IMG/VR virus record: IMGVR_UViG_3300005253_000075
Span: 1-49,585 of that record
From: a virus
DNA: 49,585 nt
Reading direction: 5' to 3' (one strand)
Shown here in pieces: positions 1 to 49,585 of this stretch. Positions within the stretch are counted from its first letter, which is position 1; each line of letters opens with the position of its first letter. The notes under the pieces were generated by a model. It was not told where the DNA came from. It saw nothing but the letters and a program-made list of their open reading frames with translations, and did no database searches. Made by a program: the position numbers and the translations under genes.

Positions 1-26
1 GATGGTGACAATCCAAAATAGCGAAC
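1..26. repeat. Terminal direct repeat, left copy
   Basis: The first 26 bases are identical to the last 26 of the window. This is the pattern left when a circular or circularly permuted molecule is assembled as a linear contig. A true short terminal repeat is less likely because an open reading frame passes through the repeat in the same frame on both sides. Confidence 0.9.
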
Positions 27-199
27 ATAATAAAATGAAAAACAAAGAAGTCGCCCGCCTCACCGCCGAGAACGCTGCGCTGGTGCATTTCGCAAGAAAC
101 TATCTCTCGGTTTCGGCAGGCTGTTTATGCCACGATGGTTCTTCGCAAATGTGCCTCCACTGTGAAGCCCGCAGCACCCTGGAGGGAAGCGATGAATGA
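2..199 (+). CDS. Small zinc-binding coiled-coil protein, C-terminal part (gene split by window ends)
   Basis: This is the downstream part of a gene that begins at 49492. If the ends are joined, the frame is continuous and the protein is 88 aa. The N-terminal 23 residues at the right end carry a CPYC pair and a third Cys, and this part adds a CLC...CLHC cluster, so metal binding is plausible. Residues near KEVARLTAENAAL look like a short heptad coiled coil, as in the neighbouring genes at 49127 and 1872. The ATG at position 2 is internal in this reading and has no clear ribosome binding site. Function unknown. Confidence 0.7.
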   Translation: MVTIQNSEHNKMKNKEVARLTAENAALVHFARNYLSVSAGCLCHDGSSQMCLHCEARSTLEGSDE

Positions 200-395
200 G
201 ACGTATTTCGACCAAGACAATTCAAAGTGTATGTACGAAGTTTTCAGGCTAATGTCTTGGGCGAACGTTCAAGGTCCCCGACCACCCAATGTTTATGTGG
301 GCAGCCAATGCTCTCGCAAGCAAGGCCACGGCGAGGACGGTCTTTACTGCAAGCAACACGCCAAGATGATGGAGCAAGAATATGACCCAAACTAG
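192..395 (+). CDS. Small Cys/His-rich phage protein
   Basis: 67 aa. The start at 192 is chosen because GGAGGGAAGCG lies just upstream and it overlaps the previous stop; a longer in-frame start at 135 would run deep into the upstream gene. The C-terminal half has a C-x8-H-x5-YCxxH pattern (CSRKQGHGEDGLYCKQHAK), a short metal-binding-like motif that I recall from small phage early proteins. It overlaps the next gene by 14 nt. No function can be assigned. Confidence 0.7.
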   Translation: MNETYFDQDNSKCMYEVFRLMSWANVQGPRPPNVYVGSQCSRKQGHGEDGLYCKQHAKMMEQEYDPN

Positions 396-699
396 GCGCA
401 TCCCCCGCGCCGTGCTGAGAGAGGCGGTGAAGAAGACGGGGAATTTCTATGCTGGTTCGGTGATTTCCCGAATCAATGGGCTCGGGGCGGATACCGATAA
501 TTTGTCCGGCCTAACACATGGCCTAAAGCAGAGTGTCCGGGTCAAGGCAAGGCGAATATTGGGGAGAGGTTTTCACTATTCTCCAGACAAGCCATGCGAC
601 AAACTAACTCTTAAAGACTTCGTAGAGTGCTGGTCTGGCGACGTGAACAATCCCACCGTGACTAGGCATAAGGTGGGCAACTGCCGGGTGGAAGTGTGA
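382..699 (+). CDS. Hypothetical protein, early operon
   Basis: 105 aa, basic, with no membrane segment. The start lies inside the end of the preceding gene, which suggests translational coupling. Residues 8-70 are rich in Lys/Arg and predicted helical, so nucleic-acid contact is possible, but I recognise no family. Confidence 0.6.
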   Translation: MTQTRRIPRAVLREAVKKTGNFYAGSVISRINGLGADTDNLSGLTHGLKQSVRVKARRILGRGFHYSPDKPCDKLTLKDFVECWSGDVNNPTVTRHKVGNCRVEV

Positions 700-712
700 G
701 AGGAGTGTAGCA

Positions 713-919
713 ATGGGAATGGCCTGGAACGACTTGCCCCCAAGTAGCCCACGGAGAGTTGCCCTGCATTATTACTACGGACAAAGGGGGTTGTTCCAGC
801 CCAATTACTGTTTTCCAATCAGAATATGGAACTTGGATATGTGGAAGCGGGCAACAGGACATATACCATGCCATTTTTTAACCATTAGGTCCGGTGAGCT
901 TTCTTGCGCTGGAATATAA
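713..919 (+). CDS. Hypothetical protein
   Basis: 68 aa, Trp/Tyr-rich. A GAGGAG ribosome binding site lies 8-9 nt before the ATG and the spacing from the previous stop is tight. The composition, for example RRVALHYYYGQRG and LDMWKRATGH, is plausible for a protein. No family recognised. Confidence 0.5.
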   Translation: MGMAWNDLPPSSPRRVALHYYYGQRGLFQPNYCFPIRIWNLDMWKRATGHIPCHFLTIRSGELSCAGI

Positions 920-955
920 CCCGGCCCCGGCGCTGGTCGGGGCTGAGGGGAGAAG

Positions 956-1093
956 ATGAGTCGGATATTTTCTTTTTGTGTGGGTGGATTTGCTCATGTT
1001 TTAGGTATGGCAGCCATATTCTATGGCTGGGAAAACTCCCTAGAGTGGTTCACGATTGGCGTGCTGTGGTACATCTTGGGTGCCATAGAATGA
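956..1093 (+). CDS. Tiny single-pass membrane protein
   Basis: 45 aa. GGGGAGAAG sits just upstream of the ATG, and the stop overlaps the ATG of the replication gene (ATGA at 1090). The sequence is largely hydrophobic (MSRIFSFCVGGFAHVLGMAA, then a Trp/Leu/Ile-rich second half), giving one or two membrane-spanning segments. The coupling to the initiator gene supports a real gene. Role unknown. Confidence 0.65.
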   Translation: MSRIFSFCVGGFAHVLGMAAIFYGWENSLEWFTIGVLWYILGAIE

Positions 1094-1872
1094 GTAGCCG
1101 GAACCTAAAAGGCAGGGTGCTCTGGCACTCCTTAGCCACGAGTCGTAAGTGGACGGCCCTGCCTGGTACGGCTTGCACGCCGAGAGAGATATTCACGCTC
1201 ATCGTGGCGGCTGTGGACAATCTAGGCAGGATGCAAGCGTGTCCCGTTTGGTGGAAAAGTGAGGTTTACCGTACCCGCCCAGATGTTACCCCCGATAAGA
1301 TAGCTATTGCTCTTGAGCATAACCACAATGTAGGACTTATTTACATATACGAAAACGAAGGAAGGCCGATTTTGCAGACAGATGAGCCTCAATTATCGGG
1401 AAACATGCTGGCCTTGAGCAAATTTGAGGACTGTACCGATGATTGGGAAAAACATCTAACGGAAGAACCTATCAACTTCGTTAAATATCAACATGATGAG
1501 GGCCTATATGGAATAAACTACTGTGAGTACTTACCGAGCGTGTACTCAGTATATGAAAAGAATGTACCTAAAGGTTTAAAGGTAGGAGGTAGGAGGTTTA
1601 AAGGTAGAGGATTTAAGGAATGCTCAAAGGCAGGATTTGATAAATTCTGGTCAGCCTATCCGAGAAAGGTATCGAAGGTCGCCGCAAGAAGGGCTTGGTC
1701 AAGTGTAGAGGCATCCCTAGAGACTGTCCTCGAAGCATTGGAGGTTCAAAAGCCCCAATGGAAAGACCCGCAGTTCATACCCCACCCTGCTACCTGGCTT
1801 AATGGCCAGCGGTGGGAGGATGAGCAAGCGCCGGAGGCCACGTTACCCGAGAGCATGCGGAGGGGGAAGTGA
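1090..1872 (+). CDS. Replication initiator / replisome organizer (lambda O- or DnaT-like)
   Basis: 260 aa from the ATG at 1090, which overlaps the upstream stop; the frame is open further upstream but a longer start would cover the 45-aa gene. Residues 1-150 look like a winged-helix-type N-terminal domain of phage initiators. Residues 158-178 are a very basic Gly/Lys/Arg linker. Residues 184-245 match the conserved tail of phage replisome organizers (FDKFWSAYPRKVSKVAARRA ... PHPATWLNGQRWEDE). The family binds the phage origin and recruits host replication proteins. The DNA coding for the basic linker contains short direct repeats, as the origin does inside lambda O. The helicase-loader-like gene follows two genes later. 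Confidence 0.8.
   Translation: MSSRNLKGRVLWHSLATSRKWTALPGTACTPREIFTLIVAAVDNLGRMQACPVWWKSEVYRTRPDVTPDKIAIALEHNHNVGLIYIYENEGRPILQTDEPQLSGNMLALSKFEDCTDDWEKHLTEEPINFVKYQHDEGLYGINYCEYLPSVYSVYEKNVPKGLKVGGRRFKGRGFKECSKAGFDKFWSAYPRKVSKVAARRAWSSVEASLETVLEALEVQKPQWKDPQFIPHPATWLNGQRWEDEQAPEATLPESMRRGK
1572..1619 (+). repeat. Purine-rich direct repeats inside the initiator gene, candidate origin
   Basis: AGGTTTAAAGGTAG occurs at 1572-1585 and 1594-1607 (22-bp period), with a degenerate copy AGGATTTAAGGA at 1608-1619. A 7-bp unit GTAGGAG is tandemly repeated at 1582-1595. The position, between the N-terminal DNA-binding region and the C-terminal domain of the initiator, is the place where lambda-type iterons lie. 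That it is an origin is inference. Confidence 0.4.
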
Positions 1873-2183
1873 TGAGCGAGCGCAAGTTGGCGGCCGAGAG
1901 AATCAAGCAAATAAAGACGGCGCTTTTTAATACTCCTGTGCCCCCAGGTTTTTATTGGCTAGAGCGCACCGCAAGGGAGGCCCTCGTAGACCTTGAGGTG
2001 CTAGAGGCCGAGGTCGAGCGGTTGCGGGGGGTAATTAAGAAGGCGCACAGGATGTTGGATGCTGGCAGCCCCACTATGGCGTGCGATGACGAGCTTTGCC
2101 CACACGACCCTGAAAATTGCGCTTATGCATATCTGAGGGACGAGATAGAAGCCCAAGCCGCCCTGGACAAACCAAATGGCTAA
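1872..2183 (+). CDS. Small coiled-coil protein with Cys/His motif
   Basis: 103 aa from the ATG at 1872 (TGATG overlap with the initiator stop; a GTG one codon earlier is also possible). Residues 30-60 form a heptad coiled coil (DLEVLEAEVERLRGVIKKAH), followed by CDDELCPHDPENC, a possible metal site. The N-terminal RKLAAERI and the LEAEVERLR segment resemble the protein at 49127 (ADLEAAEAEIERLR), so the two may be paralogues. Function unknown. Confidence 0.65.
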   Translation: MSERKLAAERIKQIKTALFNTPVPPGFYWLERTAREALVDLEVLEAEVERLRGVIKKAHRMLDAGSPTMACDDELCPHDPENCAYAYLRDEIEAQAALDKPNG

Positions 2184-2526
2184 AGCAAAGAAGCTCCTCG
2201 AAGATTTCAGCGCCACGCTCGACAGACCCTTTGCGCCCGTCCAAATCGCCGCCCACGCCGAAGCGCTTGCCGGAGCCGACCCCGGCCTGTTGCAGGAAGC
2301 CCTTCATCGTGCCTATGACATGAGCCACGAATATTACGGCGGGAGGCCATCTGTGGCGCAGATTAAAGGGCTCATGGGCGATATACGGGTTGAGGAGGAC
2401 GAAGCAATGAAGGCCGAGGAGCTTGCCGACCACCGAGGGGCCAGGCTGAACGATGTAGAACATACGGAGCTGCTTTCCAAGATGAAAGAGTTCAATCGTA
2501 AGTTTGCGGTGAGGGAGGAGCGATGA
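2176..2526 (+). CDS. Helicase-loader-like protein (replication)
   Basis: 116 aa, overlapping the previous gene by 8 nt. The pattern LLQEALHRAYDMS ... GRPSVAQIKGLM matches the helical repeat and P-S-x-A-x-I-K element I associate with phage and Firmicute-type helicase loader/inhibitor proteins (SPP1 G39P-like). The C-terminal half is charged and helical. It lies directly downstream of the initiator, the usual place for a loader (lambda O-P order). No Walker motif is present, so it would be a non-ATPase loader. The assignment rests on pattern and context only. Confidence 0.5.
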   Translation: MAKAKKLLEDFSATLDRPFAPVQIAAHAEALAGADPGLLQEALHRAYDMSHEYYGGRPSVAQIKGLMGDIRVEEDEAMKAEELADHRGARLNDVEHTELLSKMKEFNRKFAVREER

Positions 2527-2942
2527 GTGACCTACGTTGTAGCTGCGGTTTTGTCGAAAAGATTGAGGCGGCGCTGGAGAGGATTAGTGAAAAGAGAAAT
2601 ACCCTCGTCTTGGGCCTCGACCAAGGAAATTGGTGGCTTTCTGTCCCGGCAAAAGGCAAGGAAGATGAGCGCGTGATTACCTTTAGAGAGCCGTGCGAAA
2701 TAGCCAGCGCAATTATAAGGGCTGCCGACGTAGTTGACCCGCCCGAAAAAAAGGAGCGGGAGTGGCGGGTGGGGGATGTGGTAAAGAATGAGTCAAGAGG
2801 CACCCTAACTCTAGTAACGGGATTTCATAAAGTAATTGCTGATGGGGGCTTTACGATTAAGGGTCAACCGCTGACGACTGTTTATAGCAGAACGGGCTGG
2901 CGCAACCTCAGCGTAGAGGCCGAGCAAGCGGGGGAGAAATGA
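2523..2942 (+). CDS. Hypothetical protein
   Basis: 139 aa. The start overlaps the upstream stop (ATGA at 2523). The N-terminal CSCGF could be half of a metal site. The C-terminal half is beta-rich (REWRVGDVVKNESRGTLTLV ... GFTIKGQPLTTVY), resembling a small SH3/Tudor-like barrel. No family recognised. Confidence 0.6.
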   Translation: MSDLRCSCGFVEKIEAALERISEKRNTLVLGLDQGNWWLSVPAKGKEDERVITFREPCEIASAIIRAADVVDPPEKKEREWRVGDVVKNESRGTLTLVTGFHKVIADGGFTIKGQPLTTVYSRTGWRNLSVEAEQAGEK

Positions 2943-3181
2943 ACCGCAGCGGCATGGACTACTTCATCCCAGCGCCGTGGAAGACGCAAGACATGATAGA
3001 GCAGGACCGCCCGCTCATTGCGAAGGCCAAAGCTGGGGGTAAGATTGCAGCCCGGATTCTCATGGTAAAATACGGGGTGCGGGTCTGGACGGAGGAGGAG
3101 TTGGGGGAATATGGGGTGTCGGCTCAATCGCTCACTTGTGTCCAGGGCGTCGAGAATGTGCCTGGAAGCCACGAAGTATGA
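2939..3181 (+). CDS. Hypothetical protein
   Basis: 80 aa, starting with an ATGA overlap at 2939. The central GGKIAARILMVKYGVRVWTEEEL is helical. The stop overlaps the start of a 31-aa reading frame. No recognisable domain. Confidence 0.55.
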   Translation: MNRSGMDYFIPAPWKTQDMIEQDRPLIAKAKAGGKIAARILMVKYGVRVWTEEELGEYGVSAQSLTCVQGVENVPGSHEV

Positions 3182-3273
3182 TTGAGTGTCCCCCAACCAA
3201 GGGTGGGGGGAAGATAATGCAAAGCAGGGGCAATGTGGCGTTCTATCGTTCATTGCGTGAACATGGGGGATGA
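3178..3273 (+). CDS. Micro-ORF coupled between two early genes
   Basis: 31 aa (MIECPPTKGGGKIMQSRGNV at its start). The ATG overlaps the stop of the upstream gene (ATGA at 3178) and its own stop lies 1 nt before the ATG at 3275, so it fills the gap exactly in a translationally coupled chain. It is short and of unknown function; it may simply carry ribosomes to the next start. Confidence 0.4.
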   Translation: MIECPPTKGGGKIMQSRGNVAFYRSLREHGG

Positions 3274-3274
3274 A

Positions 3275-3565
3275 ATGAGTGGGCTGACGGTTGAGCAAGT
3301 TGAATGGCTCGATAATTATTTGCGGTCTTTGGGCAAGCCTGACTCGTTTGGCCCGCACAGTTACAGGCACGACGCAAGACCTATTGACCTGACTTATGCC
3401 CTCATCGCCGACTGGCACTGCCAGATGAAGTTACTGACTAAAATAGCTTACCTTGATTGTTCTGATGATTGCCCCGATAGAGTCGTACCATATTGTATGT
3501 GTGTTCATCAGGCTAAAGCGGGCGCCTTGGCTGCCATTAGAAAAGATAAAGGCCCCCAGCGTTAG
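3275..3565 (+). CDS. Hypothetical protein, last gene of the rightward early operon
   Basis: 96 aa from the ATG at 3275, preceded by GGGGGATGAA; starts at 3233 and 3263 are open in frame but overlap the upstream micro-ORF. It contains CSDDC...CMC, a possible metal site, and a helical N-terminal region (LTVEQVEWLDNYLRSLGKP). It ends at a convergent terminator region. No family recognised. Confidence 0.55.
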   Translation: MSGLTVEQVEWLDNYLRSLGKPDSFGPHSYRHDARPIDLTYALIADWHCQMKLLTKIAYLDCSDDCPDRVVPYCMCVHQAKAGALAAIRKDKGPQR

Positions 3566-3576
3566 CCGAGGGCCTT
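3549..3576 (-). terminator. Intrinsic terminator of the leftward operon
   Basis: AAGGCCC (3549-3555) pairs with GGGCCTT (3570-3576). On the minus strand the stem is followed by TTTATCTTTTC, while the plus strand has no T tract after it. It therefore best serves the leftward genes ending near 3602. It overlaps the end of the convergent rightward gene. Confidence 0.65.
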
Positions 3577-3648
3577 GGGGTGGGTCACTCGGAATAATCA
3601 ACTAATACCTTAGAATCCAATCAATCTTTGTCGTCTCTTGGGCTCCTT

Positions 3649-3768
3649 TCATACCATGCCGATGGGGATGTAAGCGACTCCGATTTGGAGGATGTACCGA
3701 TTGAGCCGCTTCCCCATATTCAATGTAAATGGGTGTACGATTCTCCTTGTCAAAAAGCTGTAATACAT
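3649..3768 (-). CDS. Tiny protein, possible paralogue of the protein at 5817-5996
   Basis: 39 aa, ATG preceded by GGGGGG. Its end (VAYIPIGMV) nearly repeats the end of the 59-aa protein at 5817-5996 (IAYIPVGMV), at both DNA and protein level. A different minus frame over the same DNA (3602-3826) reads a protein-like stretch (YVLQLFDKENRTPIYIEYGE), so a frameshift may separate an original N-terminus from this C-terminus. A 16-codon frame (3652-3602) overlaps its stop. Could be a degraded copy. Confidence 0.4.
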   Translation of the reverse strand: MYYSFLTRRIVHPFTLNMGKRLNRYILQIGVAYIPIGMV

Positions 3769-3776
3769 AGCCCCCC

Positions 3777-3911
3777 CTACACGCCAGCAACGGTGAGCGG
3801 CCCAACATGCCACCACCAGGCTGCATAGAACATCGGATAGACGCGACGATACGGCCACGGCCTCAGGTGAATTATCGGTTGAAATACGCTTGCCTTTCTG
3901 CTACTGTCCAT
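3777..3911 (-). CDS. Tiny aromatic-rich protein
   Basis: 44 aa, with a good ribosome binding site (GAGGAGAATCACC-ATG). Rich in Trp, Tyr and Pro (PWPYRRVYPMFYAAWWWHV), which suggests membrane association or a small structural peptide. It follows an intercistronic hairpin. No family recognised. Confidence 0.5.
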   Translation of the reverse strand: MDSSRKASVFQPIIHLRPWPYRRVYPMFYAAWWWHVGPLTVAGV

Positions 3912-3944
3912 GGTGATTCTCCTCTTGTGAGGGGTTTCAGCCTC

Positions 3945-3980
3945 AGCCGACTGGGTTAGCTTGCGGGCGCTCAGTCGGCT
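3945..3980. other. Intercistronic hairpin in the leftward operon
   Basis: AGCCGACTG (3945-3953) pairs perfectly with CAGTCGGCT (3972-3980), an 18-nt loop. It lies at the end of one leftward gene and before the next and has no T tract on the minus strand, so a processing or attenuation role is more likely than termination. Confidence 0.45.
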
Positions 3981-4147
3981 TCTTTGTGGTCGAGCAATTG
4001 GATGTATTCAAGGTGAAACTCTTTAACTGGCTCAGCATCTTTCCTGGCCTGCTCAATGGCCGCGCTCGAACTAGAAGCATCTCCGCGCCACTCCTTTTCC
4101 TCACCATCTAGCAAGTAGTAAACCATGAATTTTCTTTGCTTGCTCAT
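3971..4147 (-). CDS. Small acidic protein
   Basis: 58 aa (MSKQRKFMVYYLLDGEEKEW at its start). AGAAGGG lies before the ATG, and the ATG overlaps the stop of the HTH gene upstream (ATGA). Predicted beta strand, then a helix (SAAIEQARKDAEPVKEF). No family recognised; coupling and composition support a real gene. Confidence 0.65.
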   Translation of the reverse strand: MSKQRKFMVYYLLDGEEKEWRGDASSSSAAIEQARKDAEPVKEFHLEYIQLLDHKEAD

Positions 4148-4341
4148 CCCTTCTCACCCCCTCTCTCTTTCTTGAACCGCTCAACGGCTTCGCGGCTAAG
4201 GTACTGAATCTTGCCCGCGCCCAAGACTGCCTGGACCTTGAGGCGGCCCTTGAGAACGTGCATCTCCACCGAGTTCCGGTGCATACCGAGGATTACCCCG
4301 GCCTCTTGGAAGGTGCATAGGTCTTTCGGGTCTGGGCTCAT
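4144..4341 (-). CDS. Small helix-turn-helix DNA-binding protein (excisionase/MerR-like fold)
   Basis: 65 aa from the ATG at 4341 (AAAGGACAAGTTG upstream; TGATG overlap with the previous gene); the longer in-frame start at 4419 would cover that gene. Residues 8-55 follow the HTH_17 / excisionase pattern: DLCTFQEAGVILGMHRNSVE, then a wing (GAGKIQYLSREAVERF). In phages such proteins act as excisionases, Cro-like regulators or small DNA-bending factors. With no integrase visible, a regulatory role in the leftward operon is the simpler guess. Confidence 0.7.
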   Translation of the reverse strand: MSPDPKDLCTFQEAGVILGMHRNSVEMHVLKGRLKVQAVLGAGKIQYLSREAVERFKKERGGEKG

Positions 4342-4499
4342 CAACTTGTCCTTTCTAGCAATTTGTCCATGCATCGCTTGTGAAAATAAACGTGTTTGCA
4401 ATGTCTTCCCTCTTTGCAATCATCGTACAGTTGAACCTTCACCTTGAGAAGTTCGCTCACGACTATTGGTTGTTCGCAACGGTAGCAAATTTGTGTCAT
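4341..4499 (-). CDS. Small zinc-ribbon-like protein
   Basis: 52 aa. MTQICYRCEQPIVV gives a CxxC pair, and later C...HCKH...H...C residues can complete a metal site. The start overlaps the upstream stop (ATGA) and the end overlaps the HTH gene start. This type of tiny treble-clef protein recurs many times in the genome. Function unknown. Confidence 0.65.
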   Translation of the reverse strand: MTQICYRCEQPIVVSELLKVKVQLYDDCKEGRHCKHVYFHKRCMDKLLERTS

Positions 4500-4687
4500 A
4501 GCATATCCTCTGGGATTGCTTCCGTTTTATGCAAGCCCGAATCCAGTTCGTGGAGTGCGTCAGAGAGTGGAAACTCTCCCATAAATTTAGGTCTTGTTAG
4601 CGCTACTGGTTCATATCCCGCTATTGCTATCTCTAAATCACATTTTATCTTCTTGATTGTATCATCAGAAATTAGCCACCATTTCAC
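4496..4687 (-). CDS. Hypothetical protein, GTG start
   Basis: 63 aa. The GTG at 4687 is preferred over an ATG at 4756 because AAGGAGGAATAATC lies ideally before it. Sequence starts MKWWLISDDTIKKIKCDLEI. Mixed alpha/beta, no membrane segment, no family recognised. ATGA overlap with the next gene. Confidence 0.65.
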   Translation of the reverse strand: MKWWLISDDTIKKIKCDLEIAIAGYEPVALTRPKFMGEFPLSDALHELDSGLHKTEAIPEDML

Positions 4688-4706
4688 GATTATTCCTCCT
4701 TGTCGC

Positions 4707-4997
4707 TCACTCTTTGTTAGCGTACGAATCCGAAGTGGCCCCAACTTTAATCTCATTTAGTTGGCTCTCTAATTCTTGAAGGCAAGCCCAGAAATTACCA
4801 TAAGTTGGTTCCAAGCCTTGCTCAGTTGCATCGTGCGCGAGCCTTCGAGCCTCAGATAATATAACTTCCCAACTGGACACCTTGAGGCGTAGAGACACAA
4901 GGCGACGGGACTTGAGCCATGTGACAACGCCTCGTCGTGATTCCTCTTCTTCTTTACAGAATGAACAATCGTCGCTTAAACATTGGTGCTTATCCAT
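4707..4997 (-). CDS. Hypothetical Cys-rich N-terminus protein
   Basis: 96 aa from the ATG at 4997, which has GGGAGGAAGGAA upstream; the frame extends to 5210 but that would cover the next gene. CLSDDCSFC near the N-terminus is a possible metal site. The rest is helical with regularly placed Leu/Arg. No family recognised. Confidence 0.6.
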   Translation of the reverse strand: MDKHQCLSDDCSFCKEEEESRRGVVTWLKSRRLVSLRLKVSSWEVILSEARRLAHDATEQGLEPTYGNFWACLQELESQLNEIKVGATSDSYANKE

Positions 4998-5289
4998 TTC
5001 CTTCCTCCCAATACCTAGATTTACACGGGCCACACTCCATACAATTAGCTGGCCTCCAAGCTTTGCGCTTTGGTGCGGCACAGGGATAATGGGCAAGAGT
5101 GGTGGCAAAAAACAACAACTTCTCATTTTTGACCTTAAGATGGTCAATCTCATCAAGGCACCAAGCCAGTCGGAGGATGGTCGGTTTAGCAACATCCATG
5201 TAATCACCATGTAGGCTTCTAAGGTGTTCTTTGGCGTCTTCTAGATTGTCTTCGGAATGACGTATTAGTGGCAAGTCGGCATTAAACAT
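4990..5289 (-). CDS. Hypothetical protein with C-terminal Cys cluster
   Basis: 99 aa, GGAGGGATAAATA before the ATG. Residues 10-65 are helical; the C-terminus has C...CMECGPC, a likely metal-binding knuckle. It overlaps the next gene by 8 nt. Unknown function. Confidence 0.6.
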   Translation of the reverse strand: MFNADLPLIRHSEDNLEDAKEHLRSLHGDYMDVAKPTILRLAWCLDEIDHLKVKNEKLLFFATTLAHYPCAAPKRKAWRPANCMECGPCKSRYWEEGNG

Positions 5290-5292
5290 TAT

Positions 5293-5562
5293 TTATCCCT
5301 CCGCTATTTCCATTAATTCTTCAAGGGTGAGCCTATGAACTAAGTCATCTAATGAGTGAAGCAATCTTGACGCCACTTCGGCATGGTGTAAAGCGTCCTT
5401 TAGTTTGCCGATTGTACACCATGTTCTAAAGGATTTAAGGTCTTTAGTCGCCAATCTTAGCTCAATCAACGTCTCTGCGATGTGGCTTTGGGCCACTTCT
5501 GCATAATCTCCCATCTCAACTGTTGTCTCTGGGTGCCATTTTGGTGGCGTATAATCATTCAT
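5293..5562 (-). CDS. Hypothetical helical protein
   Basis: 89 aa, acidic and almost entirely helical (VAQSHIAETLIELRLATKDL and a Leu-rich C-terminal segment). It overlaps the upstream gene by 8 nt. No family recognised; size and composition would fit a small host-interaction protein, but that is speculation. Confidence 0.6.
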   Translation of the reverse strand: MNDYTPPKWHPETTVEMGDYAEVAQSHIAETLIELRLATKDLKSFRTWCTIGKLKDALHHAEVASRLLHSLDDLVHRLTLEELMEIAEG

Positions 5563-5746
5563 GGTCTTTCTCCTTTCGGTGTTGTTTGGTGAGTTCCTTA
5601 TGAAGGCGTTGAATTGCCATCAGCTGTTTGTCCTGTTTCAAGGCAGGTGCCTTGGGGTTAACTAGCATATGCTCAGGCGTGTTGTCCCACAAGAATCGTT
5701 GTAGTTCATTGTGGTCGTGAGCTTGTTTTATTCCTAGCTCACTCAT
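5555..5746 (-). CDS. Hypothetical protein
   Basis: 63 aa, GAGGAGAGACG before the ATG. Charged, His/Lys-rich, helical (LMAIQRLHKELTKQHRKEKD). No membrane segment and no recognised family. Second gene behind the leftward promoter. Confidence 0.6.
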   Translation of the reverse strand: MSELGIKQAHDHNELQRFLWDNTPEHMLVNPKAPALKQDKQLMAIQRLHKELTKQHRKEKDHE

Positions 5747-5816
5747 CGTCTCTCCTCCTCTGGTTGGGGCTTAATCAGCCCGCCATGCCCTCGCAGAGCA
5801 AGAGCATGGGGAGGGA

Positions 5817-5996
5817 TTAAACCATGCCCACGGGGATGTAGGCGATAATCCCATGCCATGCGCTTCGCAACCAATAAAGAGAACCATCATCTCCTGGTCC
5901 CCGAAGAATAGAACCATATAACATTAACTCTCTCCAAGCCTTCACGGTTCTACCCTCTGGTCCCCTTACGGTGTCCCATCGTGCTTTGTAGTACAT
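5817..5996 (-). CDS. First gene of the leftward operon, small protein
   Basis: 59 aa (MYYKARWDTVRGPEGRTVKA at its start), with GAGGAGGGCACA before the ATG. It lies about 40 bp downstream of a consensus sigma70 promoter. Tyr/Trp/Arg-rich; its end (IAYIPVGMV) is repeated at 3649-3768. Being first in a strongly promoted early operon fits a host-takeover peptide, but no function is recognised. Confidence 0.65.
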   Translation of the reverse strand: MYYKARWDTVRGPEGRTVKAWRELMLYGSILRGPGDDGSLYWLRSAWHGIIAYIPVGMV

Positions 5997-6013
5997 TGTG
6001 CCCTCCTCGTTAG

Positions 6014-6026
6014 GGTTGTCTCAACC
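6014..6026. promoter_or_regulatory. Inverted repeat in the leftward leader, possible operator
   Basis: GGTTG-TCT-CAACC, a 13-bp inverted repeat about 10-22 nt downstream of the leftward -10 element, i.e. near the transcript start. The placement suits a repressor site or a leader hairpin. No matching copy was seen at the other promoters. Confidence 0.35.
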
Positions 6027-6035
6027 TCTACCCTT

Positions 6036-6064
6036 AATATAGGCCTATCATGGAACCCTGTCAA
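6036..6064 (-). promoter_or_regulatory. Consensus sigma70 promoter for the leftward operon
   Basis: On the minus strand, TTGACA (6064-6059), 17 nt, TATATT (6041-6036). This is a perfect -35 with optimal spacing and a strong -10. It reads toward the gene at 5996. Confidence 0.85.
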
Positions 6065-6151
6065 GAGAATAATGCCCCCCTGGCAAAAAAACATCTGAGC
6101 ACAAACCTAAGACGACCAACAACCGGGGTTCAGAAACCAAATATCAACCAC

Positions 6152-6194
6152 TTGCAGAATTCCCTTGACACGGCATAATCAGACGTGCTACTTA
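6152..6194 (+). promoter_or_regulatory. Candidate rightward promoter(s) for the late region
   Basis: Two overlapping options: TTGACA at 6165-6170 with a weak TACTTA at 6189 (18 nt, preceded by TG), or TTGCAG at 6152-6157 with CATAAT at 6174-6179 (16 nt). Only one need be real. With the leftward promoter at 6064 this makes a divergent control region. The 6065-6270 interval otherwise holds no gene; a GGGGGGC/GCCCCCC hairpin lies at 6232-6252. Confidence 0.5.
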
Positions 6195-6270
6195 CATCTC
6201 CCAAGGCCAACAAGCAGGATAGAACGCAACAGGGGGGCCCCAAAAGCCCCCCCCCAAAAGGCGCCAGTAA

Positions 6271-6426
6271 ATGAACGGAAAAAAATACTACTCGAAACGA
6301 CCACAAACCCACGATAAACCACAACAAAGAATATGCCTCCAATGCGAACAACCCTTCGAATCATTCGGAGCCGCAAATAGATTGTGTACCAAGTGCCGCA
6401 CTCGACAAGGAATCGAAGCCCGATGA
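6271..6426 (+). CDS. Small basic zinc-ribbon protein
   Basis: 51 aa (MNGKKYYSKRPQTHDKPQQR at its start) with two CxxC pairs (CLQC ... CTKC), the pattern of a zinc ribbon, on a Lys/Arg-rich background. It is the first gene of the rightward region and overlaps the HTH gene (ATGA at 6423). A DNA- or RNA-polymerase-binding regulator is possible; no family recognised. Confidence 0.65.
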   Translation: MNGKKYYSKRPQTHDKPQQRICLQCEQPFESFGAANRLCTKCRTRQGIEAR

Positions 6427-6842
6427 ACGATGCCCTGATATCTAAACCAGGACTAGGTAGAAGGCTCACCGACCTCGAAAGAATAGGAATACTAACAGAC
6501 CTCGACAAAGGTACATCCTACGACGACATACAAGCCTCCTATCAAATCAGTAGAAGCACAATATCCGTCATAAGACACAAAGCACTTGAAGATAACAGCA
6601 CGCTCGAACTCATCAAAAAAGGGCGTACTAATAGGCTGTATCAGGTCTCTGAATGGGTTTTAGACGCCATTGGGCCTGAAGAGGTGTCTGGGGCCAGCCT
6701 AGAGGTCAAAAACAGGCTCCTAGGCACACTAGAGGACAAGATAGCCCAACGTGAGGGGCGCACAGGCAACGTGAACATAGCCTTCGGCACCTTCCAGGCC
6801 TGGGGGTTTGGGAAGAAGCCTGTCGAGGATGACGACAAGTAG
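6423..6842 (+). CDS. HTH protein, possible small terminase subunit
   Basis: 139 aa from the ATG at 6423, which overlaps the upstream stop; the frame opens at 6384 but that start would overlap the zinc-ribbon gene. Residues 17-55 form a helix-turn-helix (SYDDIQASYQISRSTISVIR). The middle is helical, and the end is a Gly-rich tail followed by acidic EDDDK. Small terminases have an N-terminal HTH that binds the packaging site, so this is the best candidate in the genome. It lies 5.4 kb from the large subunit, and a late-gene transcription regulator is the alternative. Confidence 0.5.
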   Translation: MNDALISKPGLGRRLTDLERIGILTDLDKGTSYDDIQASYQISRSTISVIRHKALEDNSTLELIKKGRTNRLYQVSEWVLDAIGPEEVSGASLEVKNRLLGTLEDKIAQREGRTGNVNIAFGTFQAWGFGKKPVEDDDK

Positions 6843-6925
6843 TGCCTTGGAGCTGGCCAGCATTCTTCATTAGCTATGCTGTGACCCTGTTCCTGCTCGT
6901 GGTCCTTGGGAGCCTCCGAAGGTGA
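6842..6925 (+). CDS. Tiny membrane peptide
   Basis: 27 aa starting at a GTG overlapping the previous stop (TAGTG). One hydrophobic segment (FFISYAVTLFLLVVLG) ends with Arg-Arg. Downstream, GACGACAAGTAG at about 6930 repeats the end of the preceding gene, a small duplication. Too short to be certain. Confidence 0.35.
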   Translation: MPWSWPAFFISYAVTLFLLVVLGSLRR

Positions 6926-6982
6926 ACGAGGACGACAAGTAGCTTGTGAACCCGTCCCTAACTACTTCCGATAACGCAGATT

Positions 6983-7177
6983 ATGTTAACTAGCCACCCT
7001 CTCAAGAGCTTGTATGTAATGATGTTGTGGGAGCGGTACTTTTGCGAGACGAACCCGGACCTTGTGAATTGGTTTGAACTCGCACAATATCAGCACATTA
7101 CAAGGAACCTGGAGAAGCTGGAGTCGCGGCCTAAAACACCCCCAACCACTCAGAATAGAACGGGCAAGGGCATATGA
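6983..7177 (+). CDS. Hypothetical protein
   Basis: 64 aa. The composition is protein-like (LWERYFCETNPDLVNWFELA, then a helical segment and a Pro/Thr tail) but no clear ribosome binding site precedes the ATG; an internal ATG near 7016-7019 is an alternative. No family recognised. Confidence 0.4.
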   Translation: MLTSHPLKSLYVMMLWERYFCETNPDLVNWFELAQYQHITRNLEKLESRPKTPPTTQNRTGKGI

Positions 7178-7345
7178 GGGCCCTGAGCATGCCAGGGTGT
7201 CCAGGCACGCCCAAGGGCCTGAAAGTGGCTCACAAGGGCACATGGGGCCCCTGGCGCAGGGCAGAGGCGACATGGGCGACCTCCCCCCCGTGGGTTTGTA
7301 TATGGTCCCCTCTGAGAGTTATTATTTTTTAAAAAGGGGTCGGTA
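7178..7345. other. GC-rich palindromic interval
   Basis: This interval is visibly more GC-rich than its surroundings and carries short perfect palindromes (AGGGCCCT, GCATGC, GGGGCCCC) and runs of C and G, followed by TTATTATTTTTTAAAAAGGGG. A 52-codon frame (7174-7332, ATGA overlap with the previous stop) exists but its Gly/Pro/Trp composition looks non-coding. It may be a structured RNA or a weak terminator. Confidence 0.3.
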
Positions 7346-7351
7346 GTTCAG

Positions 7352-7483
7352 GTGGATTTTTTTCATTGTTGGATTAACGATTGGATGACCCGTTGGGTGC
7401 TTTTTCCCATAGGCATGTTTTTTCTTGGTTATTGGGGTTCCTTCCTTGTGAAGCACATTATGGGTAGGGGCAAGGGGGTTTAG
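7352..7483 (+). CDS. Tiny single-pass membrane protein
   Basis: 43 aa from a GTG at 7352, or 32 aa from an ATG at 7385; neither has an ideal ribosome binding site. Its hydrophobic stretch (WVLFPIGMFFLGYWGSFLV) is followed by a basic tail. It stops 3 nt before the lipoprotein gene. Topology resembles small holin-like or membrane peptides; function unknown. Confidence 0.45.
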   Translation: MDFFHCWINDWMTRWVLFPIGMFFLGYWGSFLVKHIMGRGKGV

Positions 7484-7486
7484 TCT

Positions 7487-7741
7487 ATGAGGTTTTGGCC
7501 TCTTGGGCTATTTTTATTGATTTTTCTAATTGGTTGTGGTTCTGAGGAGGTTAAGGGGCCTGCGACGATGGAGGACAGAACCACGCTATATTTTAGTGTT
7601 GAGGACGCCTATATCGGGTTCGATACTACTTCTGGGAAGTTTTGCTTTTGGAATAATGGCCCAAGGCGGGTTTTTTGTGGCGATTTGGCCGAATATGAAT
7701 GGGTTGATGGTGCCAGGATTGAGGATTTGGAGCCGAAATGA
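7487..7741 (+). CDS. Lipoprotein
   Basis: 84 aa, AAGGGGG before the ATG. The N-terminus is a typical lipoprotein signal (MRFWPLGLFLLIFLIGC) with Cys17 as the lipidated residue. The mature part is a small, probably beta-rich domain with two Cys (FCFW, VFCGD). Outer-membrane or periplasmic location is inferred. Phage lipoproteins of this size are often superinfection-exclusion or spanin proteins; the globular mature part favours the former. ATGA overlap with the next gene. Confidence 0.75.
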   Translation: MRFWPLGLFLLIFLIGCGSEEVKGPATMEDRTTLYFSVEDAYIGFDTTSGKFCFWNNGPRRVFCGDLAEYEWVDGARIEDLEPK

Positions 7742-8064
7742 TGAATAACTCGATAGTCCAGCTAGAGACCGAAGCCCGGAAGAAGGCCAAGGCATTGGGC
7801 CACGCTCTGGGCCATCTGACGAAGTGGACATATTTAGTCGGCACCAAGTTCAACCCGACAGGGAAGAGGGAGAGGCCGCGCATTGGCGGTTCGATGTATT
7901 GCGTGAAGTGTGGTAAGGGTGTCCTGCTCAGGGTTTCGCCGAAGCGGTTGGTTGGGGATAACGAGGAGTTTATTGCGGGTTTTGGGGTTAGGGGGCCTCC
8001 GGGCTTCGGGGGCAGCCCCGGCAAGATGGTCTGGTGGCAGGCCGAGTGTGGGGTGGTGGAGTGA
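7738..8064 (+). CDS. Hypothetical protein with CxxC motif
   Basis: 108 aa (start at 7738 or 7741). N-terminal amphipathic helix (QLETEARKKAKALGHALG), then a beta-rich domain with YCVKCGKG and a later AECG that could complete a zinc site. No family recognised. GTGA overlap with the next gene. Confidence 0.6.
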   Translation: MMNNSIVQLETEARKKAKALGHALGHLTKWTYLVGTKFNPTGKRERPRIGGSMYCVKCGKGVLLRVSPKRLVGDNEEFIAGFGVRGPPGFGGSPGKMVWWQAECGVVE

Positions 8065-8192
8065 GCTACCCCACGGTGCATTACGTTCGCATCGGCTTCT
8101 TGTATTACCAGCTCGGCAGGGAGAACTTCGGCTTGGGTGTTTTCGTGCGTCTGTGGCTTGCTTCGTTTCAGCCGATTGTGGAGGGGCCGTGA
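8061..8192 (+). CDS. Tiny protein, GTG start
   Basis: 43 aa (MSYPTVHYVRIGFLYYQLGR at its start). Start and stop both overlap neighbours (GTGA at 8061 and at 8189). Aromatic and weakly hydrophobic; no function recognised. Confidence 0.5.
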   Translation: MSYPTVHYVRIGFLYYQLGRENFGLGVFVRLWLASFQPIVEGP

Positions 8193-8404
8193 GAGAACAA
8201 GCGTTAAAAACGCCTTCTAGGGCATGGCGGATTGCTAAGAATAAAAGCAAGGAGCCTCCCTGTATTTGTTTCGAGGGGAGGGGATTCCCTCTTTTTATTA
8301 AAAGAGTGGATGGACGCAGGCCAACGATGGATGAACTTGTTTCCTTGGACCTATATATCAGGCGTTTTTGCCATAAACATGGTCTTTTGAGAGAGGGGCC
8401 ATGA
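8189..8404 (+). CDS. Hypothetical basic protein, GTG start
   Basis: 71 aa (MREQALKTPSRAWRIAKNKS at its start); GGAGGGGCC precedes the GTG. The frame is open far upstream, but earlier starts would cover two genes. Contains CICF and a helical C-terminus (LDLYIRRFCHKHGLLREG). No family recognised. Confidence 0.6.
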   Translation: MREQALKTPSRAWRIAKNKSKEPPCICFEGRGFPLFIKRVDGRRPTMDELVSLDLYIRRFCHKHGLLREGP

Positions 8405-8571
8405 AAGAGTTTTTAAAGGGTTTTTTAGCCGCCGCGTTGTTGGTGTTAATTAGTTTTCTCATTGTGCCTTGGATTGGGGGCTTTGTTGCATTTATGATAG
8501 GTAAGAATCTTGACTGGATAGCAGATTCATATTTTGGTGATTATTGGCCTTGGGTTTTGAGCTTTTTCTAG
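8401..8571 (+). CDS. Tiny membrane protein, two hydrophobic segments
   Basis: 56 aa. ATGA overlap at 8401 after GAGAGGGGCC. Lys-containing N-terminus, then a long hydrophobic stretch (FLAAALLVLISFLIVPWIGG) and a second hydrophobic region near the C-terminus. Holin-like size and topology, but a better holin candidate is at 40028. Function unknown. Confidence 0.6.
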   Translation: MKEFLKGFLAAALLVLISFLIVPWIGGFVAFMIGKNLDWIADSYFGDYWPWVLSFF

Positions 8572-8581
8572 GAACCAAGAT

Positions 8582-8755
8582 ATGAGCAGGATAATCGCCT
8601 ATCTGTTGTTGGTGTTTTCGATGTTGTTTTTCGTGGGGATGATGATGAGGGGGTGCAAAAAAGACATGGATAGCGTTGCCTACGGCGTCGAAAGGTCGTG
8701 GATGGAGTGCCAGCAGTCGGCCCACGATGCTGGCGTTCGGCTTTTAGGTTGCTAA
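8582..8755 (+). CDS. Tiny membrane-anchored protein
   Basis: 57 aa. One N-terminal hydrophobic segment (IIAYLLLVFSMLFFVGMMM) followed by RGCKKD and a soluble tail with two more Cys. The Cys after the membrane segment is not a clear lipobox. TAATG overlap with the next gene. It could form a pair with the anchored coiled-coil protein downstream. Confidence 0.55.
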   Translation: MSRIIAYLLLVFSMLFFVGMMMRGCKKDMDSVAYGVERSWMECQQSAHDAGVRLLGC

Positions 8756-9072
8756 TGAAGGATTTTCTTAAAAAACAAAGCATATATTGGGCAGTTATAG
8801 CCATTTTCTTCGTCGGATGGCTATGGACGGTCACAATTCACGATATTTACACCAAAAACACCGCAGAGAAGGCCAGAAGGCTCGATGCGCTTACGGTTGA
8901 GCTTGAAAGCAGGGCCAATGAGCTAAATGGGGCGTGGAAAACGTATATTGAGACAAGGGAACGGCTTGAAAGCGGCTCCGAAGCAATGAATAAAATCAGC
9001 GCACTTGAACATCGGGTGGACATGATGGGAGATGTTCTAACAGAGTGGCGGCTTGATGGGGGGCAACCATGA
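8755..9072 (+). CDS. Membrane-anchored coiled-coil protein (inner-membrane spanin-like topology)
   Basis: 105 aa from the ATG at 8755 (TAATG overlap; the longer frame at 8698 covers the upstream gene). Residues 10-29 are a transmembrane segment (YWAVIAIFFVGWLWTVTI) after a Lys-rich start. Residues 35-95 are a heptad coiled coil (ARRLDALTVELESRANELNG and onward). This N-in, periplasmic coiled-coil design is that of Rz-type i-spanins. No Rz1-type lipoprotein overlaps it, although lipoproteins exist nearby, so a generic anchored coiled-coil protein is the alternative. Confidence 0.6.
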   Translation: MKDFLKKQSIYWAVIAIFFVGWLWTVTIHDIYTKNTAEKARRLDALTVELESRANELNGAWKTYIETRERLESGSEAMNKISALEHRVDMMGDVLTEWRLDGGQP

Positions 9073-10100
9073 GCGTGGGATTTATTTCTGTTCGTCCAAA
9101 CCCCGTACACCGGGAGTTTATGAAAGGAGCGCAGAGTCAACTATTTGGTGGATGGTTTATGGGACTTGCAAAGAGCAAGAAACCTTGGCTCAACAAGCTC
9201 CATAATCGCTTTTTGTCTCCTGCCTCGGGCTTCTTCAACGCCTTGCCTTACTACAATCAATATGATTATATTGTGGTGCCTGACTATGGTCTGATTCTTG
9301 GTGTCTGGATTAAGAGGATTTCTTCCAATACGAAACTTATTTACTTTAATTATTCTCCGTTCTTCTATGACTTTCCTAATAAGAGCATATGGAAACAACG
9401 CTATTTTAGGCATTGGCTTAAAGAGATAGATGGTATGATTTCCGCTTCGTATATGGTAGACCAAATAGCCAAAAAAGAAATGGATGTTCCTTCTGTTGTA
9501 AGTTATCCCTACGGAGGGGAGGACTTTGCAGGAGTGAATCAGGAACCCAATGCAAAACATCTAATTGTCATTTCTAGTCTTCACAAGACGAAAGGAATAG
9601 TTCGTGCAATCGAGGTTTATCGTTCCGTGAGGGAGCGATTGGGTAGCAATCCAAAGCTTTTCATATTGGGCGATGGGCCAATGAAGAAAGAACTGGCCTC
9701 TATGGTTCGGGACGACCCTCTCATTTGTTTGCTAGGCCATCAGCCGTTGGAGGTTGTTCAACGTTATTTGGCTCAAAGCTTTGTCCTTCTTCAGCTTTGT
9801 TTTCTTGACTCGTTCCCGGTCTCAGTCTTAGAGGCGGGAAGCGTGGGTGTTTTCCCTGTGGTAAGTGATTCGGTTGGCTCTTCTGAGGTTCTTCCCCCCG
9901 AATTAACTGTAGGTGGAGGGGAGGCCAAAGAAGCCGTTGAAAAGGTTATGGCCCTCTATCGCCTTTCTCCCGAGCTTCGCGCGGGGCTTCGCAACCGGGT
10001 AAAAGAAATTGTCTCATCGTTTTGCAAGGAAAGACAGGTTGCTGATTTTCGGGCGAAGTTTTGGAAATTACTAGAGCAACTAAATGATGGACAAGATTAA
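9069..10100 (+). CDS. Glycosyltransferase, GT4 family (GT-B fold)
   Basis: 343 aa. The C-terminal half has the GT4 landmarks: a strand-loop SSLHKTKG (169-176), ILGDGP (199-204), and DSFPVSVLEAGS (247-258), the position of the EX7E nucleotide-sugar motif, here D247-x7-E255, so the first acid is Asp. The N-terminal half lacks a membrane segment. The family transfers sugars from NDP-sugars to lipid-linked or LPS acceptors at the inner face of the cytoplasmic membrane. It overlaps the upstream anchored protein (ATGA). A polysaccharide-type GT is not a core phage gene; together with 22556 and 40428 it suggests modification of the host surface. DNA glucosylation is unlikely for this family. Confidence 0.8.
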   Translation: MSVGFISVRPNPVHREFMKGAQSQLFGGWFMGLAKSKKPWLNKLHNRFLSPASGFFNALPYYNQYDYIVVPDYGLILGVWIKRISSNTKLIYFNYSPFFYDFPNKSIWKQRYFRHWLKEIDGMISASYMVDQIAKKEMDVPSVVSYPYGGEDFAGVNQEPNAKHLIVISSLHKTKGIVRAIEVYRSVRERLGSNPKLFILGDGPMKKELASMVRDDPLICLLGHQPLEVVQRYLAQSFVLLQLCFLDSFPVSVLEAGSVGVFPVVSDSVGSSEVLPPELTVGGGEAKEAVEKVMALYRLSPELRAGLRNRVKEIVSSFCKERQVADFRAKFWKLLEQLNDGQD

Positions 10101-10497
10101 GAACATTCTCTGGATAATCCCCGTCCTGTTCGTGTGGACTTGGGTTGTGGTTGCGCCCGCCTCCGCCCAGCCCGAGTTGAAGGCGGGGCAGGAGGTAGAG
10201 ATTTATTATGATGGCAAGTTTATAAATAGGTGCCTAATGGATGGGACGCAACTAATTATATGCTCCAACGATAAAGACATTTCGCCCATCTCCTTAATAA
10301 CCAAGCCCGCGCCGAGGCCGGAGTTTAAGTTGCCAATAGGATGGGCGTGGTGTCAGGCTGAGTATCATAGGGCCCACCCGCAAGTTTATACCTATAAGGA
10401 GTTGGCCTCTGCTGATTGTGTGCTTATGAGAAACGATGAAGCCATTACCGACGAACTCCGCTACCTCCGCAAAGAGGTTGAGGCGCTGAGAAAGTGA
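10084..10497 (+). CDS. Secreted protein with signal peptide, paralogue of 17673-18173
   Basis: 137 aa. Signal peptide ILWIIPVLFVWTWVVVAPAS with an A-S-A cleavage region near residue 28. The mature domain begins QPELKAGQEVEIYYDG, contains a PAPRPEF motif, and ends in a charged helix (DELRYLRKEVEALRK). The protein at 17673 has the same order of elements (AQPELKVGQEVEVFYDG, NPAPRPEF, ELRHLREEIGAIKK), so the two are paralogues. Periplasmic location is inferred; function unknown. Confidence 0.7.
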   Translation: MMDKIKNILWIIPVLFVWTWVVVAPASAQPELKAGQEVEIYYDGKFINRCLMDGTQLIICSNDKDISPISLITKPAPRPEFKLPIGWAWCQAEYHRAHPQVYTYKELASADCVLMRNDEAITDELRYLRKEVEALRK

Positions 10498-10595
10498 GCA
10501 GGGAAACGAGGGGGATAATAAGCCTGTGGGTGGTGTGGGCAATCATGGCAATCTCGCTTCTTTTGGTAGGTCTTAGTATTTGTGTGCGCTTGTAA
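10494..10595 (+). CDS. Tiny membrane peptide
   Basis: 33 aa. GTG start overlapping the previous stop (GTGA). A single hydrophobic segment (LWVVWAIMAISLLLVGLSIC) lies between basic ends. First of a run of four tiny membrane proteins. Confidence 0.5.
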   Translation: MSRETRGIISLWVVWAIMAISLLLVGLSICVRL

Positions 10596-10620
10596 AGAGA
10601 TTGAGGCGTTGAAGAAGTGA
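10594..10620 (+). pseudogene. Relic of a duplicated gene end
   Basis: This 27-nt stretch reads KEIEALKK-stop and differs at only four positions from the end of the secreted-protein gene at 10471-10497 (KEVEALRK-stop). The upstream frame closes after eight more codons. As in the original, the stop overlaps a GTG start of a tiny membrane gene, so a unit of gene end plus tiny gene seems to have been duplicated. Confidence 0.45.
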
Positions 10621-10712
10621 TTGAATCCTTACTAGCGAGTAGCGTAGCTGGTTGGATTGCCGTGATAATCCTTTCGGTGGTTTTACTGAGAGTTTCCAGG
10701 ATGCCTAAGTGA
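10617..10712 (+). CDS. Tiny membrane peptide
   Basis: 31 aa. GTG start overlapping the relic stop (GTGA). One hydrophobic segment (VAGWIAVIILSVVLL) followed by RVSRMPK. Its stop overlaps the next GTG start. Confidence 0.5.
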   Translation: MIESLLASSVAGWIAVIILSVVLLRVSRMPK

Positions 10713-10831
10713 AAGCAGAATTTGCATATAAGTGCATAACGCTTTTGGGGTTTTTCACAGTTATTGTGGTTCTTGTGGTGTTTCATCTGCCGTCTATTCT
10801 CTGGGGGTTTCTCAGGGAAGGAACTCAATAG
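10709..10831 (+). CDS. Tiny membrane protein
   Basis: 40 aa. GTG start overlapping the previous stop. One hydrophobic segment (ITLLGFFTVIVVLVVFHLPS) with a Lys-containing N-terminus. Function unknown. Confidence 0.5.
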   Translation: MKAEFAYKCITLLGFFTVIVVLVVFHLPSILWGFLREGTQ

Positions 10832-10844
10832 GGGAGGCGAGGTA

Positions 10845-10964
10845 ATGACTAAAGAGATTGTGGTTGGAGTAGCATTTCTTATTGGAAGCATTGTCTCTGG
10901 AGTACTTGGGGGCTACTATTTTTTGTGGGCGGTTGGTCTCTTGTTTCTAGGGGCAAAGCTCTGA
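10845..10964 (+). CDS. Tiny membrane protein
   Basis: 39 aa from the ATG at 10845 (GGGGAGGCGAGGTA upstream). Two short hydrophobic segments or one long one with a Gly-rich turn (GVAFLIGSIVSGVLGGYYFL). Fourth of the run; function unknown. Confidence 0.55.
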   Translation: MTKEIVVGVAFLIGSIVSGVLGGYYFLWAVGLLFLGAKL

Positions 10965-10973
10965 GGAGGGGAC

Positions 10974-11189
10974 ATGAAAATGTATCATAAAGAATGTTTA
11001 ATTTGTTCTTTTTCGTGTGACACTACCGACATCTTTGACGTTGGTGGTAAAGAGTTATGTGGTAAATGTGGCGAAGAAGAAAAAATCAAATTAACCCTTA
11101 TTGCCGTTGGCCATGATTGGAGGAGTACCCTTGGTATATGGCTAGACGGTCTAACCCCGCCCCAAATGAAGGAGGACAAGCATGAGTGA
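10974..11189 (+). CDS. Zinc-ribbon protein
   Basis: 71 aa, GAGGAGGGGAC before the ATG. CLICSFSC and CGKCG give a four-Cys metal site (treble-clef/LIM-like), followed by a helical tail. ATGA-type overlap with the next gene. No specific family recognised. Confidence 0.65.
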   Translation: MKMYHKECLICSFSCDTTDIFDVGGKELCGKCGEEEKIKLTLIAVGHDWRSTLGIWLDGLTPPQMKEDKHE

Positions 11190-11352
11190 CACAAAGACAG
11201 AAACGAGAGTGGTAAAAACAGAGAATATATCAATGCATTGCCCAAGGTGTAAAGAATGTTATTACGCATCGGTTTTATTTGATGAAGATGGCAAATTCTT
11301 GTCGATAATGTATCGACTTGGTGAACCCATCGAAAATGGAGGACAAGCGTGA
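11182..11352 (+). CDS. Small zinc-ribbon-like protein
   Basis: 56 aa (MSDTKTETRVVKTENISMHC at its start). GGAGGACAAGC precedes the ATG. A CPRCKEC cluster is followed by beta strands (YYASVLFDEDGKFLSIMY). Possibly a one-sided knuckle. GTGA overlap with the next gene. Confidence 0.6.
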   Translation: MSDTKTETRVVKTENISMHCPRCKECYYASVLFDEDGKFLSIMYRLGEPIENGGQA

Positions 11353-11513
11353 CTGAGCATATCCAAGGATATGATACACGCTATGAGAAAAGAGATACCT
11401 GTCCAATAACGGGAGAAAAGATTTCACCCACTTGGTACGTTAGCACGAGCGGCCCCGTTGAATTAGAAACGCTCTGTACCGTAGAAGAGATTGAGTCAAG
11501 GAGGAAGGCATGA
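11349..11513 (+). CDS. Hypothetical small protein
   Basis: 54 aa, GTG start with GGAGGACAAGC upstream. Contains DTCPITGEKISPTWYVSTSG, a Cys-Pro turn typical of small beta domains, and a second Cys. ATGA overlap with the next gene. No family recognised. Confidence 0.55.
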   Translation: MTEHIQGYDTRYEKRDTCPITGEKISPTWYVSTSGPVELETLCTVEEIESRRKA

Positions 11514-11845
11514 AAGGCACCCTTGCCCACGCAGAACTAATGTGGTGTTACGGAAAATTTGCAGACCGACTTACCGCGGGCATATGCAACGTAGAAAGAT
11601 GGAATGAATCAGAACCCGGAGCTACCGGAAAATACTTTGATTATATTCTTTCAAGAAGGGACATATCTGCCCCGATAGTTTCCTTTGCTGACGTTAGAAG
11701 ATATATAAATCCCGAAGGTAATCTTTACCCTAAGCCAGAAGGAAACAATAGCTTCAAAAAACTATTAAATGGTAAAATTACGTCTGATTATAGAGAGCGC
11801 GGACGGAATGTTATCGAGGCCCACAATTGGCTAGAACTAGCATAA
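11510..11845 (+). CDS. Hypothetical protein
   Basis: 111 aa, soluble, basic C-terminus. AAGGAGGAAGGC before the ATG. Begins MKGTLAHAELMWCYGKFADR; contains a probable helical bundle. No family recognised. Confidence 0.55.
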   Translation: MKGTLAHAELMWCYGKFADRLTAGICNVERWNESEPGATGKYFDYILSRRDISAPIVSFADVRRYINPEGNLYPKPEGNNSFKKLLNGKITSDYRERGRNVIEAHNWLELA

Positions 11846-11856
11846 GGAGCTTAATC

Positions 11857-12204
11857 ATGAGCAAGACCATTAAGGCTGCCTGCTTGGTATTGGTGCTGGG
11901 ATTTGTGGGGTGCGGGCAGGGAAGCGACGATAAAGTCAGCGTTAATGATTTTTCGTGCAAAGAGGTCTGGATGAAGGATGGCGTAATAATTGAAGACTAT
12001 CGAGCCGCTAGGGTGGGCTGGATTGAACAATACTATCTTTGTAAAGAGGGGAGATGGAATGAGTTTTTAATAAAGGGGGGCGGCTTTGGAATGGGGAGCG
12101 ATGGCGAAATTTCCTTTGTTGCACACGGCACCACAATTGGAATTGGAAGAGGTGGGGCGAGAATCACTTATGAACTTAGGGAGATAAAGCATGACCAGGA
12201 CTAA
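11857..12204 (+). CDS. Lipoprotein
   Basis: 115 aa from the ATG at 11857 (AAGGAG upstream). Lipoprotein signal ends at GFVGC with Cys19. The mature domain is beta-rich and Gly-rich (GGGFGMGSDGEISFVAHGTT). It immediately precedes the large terminase gene. Envelope location inferred; function unknown. Confidence 0.7.
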   Translation: MSKTIKAACLVLVLGFVGCGQGSDDKVSVNDFSCKEVWMKDGVIIEDYRAARVGWIEQYYLCKEGRWNEFLIKGGGFGMGSDGEISFVAHGTTIGIGRGGARITYELREIKHDQD

Positions 12205-12213
12205 AAATGCCGG

Positions 12214-13755
12214 GTGCTTCCACGCACACCATTGACGACCCTAGTTGACGTATTAAGAAGAGACTACGACAACATAGCTCACAACAAGGAAGCAGTCTAC
12301 CATATCTTCCAATCCTTCACCTACAGGGCAGACGGCGACCCGATGCCCTATGACCCCACCATAAACAGAGCCCAGGACGAGTTCCACACCGCCGCCAGAG
12401 AAGGGAAGCGATACCTGTCCATCTTCGGCGGGTCGGGCCTTGGAAAGTCTATGAGCGCGGCCAGGGAAGCCTCTATAAGAGCCTTCAAGCCCGGCGCCAC
12501 GATATGGCTTTTGGGGGCCACCTATCCCCTCGCACACAAAGAGTTCGAGTATTGCTTCCACGACCTGGTTGAAGACCCCAAGATATTCGGCGGCAAAAGG
12601 GGCGGGGTCATAGACAGGGCCGTGAACAATCCCCAGGGCGGCGACATGCACATCAAGTTCGCCTGGGGCGCAGAGATAAAGGGCGTGAGCGCCAAAGACG
12701 CCGACAGGGGCTCGCTCCTGGGTGAAGGATTGGACTGTCTTGTTCTGTGCGAGGGAGCCAAGATACCTGAGAAGGTCTACGAGCATTATCTTGAGAGGGC
12801 GATTTCGCGCCGCCTCGGTACGGTTATTTGCAACACCACACCCGCCGGAAAGAACTGGGTATGGAGAACGTTCGCCGTCCCCTTCCTTGAGGGCCAAGAG
12901 ATATATTGGTCTGGGTTCGACTACCCGGCGACGGTCAATCCGTTCTACGACAAGAATGAGTTTGAGCGTCAGAGGCAAAGGTATGGAGAGGACAATCCCT
13001 ACTTTCAGGAACAGTTCATGGGGAAATTCGTGGCCTATACGGGGATGTGCTATCCAGAGTTCAGGCGATTTGAGACGGAGAAGGCCGCAGCTCACGTCAT
13101 GGAGTTCGACCCCGCAGAGCTCCCGAAGGAATGGCCCCGCACCGTTGTCATAGACCCCCACCTGAGCAAAGCACACGCCATCGGCTTCTATGCCACCGAT
13201 TTCGACTCCTGCCCCGTTATAGTTGACGAAGCCCAAGCAATGGGGGATATGTATGAAGTCGCAGATGTTATATGTACCAAATATGAAAACCACGGCCTGG
13301 ACCCGATTTATTATTTGACAACTAAGGGCTCATGTATTATAGATACATTTGCCAAGGTTCCAAGCTCTCTTAGAACTAGGACGCCAATGCTCACGGAGCT
13401 GAGAGAGGGCTTTGAAAAGAGACTGGGGCCTCGCGGCAGGGAGATACGGATAAGGCTCTGCGAGAAGCCCCCCATACTCGATAGGGTTCTTTACTTGAAA
13501 CGCATGCTCAACACCTTCGTTCCAATCCTAGCCCAACCCGGAAAAGAGAGGCCGTGGCTGACCGTCGGCGCTCATTGCACCCAGACCATATTCGAGCTCG
13601 ACCATTCGGAGTTCGATGATAACGGTGAACGCAAGGATGAGAACGACGACTTTATCAATTGCTTTGAATACTATCTCGCTGCGGGGCTATCTTCTGAGCC
13701 TGGGGCTGATGAGATTTGGCGACCCACCCGACAGGGGAGGATGGCAAGGGTATGA
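12214..13755 (+). CDS. terL: Terminase large subunit
   Basis: 513 aa, the packaging motor ATPase/nuclease that docks on the portal. Walker A GGSGLGKS at 72-79; Walker B-like LDCLVLCEGA (173-182) with Glu180 as the catalytic acid and Cys in place of the usual Asp; coupling motif NTTPAGKNW (207-215). The C-terminal RNase H-like nuclease starts at VVIDPHLSKA (Asp314). A GTG at 12214 is used because an in-frame stop lies at 12202; no strong ribosome binding site is visible. Length is normal for the family. Confidence 0.9.
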   Translation: MLPRTPLTTLVDVLRRDYDNIAHNKEAVYHIFQSFTYRADGDPMPYDPTINRAQDEFHTAAREGKRYLSIFGGSGLGKSMSAAREASIRAFKPGATIWLLGATYPLAHKEFEYCFHDLVEDPKIFGGKRGGVIDRAVNNPQGGDMHIKFAWGAEIKGVSAKDADRGSLLGEGLDCLVLCEGAKIPEKVYEHYLERAISRRLGTVICNTTPAGKNWVWRTFAVPFLEGQEIYWSGFDYPATVNPFYDKNEFERQRQRYGEDNPYFQEQFMGKFVAYTGMCYPEFRRFETEKAAAHVMEFDPAELPKEWPRTVVIDPHLSKAHAIGFYATDFDSCPVIVDEAQAMGDMYEVADVICTKYENHGLDPIYYLTTKGSCIIDTFAKVPSSLRTRTPMLTELREGFEKRLGPRGREIRIRLCEKPPILDRVLYLKRMLNTFVPILAQPGKERPWLTVGAHCTQTIFELDHSEFDDNGERKDENDDFINCFEYYLAAGLSSEPGADEIWRPTRQGRMARV

Positions 13756-13985
13756 TTAAAATTCTTTGTGATAGGTGTGGGGAAGCTATTAAGGAAATTA
13801 CCGAGGGGAACTGTAGCCCCGTTAGAATTGGTGCCGAACTACCATTAACGTCTTGGTGTGATGATTGTGCAGTCGCCGCAGAAAAAATTGAGGCATTAGC
13901 AAGAAAAAGACACGAAGAAATAAATGCCTGGAAGACCGAACAGGTTGAGACATATAGAAAGAGCGCAAAGGGAGAATGGCGCTAG
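13752..13985 (+). CDS. Zinc-ribbon protein
   Basis: 77 aa from the ATG at 13752 overlapping the terL stop (ATGA). CDRCGE ... CDDC forms a four-Cys zinc site; the C-terminal half is a charged helix. Similar tiny Cys4 proteins occur across the genome. Function unknown. Confidence 0.65.
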   Translation: MIKILCDRCGEAIKEITEGNCSPVRIGAELPLTSWCDDCAVAAEKIEALARKRHEEINAWKTEQVETYRKSAKGEWR

Positions 13986-14276
13986 ATGAAAGGCATTAGA
14001 AAGCTGAGGGATTTATCGCGTGGTTTTCGGGCGATTGTTTTTCTAACGACGCCCGCAGACCTTACCTTTACATCTTTATGGTCTGCCATTGGTCAATATT
14101 GCGAGAAATTTAATCATTATCCCGACAAGTTGATTGTTGGTAAGAGCAACACATATAAGTCTTCTTGTCCACACTGTGACTGGGGTAGATTAGAAATAGT
14201 TGAAAGCGTCCATTTCGATGAAGACGAGTGGGCTGTTACTGGCTCCCTTGGTGTTGTTTATGTTGAGGGCGCTTAG
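13986..14276 (+). CDS. Hypothetical protein with CPHC
   Basis: 96 aa, ATG directly after the previous stop. An N-terminal basic helix, then a CPHCDWG knuckle and beta strands. No recognised family. Confidence 0.55.
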   Translation: MKGIRKLRDLSRGFRAIVFLTTPADLTFTSLWSAIGQYCEKFNHYPDKLIVGKSNTYKSSCPHCDWGRLEIVESVHFDEDEWAVTGSLGVVYVEGA

Positions 14277-14498
14277 ATGAAAATGGTAATTATCAAATGT
14301 ACCCAGAAGCTGATTGCTGAGTTTCTAGGCGTACCCGACCACTACATCCTCGACGTTAAGAAGGAATTTGACACGCAGAATATCCTCTTTGTGGTTGGCG
14401 GCGACGAGGGCCTGGAGACGGCGGAGGGTGCGTATATTTGTTTAGGTGATGCGGAGGAACCCAGACACACGAATTTAGGACGACTAGATGAAGATTAG
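14277..14498 (+). CDS. Hypothetical protein
   Basis: 73 aa, acidic, starting directly after the previous stop. Begins MKMVIIKCTQKLIAEFLGVP; an alpha/beta pattern suggests a small folded domain. It overlaps the next gene by 11 nt. No recognised family. Confidence 0.55.
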   Translation: MKMVIIKCTQKLIAEFLGVPDHYILDVKKEFDTQNILFVVGGDEGLETAEGAYICLGDAEEPRHTNLGRLDED

Positions 14499-14778
14499 GG
14501 TCAAACCTGGAGATTTGGTGGAAATCCTATGGGATGATGCGGGGGCATATGGACGCTGGAGAGACCCAGATACTGAATTTCCTGATGATAATATGAGATG
14601 TAGAACCGTAGGGTATTTTCATTCAGAAAATAAAAGGTCAATTGTTGTGCGACAGTCAGAGGCATTTGATTATGATTATGAAGTTAGACAGGCATCGGAT
14701 TTTTTCCAAATACCGAAGGCATGTATTAAAAAATTCGCAAGAAGGGATAAGGGGCTTCATTGGCCGAAGGAGAAATAA
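14488..14778 (+). CDS. Hypothetical beta-rich protein
   Basis: 96 aa, starting MKIRVKPGDLVEILWDDAGA, which looks like a small barrel (SH3/Tudor-like, found in phage proteins that modify host components). Remainder: RTVGYFHSENKRSIVVRQSE strands and a basic helix. TAATG overlap with the GroES-like gene. Confidence 0.55.
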   Translation: MKIRVKPGDLVEILWDDAGAYGRWRDPDTEFPDDNMRCRTVGYFHSENKRSIVVRQSEAFDYDYEVRQASDFFQIPKACIKKFARRDKGLHWPKEK

Positions 14779-15107
14779 TGAACGTCTTTCCTGTCAGAGA
14801 TAGATTATTGTTAATCCGATGCAGGCAGGAAGAATTGTCGAAGGTCATCGTAATTCCTGATAGTGTAGAGAAAGTCCAAATCCCAGAATTTATTATCTAC
14901 CGAGTAGGACAGGGAACATTCAATAGACAGACAGGGGAGTTTAATCCGTCGCGGCACAAGGAGGGCGACAGGGTGTGGCTCAGTTCCTATACGGGCACGG
15001 AGTTCCCCACGATTAAGGGATTGGAAGAGTCCATCATTGTTATTCGGGAAGAAGATGTGCTGATGAGCGATAATCCTATATTTAATACCAATAGCGGGAA
15101 GGAATGA
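14778..15107 (+). CDS. GroES-like co-chaperonin
   Basis: 109 aa from the ATG at 14778 (AAGGAGAAATA upstream). The order of elements is that of Cpn10: VFPVRDRLLLIRCR at the N-terminus, VIVIPDSVE (mobile-loop side), YRVGQG, KEGDRVWLSSYTGTEF and IIVIREEDVL. In phages (T4 gp31 and others) such proteins cap host GroEL to fold the capsid protein, and this gene sits just upstream of the portal and capsid genes. The mobile loop (ELSKVIVIPDSVEKVQIPE) lacks the usual GGI-type tripeptide, so its GroEL contact may differ. Confidence 0.75.
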   Translation: MNVFPVRDRLLLIRCRQEELSKVIVIPDSVEKVQIPEFIIYRVGQGTFNRQTGEFNPSRHKEGDRVWLSSYTGTEFPTIKGLEESIIVIREEDVLMSDNPIFNTNSGKE

Positions 15108-15307
15108 TGCTAAGGGAATGGGTCGCATTTGGGGTAATAATAATCTTTGGCTTGATTGGGTCAGCTCTTGGCATTTCTATGTTGTTAGCCTTGAGGGAAA
15201 TGGGCAAGTCTCAAGATAGAATGGATAAGGCCCTATATGATTTTTCTCAGAACATGGCCCATCTGTCTTTGTGCTGGTTATATTCTTTACACGGGAACGG
15301 TGACTGA
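15104..15307 (+). CDS. Small single-pass membrane protein
   Basis: 67 aa (start 15104 or 15107, overlapping the previous stop). One strong transmembrane helix (VAFGVIIIFGLIGSALGISM), then an amphipathic helical tail. TGATG overlap with the portal gene. Function unknown. Confidence 0.6.
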   Translation: MMLREWVAFGVIIIFGLIGSALGISMLLALREMGKSQDRMDKALYDFSQNMAHLSLCWLYSLHGNGD

Positions 15308-17676
15308 TGCCCCAGGCGATTGAAAGAGACACCTTGCCGCCGAAGCCCGAACCCCTGCGGCGCTCACGCAAGTTCGACATAGACAGGGAAGAAGTCGCCC
15401 GCACCATCATTGACGACTTCAACAAGGTAAAATCCGACAGAACGACTTGGGAACAAAAACAGGAAAAATGGATGGAGATGCTCGAAGGCATCCTTGGGGC
15501 CAGACAGCACGAACCCTTCGGCCCCGAAGCCTCGGCAAACTTCTTCGTGCCCCTCGCACCAGCAAACATCATAAGACAACAGGCCGTCCTGATGAACGTC
15601 GTAGAAAACGGCGAAGTAGAAGTCATCGGTTATGGCGAGGAAGACGAGGAGCTTGCCAGGACGAAACAGAAGCCCTTCATCAATTGGGAATTCAAGGAAC
15701 ACATGAACGCCCTTCCCAAGATAGACGAGGGACTTTTTCAGTTTATTGTCCGGGGAACGATTATAGGGAACGTGACGTGGGAGCAAGAGTGGAGAGAGGG
15801 CCTGGAAGTCGAAACCCTCCCATTTCCCCAGTTGCCGCCCGGAACATCTGTTGAGGACCAAAATGCGGCCCTGGCAGAGCTTCTACACTTCAAGGTAATA
15901 GAAATTGTATTGAAGAGCGGCAAGTTTGAGCTTGTCGATATGAAGAGTCGCGGCAATCGCGGCCTCAGCCTCGACGTAATCTACAAGGAACCGCTCCAGT
16001 TTGCCACCGTGGAGAGAACGGCTTCGGTGGAAATCTATGTAGAGGACGACAGGGTTGAGATTCATATCTTCCGCTTCGTGAAGGAATATGAAGGCCCCCG
16101 GCTCACCATCCCTTCCCTTGAGGATTGGTACATTTCTAGGGACGCCGGAATCAAGGGCCTGCAAAACTGCAATTTCATCCTGAGACGATTCGTGATTTCA
16201 ATCGAGGAAATTCATGCGCGAATCGCTGATGGCGTGTGGGATTTGGTGGACGAGGATGACCTGAAGAAAATAGTTGAGGGCAAGGACGCCACCAAGGAAA
16301 AAAGCCCCTCCGAGGAACTAAGAGAGCGGCAGGAAGGCCAGGAAGATAGCGCACCAACTCAAGACCTTGAAGAAATCGAGGGTTTTGAGTGCTTCTATCT
16401 GTGGGACGTAAACGACGATGGGAGAAAAGAACAGGTAATTTTTACGGTACTTAAAGACTCGGAAGTGCTTGTGCGGGCCAAGAGAATTGAGGAGGTGTTG
16501 CGCTCCGGCCTCCGTTCCGTATGGTCTGCGCCCTACATAAAGCGCGAAAACTCCATCTACGGCAGGAGCCTCCCCGAGCTTCTTGAGAAAGTTCAAGACC
16601 TGATGAACGAGTCCATGAACATTCTCATGGACTGGGGTCATATTTCTAATGCGCCCGTTGGTTTATATCGTTCCGCGTCGGGGTTCAGGCCGGGTAGACA
16701 GCTTGTGGAGCCCGGAGCTTGGATTCCCGTTGACGACGTAAACGATGCGAAACTCCTGTCCTATCCCAATGCTAACCAGTCCTTCCTCTTCAACGTGATG
16801 GGGTTGCTCAACTCGATGGCCGAGCGGCTTACGTCGCAGGGCGACTTGCAATCCGGCCGCGTTCCGACGGGCAAATCCTCCGCCCTTAGAACGGTCGGAA
16901 CGACGATGGCCCTACTACAGCAGAGTGATATACCGACAGACCGCATCTTGAAGCGGTTCTACTACGGCCTCAATGACTTTTTCAAGATAGTCTGGCGAAT
17001 GAATGCGGTCGAGATGTCGGATGAGGTCAAGTTCAGGGTTGTTGGCGATATGGGCAAGGAATCATTCGTAAGCATTAAGAGGGATGAACTTAGGGGCAAT
17101 TACGATTTCAGGTTCACTGGCACAACCGAGTCTGTAAACAAGCAGGCGCAGGGAACCGTGGCCCAGACGCTTATGCAGCTGGTGATGAACCCCCTTGCTT
17201 TGCAATCGGGCGTCACAACCGAAGTAAATATCTACAATGCTCATATCAGGGCATTGGAGGCGATGGCGATAAAGAACAAGAGCTTATACGTCACCAAGCC
17301 GATGGCATTGGTGGCGGGGCCGATTTACTCTGCCGAACAGGTCTTGGAACTGCTGAAACAGGGTGAAAGGGTGAAGATAAATCCTGCCGCCGACCTGCAA
17401 ACTCACATCAACCTGATAAACGAGTATATAACGGGGCCGGAATTTATGCACATCCCCGTCGATAGAAAGCAGTTGATAATTGATTATTCCATTGAGGCAA
17501 GCCAAGCCTTGCAGAACAAGATTATGAGGGATGCACTGGCCGAAGCGTCCAGACAGGGCGGCAATCCCTTTCAGACAGACGGGCAGGGTGGTGTGCTGAC
17601 CACCGCTGGTGGGCCGCAAGATATGGGTCAGGGCGAGGAAGCGGGCCTGTTTGCGGGTCAGGAGGACGGGGTGTGA
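15307..17676 (+). CDS. Portal protein
   Basis: 789 aa. Large acidic/basic protein with the family's general pattern: N-terminal helical region, clip and wing with alternating strands, a long helix (SLPELLEKVQDLMNESMNIL) and a Gln-rich C-terminus (barrel-like, as in P22-type portals). Position after terL and before scaffold and capsid supports this. It forms the dodecameric ring that passes DNA and binds terminase and tail adaptor. The N-terminal segment (KFDIDREEVARTIIDDFNKV ... WEQKQEKWMEM) is typical of podoviral portals. Length is at the upper end of the family. Confidence 0.85.
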   Translation: MPQAIERDTLPPKPEPLRRSRKFDIDREEVARTIIDDFNKVKSDRTTWEQKQEKWMEMLEGILGARQHEPFGPEASANFFVPLAPANIIRQQAVLMNVVENGEVEVIGYGEEDEELARTKQKPFINWEFKEHMNALPKIDEGLFQFIVRGTIIGNVTWEQEWREGLEVETLPFPQLPPGTSVEDQNAALAELLHFKVIEIVLKSGKFELVDMKSRGNRGLSLDVIYKEPLQFATVERTASVEIYVEDDRVEIHIFRFVKEYEGPRLTIPSLEDWYISRDAGIKGLQNCNFILRRFVISIEEIHARIADGVWDLVDEDDLKKIVEGKDATKEKSPSEELRERQEGQEDSAPTQDLEEIEGFECFYLWDVNDDGRKEQVIFTVLKDSEVLVRAKRIEEVLRSGLRSVWSAPYIKRENSIYGRSLPELLEKVQDLMNESMNILMDWGHISNAPVGLYRSASGFRPGRQLVEPGAWIPVDDVNDAKLLSYPNANQSFLFNVMGLLNSMAERLTSQGDLQSGRVPTGKSSALRTVGTTMALLQQSDIPTDRILKRFYYGLNDFFKIVWRMNAVEMSDEVKFRVVGDMGKESFVSIKRDELRGNYDFRFTGTTESVNKQAQGTVAQTLMQLVMNPLALQSGVTTEVNIYNAHIRALEAMAIKNKSLYVTKPMALVAGPIYSAEQVLELLKQGERVKINPAADLQTHINLINEYITGPEFMHIPVDRKQLIIDYSIEASQALQNKIMRDALAEASRQGGNPFQTDGQGGVLTTAGGPQDMGQGEEAGLFAGQEDGV

Positions 17677-18173
17677 TTAAGCGTTGGTTGAAAAAGATGA
17701 ATGAACCTGTGCCTTTTGACCCCTTTCTGCAGTCTCGGAGCCAATGTATTTTCGTTATTATAGCCCTTGCGTTGTTTGTGGTCTTGTCTGTTTGGGCCAA
17801 TGCCCTTGCCCAACCCGAGTTGAAGGTGGGGCAGGAGGTTGAGGTGTTTTATGATGGTGTTTGGATTCTCTGCCCTAAGATTGTTGGATTTGAGACTGAC
17901 TTTGAAGGATTTAAGGAATTGATTTGTGTTAATCCAACTAGCCCCTATACCAATACTTTTCATCAGCCTCTAGATAAAGCTGATGGCTACCGCATCCTCA
18001 ATCCCGCGCCGAGGCCGGAATTTTCTTATTCTATTCCTGCGGCAGAGCCATGTACCTATGAAGAAGGTTGGAAAAAGTGTGTTTATACTGGACCAGATGA
18101 TGAACTGAAATTTGAGGATATTGCCAAAGAACTCCGCCACCTCCGCGAAGAGATTGGGGCAATCAAGAAATGA
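17673..18173 (+). CDS. Membrane-anchored or secreted protein, paralogue of 10084-10497
   Basis: 166 aa from a GTG overlapping the portal stop. About 26 polar residues precede a hydrophobic segment (CIFVIIALALFVVLSVWANA) ending ALA-Q. The mature part repeats the other paralogue: QPELKVGQEVEVFYDG, NPAPRPEF, and a final helix (ELRHLREEIGAIKK). The long N-terminal region suggests a membrane anchor rather than a cleaved signal. Function unknown. Confidence 0.65.
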   Translation: MIKRWLKKMNEPVPFDPFLQSRSQCIFVIIALALFVVLSVWANALAQPELKVGQEVEVFYDGVWILCPKIVGFETDFEGFKELICVNPTSPYTNTFHQPLDKADGYRILNPAPRPEFSYSIPAAEPCTYEEGWKKCVYTGPDDELKFEDIAKELRHLREEIGAIKK

Positions 18174-18415
18174 AAGACAAGCCAGCCCAAGAGCCATACT
18201 TGGAAGCAATCAAGGAGTCCCTAGAGAACTGCGACGAATTCTGGCAATTTGTGAGCCGCTATGTCGAGGATGAAACGAGTAGGTATCTCAATGTTGTCTC
18301 GGATTATGAGTTTCATCGGGGAAGGCTTCATGGAATGACGGACTTCCTATCTTCCCTGTGCGGCATCGTTGGGAAGAGCATTGAGGGCACCGTGAGGATA
18401 GACCCCCGTGAGTAA
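18170..18415 (+). CDS. Hypothetical helical protein
   Basis: 81 aa, ATGA overlap at 18170. Mostly helical, with aromatic residues (DEFWQFVSRYVEDETSRYLN). No family recognised. Its stop overlaps the next GTG start. Confidence 0.55.
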   Translation: MKDKPAQEPYLEAIKESLENCDEFWQFVSRYVEDETSRYLNVVSDYEFHRGRLHGMTDFLSSLCGIVGKSIEGTVRIDPRE

Positions 18416-18578
18416 AACGATGACAAAGGAACAGGCGATGGAACTCGCTGATAGGCTTATAACCACCAGCATTGAAAACGGGGCCTGGGTTAAGACGGAC
18501 AGGCGATTTAACAAAGCCAACAAACTAGATACGATAGAACTTACGATTTCAATAAAGGTGAATTCTAGGGAGGAGTAA
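18408..18578 (+). CDS. Hypothetical small protein
   Basis: 56 aa from a GTG at 18408 (an ATG at 18420 is an alternative). Helix (EQAMELADRLITTSIENG) followed by strands. It ends in GGGAGGAG, which is the ribosome binding site of the next gene. No family recognised. Confidence 0.5.
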   Translation: MSKTMTKEQAMELADRLITTSIENGAWVKTDRRFNKANKLDTIELTISIKVNSREE

Positions 18579-18580
18579 CA

Positions 18581-18844
18581 ATGCGGGTGTTATCGTTGCT
18601 TAATTATTTGTCCGAATTTGAAAAAGATGCAACGGTTTTTATAGCGGTGTTTAGCGAAGCAACGCAGGAGACAAGGTATCATACCGTTGGACATTTATCA
18701 AGCGACCACGCAGATGACCCAATCCTAATAATTGAACCGATTTGTGTCCTTCCCGGCTCGGGTAGTGTAAGTAGGCCCTTGATTGACAAGGGGGGGACAA
18801 ACGGCCCCTTTAACGATGAAAATGATAAAAGGAAGTATCGGTGA
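18581..18844 (+). CDS. Hypothetical protein
   Basis: 87 aa, AGGGAGGAGTAACA-ATG. Alpha/beta N-terminal part (LLNYLSEFEKDATVFIAVF) and a polar, disordered C-terminus. Last gene before the promoter/terminator pair. No family recognised. Confidence 0.55.
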   Translation: MRVLSLLNYLSEFEKDATVFIAVFSEATQETRYHTVGHLSSDHADDPILIIEPICVLPGSGSVSRPLIDKGGTNGPFNDENDKRKYR

Positions 18845-18863
18845 AAAAGACTGACAAGCTCGC

Positions 18864-18892
18864 TTGACAGGCAGGGAATCTTATAGTATATA
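18864..18892 (+). promoter_or_regulatory. Strong sigma70 promoter
   Basis: TTGACA (18864-18869), 17-nt spacer, TATATA (18887-18892). Consensus -35 and optimal spacing. It fires into an intrinsic terminator only about 40-80 nt downstream rather than directly into a gene. Confidence 0.8.
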
Positions 18893-18898
18893 TAGATT

Positions 18899-18978
18899 AG
18901 AAAAGTGTAGTTAAGCATCAGGAGCACTATTGATGGCCCGATGTCGGGGGCAACCGCCCTCAGCATCGGGCCTTTTTT
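18899..18978 (+). ncRNA. Candidate 80-nt phage small RNA or attenuated leader
   Basis: The interval between the expected start of the promoter at 18864-18892 and the T tract of the terminator is about 80 nt. The 5' half is A/G-rich and unpaired; the 3' half is a long hairpin (GGCCCGATG...CATCGGGCC with an inner GGGGGC/GCCCTC stem). It could be a free small RNA, or a leader whose terminator is overridden to express the scaffold/capsid genes. AGGAG and an ATG at 18933 inside it also allow a short leader peptide that would run through the hairpin. Confidence 0.5.
18935..18978 (+). terminator. Intrinsic terminator
   Basis: Perfect 9-bp stem GGCCCGATG (18935-18943) / CATCGGGCC (18964-18972) with further inner pairing, followed directly by TTTTTTG. 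Very strong. It separates the terminase/portal block from the scaffold/capsid block, so capsid expression needs read-through, antitermination or another promoter. A small palindrome CGCCCA-TC-TGGGCG follows at 18984-18997. Confidence 0.9.
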
Positions 18979-19026
18979 GTTGTCGCCCATCTGGGCGTAT
19001 CGCGCTCCGGCGTGAAGGAGAAAAGG

Positions 19027-19866
19027 ATGCCAGACACACCAGCCCCAGAAGAAGGCGTAGAGGGCTCACCAGCCCCAGAGGTTTCGCCCCCCTCGGAACC
19101 GTCCCTGGAGGACGTAAAACCCCCAGAGGAACCAGAAGGTCGAACTGTTGACCAGCTTGCAGCCGAGATGCACAGGAAGGACGAAGCTAGGGATGAAAAG
19201 CTCGATGCTCTGACTCAGCAGAACGCTCAACTGATGCAACTGCTTCAGGGCCAAGCCAACAACCAAGGCCAAGGACAACCGGGAACGCAAGGTCATGTTG
19301 ACCCAAATAGGCCCTTTGCTGGTTGGACCGAAGAAAAGATTGACGCTTGGATGGATTCTCACTATCGGGGCGAACTTGAACCAAGCCAAGAGCAATATGC
19401 CTCGAAGGCTCGGCAAGAGATTCGCTTGCGAGATAGAGAGACCGCAAAAGCTGAGTTCCGAATGGAGCAGTTTCAGAATCAGGGCGAGGAAATCCTTAAA
19501 ACAAATTGGTCGGAGTTGGAACAGAAAGATGCCGCTTTCAAGGCCGACGTTGATGCCTTGGAATTGGAGTTCCAGCAGAACCCCAACAAGGTCCTTGCCC
19601 AATGGAAGCCAATGGTCAGAGAAATCGTTCACTCACGCAGAGTGCGGGGCGGTTTTATGCAGCCTTCCAAGGTCGAGGAGTGGAAGGGAGAAATTCGGGG
19701 CAATGTACCCCACATGGAAGGCGTCCCTCCGTCAGCGTCAAGGCCACCCGAAGGCGGGTTGAGCCCTGAACATGAAAAAATAAGCAAAGACACCTATGGG
19801 CAAGACCCCAAGAAGGTAGCAGAGTTGCAGAAACAACTTGAAGCTGAAGGGAGGCTTGCGCCATGA
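19027..19866 (+). CDS. Capsid scaffolding protein
   Basis: 280 aa from the ATG at 19027 (AAGGAGAAAAGG upstream). Pro/Glu-rich disordered N-terminus (residues 1-45), a Gln-rich helical middle (MQLLQGQANNQGQGQ), a long charged coiled coil, and a C-terminal helix with basic residues. This composition and the place between portal and major capsid are those of podoviral scaffolds, which guide procapsid assembly and then leave. Confidence 0.7.
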   Translation: MPDTPAPEEGVEGSPAPEVSPPSEPSLEDVKPPEEPEGRTVDQLAAEMHRKDEARDEKLDALTQQNAQLMQLLQGQANNQGQGQPGTQGHVDPNRPFAGWTEEKIDAWMDSHYRGELEPSQEQYASKARQEIRLRDRETAKAEFRMEQFQNQGEEILKTNWSELEQKDAAFKADVDALELEFQQNPNKVLAQWKPMVREIVHSRRVRGGFMQPSKVEEWKGEIRGNVPHMEGVPPSASRPPEGGLSPEHEKISKDTYGQDPKKVAELQKQLEAEGRLAP

Positions 19867-20459
19867 CCGTCCAAACAGATGAAACCACCTTTGTCTGCGG
19901 CTGTGGAGAGGTAAAGGAGAGCTATAGGGGGCTGTCGTCCCATGTAAGAGTTTCTAAGGTGCCTGAGTGCAAAACAACGGACCTGGAAGCAATTAAGCTC
20001 GCCACCTCCAAGACCAAGGAGCCGCAAGGGAAGGCTCTTGAGGTTCCGACGGCGCTCGCTTCTGAAATCATAGAGTGGGAGCCGCAGGATAGATTCTACG
20101 TTCCCGAAGAGGTCAAGCAGGATGGTTATCGTTATCGCTGGTTGAGTGAACAGTACCGCGATAGGCGAGGCATGGAACATTGGGAAACCGTAAAGCCAGA
20201 GGACTTGCCCGAAGATTTCATGGAGAGCTTCGTTCAGGGCGGGAAGCCCATTGACGGTCGCCTCATGCGAGGGAACGATATGTTTCTTGCCCGGATGCCC
20301 GAAGCGCGGGCGAAGGGAAGGGAGAAATTCATAAGGGAAAAAACCCAAATACAGGAAGCGGCCGCAAAGTCGTCTATGGCCTCAAAGATAGGAGGTCATG
20401 GTTTCGACAATGTTGAGTTTCAGAAAGAACGGACGCGGCCTGTCCAGAAAGAGGAGTAA
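19863..20459 (+). CDS. Capsid-region protein with N-terminal zinc finger
   Basis: 198 aa, ATGA overlap with the scaffold gene. Residues 10-37 contain CGCG ... SHVR ... EC, a C2HC-like finger. The middle (GYRYRWLSEQYRDRRGMEHW) resembles small structural proteins I recall next to capsid genes of podoviruses; the C-terminus is a charged helix. Exact role unknown; a head-assembly or decoration role is inferred from position. Confidence 0.5.
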   Translation: MTVQTDETTFVCGCGEVKESYRGLSSHVRVSKVPECKTTDLEAIKLATSKTKEPQGKALEVPTALASEIIEWEPQDRFYVPEEVKQDGYRYRWLSEQYRDRRGMEHWETVKPEDLPEDFMESFVQGGKPIDGRLMRGNDMFLARMPEARAKGREKFIREKTQIQEAAAKSSMASKIGGHGFDNVEFQKERTRPVQKEE

Positions 20460-20463
20460 TTAA

Positions 20464-20970
20464 ATGGCTAACAGAGACAATCCTAGTGGGTTCACGCCCG
20501 TTGGGACCATCAATGGCGGCAACTATTCCACAAGGCGATTCAAGCTATCTGGTAGCGCCAACAGGATTTTCGTGGGAGATGCTTTCAGGCTAACCGCTGA
20601 TGGCGTTGCCCATGCTTCTGCAAGCCAGAGAGTAATTGGCGTGTCGCTTGAGGATGTTGCCGCAAGTGCAACTGGAGACATTCTTGGTGTCCCGGTTGGG
20701 GGTGTAATCTTTCGTGTCCAGTCTACGGCAAATACCGTAGAGGCCGACATAGGCCAGACTGCTGACCCGTTGATGACTACGGGTAACACCGCAACCGGAC
20801 GCTCAAGGCAGGAACTAGACCACTCAACCCTAAACACTACGGACCAGGCACTTCGGATTATCGACAAGGATGACCGTCCCGATAACGATTGGGGCACTAA
20901 CGTCGATTTGCTTGCGATGTGGTACGAGCATGAGTTGACCGAAGCTGACGAATCCACACCTGGCGTATAG
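20464..20970 (+). CDS. Head decoration-like protein
   Basis: 168 aa. Begins MANRDNPSGFTPVGTINGG, a start typical of virion proteins next to the major capsid gene. Beta-rich throughout (AFRLTADGVAHASASQRVIG, VPVGGVIFRVQSTANTVEA), consistent with a capsid-surface stabilising domain. No signal peptide. Position directly before the major capsid protein supports the call. Confidence 0.65.
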   Translation: MANRDNPSGFTPVGTINGGNYSTRRFKLSGSANRIFVGDAFRLTADGVAHASASQRVIGVSLEDVAASATGDILGVPVGGVIFRVQSTANTVEADIGQTADPLMTTGNTATGRSRQELDHSTLNTTDQALRIIDKDDRPDNDWGTNVDLLAMWYEHELTEADESTPGV

Positions 20971-20982
20971 GAGGTCTGACTA

Positions 20983-21891
20983 ATGAGTATTGCAAGGACT
21001 ATTTTGTCAGACTTCTATATTGACCGTCTGGCAAACTTAGAGATGATTATCAGAGACTTGTACGAGGACCTTCCACGCGTTATGCCTCAAATATTCAATG
21101 AGAGGAACGTGAAGGGTCCGATGTTCAAAACATCCGGGTATTCGGGCCTCGGCCTCTACTCGGAAGTTGGTGAAGGGGCAGACATTCAGACGGACGACCC
21201 GGTGCAGGGGTTCGATGCACAGTTTATTCCCCTAAAGCATGGGTCTGGCTTCAAGATGACCGCCGAGATGATGGATGACGACCTAGACCAGATTGCTAAA
21301 GACTACACCACACATCTTGGGAACTCCGAGGTACAAACCCAAGAAACCCAAGCGGCGGCATTGTTCAACAACGGGTTTTCTGGTGGAACTGCCATCCCTG
21401 ATGGTGAGCAGTTCTTCTCTGGTTCTCACCCACTCGCCAAAGCTGGCGGGACTTGGCGCAACCAGCCTAGCACATCCGCCGACCTGAGCATCACCAGCCT
21501 AGAGCAAGCCATGATTGACATGGCCGACTGGGTAAGCGATGCCGGATTGAAAATCGCTATCCGGCCCCGCATCTTGCTCATTCCGACGGAACTTTGGTGG
21601 CTGGCCCAGAGGTTGCTTAACTCCGAACAGCTTCCCCAGAGCGCAAACAACGACATCAACCCGGCGAGAGATTTTGTTACTCCCATTAAATGGGAATATC
21701 TCACCGACAGTGATGCGTTTTTCTTGGGCTCTGACAAGAATATGCACAAGCTCTTCTGGGGATGGAAGTTGAAGGGTGAGTTTGGTAGACAGTTCAACGA
21801 GAAAAACCAGACCCTAGAGGTCTATCGCACCTATCGTGCTATTCAGGGAGTTGGTGATGCCCGAGGGTGGTACGGAAGTCCTGGCGCATAG
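20983..21891 (+). CDS. Major capsid protein (HK97 fold)
   Basis: 302 aa, GGAGG before the ATG. Segments match the fold order: N-arm, E-loop region (GPMFKTSGYSGLGLYSEVGE), spine and P-domain helix (ITSLEQAMIDMADWVSDAGL), then RPRILLIPTELWWLAQRLLN and the C-terminal GEFGRQFNEKNQTLEVYRTY strands. It forms the icosahedral shell on the scaffold. Length is normal for a coreless HK97-type protein. Confidence 0.85.
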   Translation: MSIARTILSDFYIDRLANLEMIIRDLYEDLPRVMPQIFNERNVKGPMFKTSGYSGLGLYSEVGEGADIQTDDPVQGFDAQFIPLKHGSGFKMTAEMMDDDLDQIAKDYTTHLGNSEVQTQETQAAALFNNGFSGGTAIPDGEQFFSGSHPLAKAGGTWRNQPSTSADLSITSLEQAMIDMADWVSDAGLKIAIRPRILLIPTELWWLAQRLLNSEQLPQSANNDINPARDFVTPIKWEYLTDSDAFFLGSDKNMHKLFWGWKLKGEFGRQFNEKNQTLEVYRTYRAIQGVGDARGWYGSPGA

Positions 21892-21902
21892 GGAGGAGCA
21901 TC

Positions 21903-22118
21903 ATGGCACATCTTAGAATTCCAGAGTGCTGCAAGGACGTGCCTCCCGATATGCGTTATTGGGCGAACATCGAACTCGTCTGTCAGAAGGAACAGGCGGG
22001 TTGGTGCGTCCCCGAATGCCACAAGGAAGACTATGGAAAGTACGACCTGGTGTTAATGGTTCACAAGGATTACAAGCCAAAGGCCAAGCTAAAGGCCAAG
22101 CTAAAGGCCGTGAAATAG
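21903..22118 (+). CDS. Small Cys-rich protein with basic repeat tail
   Basis: 71 aa from the ATG at 21903 (AGGGAGGAGCATC upstream). Six Cys in the first 42 residues (PECCKD ... CQK ... CVPECH). The C-terminus is a tandem repeat (KAKLKAKLKA) encoded by a 12-bp repeat AAGGCCAAGCTA. Possibly a small capsid-associated DNA-binding protein; no family recognised. Confidence 0.55.
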   Translation: MAHLRIPECCKDVPPDMRYWANIELVCQKEQAGWCVPECHKEDYGKYDLVLMVHKDYKPKAKLKAKLKAVK

Positions 22119-22128
22119 GAGAGCCGTG

Positions 22129-22602
22129 ATGATGAAAAGAATCATGTTGGTGGCCCTCCTAGTTGCCGCATTAGTAGGAGTGCCTGCTGATTCGTGGGCT
22201 ACGGCCCCGTGGGGCGGAGCAGAGCCCCAAAGCGGGGAATCCGTTTATGAGTGTTGGGGCGTACATGGAAACCTGTGCGTTGGCACAGACGCCCACGGTA
22301 TCGGGTATATAAGATTTGGCAATGCCTATGGTGGTGTCTATATCTTCATGGACCCGGCTGCCCAGGTGGATGTTGCTGATAGGGCGGATTCGCAGAAGGG
22401 TGGGGCGCAGACCTTCGGTTTGGCTGATTCCCACTCTGTAAACCTTCTAAAGTATGCCCACTCACGCAACATCGAAACTGGCTTAAGCGATGTTCAACTG
22501 AGAAACATGAGCATTGCGTTTACCGTGGCGCACGGACGCTCAATGTCAATTGCCCATGAGTGTACCATTTCTGGTGTTAGTGGGACGTACACTTGTCCGT
22601 AG
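22129..22602 (+). CDS. Secreted protein with signal peptide
   Basis: 157 aa from the ATG at 22129 (GGAGAGCC upstream; GTG at 22126 also in frame). Signal peptide with h-region MLVALLVAALVGV and cleavage near DSWA-T. The mature part is Gly/Ser-rich with two Cys pairs (YECWGVHGNLC and a C-terminal pair), resembling small extracellular beta domains. It overlaps the Wzy-like gene by about 47 nt. Function unknown. Confidence 0.65.
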   Translation: MMKRIMLVALLVAALVGVPADSWATAPWGGAEPQSGESVYECWGVHGNLCVGTDAHGIGYIRFGNAYGGVYIFMDPAAQVDVADRADSQKGGAQTFGLADSHSVNLLKYAHSRNIETGLSDVQLRNMSIAFTVAHGRSMSIAHECTISGVSGTYTCP

Positions 22603-23704
22603 TCTACCTGTTATTGTAACGCTTGCTATCGTTACAAGTTGGTGGTACGGACTCAAAGGACTCCAGCCCGTAAGAGATGTCAGGGCCGTCGTCTTCGTGA
22701 TGGTGGCCCTGGGGGGTTGGATGGCATGGAAGGCATGGCTCTGTAACCGATGGTTCGCCGCATGTATCATCTGGTTTTCGGGGGTGGCTCTCTGGAGGGT
22801 ATTTTCGGGCCAAGCCCATTATGCGGAAGTCACGATTCCTTTCTTGTTTCTGTGGTCTGCGGTAGCTCTTGGGTTATGGGCTTGTGAGGCCCGAAGCGGT
22901 AAATGGATTAGTTGGCTTGGATGGGTGTTAATGGCGGCTTACGGCTCTTCGATACTAATCGGATACCTATGGAAGCCTTGGCCCCACACACCCCTTCAGT
23001 CTGACTTTCCTCACATTGGGTTGGCAGATAATCAGTCAAACGTAGGATATATCCTTGCGTGGGCCATTGCTGCTGCTGCGCCGTTTGCATTTCCAGCCCT
23101 GCTTGCCCTGCCATTTCTCGGCCTAACCTTCCCGGTGGTCGCCGCTCTCTGTGGATACCTGGTTTATTGGAGATGGTGGACGCTCGTTCTCATGGCCGTC
23201 GCAATGGCAACGGTAATTTACATTGACCCACCGCAGATATATGGATGGAAACAAGCAAAGGGTTATCAGGTTGAGGTTCGAGTACCAACCACCCAAGACT
23301 GGATTAGGGTACAGGTTTGGAAAAGGAGCATAGAGTTGGGAATGAAAAAGTGGGTAGCCGGGCATGGGTTCGGGGCGTATTTCAGGTTGAGTCCTCGGAT
23401 GTGGCCTCCGGGCAATCCTATCACCTATACCGAGCAGTGGCGCTCACCTAACAATACCCTTGTGCTGATGTTCTTCAACGGGGGGCTGGTGGGGCTGATT
23501 GCGTTTATGGGGGGCATCTGCTCCCTTGCGATAAGGACATGGAAGAGCAGGGCGAGGCCCGATGTGGGGCGGTTAATTCCTGTTTTTGTGACTCTGTTGG
23601 TGATGGGGATGGTCTACGAAATCACAACGATGCCCAGCCTTGCGGCATTGGCCGTCTTGACGATTGGGAGCCTAGAAGGAGCGTTAAATGGACGAGCTAC
23701 ATGA
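22556..23704 (+). CDS. Polytopic membrane protein, O-antigen polymerase/ligase-like (Wzy_C region)
   Basis: 382 aa from the ATG at 22556; the open frame begins at 22514, and GTG codons near 22577 are other possible starts. About ten hydrophobic segments. Near residue 250-320 it has the layout of the Wzy/WaaL large periplasmic loop and following helix: an Arg-Val-x-Trp-Lys-Arg-Ser-Ile-Glu entry, KKWVAGHGFGAYF, then SPNNTLVLMFFNGGLVGLIA. These proteins polymerise or ligate O-antigen at the periplasmic face. Inserted between capsid and tail genes it looks like a serotype-conversion moron. Family call is by pattern only. Confidence 0.65.
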   Translation: MSVPFLVLVGRTLVRSLPVIVTLAIVTSWWYGLKGLQPVRDVRAVVFVMVALGGWMAWKAWLCNRWFAACIIWFSGVALWRVFSGQAHYAEVTIPFLFLWSAVALGLWACEARSGKWISWLGWVLMAAYGSSILIGYLWKPWPHTPLQSDFPHIGLADNQSNVGYILAWAIAAAAPFAFPALLALPFLGLTFPVVAALCGYLVYWRWWTLVLMAVAMATVIYIDPPQIYGWKQAKGYQVEVRVPTTQDWIRVQVWKRSIELGMKKWVAGHGFGAYFRLSPRMWPPGNPITYTEQWRSPNNTLVLMFFNGGLVGLIAFMGGICSLAIRTWKSRARPDVGRLIPVFVTLLVMGMVYEITTMPSLAALAVLTIGSLEGALNGRAT

Positions 23705-24110
23705 AAGAAGCCTAGTGCTTGATAGGCGGGAGGAATCCCTGAAAGAGCAAGAGGGTGCTTGTCGTGCCCGTTCTAAGTGGCTCGATGGGAGAGAAAACAC
23801 CCTCGATAAGTTAGCGATGGGCCAAGCTGACATCGCAAGGGAAAATGAGGCCCAACGTAATAAAGCAATGCAAGAACTTGCATTTTCCGGGAACAAGGTC
23901 GCAGAAGCAAGATTGAAGGAAACTGCCGCTGCTGAGGCGATAGATGCGCTTTCTAGCGAGAGGGGTGAAATGGAGACTAAGATAAAAGGGCTTGAAAACA
24001 AAGTTGTGAAGTTAGAAGCCCAGGTTGAGGACTTGCAGGCCAAGTACGACAAAGAACGAGCCAAGCGTAGCGAGACATCTGAATTGCTTAGAGAGGCGAT
24101 AGCTGGATAA
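23688..24110 (+). CDS. Coiled-coil protein
   Basis: 140 aa, overlapping the previous gene by 17 nt. Almost entirely heptad coiled coil (EESLKEQEGACRARSKWLDG onward, and LENKVVKLEAQVEDLQAKYD near the end). It directly precedes a virion protein gene, so an assembly chaperone or trimerising structural role is possible. No family recognised. Confidence 0.6.
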   Translation: MDELHERSLVLDRREESLKEQEGACRARSKWLDGRENTLDKLAMGQADIARENEAQRNKAMQELAFSGNKVAEARLKETAAAEAIDALSSERGEMETKIKGLENKVVKLEAQVEDLQAKYDKERAKRSETSELLREAIAG

Positions 24111-25403
24111 ATGGCACGCGGTAGGTCACAAACGCCCTTTAGTGCGGCCACGCAGTCAGACCAGCGAGTGACAGCATTTGAAGGGCCAATATCGGATGCT
24201 TTCGGGCGGCTGAGAACGTCAACGCCCCAGACCATATTTGACTCTAAGCAGATTAATGACAATGCCCCTCTCTCTTGGGACGATGCAGAGGTTTCAGGTG
24301 GAGGGACAGGCAGCACTTACAATGCGAACCAAGCCTCTACGACCATTACTGTTGGTGCCGAGGCTGGTGTAAGAACTCGTCAGACCAAGATGCGTTTTAA
24401 TTATCAGCCCGGAAAAAGCCAAATGATTTGTGTGACAGGCATATTGGGCGTTGGGGCTTCGGGGATAACCCAGCGAATTGGATATGGTGATGATGATAAT
24501 GGTCTTTTTTTTGAGACCATAGATGGAATATTTCAAGTCAACAGGCGCACAAAGACTTCCGGTTCCGCCGTCAACAATAGAACAATCCAGTCTAATTTTA
24601 ACATAGATACGATGGACGGAACTGGGCCGAGTCGAATTACAATCGACCTGTCTAAAACGCAAATATTCTGGATAGACTTTGAATGGCTTTCTGTCGGGCG
24701 GGTTCGATTCGGATTCGTCATTGAAGGCAAACTAATATATTTTCATGAATTTAATCATGCCAATGACCTCATAGTTGCATATATGTCCACACCCAACCTT
24801 CCGCTTCGTTACGAGATTGAGAACGATGGTACGGGGGGGGCGGCGGAATTAACTCATATTTGCACTACCGTTATAAGTGAAGGCGGGGCAGAGGAACTTG
24901 GTATTCTACAATACGAGAGCACTACTTCTAATAGGGCTGGCTCAGTAGTCCACATAAACGCCAACTCAGTTGATGTAGTCTATGCACTTGTTGGGATAAA
25001 ACTGAAGGCTGGTTTTAAAGATGTAACCGTAAAATTGGCATCAATGTCGGTCTTAGCTGAAACCAATGATGATTTTGAATGGATTGTTTTACTAAACCCG
25101 ACAATAGCGGGAACATTTACATACGCTGACAAGACGAATTCTGCAATTCAAACTGCAATTGGAGACGGCGTTGGCGACCCTTCTGCAAACAACATAACCG
25201 GGCTTGGGACGGTTATGGCTGCGGGTTTTGCTAATTCCACAGGTGGCGCTGGGGGTGGTGGGGCCATAACAAACCCGCTAGGAAGTGCTCTTAATTTGGG
25301 TTCTAAAATAGATGGCACTCAAGATGCAATAGTTTTGGCCGTTAGGTCACTTGGCGCAAACGCTAACGTCCACGGTGGACTGTCTTGGAGAGAATTGTCT
25401 TGA
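24111..25403 (+). CDS. Virion structural protein, beta-sandwich type
   Basis: 430 aa, starting one base after the upstream stop. N-terminal DAFGRLRTSTPQTIFDSKQI, then GGGTGSTYNANQAS and RQTKMRFNYQPGKSQMI, a set of blocks I recall from large virion-surface or fibre proteins of environmental phages. The whole is beta-rich with a Gly-rich hinge near residue 380. Unlike the following genes it has no signal peptide. Role in the virion is inferred from position and composition. Confidence 0.6.
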   Translation: MARGRSQTPFSAATQSDQRVTAFEGPISDAFGRLRTSTPQTIFDSKQINDNAPLSWDDAEVSGGGTGSTYNANQASTTITVGAEAGVRTRQTKMRFNYQPGKSQMICVTGILGVGASGITQRIGYGDDDNGLFFETIDGIFQVNRRTKTSGSAVNNRTIQSNFNIDTMDGTGPSRITIDLSKTQIFWIDFEWLSVGRVRFGFVIEGKLIYFHEFNHANDLIVAYMSTPNLPLRYEIENDGTGGAAELTHICTTVISEGGAEELGILQYESTTSNRAGSVVHINANSVDVVYALVGIKLKAGFKDVTVKLASMSVLAETNDDFEWIVLLNPTIAGTFTYADKTNSAIQTAIGDGVGDPSANNITGLGTVMAAGFANSTGGAGGGGAITNPLGSALNLGSKIDGTQDAIVLAVRSLGANANVHGGLSWRELS

Positions 25404-25414
25404 AGGAGAGGCCC

Positions 25415-25825
25415 ATGAAGATTAAGAGAGTCGTTATCTTGACGATAGCGGCCCTGCTATTCACCACGACAGCATGGGCCGCTCAATACCAGCTCAAATC
25501 AGAAACATTACCAGTCGTCGGCTCTACCGCTGTGCGCATTACATCAACGGTGAACACATGGGCAACGTCGGTACTCTTCCAACCGCACATATCTCACCCC
25601 TCGGCCATCATGCGAATAGGCGATTCGGGCGTGACGACGACCCACGGCATACGCATCGTCCATTCCCAAAGCCTTGCTATGGATGCTCCTAGCTTCTCTG
25701 GCGGGACATCCGATGTCTATGACCTCTTCAACTTCTGGGCCATCTGCGGCTCGGAGGCCGGGGCTGACTTCTCTACGATTGCCAATAGTTGCTCGTTGAC
25801 TTTTACGTTTCCCGTCCAAGAATAG
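25415..25825 (+). CDS. Secreted virion-region protein
   Basis: 136 aa from the ATG at 25415 (GAAGGAGAGGCCC upstream). Signal peptide KIKRVVILTIAALLFTTTAW with cleavage after AWA. Mature part beta-rich with two Cys near the end (WAICGSEAG, NSCSLTF), suggesting a disulfide. First of a run of exported proteins in the tail region. Confidence 0.65.
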   Translation: MKIKRVVILTIAALLFTTTAWAAQYQLKSETLPVVGSTAVRITSTVNTWATSVLFQPHISHPSAIMRIGDSGVTTTHGIRIVHSQSLAMDAPSFSGGTSDVYDLFNFWAICGSEAGADFSTIANSCSLTFTFPVQE

Positions 25826-25834
25826 GGGGTCGAT

Positions 25835-26563
25835 ATGTTTAAGAAATATACGCCTCCCATACTACTTGCCTTGGCCCTCGTACTTGGGGGCTTTGGCTCG
25901 GGTTATGCCGTCTCATTTGACCTATTCGGGGATGAGGTGAACCTGTCGGGCGAGCAGATTATAACGGGCGAGAAGGCCTTTGCGGCAAGCCCGACCTTAA
26001 ATGATAACGTAAGCCTTAAACTTGGCACCGACGGCGATTGTACCCTTGAGTATGACGGTGCCGACGCGGTGTTTACCTGTACGACTTCGACCAGTGGGAT
26101 AAGCTTCGACCTCGCCGACACGAGCGGCACGTTAATCTTTGACAATAAAGGCGGTACCGGCGTTACAATGATAGCGTCAGGAATACTAGACTTTCACCCC
26201 GCAAACTTAACATTCTTTGGGGCGAACGTTGTTAGCGGTCTTGAACAAGTTGCTTTTGGAAACGCGGCAACCCCGCCGACCTCCTTAGGGATAGATACAT
26301 TTTCAATTTGGGGTGAAGATGCAAGCGGTGCCGGGTCTGCTGGTATGCACATCATGGATGAGGGTGAAAGCATTACAAAGATTGCACATGGTTCAATCGT
26401 ATCAGAACTAGATGGTGGCCCAGGCCCAGGCGTGGAAATAAAGCGTGGAGCTACGGACTCAGACATAACCTATATAGCCCTTAGGAATGCCGATGGGACA
26501 CTTGTTTACATATATCCCAACCCGACGGGCCTGGGTGTTCATGCTTCGACTGCCAAGCCGTAG
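25835..26563 (+). CDS. Fibre-like protein with signal peptide, paralogue A
   Basis: 242 aa. Signal peptide YTPPILLALALVLGGFGSGY, then the shared block SFDLFGDEVNLSG...QIITGEKAF, a beta-rich Gly/Thr/Asp-rich middle, and a conserved end (DITYIALRNADGTLVYIYPN ... GVHASTAKP). The next gene has the same N- and C-terminal blocks with a divergent middle. Tail-fibre or surface adhesin is the best reading; the signal peptide is unexpected for a virion protein. Confidence 0.65.
   Translation: MFKKYTPPILLALALVLGGFGSGYAVSFDLFGDEVNLSGEQIITGEKAFAASPTLNDNVSLKLGTDGDCTLEYDGADAVFTCTTSTSGISFDLADTSGTLIFDNKGGTGVTMIASGILDFHPANLTFFGANVVSGLEQVAFGNAATPPTSLGIDTFSIWGEDASGAGSAGMHIMDEGESITKIAHGSIVSELDGGPGPGVEIKRGATDSDITYIALRNADGTLVYIYPNPTGLGVHASTAKP
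26462..26563 (+). repeat. Conserved 102-bp fibre end, copy 1
   Basis: This segment encodes the last 33 residues of paralogue A and is about 90 percent identical, base for base, to 27428-27529 at the end of paralogue B. Conservation at DNA level, against divergent middles, marks a recent duplication or a recombination handle for exchanging fibre domains. Confidence 0.8.
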
Positions 26564-26731
26564 GATTAATTAATGGCTAATGTCAATCTAACCAATTTTG
26601 CTGAACAGGAAGAATTACTTAACGTGAGACCATTGGTTCCCGAGCTTTATATAGCTGACCATTGTTGGGGAGATTTTGAAGTCTCTGGCTATGTCCACAC
26701 CTCTATCTCCAAGATTAAGGCGAGGTTGCTC

Positions 26732-27529
26732 ATGTTTAAATTATCCCAGATTTCGGCCATAAAATCAAGGCCCTTATTCACGCTAGCGATTGCCTTGGTT
26801 CTCGTACTTGGCGGGTGGGGGTCTAGTGGTGGTGCCTCGTTTGAACTTTTCGGAAGCGAGGTAACGCTTTCTGGCAGTCAGACTATCACGGGCGAGAAGA
26901 CTTATGAGGCCGACCAGAATTTCGCTGATAATGTAAATATCAACTTAGGCGCCGATAGCGATTGTACGTTTGGCTTCGATGGCACCGACCTGGTGCTGAC
27001 CTGTACGACCACAGGCAGCAGGGTAATCTTCGACCTCGCTAATGCGAGCAATAACCTAATCTTTGATAATGCGGGTGCCTCTGGCGTTGGAATTAGTTCC
27101 GCTGGTGCCTTGAACCTGGTTGGCGACGGAATAACACTTTATAGTGCAGGTGCGGCTACGGGTGGTAGTAGATATGTTGCAATTCTGAATAATACCGCCA
27201 CCATTACCGCCGTCAGTGCCAATTCAGTTGCTTTTTGGGCCGAGGATATTGGAGCGTCTTCGTCGTTTCATATCATCGACGAAGCGGGCGATATTTACAA
27301 ATTTGGGTCTAGTGCCTTCAGCGTCCCAAACACCATCGTCGCCCACGCCGCCAGCATTACCGAAAACTGGTCTACGCAGGCGGGAGGAACTACCTCAAGC
27401 GAGATAGACCGAGGAACCTCAGACACAGATATAACCTATATAGCCCTTAGGAATGCCGACGGGACACTTGTTTACATATATCCCAATCCGTCTGGCGAGG
27501 GTGTTCACGCTTCGACTGCCAAGCCGTAG
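26732..27529 (+). CDS. Fibre-like protein with signal peptide, paralogue B
   Basis: 265 aa from the ATG at 26732 (GAGGTTGCTC upstream), which aligns with the start of paralogue A; the frame also opens at 26573, which would put 53 extra residues before the hydrophobic segment. Signal peptide region PLFTLAIALVLVLGGWGSSG, then SFELFGSEVTLSG...TITGEKTY, a variable beta-rich middle, and the conserved end shared with paralogue A. Fibre or adhesin function inferred. Confidence 0.6.
   Translation: MFKLSQISAIKSRPLFTLAIALVLVLGGWGSSGGASFELFGSEVTLSGSQTITGEKTYEADQNFADNVNINLGADSDCTFGFDGTDLVLTCTTTGSRVIFDLANASNNLIFDNAGASGVGISSAGALNLVGDGITLYSAGAATGGSRYVAILNNTATITAVSANSVAFWAEDIGASSSFHIIDEAGDIYKFGSSAFSVPNTIVAHAASITENWSTQAGGTTSSEIDRGTSDTDITYIALRNADGTLVYIYPNPSGEGVHASTAKP
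27428..27529 (+). repeat. Conserved 102-bp fibre end, copy 2
   Basis: Second copy of the segment at 26462-26563. Most differences lie in one short stretch coding for PTGLG versus PSGEG. Confidence 0.8.
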
Positions 27530-27540
27530 GGGAATAGCAA

Positions 27541-28500
27541 GTGCCTAGTTTAGATACGTTTGTTGACATCTATACGCAGGCTGGACTGCTCTTAGTTCAA
27601 GACATAACTGACACGGATATCCTGAACACCTTACAACAGGGTGTCAATATGTCGTATGACCAACTTGCAAAATCATACAGATTTTGGTGGCTTCAGAAGG
27701 AAGCCTCTGTTGACCTGAAGCCTAAATATGAAACGGGGAATATTCTAACAACCACTCAGGACGGGACTACCATAGTTGGAACGGGCACTAGTTGGTCTGG
27801 AAACGTTGCGGCTGGCGACAAGATACTTATTGCTGGCGACCAGGAGACATATCCCATCCAGTCGGTTGATAGCGATACGGGCATTACCCTAGGCACAGCT
27901 TCGGATGCTGTGGCCTATAAAGGGTCAACAATATCAAGCGCGACAGCCTACAAGATTTTCAGGGATGTTTACGCCCTCCCTTCGGACTTCCTTGACATGC
28001 TGAGGCCGCACATTGCGTTTGGGCGTCTTATGATAAAGCCCGTCGGCCTTAATCGCATGAGGTTTTTGCAGGAGCTTAACTTTAGCGGCGAAGGCCCGCC
28101 TCAGCATTACACAATAGTTTCGGACGAAACTAGCAACCCGCCCGCGCAAGAATTGATGGTCGAGCCATTTCCCGACCAGAGATACACCCCCTACTTTGAC
28201 TATGTGCGGCAGGTAACGCCGTTATCCGCCACCTCCGATGTTCCTCTTACTCCAAGGGAGTTCAGGGACATCCATGTTTACGAAGCGGCGGCGGACTTTG
28301 CACAGTTCAGAGCCAACGACCCTGAGCGTGGCGATAGGTTCAGGGCGATAGCCGAGGCCAGAAAGCTCGTTATGATGCAACACCAGAAGTCCAAGGAAAC
28401 AGAGGATAGGCCCGTGATTAGACCCGACCTATCCGCATACAGGCGTGTGAGCGTAGGCGCTAAAAGGTTCGACCCCAACTTTTCTCGCAATTTTGGGTAA
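27541..28500 (+). CDS. Head-tail adaptor protein (tail tubular A / P22 gp4-like)
   Basis: 319 aa from a GTG at 27541. Two helical parts flank a beta insertion (about residues 60-140: TTIVGTGTSWSGNVAAGDKI ... YPIQSVDSDTGITLGTASD), a layout I associate with podoviral adaptors. The helical part resumes at DVYALPSDFLDMLRP. It joins the portal to the tail nozzle in the assembled virion. No signal peptide, in contrast to its neighbours. Confidence 0.7.
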   Translation: MPSLDTFVDIYTQAGLLLVQDITDTDILNTLQQGVNMSYDQLAKSYRFWWLQKEASVDLKPKYETGNILTTTQDGTTIVGTGTSWSGNVAAGDKILIAGDQETYPIQSVDSDTGITLGTASDAVAYKGSTISSATAYKIFRDVYALPSDFLDMLRPHIAFGRLMIKPVGLNRMRFLQELNFSGEGPPQHYTIVSDETSNPPAQELMVEPFPDQRYTPYFDYVRQVTPLSATSDVPLTPREFRDIHVYEAAADFAQFRANDPERGDRFRAIAEARKLVMMQHQKSKETEDRPVIRPDLSAYRRVSVGAKRFDPNFSRNFG

Positions 28501-28510
28501 TGGGAAATAA

Positions 28511-30103
28511 GTGGTGTGGCTAAAGAGATTCATCGGTCTATTTCTTGTCTTGTTGCTGGCTGGCCCCGCACACGGGCTGTCCAGATACCAAACGTTTACT
28601 TACTTGAACAAAGTCGGGGGGTTGGATACGAAGTCCAGCACCCTCGCCATAAAAGAGCAGAACCTAGCTCTTGCCAAGAATATAGACCTCACCACGCTTG
28701 GAGCGAGGTCAAAACGTCGCGGCTCGACAAAGCACAATTCAACTCAGATAGTGGGATTGCCTGTCATAACTGGATTGTTCGAGTGGGAACGCGCGAACGG
28801 GACCAGACAATTCTTTGCCGCCACAGAAACAGGCATCATATACAAAGACAATGGTGGCGTATGGGAGGCGCAGCTAACAGGACTCACCACGGGCGAGGAG
28901 CATTTATACAGCTTCGCAAATTGGCGAGGGGACAGAGTAATAGCTTGCAATGGCCCCGATACAGCCAGAGACTCAACCGATGGAAGCTCATGGAACGTAC
29001 TGACTACAACCCCTTCGACTTGCAAGCTCGTAACGGTTCATCGTCGGCGGTTGTGGATAGTTGCGAACAACTCAGGCGTAATAAATCACTCAGTTCTGAA
29101 CGACGAAACCGACTTTACCGGGGGCGGAAGCGGCAGCTTTGCCGTAGGCTCTCCCGAGGGCGGAATCATAACCGCCATAGCTTCGTTCAGGGGCGTGCTG
29201 GTCATATTCAAGGAGCGGAGCATACACCTTCTCAGGGGCTCGTCCCCGACTTCAACAGACCCGGCTCCATTCTTGCTAGAGCCGTTGGACATAGGTACGG
29301 GTGCAGCGGCCTCAAGAAGCATAGCGACGGTTTTAGGCCCAGAAGGGTCAGACCTGTTTTTCGCATCAAGGGACGGTGTGGCCCGCCTGTCAGCTACGCA
29401 GACCTTCGGGGACTTCCGGCCATCTCTGGTTTCGGACATCATAGAGGGTACATGGAACGCATTAAACAAGTCAAAGCTCTCACAAGCGTCTGCGGTGTTC
29501 TATGCCAGCAAGTCACAATACTGGCTGGCGGTTCCGGGTTCTGGAAACACCCACAATACCCAGATATTGAAATACGATTCGCTCTCAAGGGGTTGGACGC
29601 TTGCCGACGTACACGCTCACACGCTTGCGTTGAGGCGCGACCCTGCCAGCGAGGACTTGCAGGTCTACTCAGGCAACTACACCGGCACGGTGTTCAAACA
29701 GGACGCTGGCACTTTCAGCGACGCAGGGGTGGGATATTCGGGAGAGTTCAGGACGGCGTGGCTAGACTTTGGGGTGCCCGAAAAGGTAAAAAACTATGGG
29801 CCGACGTTTCGGGTCTTTATTCAACCGACGGGCACATTCGACCTCAACGCAAGCTATACCATTATGACCGACAAGGGCATTGGAACTTCAAAGAGCATAA
29901 GTCTAACTACTGCTGGAAGCTGTGTTACGCTCGGTTCGTTCATACTTGGCACATCCAAATTATGCGCCACGGACGAGATAGCCATAGAGCAGGGCCAGTT
30001 GGCGGGCGAGGGGCGATTTATCCAGTTTCGATTTTCCAATAGCGCAGCAGACGAACAGTTCAAGGTCTTCGGATTTACTATGCAATATAGGACGACAGAC
30101 TGA
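28511..30103 (+). CDS. Tail nozzle protein (tail tubular B / P22 gp10-like) with signal peptide
   Basis: 530 aa from GTG-GTG at 28511/28514. Residues 1-23 are a textbook Sec signal (MVWLKRFIGLFLVLLLAGPA then HG-L). The mature start (LNKVGGLDTKSSTLAIKEQN, then KNIDLTTLGARSKRRG) is the classic N-terminus of nozzle proteins, so the signal is an added extension. The body is a repeating beta pattern suited to a propeller. No in-frame ATG lies near the expected mature start. Confidence 0.75.
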   Translation: MVWLKRFIGLFLVLLLAGPAHGLSRYQTFTYLNKVGGLDTKSSTLAIKEQNLALAKNIDLTTLGARSKRRGSTKHNSTQIVGLPVITGLFEWERANGTRQFFAATETGIIYKDNGGVWEAQLTGLTTGEEHLYSFANWRGDRVIACNGPDTARDSTDGSSWNVLTTTPSTCKLVTVHRRRLWIVANNSGVINHSVLNDETDFTGGGSGSFAVGSPEGGIITAIASFRGVLVIFKERSIHLLRGSSPTSTDPAPFLLEPLDIGTGAAASRSIATVLGPEGSDLFFASRDGVARLSATQTFGDFRPSLVSDIIEGTWNALNKSKLSQASAVFYASKSQYWLAVPGSGNTHNTQILKYDSLSRGWTLADVHAHTLALRRDPASEDLQVYSGNYTGTVFKQDAGTFSDAGVGYSGEFRTAWLDFGVPEKVKNYGPTFRVFIQPTGTFDLNASYTIMTDKGIGTSKSISLTTAGSCVTLGSFILGTSKLCATDEIAIEQGQLAGEGRFIQFRFSNSAADEQFKVFGFTMQYRTTD

Positions 30104-31056
30104 TGGGCAGAATACTTCTAAGTCTTTTTCTCATAATTCTTTTTGCCTCTCCTTCGTGGGCCGTTACCTGTTCCACCTCTTGGGCGAGGGTCAAGGACTG
30201 GGCCTCTGCCGAGGTGTTGACTGAACCCGACCTTGAGGCCGAGCATGACAATACAAACACCCTTGGGAGCAATTGCGGTTCGGTTTTAGGCACCCACGAC
30301 CACGACAATGCGGGCACGGATAAACTCAACGCCCATGCCTCCGTTGTCGCCCTATCTATTAACGCTGGGCTTATAAATACTGAGGCTGCCACATCTCACC
30401 AGGCGTTGGTGGCCCAGGGAGATGGAACCGCAGGTTGGGTAACGGCGGTTATTACAAGCGGTGAGTCGCAGGGCGATGTGCTTTATTTCGACGGGAGCGT
30501 ATGGGCAAAGTTGGTAGCGGGCACAGATGGGTTGTTTTTGAAGACGCAGGGAGCAAGCGCGAATCCTACATGGGCCGCTGCTGCGGTTTCAGCCGCCCAC
30601 GCAAGCAAGATATGGGACGCTGATGTAAATACTCTTGTCGAGGTCGAGCAGGCGGCAGACCAGGATGTTATTCGATTTACAGTTGACGGCACAGAGAAAA
30701 TGCTTATCGACTCCACCGGCGTCAGCTTTGCTAAGGGTGATGTAGCAGTCAAGGGGTGGGTGAAGTTTGATGGCACAACCCCGGCCAATATTTTAGATTC
30801 GTTCAATGTTACAAGCGTGACCTATGTCGCCACAGGACGGTATCAAGTTATATGGGACACAGACTTTGCTGATGCTAATTATGTTGTTGTCTGTACCTCT
30901 CAGTCGGGGGGGGCTGACCCCGGCAATGCCGATTTTTGTCATATAGAGCCTGGCGGCCAAGCGGCTGGCTCGGTAGACCTAAGCAATATAGATGGTGGCG
31001 GCGCCGGCGCTGTTGATGCCACCTTTGTTCATGTTATTGCTTTTGGGAATCAATAG
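30103..31056 (+). CDS. Tail fibre-like protein with signal peptide
   Basis: 317 aa, ATG overlapping the nozzle stop. Signal ILLSLFLIILFASPSWA with cleavage after SWA. Then the block VTCSTSWARVKDWASAEVLT ... NTNTLG, shared with the next gene, a beta-rich shaft-like middle, and a C-terminal Gly-rich domain (GGAGAVDATFVHVIAFGNQ). Receptor-binding or fibre role inferred. Confidence 0.65.
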   Translation: MGRILLSLFLIILFASPSWAVTCSTSWARVKDWASAEVLTEPDLEAEHDNTNTLGSNCGSVLGTHDHDNAGTDKLNAHASVVALSINAGLINTEAATSHQALVAQGDGTAGWVTAVITSGESQGDVLYFDGSVWAKLVAGTDGLFLKTQGASANPTWAAAAVSAAHASKIWDADVNTLVEVEQAADQDVIRFTVDGTEKMLIDSTGVSFAKGDVAVKGWVKFDGTTPANILDSFNVTSVTYVATGRYQVIWDTDFADANYVVVCTSQSGGADPGNADFCHIEPGGQAAGSVDLSNIDGGGAGAVDATFVHVIAFGNQ

Positions 31057-31764
31057 ATGTGGAAACGATTAGCGTTAGTTCTATTGTTGTTGGCCTTGCC
31101 CGCTTCGGCACAAGCGGCTACCTGTTCGACTTCGTGGGACGTGGCAAAGACATGGGCAAACGCAGAGGTTCTTACTCACACAGACCTGAACGCGGAGTTC
31201 AACAACACGAACACGCTGGGGGCGAATTGCGCTTCGGTGATGTCCGACCACAAGCACACGGGAACCCGTACCACGCAGATGGACGCGCACGCCTCTTTAA
31301 CGGCCACGTCAATTCACGCAAGCCTCATAGTGACCGACACGGCGGCACACGGGCTTTCGCTGGTGGTCCAGGGAGACGGGACAGCCGACTGGTCTGCGGC
31401 CACAAAGGACAAGGTTTCCATAGCCTTCATTATAGATGGTGGCACGACGGTCATAACACCGGGGGTCAAGGGCTTCCTGGAGGTTCCGTTCGACTGCAAC
31501 ATAGACCAATTTACGGTGATGGCAAACCAGTCGGGCACCTTGGTTACGGATATCTTCAAGGACGCCTTTGCCAACTTCCCCCCGACGGTTGCAGACAGCA
31601 TCGTGGGGAACAATGGACCGGCGTTGGTAAGCCAACAGAGCCATCAGGACTCGGTGTTGAGCGACTGGACTACGGGTATATCGGCGGGAGACATAGTGGG
31701 ATTTAACGTGGACAGCATCTTGAACGTACATAGGGCGACCATATCTCTGAGGTGTGCTAGATGA
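31057..31764 (+). CDS. Tail fibre-like protein with signal peptide, N-terminal paralogue of 30103
   Basis: 235 aa, starting directly after the previous stop. Signal LALVLLLLALPASAQA, cleavage near AQA-A. Residues 22-75 repeat the N-terminal block of the upstream protein (TCSTSWDVAKTWANAEVLTH ... NTNTLGANC). The C-terminal domain is unrelated and beta-rich. Shared N-terminus with a different C-terminus suggests two fibres using one attachment site. Confidence 0.65.
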   Translation: MWKRLALVLLLLALPASAQAATCSTSWDVAKTWANAEVLTHTDLNAEFNNTNTLGANCASVMSDHKHTGTRTTQMDAHASLTATSIHASLIVTDTAAHGLSLVVQGDGTADWSAATKDKVSIAFIIDGGTTVITPGVKGFLEVPFDCNIDQFTVMANQSGTLVTDIFKDAFANFPPTVADSIVGNNGPALVSQQSHQDSVLSDWTTGISAGDIVGFNVDSILNVHRATISLRCAR

Positions 31765-33113
31765 TAAGGCGGCTTACATATATTCTCCTTGCGGCCCTAT
31801 TCCTTCTCCCGATGGGAGGGGTTTCTGATGCCACTACTGGGCCGATTATTCAGCGATTTGAGAATGGTCACACAGAATACCTGGGCGGGAGACTGCGTAG
31901 GACCGTCTTATCGGTGTCCCCAGTCAACTATCAGCGTCAAAATGGTGCCTGGACACCTATAACCAATCAAATTGGCGATACGGGCGTTCCAGGGATGGGT
32001 AAGGGCATAGATGAGTTTATTCAGTTCCGAATAGCCGAGATACTTGCTGGACAATCCCCCGTTCTCCACATAGGTCGGGGCGCAACCCATATCAAGGTCG
32101 CCGTCCTTGGAACCAATACCCCCACGCCCGGAGTTGTGAACGGCCAATCAATCCGCTTTAACGGAGCGTGGAACGGTGCAGACCTTGAATATGTCGTCGC
32201 CGGACACTTTATAAAGGAGAACATCTACCTCAAGACGGGACACCCTGCCAGCTTCGCTTTCCGCATTGACTCCCACCAGGGTTTCGACCCCCAGACTCTC
32301 ACCTTTGGCAAGTTCACAATCCAGCCGCCCATATTGCAGAAAGCTGGCGAGGTGCCCGTCCGACTAAGTTGGGTGGTCACACAGCAAGGCGGAAAGACTA
32401 CTCTCACAGTCAATCTTCCTGTTGGGAACTGGACTGGATGGATTCTTGACCCCACGACTATCTTTCAGCCCGACTCGGCTGGACTCGATACATATTTGCC
32501 CTCAAACGAGGCGGACACCAACAAGGGGGCCGTTCCAACTCTCCAAGTGGGCGACCACCGTGGCGCAGGAAGTGCCATATACCGAGCGCTTATCGAGTTT
32601 GATGTTAGCAGCATTTCAGCCAGCGATACCGTTACGAGCGCCATTTTATCTCTTTACGAAGAAGGTGCTGGCGCTGATGGCACGGGAGAACCGTGGGCAC
32701 ACGAACTTAGGCTGGTCTTGGTTGATTGGGTGGAGGCCCAAGCAACATACAACATTTATTCAACTGGCAACAACTGGACGACGGCGGGGGCCGGAAGTGA
32801 CGGAAATGACCGCTCTGCAACAATCAGCGCAACGGTTGACTTAGACAGCACGGCTGCTAATGCCTTCATTGATTGGGGTTCTACGGCCCAACTCGTAAGT
32901 GACGTACAGAACTTCGTTGACGGCGGGCTTTCCAACTTTGGATGGCTATTGAAAGCATCGGCGGCTGAGAACGCGGGCGCTGCGGAAAGAGGTAGCATAT
33001 TTTCCTCATCCGACACTGCCACCGCTAGCCAGCGGCCCAAGCTGGTCGTGATTCATGCGGTTGCTGCCGCCGATGGCTTCCCGCACTCTTACGGGACGAT
33101 TATAGGGAACTGA
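31761..33113 (+). CDS. Exported protein with DNRLRE-like domain
   Basis: 450 aa, ATGA overlap. Signal YILLAALFLLPMGGVSDA. Residues 25-230 form a beta-rich domain; residues 245-440 follow the DNRLRE / CBM96-like pattern (DTYLPSNEADTNKGAVPTLQ, YRALIEFDVSSI, ILSLYEEGA, DWVEAQATYNIYSTGNNW). Such domains occur on secreted, carbohydrate-interacting bacterial proteins. In a tail cluster this suggests a glycan-binding tip, but it may instead act in the envelope. Confidence 0.65.
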   Translation: MIRRLTYILLAALFLLPMGGVSDATTGPIIQRFENGHTEYLGGRLRRTVLSVSPVNYQRQNGAWTPITNQIGDTGVPGMGKGIDEFIQFRIAEILAGQSPVLHIGRGATHIKVAVLGTNTPTPGVVNGQSIRFNGAWNGADLEYVVAGHFIKENIYLKTGHPASFAFRIDSHQGFDPQTLTFGKFTIQPPILQKAGEVPVRLSWVVTQQGGKTTLTVNLPVGNWTGWILDPTTIFQPDSAGLDTYLPSNEADTNKGAVPTLQVGDHRGAGSAIYRALIEFDVSSISASDTVTSAILSLYEEGAGADGTGEPWAHELRLVLVDWVEAQATYNIYSTGNNWTTAGAGSDGNDRSATISATVDLDSTAANAFIDWGSTAQLVSDVQNFVDGGLSNFGWLLKASAAENAGAAERGSIFSSSDTATASQRPKLVVIHAVAAADGFPHSYGTIIGN

Positions 33114-33157
33114 GATGGCACTACTCTGGCGATTAAAAGCTTAGGGAGTTAATTGAA

Positions 33158-33784
33158 ATGGTTATGGTAGGAGAAAAAATCATCGTGGTTCCTACGGGAA
33201 TGGAAGACCTTCCTCGCCTATTTGAGATGCGGAGCCTCCCAAGTATAATTGGCTACATGGATGACGAACTTGACTTTGCTGGTCGGGCAGAAACAATGGG
33301 AACGGACCCGTTTCTTTTGTACCAACAGCACACCGTCCAGCAAATGCTTAACGGCCATTGGTATTTCAGTTTGTGGCTAAAATCGCCCGTAACGCTCGTA
33401 GGAACCTTTTACTCGACTCAAATATTCTCGGACGGAACGATAGTTCCTACCATACTAATAGACCGTAAGTATTGGGGCAAGGGCATTGCCGAAGATGCTG
33501 GCAACGTCATGTTCAAGTGGGCGTTTCAGGACAAATTGAGGCATGGACTCGACGGTTACAAAATGGTTTTAACATATATAAACAATCGAAATACGAGAGC
33601 TAAAGCATATGCGAAATCAATGGGGCTGAAAGAGTATGGAATTCATCCTCGCCCCGAAGAGGACAGGGTTCAGGTGATGTATGCGATTAGCAAGCCTGAG
33701 TGGCTTGCGCTAAGGCAAAGCCAGAACGATAAGCCCGCCAAGAAGAAGCGGGGCAGGCCGAAGAAGGAGGAGGTGGAAGCGTAA
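33158..33784 (+). CDS. GNAT-type acetyltransferase with C-terminal AT-hook
   Basis: 208 aa. The GNAT core is visible as VGTFYSTQIFSDGTIVPTIL, then the acetyl-CoA loop RKYWGKGIAEDA, KMVLTYINNRNTRAKAYAKS and GLKEYG. The last 15 residues (KKKRGRPKKEEVE) contain the RGRP core of an AT-hook, giving a DNA minor-groove binder. It lies between fibre and ejection-protein genes. Substrate unknown: a virion protein, a host protein or an aminoglycan are all possible. An ejected acetyltransferase that stays with DNA is a speculative reading. Confidence 0.7.
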   Translation: MVMVGEKIIVVPTGMEDLPRLFEMRSLPSIIGYMDDELDFAGRAETMGTDPFLLYQQHTVQQMLNGHWYFSLWLKSPVTLVGTFYSTQIFSDGTIVPTILIDRKYWGKGIAEDAGNVMFKWAFQDKLRHGLDGYKMVLTYINNRNTRAKAYAKSMGLKEYGIHPRPEEDRVQVMYAISKPEWLALRQSQNDKPAKKKRGRPKKEEVEA

Positions 33785-34509
33785 TGGGCGGCTCCAGTAG
33801 TAGACGGACGGGTTCGGAGACAATAACACAACCCGTAAGCCAAACTTTCAACCTCTCACCTGAGCAGAGGCAGTTACTTGGGCAGGAGGTACAGCTAAGG
33901 CAGTCATTCTTGGGCAGATTTCAGGAACCGACCTTTGGCTTGATTGGACAGGCTATTGGTGGAATTCCACAGGGGGGGTTTGCCGTTCCTCAAGGATTGC
34001 CTACCGGACAAGTTGCTCAACAGGCGGTTGCTGGTCAATTTGCACCAACACAGTTTACCACGGCCCAGAGGCAGGCGACCATCGGGGCCGCTCAAGCCGC
34101 CTCACAGCCAGCGATAGATGCCATCACTCGTACAGTAAGGGAAACACAGGCGGGCAGGGGCTTGCTAGATAGCAGCCAGACAGGGATAGAGCTTGGCAGG
34201 GCATTGGCCCCACAGAGCGCCCAGTTAGCCTCAATAGGCGGTCAGGCTGGGGCCAGAGAGTTCGACGTAGCCAGAGAGCAACTATTCCAAAGGGCGGGCC
34301 TCGAAGAGCAGCTTAGATTACAGCAGCAGCAGCAACAGCAGTTGCAGTTCCAGAACGCCTTGCAGTTGCTAGGGATACCCTTGGGCGTACTTGGTGGCGG
34401 CCCTGGCACTTTAGGGGCCACGGCTGGCTTGACGGGCGCAACGCAGGGCGGCGGGTCACAGAGAACTCAAACATCCGGTAGGCAGCCTGGACAGGGATTG
34501 TTTAAGTGA
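33784..34509 (+). CDS. Internal virion protein, Gln/Gly-rich
   Basis: 241 aa, ATG overlapping the upstream stop. Low-complexity, Gln-rich helical region (a run of seven Gln within RLQQQQQQQLQ) and a Gly-rich hydrophobic end. Its place at the start of the ejection-protein block resembles small podoviral internal proteins (T7 gp14, P22 gp7) that form the channel across the envelope. Confidence 0.55.
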   Translation: MGGSSSRRTGSETITQPVSQTFNLSPEQRQLLGQEVQLRQSFLGRFQEPTFGLIGQAIGGIPQGGFAVPQGLPTGQVAQQAVAGQFAPTQFTTAQRQATIGAAQAASQPAIDAITRTVRETQAGRGLLDSSQTGIELGRALAPQSAQLASIGGQAGAREFDVAREQLFQRAGLEEQLRLQQQQQQQLQFQNALQLLGIPLGVLGGGPGTLGATAGLTGATQGGGSQRTQTSGRQPGQGLFK

Positions 34510-34934
34510 GCGGCCTAGAGGTTTTGCTTGGGGCACCAGCGGCGGCTACTGCTGCCGCGCCTACTGCGGCGGGAGCAAGTAGTTCAGCACTTGCTGCTTC
34601 GCTTTCTGCCGCCCCTGCGACTCCGGGGTTTTTGGGCACCGCCGGAATTACTGCTGGCGCTGGTGCGGCCCCGACGATTGGAAGCATTGGCGCTACCGCA
34701 GGGCTTGGCCTTGAGGGAATAAGCGCAGGGCAGACGTTGGGTATATTCGGTGGCCCAAGTCCCGCAGGCGGGGGGGGGGTGCCACAGCTTCAGTCACCCC
34801 AATTCCCAAGTCCAGCGGGTGCGTTATTGCCCCTTGGGGTTGGGCCGCAACTGTTCGGCCAAGCATCGCAGGCCGCTGGCCGAATATCGGATGAAAGACA
34901 GAGCTTCATTGACCAGTTTCTTAGGGGCTTCTAA
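34506..34934 (+). CDS. Internal virion protein, Ala/Gly-rich
   Basis: 142 aa from a GTG overlapping the previous stop (GTGA). Ala/Gly-rich hydrophobic segments (PAAATAAAPTAAGASSSALA, then AGITAGAGAAPTIGSIGATA) suit a pore-forming ejection protein. The C-terminus is helical (GRISDERQSFIDQFLRGF). Assignment by composition and position. Confidence 0.5.
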   Translation: MSGLEVLLGAPAAATAAAPTAAGASSSALAASLSAAPATPGFLGTAGITAGAGAAPTIGSIGATAGLGLEGISAGQTLGIFGGPSPAGGGGVPQLQSPQFPSPAGALLPLGVGPQLFGQASQAAGRISDERQSFIDQFLRGF

Positions 34935-36658
34935 TGGGTGGGTTGCTTGAAGCGGTAGGTGGCACGGGCACAGGCCAAGCTATAGCCGGTCAGCCGGGTG
35001 CCAGAAGACTGGGGGAGAACTTCTTTACCGGCCCCGGCGGTAGCCTGTTTACGAGCGACCTGTTTCAGATAGCTGGCCTTGCCGCCAGCATAGCGGACAC
35101 TAGGGCCGCACCCGTGTTTACGGGCTTTGCCAAGAATGCAAGAGAGAACCTAAAATTACAGCGGGAAATAGCGTCCGAAAAAGCTCTCACAAAAGCCCTT
35201 GCAGAGCTTGACCAATTCAAGTCTGGCCAGGGGAGTGGCACGCCTGCGGGTGGAACCGCAGCGACACCACGGCCAGCAACGCCACCGACCCTATCACAGC
35301 AGTTTACCGCCCCTGGGGTGTTCGGCCAGCCTGGAACCACACCAGCACTTCCCCCGCCAACCCCAAGGCCGCTATTGCCAGAAGAGATTGCGCTTGCTGA
35401 ACAGCAGGGACTTACGGGATTAAGCACGGCGGTAGGGTTAGCGACAAGGAAGCCTACGATAATTCTATCGTCACGGAAAGATTTAATAAAAGCCGCAAAA
35501 GAGGCTCGGGAAGCAAGAACGGTTGAAGACAAAGAAAGGAAACGGGAAATTGCGGTGCTTGGCATAGATAGTCTTATAGATGGTCGATTGGAGGACGGAA
35601 AATCGTCAGACCAAATTACTGGCGAAGTGGCTAGCATTCTTCGCTCGGCTGGTTTTAAGCCTACAGAGGTTAGAAGCTCAGTTCAAACTGTTAGGGATTC
35701 AATAAAGTTGAGAATAGTGGCTGAAGAGGAAAAAATAAAAGCAAGGGCTAAATTAGAAGCCCAAGCCGAAGCTGGACCAGCAGCCATAGAGGCTACCGAA
35801 AGGCGTCTTAGAGAACTTGGGTTGTCCACACCAGCACCAGGGGGTCCAATACCCGCCCAGGGGGCCATACAGGCTCCGCTAGCCCCTGCTGTGCCTATTA
35901 GGCGACGAGTGGGGATAACAAGGGGCAATATTCGCATATTCGATGACCCGGTTGATGTTGCTGCGGCCAAAAAGTTAAGGGTGCTAAACATAGAGGAATT
36001 TGAAGCAAGGCAGGATGCGGAGCAAATATTTAAGGATACCCAAGCATTGCCGCCAAAATCCGTTGCGAGAAACCTATGGGTTCAGGGTCGGCACGAACAA
36101 TTAAAGTTGTCCACCGCAGAACAAACAAAGGCAGACAAGACGTTTGACGCTGCCGCATTGTCCCAAGACGTGCTAGAGATTTTTGATGCCAAGTTTACAG
36201 GTATAGAAGGAACCTTCTTGGCAGTCGCAAGCTCAAGGGCGGGTCAGATATTTAGGAACCTCGGGGTAGACCCTAATGATATTCGAGATTTTGCTACCTA
36301 CAGAAACGCCCTTGATGCCGTAGTGGCCCCCGTAAGAAATCAGCTTTTTGGTGCTGCCCTTACTGAGACAGAAGTGAAAAGGTCGGTGAACTTTCTCAAA
36401 GACTCCATTGCACAACTACAGTCAGACCCCAAGGCTGCTGCTGCATCGCTACAAAGATTCTATGAAATCGTTGCAAGCAAGGGCAATCGGTTCTTTACCA
36501 GGTTGAACAAAACCAAGTTCTTTGCGAGAGAGCATATCCCTACCTTGGATGAATATTTTTCCAGTAAGTCGGATACAGAAATCGCAGGGTTCATGTCTAG
36601 GGGGCTGATTACCCCGGAACGAGCAAGGAGAATTAGGCGATTAGGGATGGGAAGATAA
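34934..36658 (+). CDS. Internal (ejection) virion protein
   Basis: 574 aa, ATG one base into the previous stop. Gly-rich N-terminus, a Pro-rich hinge (about residues 105-155), then long charged helices (KERKREIAVLGIDSLIDGRL, AEEEKIKARAKLEAQAEAGP) and a helical C-terminal domain. Fits the second ejection protein of podoviruses, which leaves the capsid with the DNA. No enzymatic motif seen. Confidence 0.6.
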   Translation: MGGLLEAVGGTGTGQAIAGQPGARRLGENFFTGPGGSLFTSDLFQIAGLAASIADTRAAPVFTGFAKNARENLKLQREIASEKALTKALAELDQFKSGQGSGTPAGGTAATPRPATPPTLSQQFTAPGVFGQPGTTPALPPPTPRPLLPEEIALAEQQGLTGLSTAVGLATRKPTIILSSRKDLIKAAKEAREARTVEDKERKREIAVLGIDSLIDGRLEDGKSSDQITGEVASILRSAGFKPTEVRSSVQTVRDSIKLRIVAEEEKIKARAKLEAQAEAGPAAIEATERRLRELGLSTPAPGGPIPAQGAIQAPLAPAVPIRRRVGITRGNIRIFDDPVDVAAAKKLRVLNIEEFEARQDAEQIFKDTQALPPKSVARNLWVQGRHEQLKLSTAEQTKADKTFDAAALSQDVLEIFDAKFTGIEGTFLAVASSRAGQIFRNLGVDPNDIRDFATYRNALDAVVAPVRNQLFGAALTETEVKRSVNFLKDSIAQLQSDPKAAAASLQRFYEIVASKGNRFFTRLNKTKFFAREHIPTLDEYFSSKSDTEIAGFMSRGLITPERARRIRRLGMGR

Positions 36659-38703
36659 TGGCTGGCGAGCTTACAGATAAAGAGTTTGAGGCGCTATTAA
36701 AAGAGACAACTGAAGGCCCTTTTCTGACGCTTGGTGAACGCAGAAGAGCTGATGAGGCTGCTTTTCTTAGAAGGTCATTAATCGAAGGGTTGCCTATTGT
36801 TTCTCCAGGCGGGGCCGAATTGGGGGTAGAACCTGTACCATTGCCCCCGCTTCCCCGATTACCCATTGCTACGCTTGGGGGGGCCATAGCGGGGGAGGAA
36901 ATAGGCATATTGGCGGGAACTGGTGTGGGTGCCGCCCTTGCTCCAGCCTTTCCCCCTGCTGCTTTTCTTGGCCCCGTAATTGGCGGGGGATTAGGCGCTG
37001 CGTTCGGGGGGTTTGTTGGAAAGCTGGCACAAGACACAGCGGAGCAAATTTCAGGCGCCCCCGAAAAGCCCCTTGGTAAACAACTAAGAGAAGCCGCAGA
37101 AGAGGCAAGGATTCAGGGAGCCATTGGTGCTGGTGGTGTTGCAATAGGACGAACACTTAGGGGTGGCCTTCTTTCGAGAAAGCTAGAGGAGGGCGCTGAG
37201 GAATTTGATGTCTTGCTTCGTAAATTTGGTGGCGCAGATGCACCCGCAGAAACTATAGCGAAAAAGACCCAAGCTCGATTGCCCGATATTGCAGAGGGTG
37301 TGGCAGATGGGGCATTTTTCTCTGGCAACCAATTCATCAGGCATGAGAACAAAATAAATAAAGTCATAGATGATATGGTTGAAAGCTTAAGAGGAACAGC
37401 CCCTGATGAAGCCGGAGTTGTTTTGATAGATGCCCTTGAGGGTGGTGAGTCTTTGCTGGCATCCGCATCTCAAAAATCTTACGAGGCAACGGATAGGATT
37501 CTTGGCGTAGGCGTAGAGGAACTAAAGATTATAAAACAAGTAGAAATAGGGTTGTTCGGGCCAACGGGACAGATGTTGACAAGAGAGCAAGCTGAGACAG
37601 TTTTTAAGGCTGTTGGTGCAAAGGTCAATCTACGCCCCGTCAGAATAGAGGCAGAGAAACTATTTGCCAGCATTGCAGAAGTGGAGGGGTTCGCCGCAGA
37701 AGCAGAAATACTTGCAAGAATAATAAACCTACCTAACAATATTACCTTTGGTGCCGCTCAGAGATTAAGGTCGGGCTTACTTAAACAAACGAGGGATGCG
37801 GTTGAGTCAGGCGTAAGACAGAGAATAGAGGGAATCCTGACGGGCGGAATAGATGAGGCAATGGAAGTTGCCGCGAGGACAGCCGACCCTTCGGGCGAAG
37901 CATTAAAGTTTTGGCGCAATGCCAACGCATTGTGGAAGATGAAGGCAGAGAAATTTAATAGTCCTTTTATTAAAGCCCTCCGGAGAAGAGAATTTCCCGA
38001 CGAAGTATATGCTTCTATAATTCGGGGCGCTGGTGGCCCATCAAGAGTTAAGGAGATAATGAGATTAGTCGGCCCCGAAGCGGGTGGAGTTTTTCAGAGA
38101 GCATATACAGAACAGCTTTTTAGCAAAGCGTTCTCTCCGGCCCTAAACCAAGCATCTGGAAAGAGTCTGCTATCGTCACTCACCAAGGGCACAGAGGGAA
38201 GGCTCAGCCAAGAAATTCTAACGTCCGAACAAATGAAGGGGATGAAAACAATTGCGAGGGGCCTTATAAATAGACAGAAGAAGATTGTTTCGCCGGGCAG
38301 GTTTGCAATTATGCTCCTTCAGGTTGGAGCCATTACGGGGGCCGCTACTGCTGTCGCGGTTGGGAAGGGAGAAGGCGTTGCCTTCGGAGTGGGTGGTGCA
38401 TTGTTGATTGGGCCGAATATCTTGGCGAGAATTACAACCAACTCCCGAATTGCACGATTCATTGTTTTTGGAATGACGGAACCAATTGGAACCAGAGCAG
38501 GGATAACTGCCGCCACCAGAGTATTTCTAGCAGCAAAAAAGGCACAGAAAGAAATACAAAGAGAAGGGCGACCCAGGGAACCAGTTGTCCCCCTACAGGG
38601 GCCATTGGCACCAATAGGGCCTCAAGCACCTATCTCCCCTGGCCCAAGTCTCCCACAACCACAGTCGACCACCCCCACAGCCGTCTTCGGGGTTAGAGGC
38701 TAA
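36658..38703 (+). CDS. Large internal virion protein with Gly-rich membrane segments
   Basis: 681 aa, ATG overlapping the previous stop. Residues 68-125 are Gly/Ala-rich and hydrophobic (IATLGGAIAGEEIGILAGTG, FLGPVIGGGLGAAFGGFVGK), able to insert in membranes. The rest is helical, with a second hydrophobic region near residue 550-585 (VGAITGAATAVAVGKGEGVA) and a Pro-rich end. Largest ejection protein; no lysozyme-type motif seen. Confidence 0.6.
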   Translation: MAGELTDKEFEALLKETTEGPFLTLGERRRADEAAFLRRSLIEGLPIVSPGGAELGVEPVPLPPLPRLPIATLGGAIAGEEIGILAGTGVGAALAPAFPPAAFLGPVIGGGLGAAFGGFVGKLAQDTAEQISGAPEKPLGKQLREAAEEARIQGAIGAGGVAIGRTLRGGLLSRKLEEGAEEFDVLLRKFGGADAPAETIAKKTQARLPDIAEGVADGAFFSGNQFIRHENKINKVIDDMVESLRGTAPDEAGVVLIDALEGGESLLASASQKSYEATDRILGVGVEELKIIKQVEIGLFGPTGQMLTREQAETVFKAVGAKVNLRPVRIEAEKLFASIAEVEGFAAEAEILARIINLPNNITFGAAQRLRSGLLKQTRDAVESGVRQRIEGILTGGIDEAMEVAARTADPSGEALKFWRNANALWKMKAEKFNSPFIKALRRREFPDEVYASIIRGAGGPSRVKEIMRLVGPEAGGVFQRAYTEQLFSKAFSPALNQASGKSLLSSLTKGTEGRLSQEILTSEQMKGMKTIARGLINRQKKIVSPGRFAIMLLQVGAITGAATAVAVGKGEGVAFGVGGALLIGPNILARITTNSRIARFIVFGMTEPIGTRAGITAATRVFLAAKKAQKEIQREGRPREPVVPLQGPLAPIGPQAPISPGPSLPQPQSTTPTAVFGVRG

Positions 38704-39011
38704 TGGACGAGATAAATGTTGTCTTGACGAGGATAGAGCAGAGCCAAGAGTCCATGAGCAAAAGATTAAATGATATGTCTGGGACTACGCGCACTACGGC
38801 AGATACGGTAATAAGACATTCGGAAATGTTAAAGGAATTAAACAAAGTCAGGGAAAGAGAAGATAAACGAGACGAGAAAATACAGGAACATGGAGAAGCG
38901 TTAAGCAGCGTCAAGGCAACGGTGGCAACCCAGCGCAATCTGATTATAGGAATCTTTCTATCGCTTGGGTCGATGGCGACCTGGATAGTAAGAAAGGCGT
39001 TTACCGAATAA
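38703..39011 (+). CDS. XhlA-like coiled-coil membrane protein (lysis region)
   Basis: 102 aa. A long heptad coiled coil (residues 5-75, ELNKVREREDKRDEKIQEHG) is followed by one C-terminal transmembrane helix (NLIIGIFLSLGSMATWIV) and a short basic tail. This is the architecture of XhlA-type proteins that accompany holins. It sits before the lytic peptidase and holin genes. A tail-length or anchoring role is the alternative. Confidence 0.65.
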   Translation: MDEINVVLTRIEQSQESMSKRLNDMSGTTRTTADTVIRHSEMLKELNKVREREDKRDEKIQEHGEALSSVKATVATQRNLIIGIFLSLGSMATWIVRKAFTE

Positions 39012-39023
39012 TGAGTGTAGACG

Positions 39024-39398
39024 ATGAGAGCCTTCGGAAAGTGTGTGGTCATAGAAGGTCTAGGCGCGAATCACGGCGGGCCGATAGGCGACCTTCTGGT
39101 TTTGCTGTGGTTTTGCGAACACGCCATTTTTCATGCGGGGATGACCCCTATGGAACCACCCAGGCCCGTGGCTTCCAAGCTACCGCCGCCGAAGGATGGC
39201 TGGACCATCACACAGACTATGGAGGAATCCACGGCTTCAGTCCATGCTTTTCCTTCGCAGGGGTATGTAAGGGTGACGATGGATAGCTGCAAGGACTTTG
39301 ACGAGAAGGCACTTGAGAAGCTGTTTAAGGAGACATTTGCGTTGGAGACGGTGCAGACGCACCCGCCTATTATTACAGGGTTTAGAGAGGAATCATGA
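39024..39398 (+). CDS. S-adenosylmethionine decarboxylase-like protein
   Basis: 124 aa. N-terminal FGKCVVIEGLGAN and IGDLL match the start of prokaryotic AdoMetDC. The catalytic segment reads MEESTASVHAFPSQGYVRVT then MDSCKDFD. Ser69, His74 and Cys89 have the same spacing (5 and 20) as the pyruvoyl Ser63, His68 and Cys83 of the Thermotoga enzyme. AdoMetDC makes decarboxylated SAM for spermidine synthesis after self-cleavage before the Ser. The usual His after Glu-Ser is Thr here. Phage polyamine genes are known from cyanophages. No spermidine synthase gene is visible, so host enzymes would be needed. Confidence 0.75.
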   Translation: MRAFGKCVVIEGLGANHGGPIGDLLVLLWFCEHAIFHAGMTPMEPPRPVASKLPPPKDGWTITQTMEESTASVHAFPSQGYVRVTMDSCKDFDEKALEKLFKETFALETVQTHPPIITGFREES

Positions 39399-39673
39399 CC
39401 GTCTCATACCCTATGACCCCTAGCGAGTTTCACGCGAGGTGTTTTTCCCTTGCGATGATATATCCCTATTCCGTACATGGTGGCGGTCGCACCAAAAAAT
39501 ACAATAAGGAGGTCGGGGGTAAGGATGATAGTTGGCACATTCAATGGCTTGCTAAGGATTGCATCTTGGATGACTTTAGAGACGGCCCTGCTCTAAAAAA
39601 ACGTGCGGCCCGGATGGGCTTAGAGGTCACGCTGAAGAGCAAGGGCAACTTCCATATCGAGCCGAGGGGATGA
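39395..39673 (+). CDS. M15-type peptidase-like endolysin
   Basis: 92 aa, ATGA overlap. The layout matches small phage M15 peptidases that cut peptidoglycan peptides: GGGRTKKYNKEVGGKDDSWH, then Asp seven residues after His, an internal helix, and a final FHIEP. Predicted zinc ligands His48, Asp55 and His87. The usual SxHxxGxAxD is here SWHIQWLAKD, with Trp-Leu for Gly-x, so the site is altered. Near the holin genes it is the best endolysin candidate. Confidence 0.65.
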   Translation: MTVSYPMTPSEFHARCFSLAMIYPYSVHGGGRTKKYNKEVGGKDDSWHIQWLAKDCILDDFRDGPALKKRAARMGLEVTLKSKGNFHIEPRG

Positions 39674-39676
39674 GAG

Positions 39677-39928
39677 ATGAAGAATCAGATGAGTGAGATA
39701 AAGACCTTCAGGGTCATAGCCCGGTGCGAGAAGTGCGACAACGTTCAGGGGCTTCTTGTGGGGGCTAATGATGAGCTTGATGCCGCCAAGCTAACCTCTG
39801 GGGCGATATGTCGCATTTGCGGACCTCCGGCATGGGAGGTCGTGGATATTGAGGAGATGAAGAATCAGGGGTGTTATCAACCTCTAGCGGAGGGGTTTCC
39901 GTTGGATGGCAACCCTCGCTGGAACTGA
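39677..39928 (+). CDS. Small zinc-ribbon protein
   Basis: 83 aa. CEKCDN ... CRICG make a four-Cys metal site with a helix between (ANDELDAAKLTSGA). Sits inside the lysis region. Function unknown. Confidence 0.6.
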   Translation: MKNQMSEIKTFRVIARCEKCDNVQGLLVGANDELDAAKLTSGAICRICGPPAWEVVDIEEMKNQGCYQPLAEGFPLDGNPRWN

Positions 39929-40027
39929 GGAGGGCAGGTGAAATTTCTCTCGTATGTACGAGTCGCAAGGGCACTCGTAGGAATAAGAAAGAAAATCATC
40001 ACCGCGTTAAAAAAGGAGGAAGGTACA

Positions 40028-40240
40028 ATGGGAAACAAGTGGTTTGTTAAATCCAAAACGATTATCGGGATATTCCTGTCGATTCTGCCGACGATACTCC
40101 CGGCTTTCGGCGTGTCCTTCGGTGCTGACGACGTTCAGCTCGTTAACGGGTTTGTGGATGCGCTCATTCAGCTTGCGGGTGTATCGCTGGCCGTCTACGG
40201 TCGGTTCGTTGCCACGCAGCCTATTACCGTTAAGCCGTGA
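40028..40240 (+). CDS. Holin
   Basis: 70 aa from the ATG at 40028 (AAAGGAGGAAGGTACA upstream); the frame also opens at a GTG at 39938, and a dual-start holin/antiholin pair is conceivable. KSKTIIGIFLSILPTILPAF is the first membrane helix and VDALIQLAGVSLAVYGRFVA the second, ending in a basic tail. The SKT-I-G and YGR elements are common in two-helix phage holins. It would permeabilise the inner membrane to release the peptidase. Confidence 0.75.
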   Translation: MGNKWFVKSKTIIGIFLSILPTILPAFGVSFGADDVQLVNGFVDALIQLAGVSLAVYGRFVATQPITVKP

Positions 40241-40368
40241 AGAACGCCTGCGAGAAGGCTATTGATTTTCGCAATACCAAGACGTATCGGGATTACCACA
40301 TGTATAAGGAATGGTTCGAGCGGAAGCATCCGTATCAGCCAAAGAAGGAGTTCTATGATGGGCGGTAG
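40237..40368 (+). CDS. Tiny charged protein
   Basis: 43 aa, GTG overlapping the holin stop (GTGA). Sequence starts MKNACEKAIDFRNTKTYRDY and is rich in Lys, Tyr and Glu. No family recognised. Two further very short frames (16 and 8 codons) follow before the next gene. Confidence 0.5.
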   Translation: MKNACEKAIDFRNTKTYRDYHMYKEWFERKHPYQPKKEFYDGR

Positions 40369-40427
40369 CGCATCACCACACGGTTATTGGAAAGGCCCCA
40401 TCTGATGGGCGGTTGGGACGGTTTTCG

Positions 40428-40850
40428 ATGAAAGAGATAAAGGGCTGGTTATTTATTTCAATATCTCTGTTAATTTTAGGGTGTGCCGCAGCCATGCCAA
40501 AATATGACGGTGATTCTGCTGTTCGCACGCTAACAGACAGGCCCTTGATATTCGGCCAGGTTGGGATACCGGGCACATCGGTGGAGCCTGGCACGGACCT
40601 GATTACAGCTCTCGCCAAGGCGAAAGGAACAAGGTTGACCGCCGCAGAGGGTAATAGTTTCGTTGTCTGTCCGGGCGACAAGCCCAAGAGGGTTGACGTG
40701 AGAGCCCTGAAGCGGGGCGACTGGACGCAGAACGTGACTCTAAAGGGCGGTTGCGTATTCGTCGTACCAAAGAGCATTCCGGCTACTATAAGGACGCTCT
40801 TGCCCCTCTCAGACGTTGGAACATCAACATACATACTGCTTAGCGATTAG
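40428..40850 (+). CDS. SLBB-like lipoprotein
   Basis: 140 aa from the ATG at 40428. Lipoprotein signal LFISISLLILGC with Cys19. The mature part follows the SLBB pattern of polysaccharide-export lipoproteins: FGQVGIPGTSVEPGTDLITA, LAKAKGT, NSFVVCPGDKPKRVDVRALK and a final VTLKGGCVFVVPKS. Wza-type proteins use SLBB domains in the outer-membrane exporter, but the PES domain and the membrane helix are absent. It may interfere with capsule or O-antigen traffic. Family by pattern. Confidence 0.6.
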   Translation: MKEIKGWLFISISLLILGCAAAMPKYDGDSAVRTLTDRPLIFGQVGIPGTSVEPGTDLITALAKAKGTRLTAAEGNSFVVCPGDKPKRVDVRALKRGDWTQNVTLKGGCVFVVPKSIPATIRTLLPLSDVGTSTYILLSD

Positions 40851-40862
40851 AGGTTTCAGGTA

Positions 40863-41039
40863 ATGGGGTTGTGGGAAAAAGTGCTGATATTTTCTTTGTG
40901 GGCAGCCATAGCAGCCAAGCCTGGAGCCCCCGACCCCACCATGCCTACTTTTTTGACCCCTCTTGAGTTCATGGTGATTTGGGTTGGGCTAGGCATTTGG
41001 GCGTTCCTTATGTTTCGATTTCCTCCTAAAAAGCGATAA
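40863..41039 (+). CDS. Small membrane protein, two hydrophobic segments
   Basis: 58 aa. Segments VLIFSLWAAIAA and FMVIWVGLGIWAFLMF, separated by a Pro-rich turn, end in PPKKR. Holin-like topology, so it may be a second holin or antiholin. Last gene of the late region. Confidence 0.6.
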   Translation: MGLWEKVLIFSLWAAIAAKPGAPDPTMPTFLTPLEFMVIWVGLGIWAFLMFRFPPKKR

Positions 41040-41071
41040 CCTTCAACCCCTATTTTTTTCTTAGAAAAGAC

Positions 41072-41100
41072 TTGACACCCGCGTCCGATGGGTGTAGATT
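41072..41100 (+). promoter_or_regulatory. Sigma70 promoter of the regulator/early operon
   Basis: TTGACA (41072-41077), 17-nt spacer, TAGATT (41095-41100). Transcription should start at about 41107-41108, which is the A of the first ATG, so the first message is probably leaderless. The spacer carries a palindrome. Confidence 0.8.
41075..41095. promoter_or_regulatory. Operator palindrome between -35 and -10
   Basis: ACACCC (41075-41080), 9 nt, GGGTGT (41090-41095): a perfect inverted repeat placed inside the promoter. Such placement fits autorepression by one of the two DNA-binding proteins encoded just downstream. Confidence 0.6.
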
Positions 41101-41107
41101 ATCCATT

Positions 41108-41278
41108 ATGAAGAGCGATAATAAAAACACCGTCGAAATGCGAATACGAGAGGTGCCCAAAGACCTTCACAAACAGTTTGCCCATATTTGTTTGGCCGAG
41201 GACAAAACCATCAGCGAAAAGGCTATTGAGGTTTTCCAAGAATACATCAATCGAAAGACGAAGGTGACAAGAAGGTGA
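41108..41278 (+). CDS. Arc/MetJ-type ribbon-helix-helix regulator
   Basis: 56 aa from the ATG at 41108; the frame opens at 41072 but that start lies in the -35 box. The pattern is one strand (TVEMRIREV) followed by two helices (DLHKQFAHICLAEDKTISEK, AIEVFQEYI), the fold of Arc-like dimers that bind palindromes with the strand. Length equals that of P22 Arc. It overlaps no gene but is followed 4 nt later by the XRE gene. Likely autoregulator of the early promoter. Confidence 0.75.
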   Translation: MKSDNKNTVEMRIREVPKDLHKQFAHICLAEDKTISEKAIEVFQEYINRKTKVTRR

Positions 41279-41282
41279 TAAA

Positions 41283-42011
41283 GTGAGCGAAAGAAAGACC
41301 TTCGGCCAGCAGTTGCGTGAGGCAAGGATAGCGGCTCGGTTGAGTCAGACTAATCTTGCACGCAAGGCAAGGATAAAGTCTGTTCATTTAATAAATAAAT
41401 ATGAAAATGACACCTCAAGACTAAGACTTGCCACAATAAAAAAACTAGAAAAGGCTCTAGATTGCAAGTTTGATATTATTCAGGCCGATATTTTTGGCGA
41501 TGGTGCGAAGCTTGAACCAAGGGCCGTCTTATATAGTGGTTTGAGAGAAAAAATAAAATCATTGGGGCCAGACGAGGTTTTACAGTTCCCAGGCCATGCG
41601 GCAATTGCTCAACGAATTAGAATTGCCTTGCGGCGAGACCGAGAGATAAACCAAAACTTGCCGCAAGTAAGAGTGACTCACAAAGTCAAAGAGGGCATCG
41701 TTTGCATTAGTCCAAAAGCTATTACAATGCCCTGGGAGGGCGATAAGCTTGAGATAAAGAAGGTGTCGAGGCTGCCAATCAATACGCCCTCACTAAAAGG
41801 AATCAAATCGGACAAATATTCAGATTTGATAAATAGAATCAACTCAATGGATGATGGTGAAGTTATAACCATTAAAAGCGATGATGTGGAAAGAGCTCTT
41901 GCTTTGCGAAGCAGGGTACAAGAATATAAAAACCAAGGTAGGTTCAAGGGAAGTTTTGAAATAATAAGGAGAAAAGAAACCATTTATGTCGCCAAGGAGA
42001 AACAACCATGA
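41283..42011 (+). CDS. XRE-type HTH regulator with duplicated C-terminal domain
   Basis: 242 aa from a GTG. Residues 8-60 are an XRE helix-turn-helix (FGQQLREARIAARLSQTNLA ... LINKYENDTSRL). The rest holds two similar segments: 87-145 (GLREKIKSLGPDEVLQF ... VKEGIVCISPK) and 181-239 (DLINRINSMDDGEVITIKSD ... RKETIYVAKEK), both helix, Gly-Glu/Asp-Glu-Val strand, helix, strands. An internal duplication is likely; the domain could bind a ligand or a partner. No Ser/Lys autoprotease site is seen. Confidence 0.7.
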   Translation: MSERKTFGQQLREARIAARLSQTNLARKARIKSVHLINKYENDTSRLRLATIKKLEKALDCKFDIIQADIFGDGAKLEPRAVLYSGLREKIKSLGPDEVLQFPGHAAIAQRIRIALRRDREINQNLPQVRVTHKVKEGIVCISPKAITMPWEGDKLEIKKVSRLPINTPSLKGIKSDKYSDLINRINSMDDGEVITIKSDDVERALALRSRVQEYKNQGRFKGSFEIIRRKETIYVAKEKQP

Positions 42012-42012
42012 T

Positions 42013-42085
42013 AGCGGCCCGGTCTCCTGCCAAATTTCCCCACTCTGTGGTGCGCGTAATTCCTGCATATCAGGGCCGGGCCGCT
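42013..42085 (+). other. Long-range hairpin after the regulator genes
   Basis: AGCGGCCCGG (42013-42022) pairs perfectly with CCGGGCCGCT (42076-42085) around a 53-nt loop, followed by TCTTTAT. A 10-bp GC-rich stem of this kind could act as a partial terminator or an antitermination/processing site between the regulators and the long early operon. Confidence 0.45.
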
Positions 42086-42104
42086 TCTTTATGGGGGATG
42101 AGTG

Positions 42105-42332
42105 ATGGAGCTTAACGTTGAGAAGGTAGAGCCGAATACAAAGGTCTTGTGGTTGAAGGAGCTTGTTGCCGATGGGGAACTTGATGGTGAAAAATTCACC
42201 GTGGTTAGGAGCATCCCTGAAAACAACCTCTTTTTCAACTTCCCCGAAGGGACGTATTTCGTGGGAATCCGAGACATCATTGAGGTAGTGCTTTCTAAAA
42301 GGGCGTTATTTATTGAGGAACCCTCCCCATGA
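42105..42332 (+). CDS. Hypothetical protein
   Basis: 75 aa (ATG at 42105; a GTG one codon earlier is in frame). Beta-rich with PEGTYFVGIRDIIEVVLSKR. GGGGGATGAGTG upstream. No family recognised. ATGA overlap with the next gene. Confidence 0.55.
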   Translation: MELNVEKVEPNTKVLWLKELVADGELDGEKFTVVRSIPENNLFFNFPEGTYFVGIRDIIEVVLSKRALFIEEPSP

Positions 42333-42496
42333 ACCCCGCCCCTGAATGCGATTGCAAGCACTGCGATGAATGGCTCTCGATGTATCTCAATCTCTTGGAG
42401 GAACATTTCCATGTCCTCACCTTGATTGAGATGGAACAGGCTACGCAGGAGCGCCTCGAACGCTTACGGGACGCACCGAGAAAGGTAAGGCTATGA
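42329..42496 (+). CDS. Small Cys-rich helical protein
   Basis: 55 aa (MNPAPECDCKHCDEWLSMYL at its start). Three Cys in six residues, then a coiled-coil-like helix (EMEQATQERLERLRDAPRKV). ATGA overlaps at both ends. Function unknown. Confidence 0.55.
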   Translation: MNPAPECDCKHCDEWLSMYLNLLEEHFHVLTLIEMEQATQERLERLRDAPRKVRL

Positions 42497-42873
42497 AAAC
42501 GCCCATAGTGGTTCTCGGTTTTTCACTCTTACTGGTGGCTTGTGGTGGCCGAGGCGTCACAAGCCTGGGAAGCAATTCCTTAATGGATGGTAAGCACATC
42601 GTCGTTACCCAAGCCAAAACAACTGGCTTCTCTGGTCCCGACGTTACCGTTCTTTGGGCTTACCTCTGTGACGACGACACGGGAACATGCACCTTTCTAG
42701 GGGATTACTCGGCTACAGCGCCGGGGCTTGTAGAGACGATGGCGGCTGGAACGCTCTCAGCCTTGATTCAGGCTGGTGGGTATATAGGTGCCGCCGCCAC
42801 CTTGCGGCCCACTAGGATTAACATATCAGGTGGCGGTGCGAACGCCCAGGCCGACGCTAAGACCATTAAATAG
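42493..42873 (+). CDS. Lipoprotein
   Basis: 126 aa. Lipobox LLVAC with Cys17. The mature part has two further Cys (YLCDDDTGTC) and a Gly/Ala-rich C-terminal helix (IQAGGYIGAAATLRPTRINI) that could insert or oligomerise. Function unknown; an envelope-protection role is possible for an early lipoprotein. Confidence 0.7.
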   Translation: MKTPIVVLGFSLLLVACGGRGVTSLGSNSLMDGKHIVVTQAKTTGFSGPDVTVLWAYLCDDDTGTCTFLGDYSATAPGLVETMAAGTLSALIQAGGYIGAAATLRPTRINISGGGANAQADAKTIK

Positions 42874-42891
42874 GAATGAGGAACCTTCCCC

Positions 42892-43068
42892 ATGAGCGTA
42901 TCCACCTGTAGAGACTGCGCGACTAGGGCTCAACTTGAGAAGATTGAAAATATGGTTTTTGTTGCCCGAGGCGCACTATTAAACGATGACCTTGATAAAG
43001 CATATAGGCTTCTCGGCGAGGCGAGAGGGCTGCTGGAAACGGTCATCGCCATCCAGAAGGAGCTTTAA
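42892..43068 (+). CDS. Small helical protein with CxxC
   Basis: 58 aa (MSVSTCRDCATRAQLEKIEN at its start). CRDC followed by helices (KAYRLLGEARGLLETVIAIQ). TAATG overlap with the lipoprotein gene downstream. No family recognised. Confidence 0.55.
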   Translation: MSVSTCRDCATRAQLEKIENMVFVARGALLNDDLDKAYRLLGEARGLLETVIAIQKEL

Positions 43069-43535
43069 TGAGCCAGCTTCGCCTCATTTTTATCACCATG
43101 ACTGTCCTTGTGTTTATTGTGGGTTGTGAAGGCAAGTCTGAGACAATAAGGCCCCTATGGATAGAAAAAGACTTTGATTCAAAGGCTGAGGCGTTGTCAG
43201 CAATAAACGCCCTAGATAAAACCTGTTTTCTTCCTGTGGATGTTCTTGCTGATGAGAGGCTTGTTTTGCAGAGAACCAATTATATTGGCGAAAACCGTCC
43301 GGGAACGGCACGATTTGGTGGCCCCGCAATCGGAGACATAACATGGGGTTATCGTGTTCAGATTGATTATAAAACATACAAATGTCTGAAGTTTACACTG
43401 CCCTGGAACCGTTTGACCCCGGAGGATGCGGCATTATATAGGGCCCAACGGGAAAAAGTGCGTGGCCGCTTCGATAGAGCGTTGTGGCAAGGACTCCAAG
43501 TTGATTTGACCATTTCGATGGTAGTCAACCAATGA
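43068..43535 (+). CDS. Lipoprotein
   Basis: 155 aa. Lipobox FIVGC with Cys20 after the h-region LIFITMTVLVFIVG. Mature part about 135 residues, mixed alpha/beta, with two Cys (KTCFLPVDVL, KCLKF) and a charged helix (YRAQREKVRGRFDRALWQ). Function unknown. Confidence 0.7.
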   Translation: MSQLRLIFITMTVLVFIVGCEGKSETIRPLWIEKDFDSKAEALSAINALDKTCFLPVDVLADERLVLQRTNYIGENRPGTARFGGPAIGDITWGYRVQIDYKTYKCLKFTLPWNRLTPEDAALYRAQREKVRGRFDRALWQGLQVDLTISMVVNQ

Positions 43536-43693
43536 GCCACCTTCGCTTCCTCAGGCACGAACTGAATGACCGCTGGGAGAGCTTCAAGGCTCATTATCTA
43601 GTCGGCGGTTCGCCAGCAATGGACGCTTTCATTATCACAGCGTTCGGGCTTGTCCTGTTCGGGGCGGGCTATATATGGTGTTCGTGGAGTTAA
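43532..43693 (+). CDS. Small membrane protein
   Basis: 53 aa (MSHLRFLRHELNDRWESFKA at its start), ATGA overlap. Polar amphipathic first half, then one transmembrane helix (AFIITAFGLVLFGAGYIW). Function unknown. Confidence 0.55.
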   Translation: MSHLRFLRHELNDRWESFKAHYLVGGSPAMDAFIITAFGLVLFGAGYIWCSWS

Positions 43694-43694
43694 A

Positions 43695-43790
43695 ATGCAA
43701 CTTTTATTAGCATCACTCGTAATTATCACCTGCGCCTTCTTTGTGGCTTGTTTAGTAAAATTGATAATGGAAAATTGGGATGAGCAATGA
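43695..43790 (+). CDS. Tiny membrane peptide
   Basis: 31 aa. One transmembrane helix (LLLASLVIITCAFFVACLVK) and an acidic tail. Starts 1 nt after the previous stop. Function unknown. Confidence 0.45.
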   Translation: MQLLLASLVIITCAFFVACLVKLIMENWDEQ

Positions 43791-43794
43791 ACTT

Positions 43795-44045
43795 GGGGTG
43801 TTCCAGCGCCAGATTCGAGCCTCTTGCCAATAGGCTTGAGTCCACGATTCTATCCCTTTTGGTCTTCCGGGGGGATGAAGTTGCTTAATTATGGTGGCTG
43901 GAGCATCCCCCTAATTGGTGCCGTGTTGAAGTGGGAAGGCCGGTTAAGAGCGGGGTCAAAATGCAGCGTAGTGGACACTTCGGCAAGCCCGAAGGTCAGC
44001 TGCTGAGATTTAAGCACAGACGTGTGCTAGGGACCGGTCCACGGC
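43795..44045 (+). ncRNA. Candidate structured RNA region
   Basis: About 250 nt with dense hairpins and poor coding character. GATTCGAGCCT (43812-43822) / AGGCTTGAGTC (43832-43842) pairs over 11 bp with two G-U wobbles. CTTCGG/CCGAAG (43978-43994), AGCACA-GACG-TGTGCT (44013-44028) and the palindrome GGACCGGTCC (44031-44040) follow. Short frames at 43787-43888 (33 aa), 43875-44006 (43 aa) and 43961-44086 (41 aa) cross it but have unlikely compositions. It lies just before the recombination genes. Confidence 0.4.
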
Positions 44046-44075
44046 ACCTTAATATTCCGCCAAAAGGAGATAATC

Positions 44076-44306
44076 ATGGACATTGACAAGCTGATAGAGC
44101 AAATCAACAAGAACTTCAGGCCCCCCTTCGTCGAGGATGGTCTCGTAGAGGCTTGGAGGGGCGTCAAGGGCGATTTCTGTCTCCGCATTGGCAAGCGAGA
44201 TATCCAGCTTCGGGAAAGTGGTGACTTTGTGGGGGCCGGAACTTGTCTCCTTGAAGATGACCAGGCTGCTCTCGATGCTGAGGTTGACCGAGCTAGGGGC
44301 AAATAA
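44076..44306 (+). CDS. Hypothetical protein
   Basis: 76 aa, AAAGGAGATAATC before the ATG. Alpha/beta (DIDKLIEQINKNFRPPFVED, then DFCLRIGKRDIQL). ATG of the next gene overlaps its stop. No family recognised. Confidence 0.6.
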   Translation: MDIDKLIEQINKNFRPPFVEDGLVEAWRGVKGDFCLRIGKRDIQLRESGDFVGAGTCLLEDDQAALDAEVDRARGK

Positions 44307-44494
44307 TGGATTGTAAGGTGTGCGGAAAAGCTAGAACCCCGCCCCCACCGTTGGTTTTAGGCGATAGGGCTTGGAATGATTGGGAGCGTAAGGATATTAA
44401 TTGGGAAAATGACATATGCCCATCCTGCGCCGACCCTTGCCCCTGTCCATATTGTGTAGATGAGGCAATGAACATTAAGGGGGAACAGCAATGA
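44306..44494 (+). CDS. Small Cys-rich zinc protein
   Basis: 62 aa. CKVCGK near the start and [13 protein letters not shown] near the end supply seven Cys, enough for one or two zinc sites. Directly coupled to the Bet gene (ATGA at 44491). Function unknown; a nucleic-acid-binding partner of Bet is possible. Confidence 0.6.
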
Positions 44495-45540
44495 ATGAGC
44501 AAGCATTGGTTCCTGTAGAAGCATACGACGATAAAGCGATAGGGCTTATCAAGAGGACGATTTGCAAGGACTCCTCTGACGATGAACTGTCTCTATTTAT
44601 CAACGTATGCAAGCGCACGGGCCTTGACCCGTTCGCCCGCCAAATCTATGCAATCAAGAGGTGGGACGGGCGACAGAAACGCGAAGTCATGTCCATCCAG
44701 ACCAGCATTGATGGGTTTAGGCTCATCGCTGAAAGAAGCATGCAATACGCTGGTCAGCGTGGCCCATTCTGGTGTGGGGCAAACGGAGAGTGGCAGGAAA
44801 TATGGTTGAGTGACGAACCCCCCGCCGCCGCCAAGGTAGGCGTTCTACGCAATGATTTTCAGGAACCGCTGTGGGCCGTTGCCAAATGGGACAGCTACGC
44901 CCAGAGAGGCAAGGACGGTAATCTAATGGGCGTGTGGGGCAAGATGCCCGACCTGATGCTTGCCAAATGCGCCGAGGCCCTTGCACTCAGGCGGGCATTT
45001 CCAGCGGAGCTATCGGGCCTCTACACCACAGATGAGATGGCCCAAGCGTCAAACGAGGTTACGGTGACGGAGGTTGCGCCAGAGGTTATTGAGGAGGCCG
45101 TAAGCCCGCCCCCACAGCCCCCGCCGCAGCCACAACCAGCAGCCCAAGCACCTACAGAAGATAAGCCTCTGTGCCCTGAGTGTGGGCAGCCCACCATCAT
45201 CAAAGGCAAGGAGGAGTGGGGCGGCGGTTGGGTGTGCTGGAAGAAGGAGGGTGGATGCGGAGCCAAGTTTGATAGCGACCCCTCGGCCCAAAGCCCACCC
45301 GATGAGGCTTATGACCCGCCAACTCTAGTTATTATGGATGACCCATCCACCGAAGAACCGCAGACACCCTATCAGGTGGCCCTTGACGCACTCTCTGGCG
45401 CTTTAACGGTTGAGGAAATGCGCCGGGTGTCTAAAGACCACTATCCTGGGTTGAAAGGCAAGGCCAAGGCCAATTTCAAGATGGCCTTCGACAAGAAGAA
45501 GGTTGCGCTGGAAAAGGGCGGCGACGATGTGCCGATGTAG
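44491..45540 (+). CDS. bet: Bet-type single-strand annealing recombinase fused to a zinc ribbon
   Basis: 349 aa. Residues 20-190 carry the Red-beta family core: [53 protein letters not shown] and [20 protein letters not shown]. This ATP-independent protein anneals single strands at the replication fork. After a Pro/Gln hinge (204-222), CPECG (228-232) and CWKKEGGC (249-256) form a zinc ribbon not found in lambda Bet, then an acidic linker and a C-terminal helical domain. Works with the nuclease at 48230, Gam and RusA in the same operon. Confidence 0.9.
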
Positions 45541-45550
45541 GGAGGAATAG

Positions 45551-45928
45551 GTGGACATCAAGATAATTATTCCTGGCGGTGCGGTTTATGGTGAGGCCGA
45601 CGAGCCGGATATTTCCGAAGGACTTGTCCGAATAACGGAAGGATTAGAAAAGATAGGGGTTGACCCCAATCTTGGTTATGGACTTGGTGGCCCCAATGGA
45701 TATGGTCGTGATTATGAGAATGACATTTTTATGATACATAAATATTGTTGGTGTGAAAAGGATGAATGTCTTTGGTGTGGTGAACGGAACGCGCCCAATT
45801 TCCACTACAAACCATTGGAACTAAAAGCGTGGTGGTATAAATGGATAGGCAGAAGCATGGAAATTGAAGGCGATTTTTCTACTTGGCCCGATGTTGTCAA
45901 ACATTGTCTTTTGTCGTTGGGGGAATAA
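45551..45928 (+). CDS. Conserved phage protein of unknown function
   Basis: 125 aa from a GTG with AGGGAGGAATAG upstream. Contains YCWCEKDECLWCGE, NFHYKPLELKAWWYKWIGRS and a C-terminal TWPDVVKHCL. I recall this combination (Cys knuckle plus WWYKWIGR) from many unrelated phages, where its role is unknown. Overlaps no other gene. Confidence 0.65.
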   Translation: MDIKIIIPGGAVYGEADEPDISEGLVRITEGLEKIGVDPNLGYGLGGPNGYGRDYENDIFMIHKYCWCEKDECLWCGERNAPNFHYKPLELKAWWYKWIGRSMEIEGDFSTWPDVVKHCLLSLGE

Positions 45929-45930
45929 TC

Positions 45931-46533
45931 ATGGAGCCTGAAAGCACAGTAGAGACAGCATTATACGGTTCTGCCTGGGACGAGCCGCTTCCCGCCGTGG
46001 TGTACCAAGACCCTTCAGGTGAGCTAGGTGTTGATGCACTTATGGTGGCCAAGCGAGAAAAGATTAAGGAATCATTCAAGATAGACGACCAGGGGAAGGC
46101 GAACTGGGCGATACGAAGAATAAGTGAAGCAAGGAAAAGGTGGGCCGAAGTTGTAGATGCGGCTCAGGCTGAAAAGGAGCGAATTGAAAACTGGCTAGAC
46201 AAGGTTCAGACAAAAGAGGAACGGGAGTCGGAGTTCTTTGTATCGTTACTAAGAGACTACGCCCACGATGAGCTTGCCAAGACCGACGGCAAGAGCAAGT
46301 CCATCCCACTCTCGGAAGGCACGCTAAAGTTTATCAAGAAACAGCCCAAGCTCATCTATTATGACGACATACTAATTAAAGAGTTGGAGGATAGGGGGCT
46401 AGAGAAGCTAATCAGACGCAAAGCGGAGCCGCATCTTGTTGAGATAAAAGCGGCCCTGAAATCGGGCTTCGAGATTAAGGCCATCACTCTGGAAAAGCAG
46501 GCTGATTCGTTCACGGTGAGCTTGAATGAATAA
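45931..46533 (+). CDS. gam: Gam-like host nuclease inhibitor
   Basis: 200 aa from the ATG at 45931. A long helical pair (ANWAIRRISEARKRWAEVVD, AAQAEKERIENWLDKVQTKE) is followed by SKSIPLSEGTLKFIKKQPKL and a C-terminal GLEKLIRRKAEPHLVEIKAA. This is the Mu Gam pattern: a dimer that binds DNA ends and protects them from host nucleases such as RecBCD. It lies downstream of Bet, as expected for a Red-like module. The frame opens at 45883 but that overlaps the previous gene. Confidence 0.8.
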   Translation: MEPESTVETALYGSAWDEPLPAVVYQDPSGELGVDALMVAKREKIKESFKIDDQGKANWAIRRISEARKRWAEVVDAAQAEKERIENWLDKVQTKEERESEFFVSLLRDYAHDELAKTDGKSKSIPLSEGTLKFIKKQPKLIYYDDILIKELEDRGLEKLIRRKAEPHLVEIKAALKSGFEIKAITLEKQADSFTVSLNE

Positions 46534-46708
46534 GATAGCCATTAAAGGCCTTGCGAGTCTTTTGAATATCTCGCTATGGTTGTGGTTAATGCACAAAATA
46601 CTTTCCACGGTAAGCGCAAGCGAGGCAACGTGGATGTTGTTCTACATATTTTGTATTACGTCTTTGGTGGGTGCCTTAATAACAATTGCGTGTGACGCAG
46701 ACGATTAG
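46526..46708 (+). CDS. Small membrane protein, two helices
   Basis: 60 aa, overlapping the gam end by 8 nt. Segments GLASLLNISLWLWLMHKIL and TWMLFYIFCITSLVGALITI with an acidic end. Function unknown. Confidence 0.55.
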   Translation: MNKIAIKGLASLLNISLWLWLMHKILSTVSASEATWMLFYIFCITSLVGALITIACDADD

Positions 46709-46709
46709 C

Positions 46710-46769
46710 CGGGGCAAGTTGAAGCGGGACTTGAGTGGTCAGGGGTCGGGACTCAAGGTTTCGGCCCCG
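46710..46769 (+). other. Nested intergenic hairpin
   Basis: CGGGGC (46710-46715) pairs with GCCCCG (46764-46769), enclosing CTTGAGT (46730-46736) paired with ACTCAAG (46751-46757). No T tract follows, so it is more likely an RNA-processing or regulatory structure than a terminator. Confidence 0.4.
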
Positions 46770-46795
46770 CCCTGGCTATTGAGTAGGGGTGAGTT

Positions 46796-46897
46796 GTGGC
46801 CGGAATAATTGCCAAAGCATTTTGGATATTGATGATGTTGCTTGGTGCGGCCCTAGTGTTCATGGCTCTTGTTCCCCCCGCTGCAATATTTGGCTGA
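46796..46897 (+). CDS. Tiny membrane peptide
   Basis: 33 aa from a GTG (TAGGGGTGAGTT upstream). One helix (AFWILMMLLGAALVFMALVP). The longer frame at 46789 in another register is non-coding here. Function unknown. Confidence 0.45.
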   Translation: MAGIIAKAFWILMMLLGAALVFMALVPPAAIFG

Positions 46898-46911
46898 AAG
46901 GAGCCAGCCCC

Positions 46912-47232
46912 ATGAAGCTCAACATGGACGAGGCCCGGAGGCGGGAGGCGAGGGAAAGGTGTGATTGGATGGAAAAGAATTGGTCTCACATAGACGGGGG
47001 AGGGGACAGAAAGGAGCACGACACTATTACGCTCCTTGAGGAACTTTCTGACTACATTCGCCACGCCCGAACCGACCTCCCCGATGCCCTGGCCGACATA
47101 GACACCCTTCTGGGCCGTCTCAAGGGCCTCCTGCTGGTTATAGAGAACTATACTAAGGTCCACGCGCCACCGCCTGTGGTGCAAATCGAGATAGAGCGGG
47201 CTAGGGGACTGCTGGATGAAGCCCATGACTGA
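46912..47232 (+). CDS. Helical protein
   Basis: 106 aa from the ATG at 46912 (GAAAGGAGCC upstream). Charged N-terminus and coiled-coil-like segments (LLEELSDYIRHARTDLPDAL, DIDTLLGRLKGLLLVIENYT). No family recognised. Overlaps the next small frame. Confidence 0.6.
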   Translation: MKLNMDEARRREARERCDWMEKNWSHIDGGGDRKEHDTITLLEELSDYIRHARTDLPDALADIDTLLGRLKGLLLVIENYTKVHAPPPVVQIEIERARGLLDEAHD

Positions 47233-47323
47233 GCGGAAGGGGTGGGAAGAAAGGAATAGGGCCATTGAAGCATTGCGCTCTAGGAGCCGTGGGGCAAGAC
47301 GGTTGCGACATTTTTCATTATGA
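47225..47323 (+). CDS. Tiny Arg-rich protein
   Basis: 32 aa (MTERKGWEERNRAIEALRSR at its start), highly basic at the C-terminus (SRSRGARRLRHF). Overlaps both the previous stop and an 8-codon frame (47320-47346) that ends at the next start. Could be real or a translational relay. Confidence 0.4.
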   Translation: MTERKGWEERNRAIEALRSRSRGARRLRHFSL

Positions 47324-47346
47324 ACATGTATGGCAATGGAGGTTAA

Positions 47347-47652
47347 GTGCTTTTGCTTTTTATCATTTTCGGAGTGGGGCTAATCGTCGTCTTTCCTGGG
47401 CTCATGGCATTCTATTTAGTTCTAACGAGAGCCGAGCAAGAGAAAGCTGAGGCGGCGCTTTTGACTAAAGAGACTTACATTCGGGGTCTGTATCCGGGGA
47501 GCCTGGCGAAGATAGAGGAGAGGCACGAGGGGGGAGAATATGGCCCCCCTGCCGACCTTGATATTCCTGTCTTGCTTTACGGCCTCCGGCTGGCAGTACG
47601 GGAAAATGACAGGTTGCGGAGCCAAGTTGCAGAGGGAAGCAACCATGACTGA
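47347..47652 (+). CDS. Membrane-anchored protein
   Basis: 101 aa from a GTG with TGGAGGTTAA upstream. N-terminal hydrophobic helix (LLLFIIFGVGLIVVFPGLMA), then a helical soluble part (RAEQEKAEAALLTKETYIRG). ATGA overlap with the next gene. Function unknown. Confidence 0.55.
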   Translation: MLLLFIIFGVGLIVVFPGLMAFYLVLTRAEQEKAEAALLTKETYIRGLYPGSLAKIEERHEGGEYGPPADLDIPVLLYGLRLAVRENDRLRSQVAEGSNHD

Positions 47653-47794
47653 GGGCTACTGTACGGCCTGTAATAATTATCATAGTGCTCGCAATTTCTG
47701 TCGGGTAGCGTGGGGGCGAAGGTTGCTACTCGCCGCGCTTATAGCGTTCTGCCTGCTGGGTCTATACCACACCTTGCCTCCGTTCAGGGGCTGA
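47645..47794 (+). CDS. Tiny zinc-knuckle membrane protein
   Basis: 49 aa (MTEGYCTACNNYHSARNFCR at its start). A CTAC...H...C knuckle is followed by a transmembrane helix (LLLAALIAFCLLGLYHTL). A zinc ribbon fused to a membrane helix. Function unknown. Confidence 0.5.
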   Translation: MTEGYCTACNNYHSARNFCRVAWGRRLLLAALIAFCLLGLYHTLPPFRG

Positions 47795-47798
47795 GGGG

Positions 47799-48230
47799 GT
47801 GAAGCCCGTCCGTATCACGATACCCATCAGGCCTGTGCCGATGAGTACCAAAATCATCAGGCTAAAGAACGGCAGGCCGAAAATTATCAAAGCGACCAAA
47901 AGCCTGGTCTGGCAGAACCAAGCAAAGCCCTTCATAAATAAGGCGTTTGCGGGCAACGACACCATAGACGAAGCCGTAGGCATAGAGATATTTTATTACT
48001 TCGCGCCGCCCAAGTCGTGGTCCAAAGAAAAAAAGAGGGACGCGCTGGCAGGCAAGATAAGGCCCACAAGTAAGACCACGCAGGGAGATTTGGACAACAT
48101 CACAAAGAATTTCTTAGACGCTCTGGTGGCGGGTGGGCACCTGAAAGACGACAGCTTGGTTGTCTCGCTCTTTGCGGCCAAATACTACGCGCCCGAAGAG
48201 CGCACCGAAGCCAAGGTGGTAGGGGCGTGA
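47799..48230 (+). CDS. rusA: RusA-family Holliday junction resolvase
   Basis: 143 aa from a GTG. IEIFYYFAPPKSW, the GDLDNITKNFLDAL motif and HLKDDSLVV match RusA. Asp97, Asp99 and Asp118 have the spacing of the catalytic Asp70, Asp72 and Asp91 of the E. coli enzyme. It resolves branched recombination or replication intermediates before packaging. Stop overlaps the nuclease start. Confidence 0.9.
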   Translation: MKPVRITIPIRPVPMSTKIIRLKNGRPKIIKATKSLVWQNQAKPFINKAFAGNDTIDEAVGIEIFYYFAPPKSWSKEKKRDALAGKIRPTSKTTQGDLDNITKNFLDALVAGGHLKDDSLVVSLFAAKYYAPEERTEAKVVGA

Positions 48231-48598
48231 TGGTTAAGGGCGATATATTCCTTGCAGACTTGGCCTATGGAAAAGTGGGCGAAGCCAAGGCCATTGAAAT
48301 ATTCGAGGGACCAGCCGAGGTAAAGACCGAAAGGGATATATGGGCAACGACGGGAAACATCGCTATAGAGGTAAAATACAAAGGCAAGCCCTCCGGTCTA
48401 TCAACCACGGAAGCCAAGTGGTGGATTCATCTATTGTTTTTCGACATGGAATTTAAGGGCGGGTTGATATTTCCAGTTGAACAGTTGAGGGCAAGAGTCA
48501 GATACCTTTTCGACCAAGGCATTGCCAAAAAAGAGATGGGCGGCGATGACAATCAATCCGAGATGTTGCTAGTGCCTCTGAGAAGCCTTTTCCCTTAA
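48230..48598 (+). CDS. PD-(D/E)XK nuclease-like protein
   Basis: 122 aa (ATG at 48230). A leading Glu (VGEAKAIEIF, Glu18), then AEVKTERD and GNIAIEVKYKGKPSGLSTTE with a following AKWW match the small phage restriction-fold nucleases. In a Bet/Gam operon it may supply the exonuclease or a single-strand/branch endonuclease function; no lambda Exo-type protein is seen elsewhere. Confidence 0.7.
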   Translation: MVKGDIFLADLAYGKVGEAKAIEIFEGPAEVKTERDIWATTGNIAIEVKYKGKPSGLSTTEAKWWIHLLFFDMEFKGGLIFPVEQLRARVRYLFDQGIAKKEMGGDDNQSEMLLVPLRSLFP

Positions 48599-48606
48599 CA
48601 GGAGAC

Positions 48607-48753
48607 ATGAAGCCCATGCGAGACTTGACCGACCATGTGCGGGAAAAGGACGAAGCGGAGGGGCCACCCATGACCCACAAGCTGACGGCAAAGGATATAA
48701 AACACGCAAGGGTTTTCATCGAGCATGTTCACCATTGCGATGAGACTAATTAA
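48607..48753 (+). CDS. Small protein
   Basis: 48 aa (MKPMRDLTDHVREKDEAEGP at its start), AACAGGAGAC before the ATG. MTHKLTAKDIKHARVFIEHV in the second half resembles the start of the protein at 49127 (KRKLTAEDRRRM). Ends HHCDETN. Function unknown. Confidence 0.5.
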   Translation: MKPMRDLTDHVREKDEAEGPPMTHKLTAKDIKHARVFIEHVHHCDETN

Positions 48754-48963
48754 ATGCGTCCCTTCTTAGAAAGCGCCTTACACGACCTTGAGGCGGCGAT
48801 GGAGATGATTGATGAATTGTCTGCCAGCAAAAGCGTACACGGGTTTTTTGGATGTAATCTCTGTGTGGTCCAGATTGATGAAGAGGCTAATGCCCGCCAC
48901 GAAGAAGATTGCATTAAGGGTAAAGCTCGCGCCCTAATCGCGTCGGTGAGAGGGGAGGGATGA
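48754..48963 (+). CDS. Small helical protein with Cys motif
   Basis: 69 aa, starting directly after the previous stop. Helix (LESALHDLEAAMEMIDELSA), then CNLC, His and Cys (ARHEEDC), a likely CxxC...HC zinc site. No family recognised. Confidence 0.55.
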   Translation: MRPFLESALHDLEAAMEMIDELSASKSVHGFFGCNLCVVQIDEEANARHEEDCIKGKARALIASVRGEG

Positions 48964-49130
48964 TGCTGTTCGGCGATGACACTTCAGGTCAATGTTATTG
49001 CTACATTTGCCAGGCCATGAGGAATGGGGTGGCGATAAATAGAGCTTTTTTCGAGAGAAATAAGGGTATTGAGATTTGTTTACTTGGATTACTTATTTAT
49101 GAGCAAGCAATGAAGGAGCCCCGCCCATGA
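48960..49130 (+). CDS. Small Cys-rich protein
   Basis: 56 aa (ATG 48960 or 48963; AGAGGGGAGGG upstream). CYCYIC near the N-terminus, and a helical second half. ATGA overlaps at both ends. Function unknown. Confidence 0.5.
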   Translation: MMLFGDDTSGQCYCYICQAMRNGVAINRAFFERNKGIEICLLGLLIYEQAMKEPRP

Positions 49131-49492
49131 ACAAGCGCAAGCTGACGGCAGAGGACAGAAGAAGAATGTTAGAAGTAGCCAATAACGCTGTCCAGTTTGT
49201 AACGAGGCATTATGTAATTGACCTCATCGCAGACCTTGAGGCAGCAGAAGCTGAGATAGAACGACTTAGGCTAGATAATCGGTGCGGGCGACACGGTGGT
49301 TATCTTGACGAGGACTTTTGCTATCCCTGCCACACCGAAAACTTAATAAAGGCGGAGGCCGAGGTCGAGGGGTTGGTGGTTGCGGTAAAACACATTGAGG
49401 ATATGGCCGTGCCAGATGAATTTCTAAGCGACGAAGAACGATTGAAACATATCGTGAAGTTGGCCCAAGCCGCCCTGGAGGACGCAGAGTGA
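49127..49492 (+). CDS. Coiled-coil protein with central zinc knuckle
   Basis: 121 aa. RKLTAEDRRRMLEVA at the N-terminus, a coiled coil (DLIADLEAAEAEIERLRLDN), then CGRHGG...FCYPCH (a C-x-H...CxxC site) and a C-terminal helix (LKHIVKLAQAALEDAE). Shares the DLE-x-x-EAE-x-ERLR block with the protein at 1872. Next gene starts in its stop (TGATG). Confidence 0.6.
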   Translation: MNKRKLTAEDRRRMLEVANNAVQFVTRHYVIDLIADLEAAEAEIERLRLDNRCGRHGGYLDEDFCYPCHTENLIKAEAEVEGLVVAVKHIEDMAVPDEFLSDEERLKHIVKLAQAALEDAE

Positions 49493-49585
49493 TGATACCC
49501 GAAGGGAAGTGCCCTTATTGCAACAAGGAACATCATATGCCTGGGCTTGGTTGCCCTGAGATGGTGACAATCCAAAATAGCGAAC
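49492..49585 (+). CDS. Small zinc-binding coiled-coil protein, N-terminal part (continues at position 2)
   Basis: The ATG at 49492 overlaps the previous stop. The frame (MIPEGKCPYCNKEHHMPGLG at its start) has a CPYC...H...C knuckle and runs off the right end in phase with the gene at 2-199, because 49560-49585 equals 1-26. Joined, the protein is 88 aa. Confidence 0.75.
   Translation, partial: MIPEGKCPYCNKEHHMPGLGCPEMVTIQNSE
49560..49585. repeat. Terminal direct repeat, right copy
   Basis: Identical to bases 1-26; see the left copy. The overlapping gene keeps its frame across the join, which supports physical continuity. Confidence 0.9.

Follow-up and report, generated by a model that had tools for sequence, protein, structure and literature searches.

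A short-tailed phage with predicted Sec signal peptides on its nozzle and fibre proteins: a possible case of tail assembly in two compartments

Tailed phages are understood as cytosolic assemblies, and the locus described here raises the question of why a run of tail proteins in one of them would open with signals for the Sec pathway. The window, that is, the whole stretch of DNA analysed, is a virus record of 49,585 bases whose structural region is of the SU10 podovirus type, with portal, capsid, adaptor and nozzle (Table 1). A preliminary description of this DNA had listed seven ORFs of the tail and fibre module as carrying signal peptides (SPs). All seven are present at the positions given. 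Each opens with a basic n-region, followed by a hydrophobic core free of charged residues and a small-x-small cleavage site. The adaptor and the virion protein at 24111, named in that description as lacking a signal, were also without one under our rule set. To our knowledge, no other tailed virus has export signals on its nozzle and fibre proteins. A search of the full-text literature turned up nothing on Sec signals in the tail proteins of tailed phages, which is weak evidence of absence, as subscription papers were largely outside its scope.

Table 1. Features of the structural region of the window, with predicted signal peptides (SP) and cysteines
Feature	Position	Strand	Evidence and remarks
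Portal (SU10_portal)	15307..17676	+	PF23899 4.6e-34; phrog_1216; no SP
Major capsid protein	20983..21891	+	phrog_133/4523/371, PF25209; no SP
Small SP protein adjoining the capsid gene	22129..22602	+	SP; mature part with 4 Cys
Virion structural protein, accessory	24111..25403	+	phrog_1645 1.6e-84; no SP
Predicted exported tail-module protein	25415..25825	+	SP to AWA/AQY; Cys 111/126
Predicted exported fibre-like protein	25835..26563	+	SP to GYA/VSF; Cys 69/82
Paralogue of 25835	26732..27529	+	SP of about 36 aa with long n-region; Cys 78/91
SU10-type adaptor	27541..28500	+	PF24175 7.2e-8; alignment; no SP, no Cys
Predicted nozzle signal peptide MVWLKRFIGLFLVLLLAGPAHG	28511..28576	+	
Predicted mature nozzle	28577..30103	+	AF2 fold and HMM; Cys 146, 171, 471, 485
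Predicted exported tail fibre	30103..31056	+	phrog_11355 tail fibre 2.9e-10; SP to SWA/VTC; 4 Cys
Predicted exported fibre/virion protein	31057..31764	+	phrog_10330 virion structural 1.5e-18; SP; 4 Cys
Predicted exported protein with Disaggregatase-related repeat	31761..33113	+	PF06848 4.5e-10; SP to SDA/TTG; no Cys
GNAT acetyltransferase, end of exported module	33158..33784	+	PF13302; no SP
Four predicted internal/ejection-type proteins	33784..38703	+	no SP, zero Cys
The slash in an SP entry marks the predicted cleavage site.

Signals were called with a hand-made rule set based on charge, core hydropathy and the residues at -3 and -1, which recognised all 11 E. coli signal peptides given to it. 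Its background is low: it called 15 of 830 (1.8%) plus-strand ORFs in other phage loci, 19 of 436 antisense ORFs, and one, weakly, of 51 structural proteins of P22, SU10, T7 and N4. In the module, seven of nine contiguous genes carry a signal (binomial P of 4e-11 to 3e-8 at a background of 2-5%), and clustering by chance is ruled out. An eighth SP protein of the structural region, at 22129, is the one outside the distal tail and fibre module, and a further SP protein is encoded at 10084. The window and two related phages together have 20 SP proteins. Signal length ranges from 19 to 36 aa and the 15-aa mean hydropathy of the core from 2.1 to 2.9; on inspection, all 20 have the three regions (n, h and c) and a small residue at both -3 and -1. 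No further hydrophobic segment occurs in the mature parts, whose highest 19-aa Kyte-Doolittle mean is 1.66 or less in 20 of 20. One signal was judged by hand: the frame of the 26732 gene is open from 26573, 53 codons upstream, where it has an ATG of its own that the automatic caller had taken. From the sequence, 26732 is the likelier start, because the paralogue at 25835 opens with the same MFK.

Two trivial accounts of the signals were rejected. A frame or assembly artefact is contradicted by the agreement of a near-identical contig (L002) and the two divergent relatives. Lipoproteins are contradicted by the rule set, which called none of the 20 as such; in the fibres the first mature Cys stands at +2 or +3 and is accompanied by a second conserved Cys, while a lipobox Cys would be at +1. 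Elsewhere in the window, lipoprotein-type signals occur on three small proteins (11857-12204, 42493-42873 and 43068-43535). The proteins at 10084-10497 and 17673-18173, exported or membrane-bound, are paralogues that have AQPELK.GQEVE..YDG in common after a hydrophobic N-terminus, and a search for their family gave no match.

Identification of the 28511 product relies on structure and on gene position. An AlphaFold model from an alignment of 11 sequences has medium confidence (pLDDT 67, pTM 0.72), with segment 469-500, which holds Cys 471 and 485, below pLDDT 50. The model matches the solved nozzles 9nwi, 9vyg, 8zkk, 7z4b and 8eap. Foldseek aligned it with the nozzles of Pa223, Pan3, VP1, SU10, P22 and Sf6 at E-values of 4e-20 to 2e-14 (4.3e-20 to 9nwi, 2.8e-16 to 8zkk and 6.2e-15 to P22 gp10), and a profile HMM of the nozzle finds 9nwi (4e-7) and 8zkk (0.0011) by sequence. 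The gene lies directly 3' of the SU10-type adaptor. We assign the product as a predicted nozzle of the SU10/P22 type; the phrog_5107 label "amidase", which aligns over the whole length, was set aside, as the fold is that of a nozzle. The corresponding AF2 model of the 25415 protein (pLDDT 42) was left unused. By alignment, the proteins at 31057 and 30103 have a common N-terminal domain. The adaptor carries an inserted domain at 27721-27960 that matches N-terminal regions of phage tail-fibre families.

The nozzle signal had been described as an addition in front of the normal family N-terminus, and it does place 22 extra residues ahead of the point where homologues start. Also borne out is the statement that no in-frame ATG would give a form without the signal: only TTG codons occur, at positions 14, 15, 32 and 38, and the stop-to-stop ORF opens at 28511 itself. 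The window has one nozzle gene, and therefore the SP-bearing form should be that of the virion. In both relatives, L048 and L049, a 4-nt overlap between the ATG of the nozzle signal and the upstream stop speaks for the SP-bearing start. A downstream start that would make the signal an error of gene calling was rejected on these three grounds, namely the missing ATG, the weak TTG codons and the overlap in the relatives.

Two more phages, L048 (the same contig as L007, L078, L079 and L084) and L049, come from the sample of L002, and a single metagenome sample is the source of all three SP phages. The nozzles of L048 and L049 share 46-47% identity with that of the window and open with MKRYLLTFLLVLGLASPSLA, a different string from that of the window with the same type of signal. 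Signals are also found on the homologues of the 25415 protein (L048 5213, L049 5414), on fibre homologues and on several genes absent from the window; the 24111-type gene is absent from L049 in the interval from the coiled-coil gene to the adaptor. From the nozzle up to the GNAT gene, all genes carry a signal in the window (4/4), L048 (6/6) and L049 (6/6), 16 of 16 in total despite differing gene content. As content varies and the signal stays, the signal reads as a rule for this position in the module. Between L048 and L049, the nozzle signal has four synonymous and no replacement codon changes and that of the 25415 homologue one synonymous and three replacement changes, counts that are small and only suggestive. 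The GNAT gene itself is kept between the fibre and internal-protein genes in all three phages (L048 7861, L049 7383).

The search for nozzle homologues with and without the extension, proposed in the preliminary description, found both kinds: the window, L048 and L049 have it, and no distant homologue with a readable start carries an SP. These SP-less nozzles (L003-L006, L050-L056, L069, L070, L086 and others) start some 10-30 residues before a GG(L/I)N-type motif; outside this set are sequences that are truncated or badly started, with an N-terminus that is not confidently readable (L057-L064, L066, L067, L072 and L073). Searches for further relatives through the 25415, fibre and adaptor families returned the same contigs only. 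The best negative counterpart of the SP phages is MW202601 (Caudoviricetes sp. ct7ZZ929; L086), which has a related nozzle and capsid and an identical adaptor-nozzle-fibre-fibre order with no SPs. By eye its fibre N-termini are similar to those of the window, but its fibres begin with the domain itself.

Cysteine content provides an independent line of evidence. The mature parts of all 20 SP proteins have 0, 2 or 4 Cys. The count is non-zero in 18 and thus even in 18 of 18 Cys-containing proteins, against 11 of 30 Cys-containing structural proteins of the controls P22, SU10, T7 and N4 (Fisher P of 7e-6 with proteins taken as independent, 0.003 with one per family). Density differs in the same direction, with 9.4-10.5 Cys per 1000 aa in SP proteins and 2.8-3.0 in those structural proteins of these phages that lack a signal (P 4e-7), a ratio of about 3.5; the controls have 3.9 per 1000. 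All three SP forms of the nozzle have the four Cys complete, a combination absent from each of nine homologues without a signal. Since these have 2-6 Cys elsewhere, the difference lies in the set and not in the count; only one of them, L005, has a Cys at 146. The fibre proteins have Cys 23/58 in common and differ in a further pair; for the adaptor, which belongs to the cytosolic side, the count is 0-1. The 31761 protein and L048 6672, without Cys, say nothing for or against oxidation. An even number of Cys is preferred in exported proteins of Gram-negative bacteria (PMC7678975). The even counts in the SP proteins therefore make export to an oxidising compartment the likeliest reading, a strong argument but not proof; the disulfides could in principle form after lysis instead.

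Taken on these sequence features, predicted export of nozzle and fibres through Sec is well supported. The division between proteins with and without a signal falls at the adaptor-nozzle joint, with capsid, portal, adaptor, the 24111 protein and the predicted internal proteins on the signal-less side; the internal/ejection role is predicted from gene position together with a weak match to phrog_167 (tape measure). We lean towards a short tail made in two compartments, with a cytosolic head-adaptor and an exported nozzle-fibre half. That the latter half is disulfide-bonded and joined to the head-adaptor half only when the inner membrane is breached is a proposition we consider evenly balanced. 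Capsid, portal, adaptor and predicted ejection proteins would assemble and package DNA in the cytosol, while the nozzle and all fibre-module proteins would pass through Sec and lose their signals at the outer face of the inner membrane, fold in the periplasm and have their paired Cys oxidised there. Opening of the inner membrane at the end of infection would let the two halves meet, and filled heads would then receive the nozzle-fibre part at their adaptor, either in the periplasm or in the lysate. The parts of this scheme that we infer are cleavage, location in the periplasm, and when and where the halves join. Late joining would need a filled head to keep its DNA with the adaptor alone, which counts against the scheme. 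P22 tail parts can be added in vitro to filled heads, and holins can make very large holes. Such holes are also mentioned in PMC12162936. A search of the window recognised no holin or endolysin.

The preliminary description had left three fates for these proteins side by side. Export gains from the Cys pairing, and assembly after holin action appears to fit best; retention in the inner membrane by the uncleaved segment has become less likely, given the cleavage sites, the Cys pairs and the lack of membrane segments in the mature parts. For display of fibres from the envelope, also raised there, we found no evidence. A related arrangement, in which the signals are cleaved and nozzle and fibres form a docking site on the periplasmic face of the inner membrane where heads would be finished before lysis, at the membrane or across it, would place the boundary at the adaptor-nozzle joint as one between a cytosolic and an exported partner, and would account for the joint shift of the whole distal tail. 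A head is unable to cross an intact membrane, the mature proteins have no membrane anchor, and no phage pore or secretin-like protein was recognised among the ORFs searched, so that we regard this arrangement as unlikely. Slightly more doubtful is the idea that the hydrophobic segments stay uncleaved, as membrane anchors or membrane-active peptides carried in the virion. In its favour, the hydrophobic cores are strong, and phage SAR endolysins keep uncleaved signals (an example is in PMC3765740). A plausible cleavage site follows soon after the core in 20 of 20 proteins, whereas SAR signals are without one (PMC3765740); the nozzle family N-terminus starts just past the predicted site, and anchors alone leave unexplained how an uncleaved nozzle fits the adaptor.

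A comparably low probability attaches to exported copies that act as decoys or receptor blockers against superinfection, the virion being built from a signal-less fraction. Secreted receptor-binding fibres could block receptors, and the O-antigen ligase-like and glycosyltransferase genes of the window suggest envelope change, but the nozzle family is not receptor-binding, its only gene in the window has no good downstream start, and its Cys set suits one oxidised, folded form. Least probable of all, in our estimate, is that the signals are real in sequence yet functionally neutral, for example inefficient and gained by recombination, with assembly remaining cytosolic. Strong divergence of the nozzle signal between the window and its relatives would suit neutrality. 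Against it stand the same sequence type on 20 proteins in three genomes, lineage-specific module genes included, the Cys pairing that goes along with the signal, and the absence of replacement changes between the nozzle signals of L048 and L049.

Comparison with known systems sets assembly in two compartments apart from each of them. The SU10/P22-type nozzles (P22 gp10, SU10, VP1, Pa223) are like that of the window in fold, in place after the adaptor and in single copy, and the SU10 type also fits the portal and adaptor. The homologues examined start at the domain without a leader, unlike the nozzles of the window, L048 and L049; the window nozzle differs from them in its Sec signal of about 22 aa and its four conserved Cys. 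Inovirus coats remain membrane-held and the virions leave by extrusion, whereas the mature proteins of the window lack a membrane segment and belong to a tailed virus with a capsid. What inoviruses have in common with the window phage is that SP-bearing virion proteins enter the host secretion pathway (for inoviruses, PMC4823517). SAR endolysins and secreted lysis proteins of tailed phages likewise use Sec before lysis (PMC3765740), but SAR endolysins are lysis enzymes with uncleaved signals, whereas here structural proteins have predicted cleavage sites and a search of the SP proteins found no lysis domain. If export is true, passage of the nozzle and every fibre through Sec would alter the time and place at which the virion becomes infectious and link phage growth to the Sec and disulfide enzymes of the host; the tail fibres would also gain disulfides as they fold. 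Pairs of nozzle homologues with and without an SP make the question directly testable.

Some further observations concern the host and other contigs. An O-antigen ligase-like membrane protein (Wzy_C, PF04932) is encoded at 22559-23704, inside the capsid module, and a glycosyltransferase at 9159-10100; together they suggest a change of surface polysaccharide in a diderm host. The host is probably diderm, judging by the O-antigen ligase-like gene and a weak Rz-like match, and a scan of genome contigs for nozzle or adaptor relatives found none. The window also contains genes for a GroES-like co-chaperonin (14778-15107) and an S-adenosylmethionine decarboxylase-like protein (39024-39398). In another phage, L045, the homologue of the SP-less 24111 protein (9965-11263) opens with the signal MRKLIYIFLLLSAVAYAQ, while the predicted tail proteins of that phage are mostly without one. 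The structural region of L076 has two called SPs and a weaker one (3569-3970, 6733-7182 and 11277-11561), and the signals of L045 and L076 may be independent gains.
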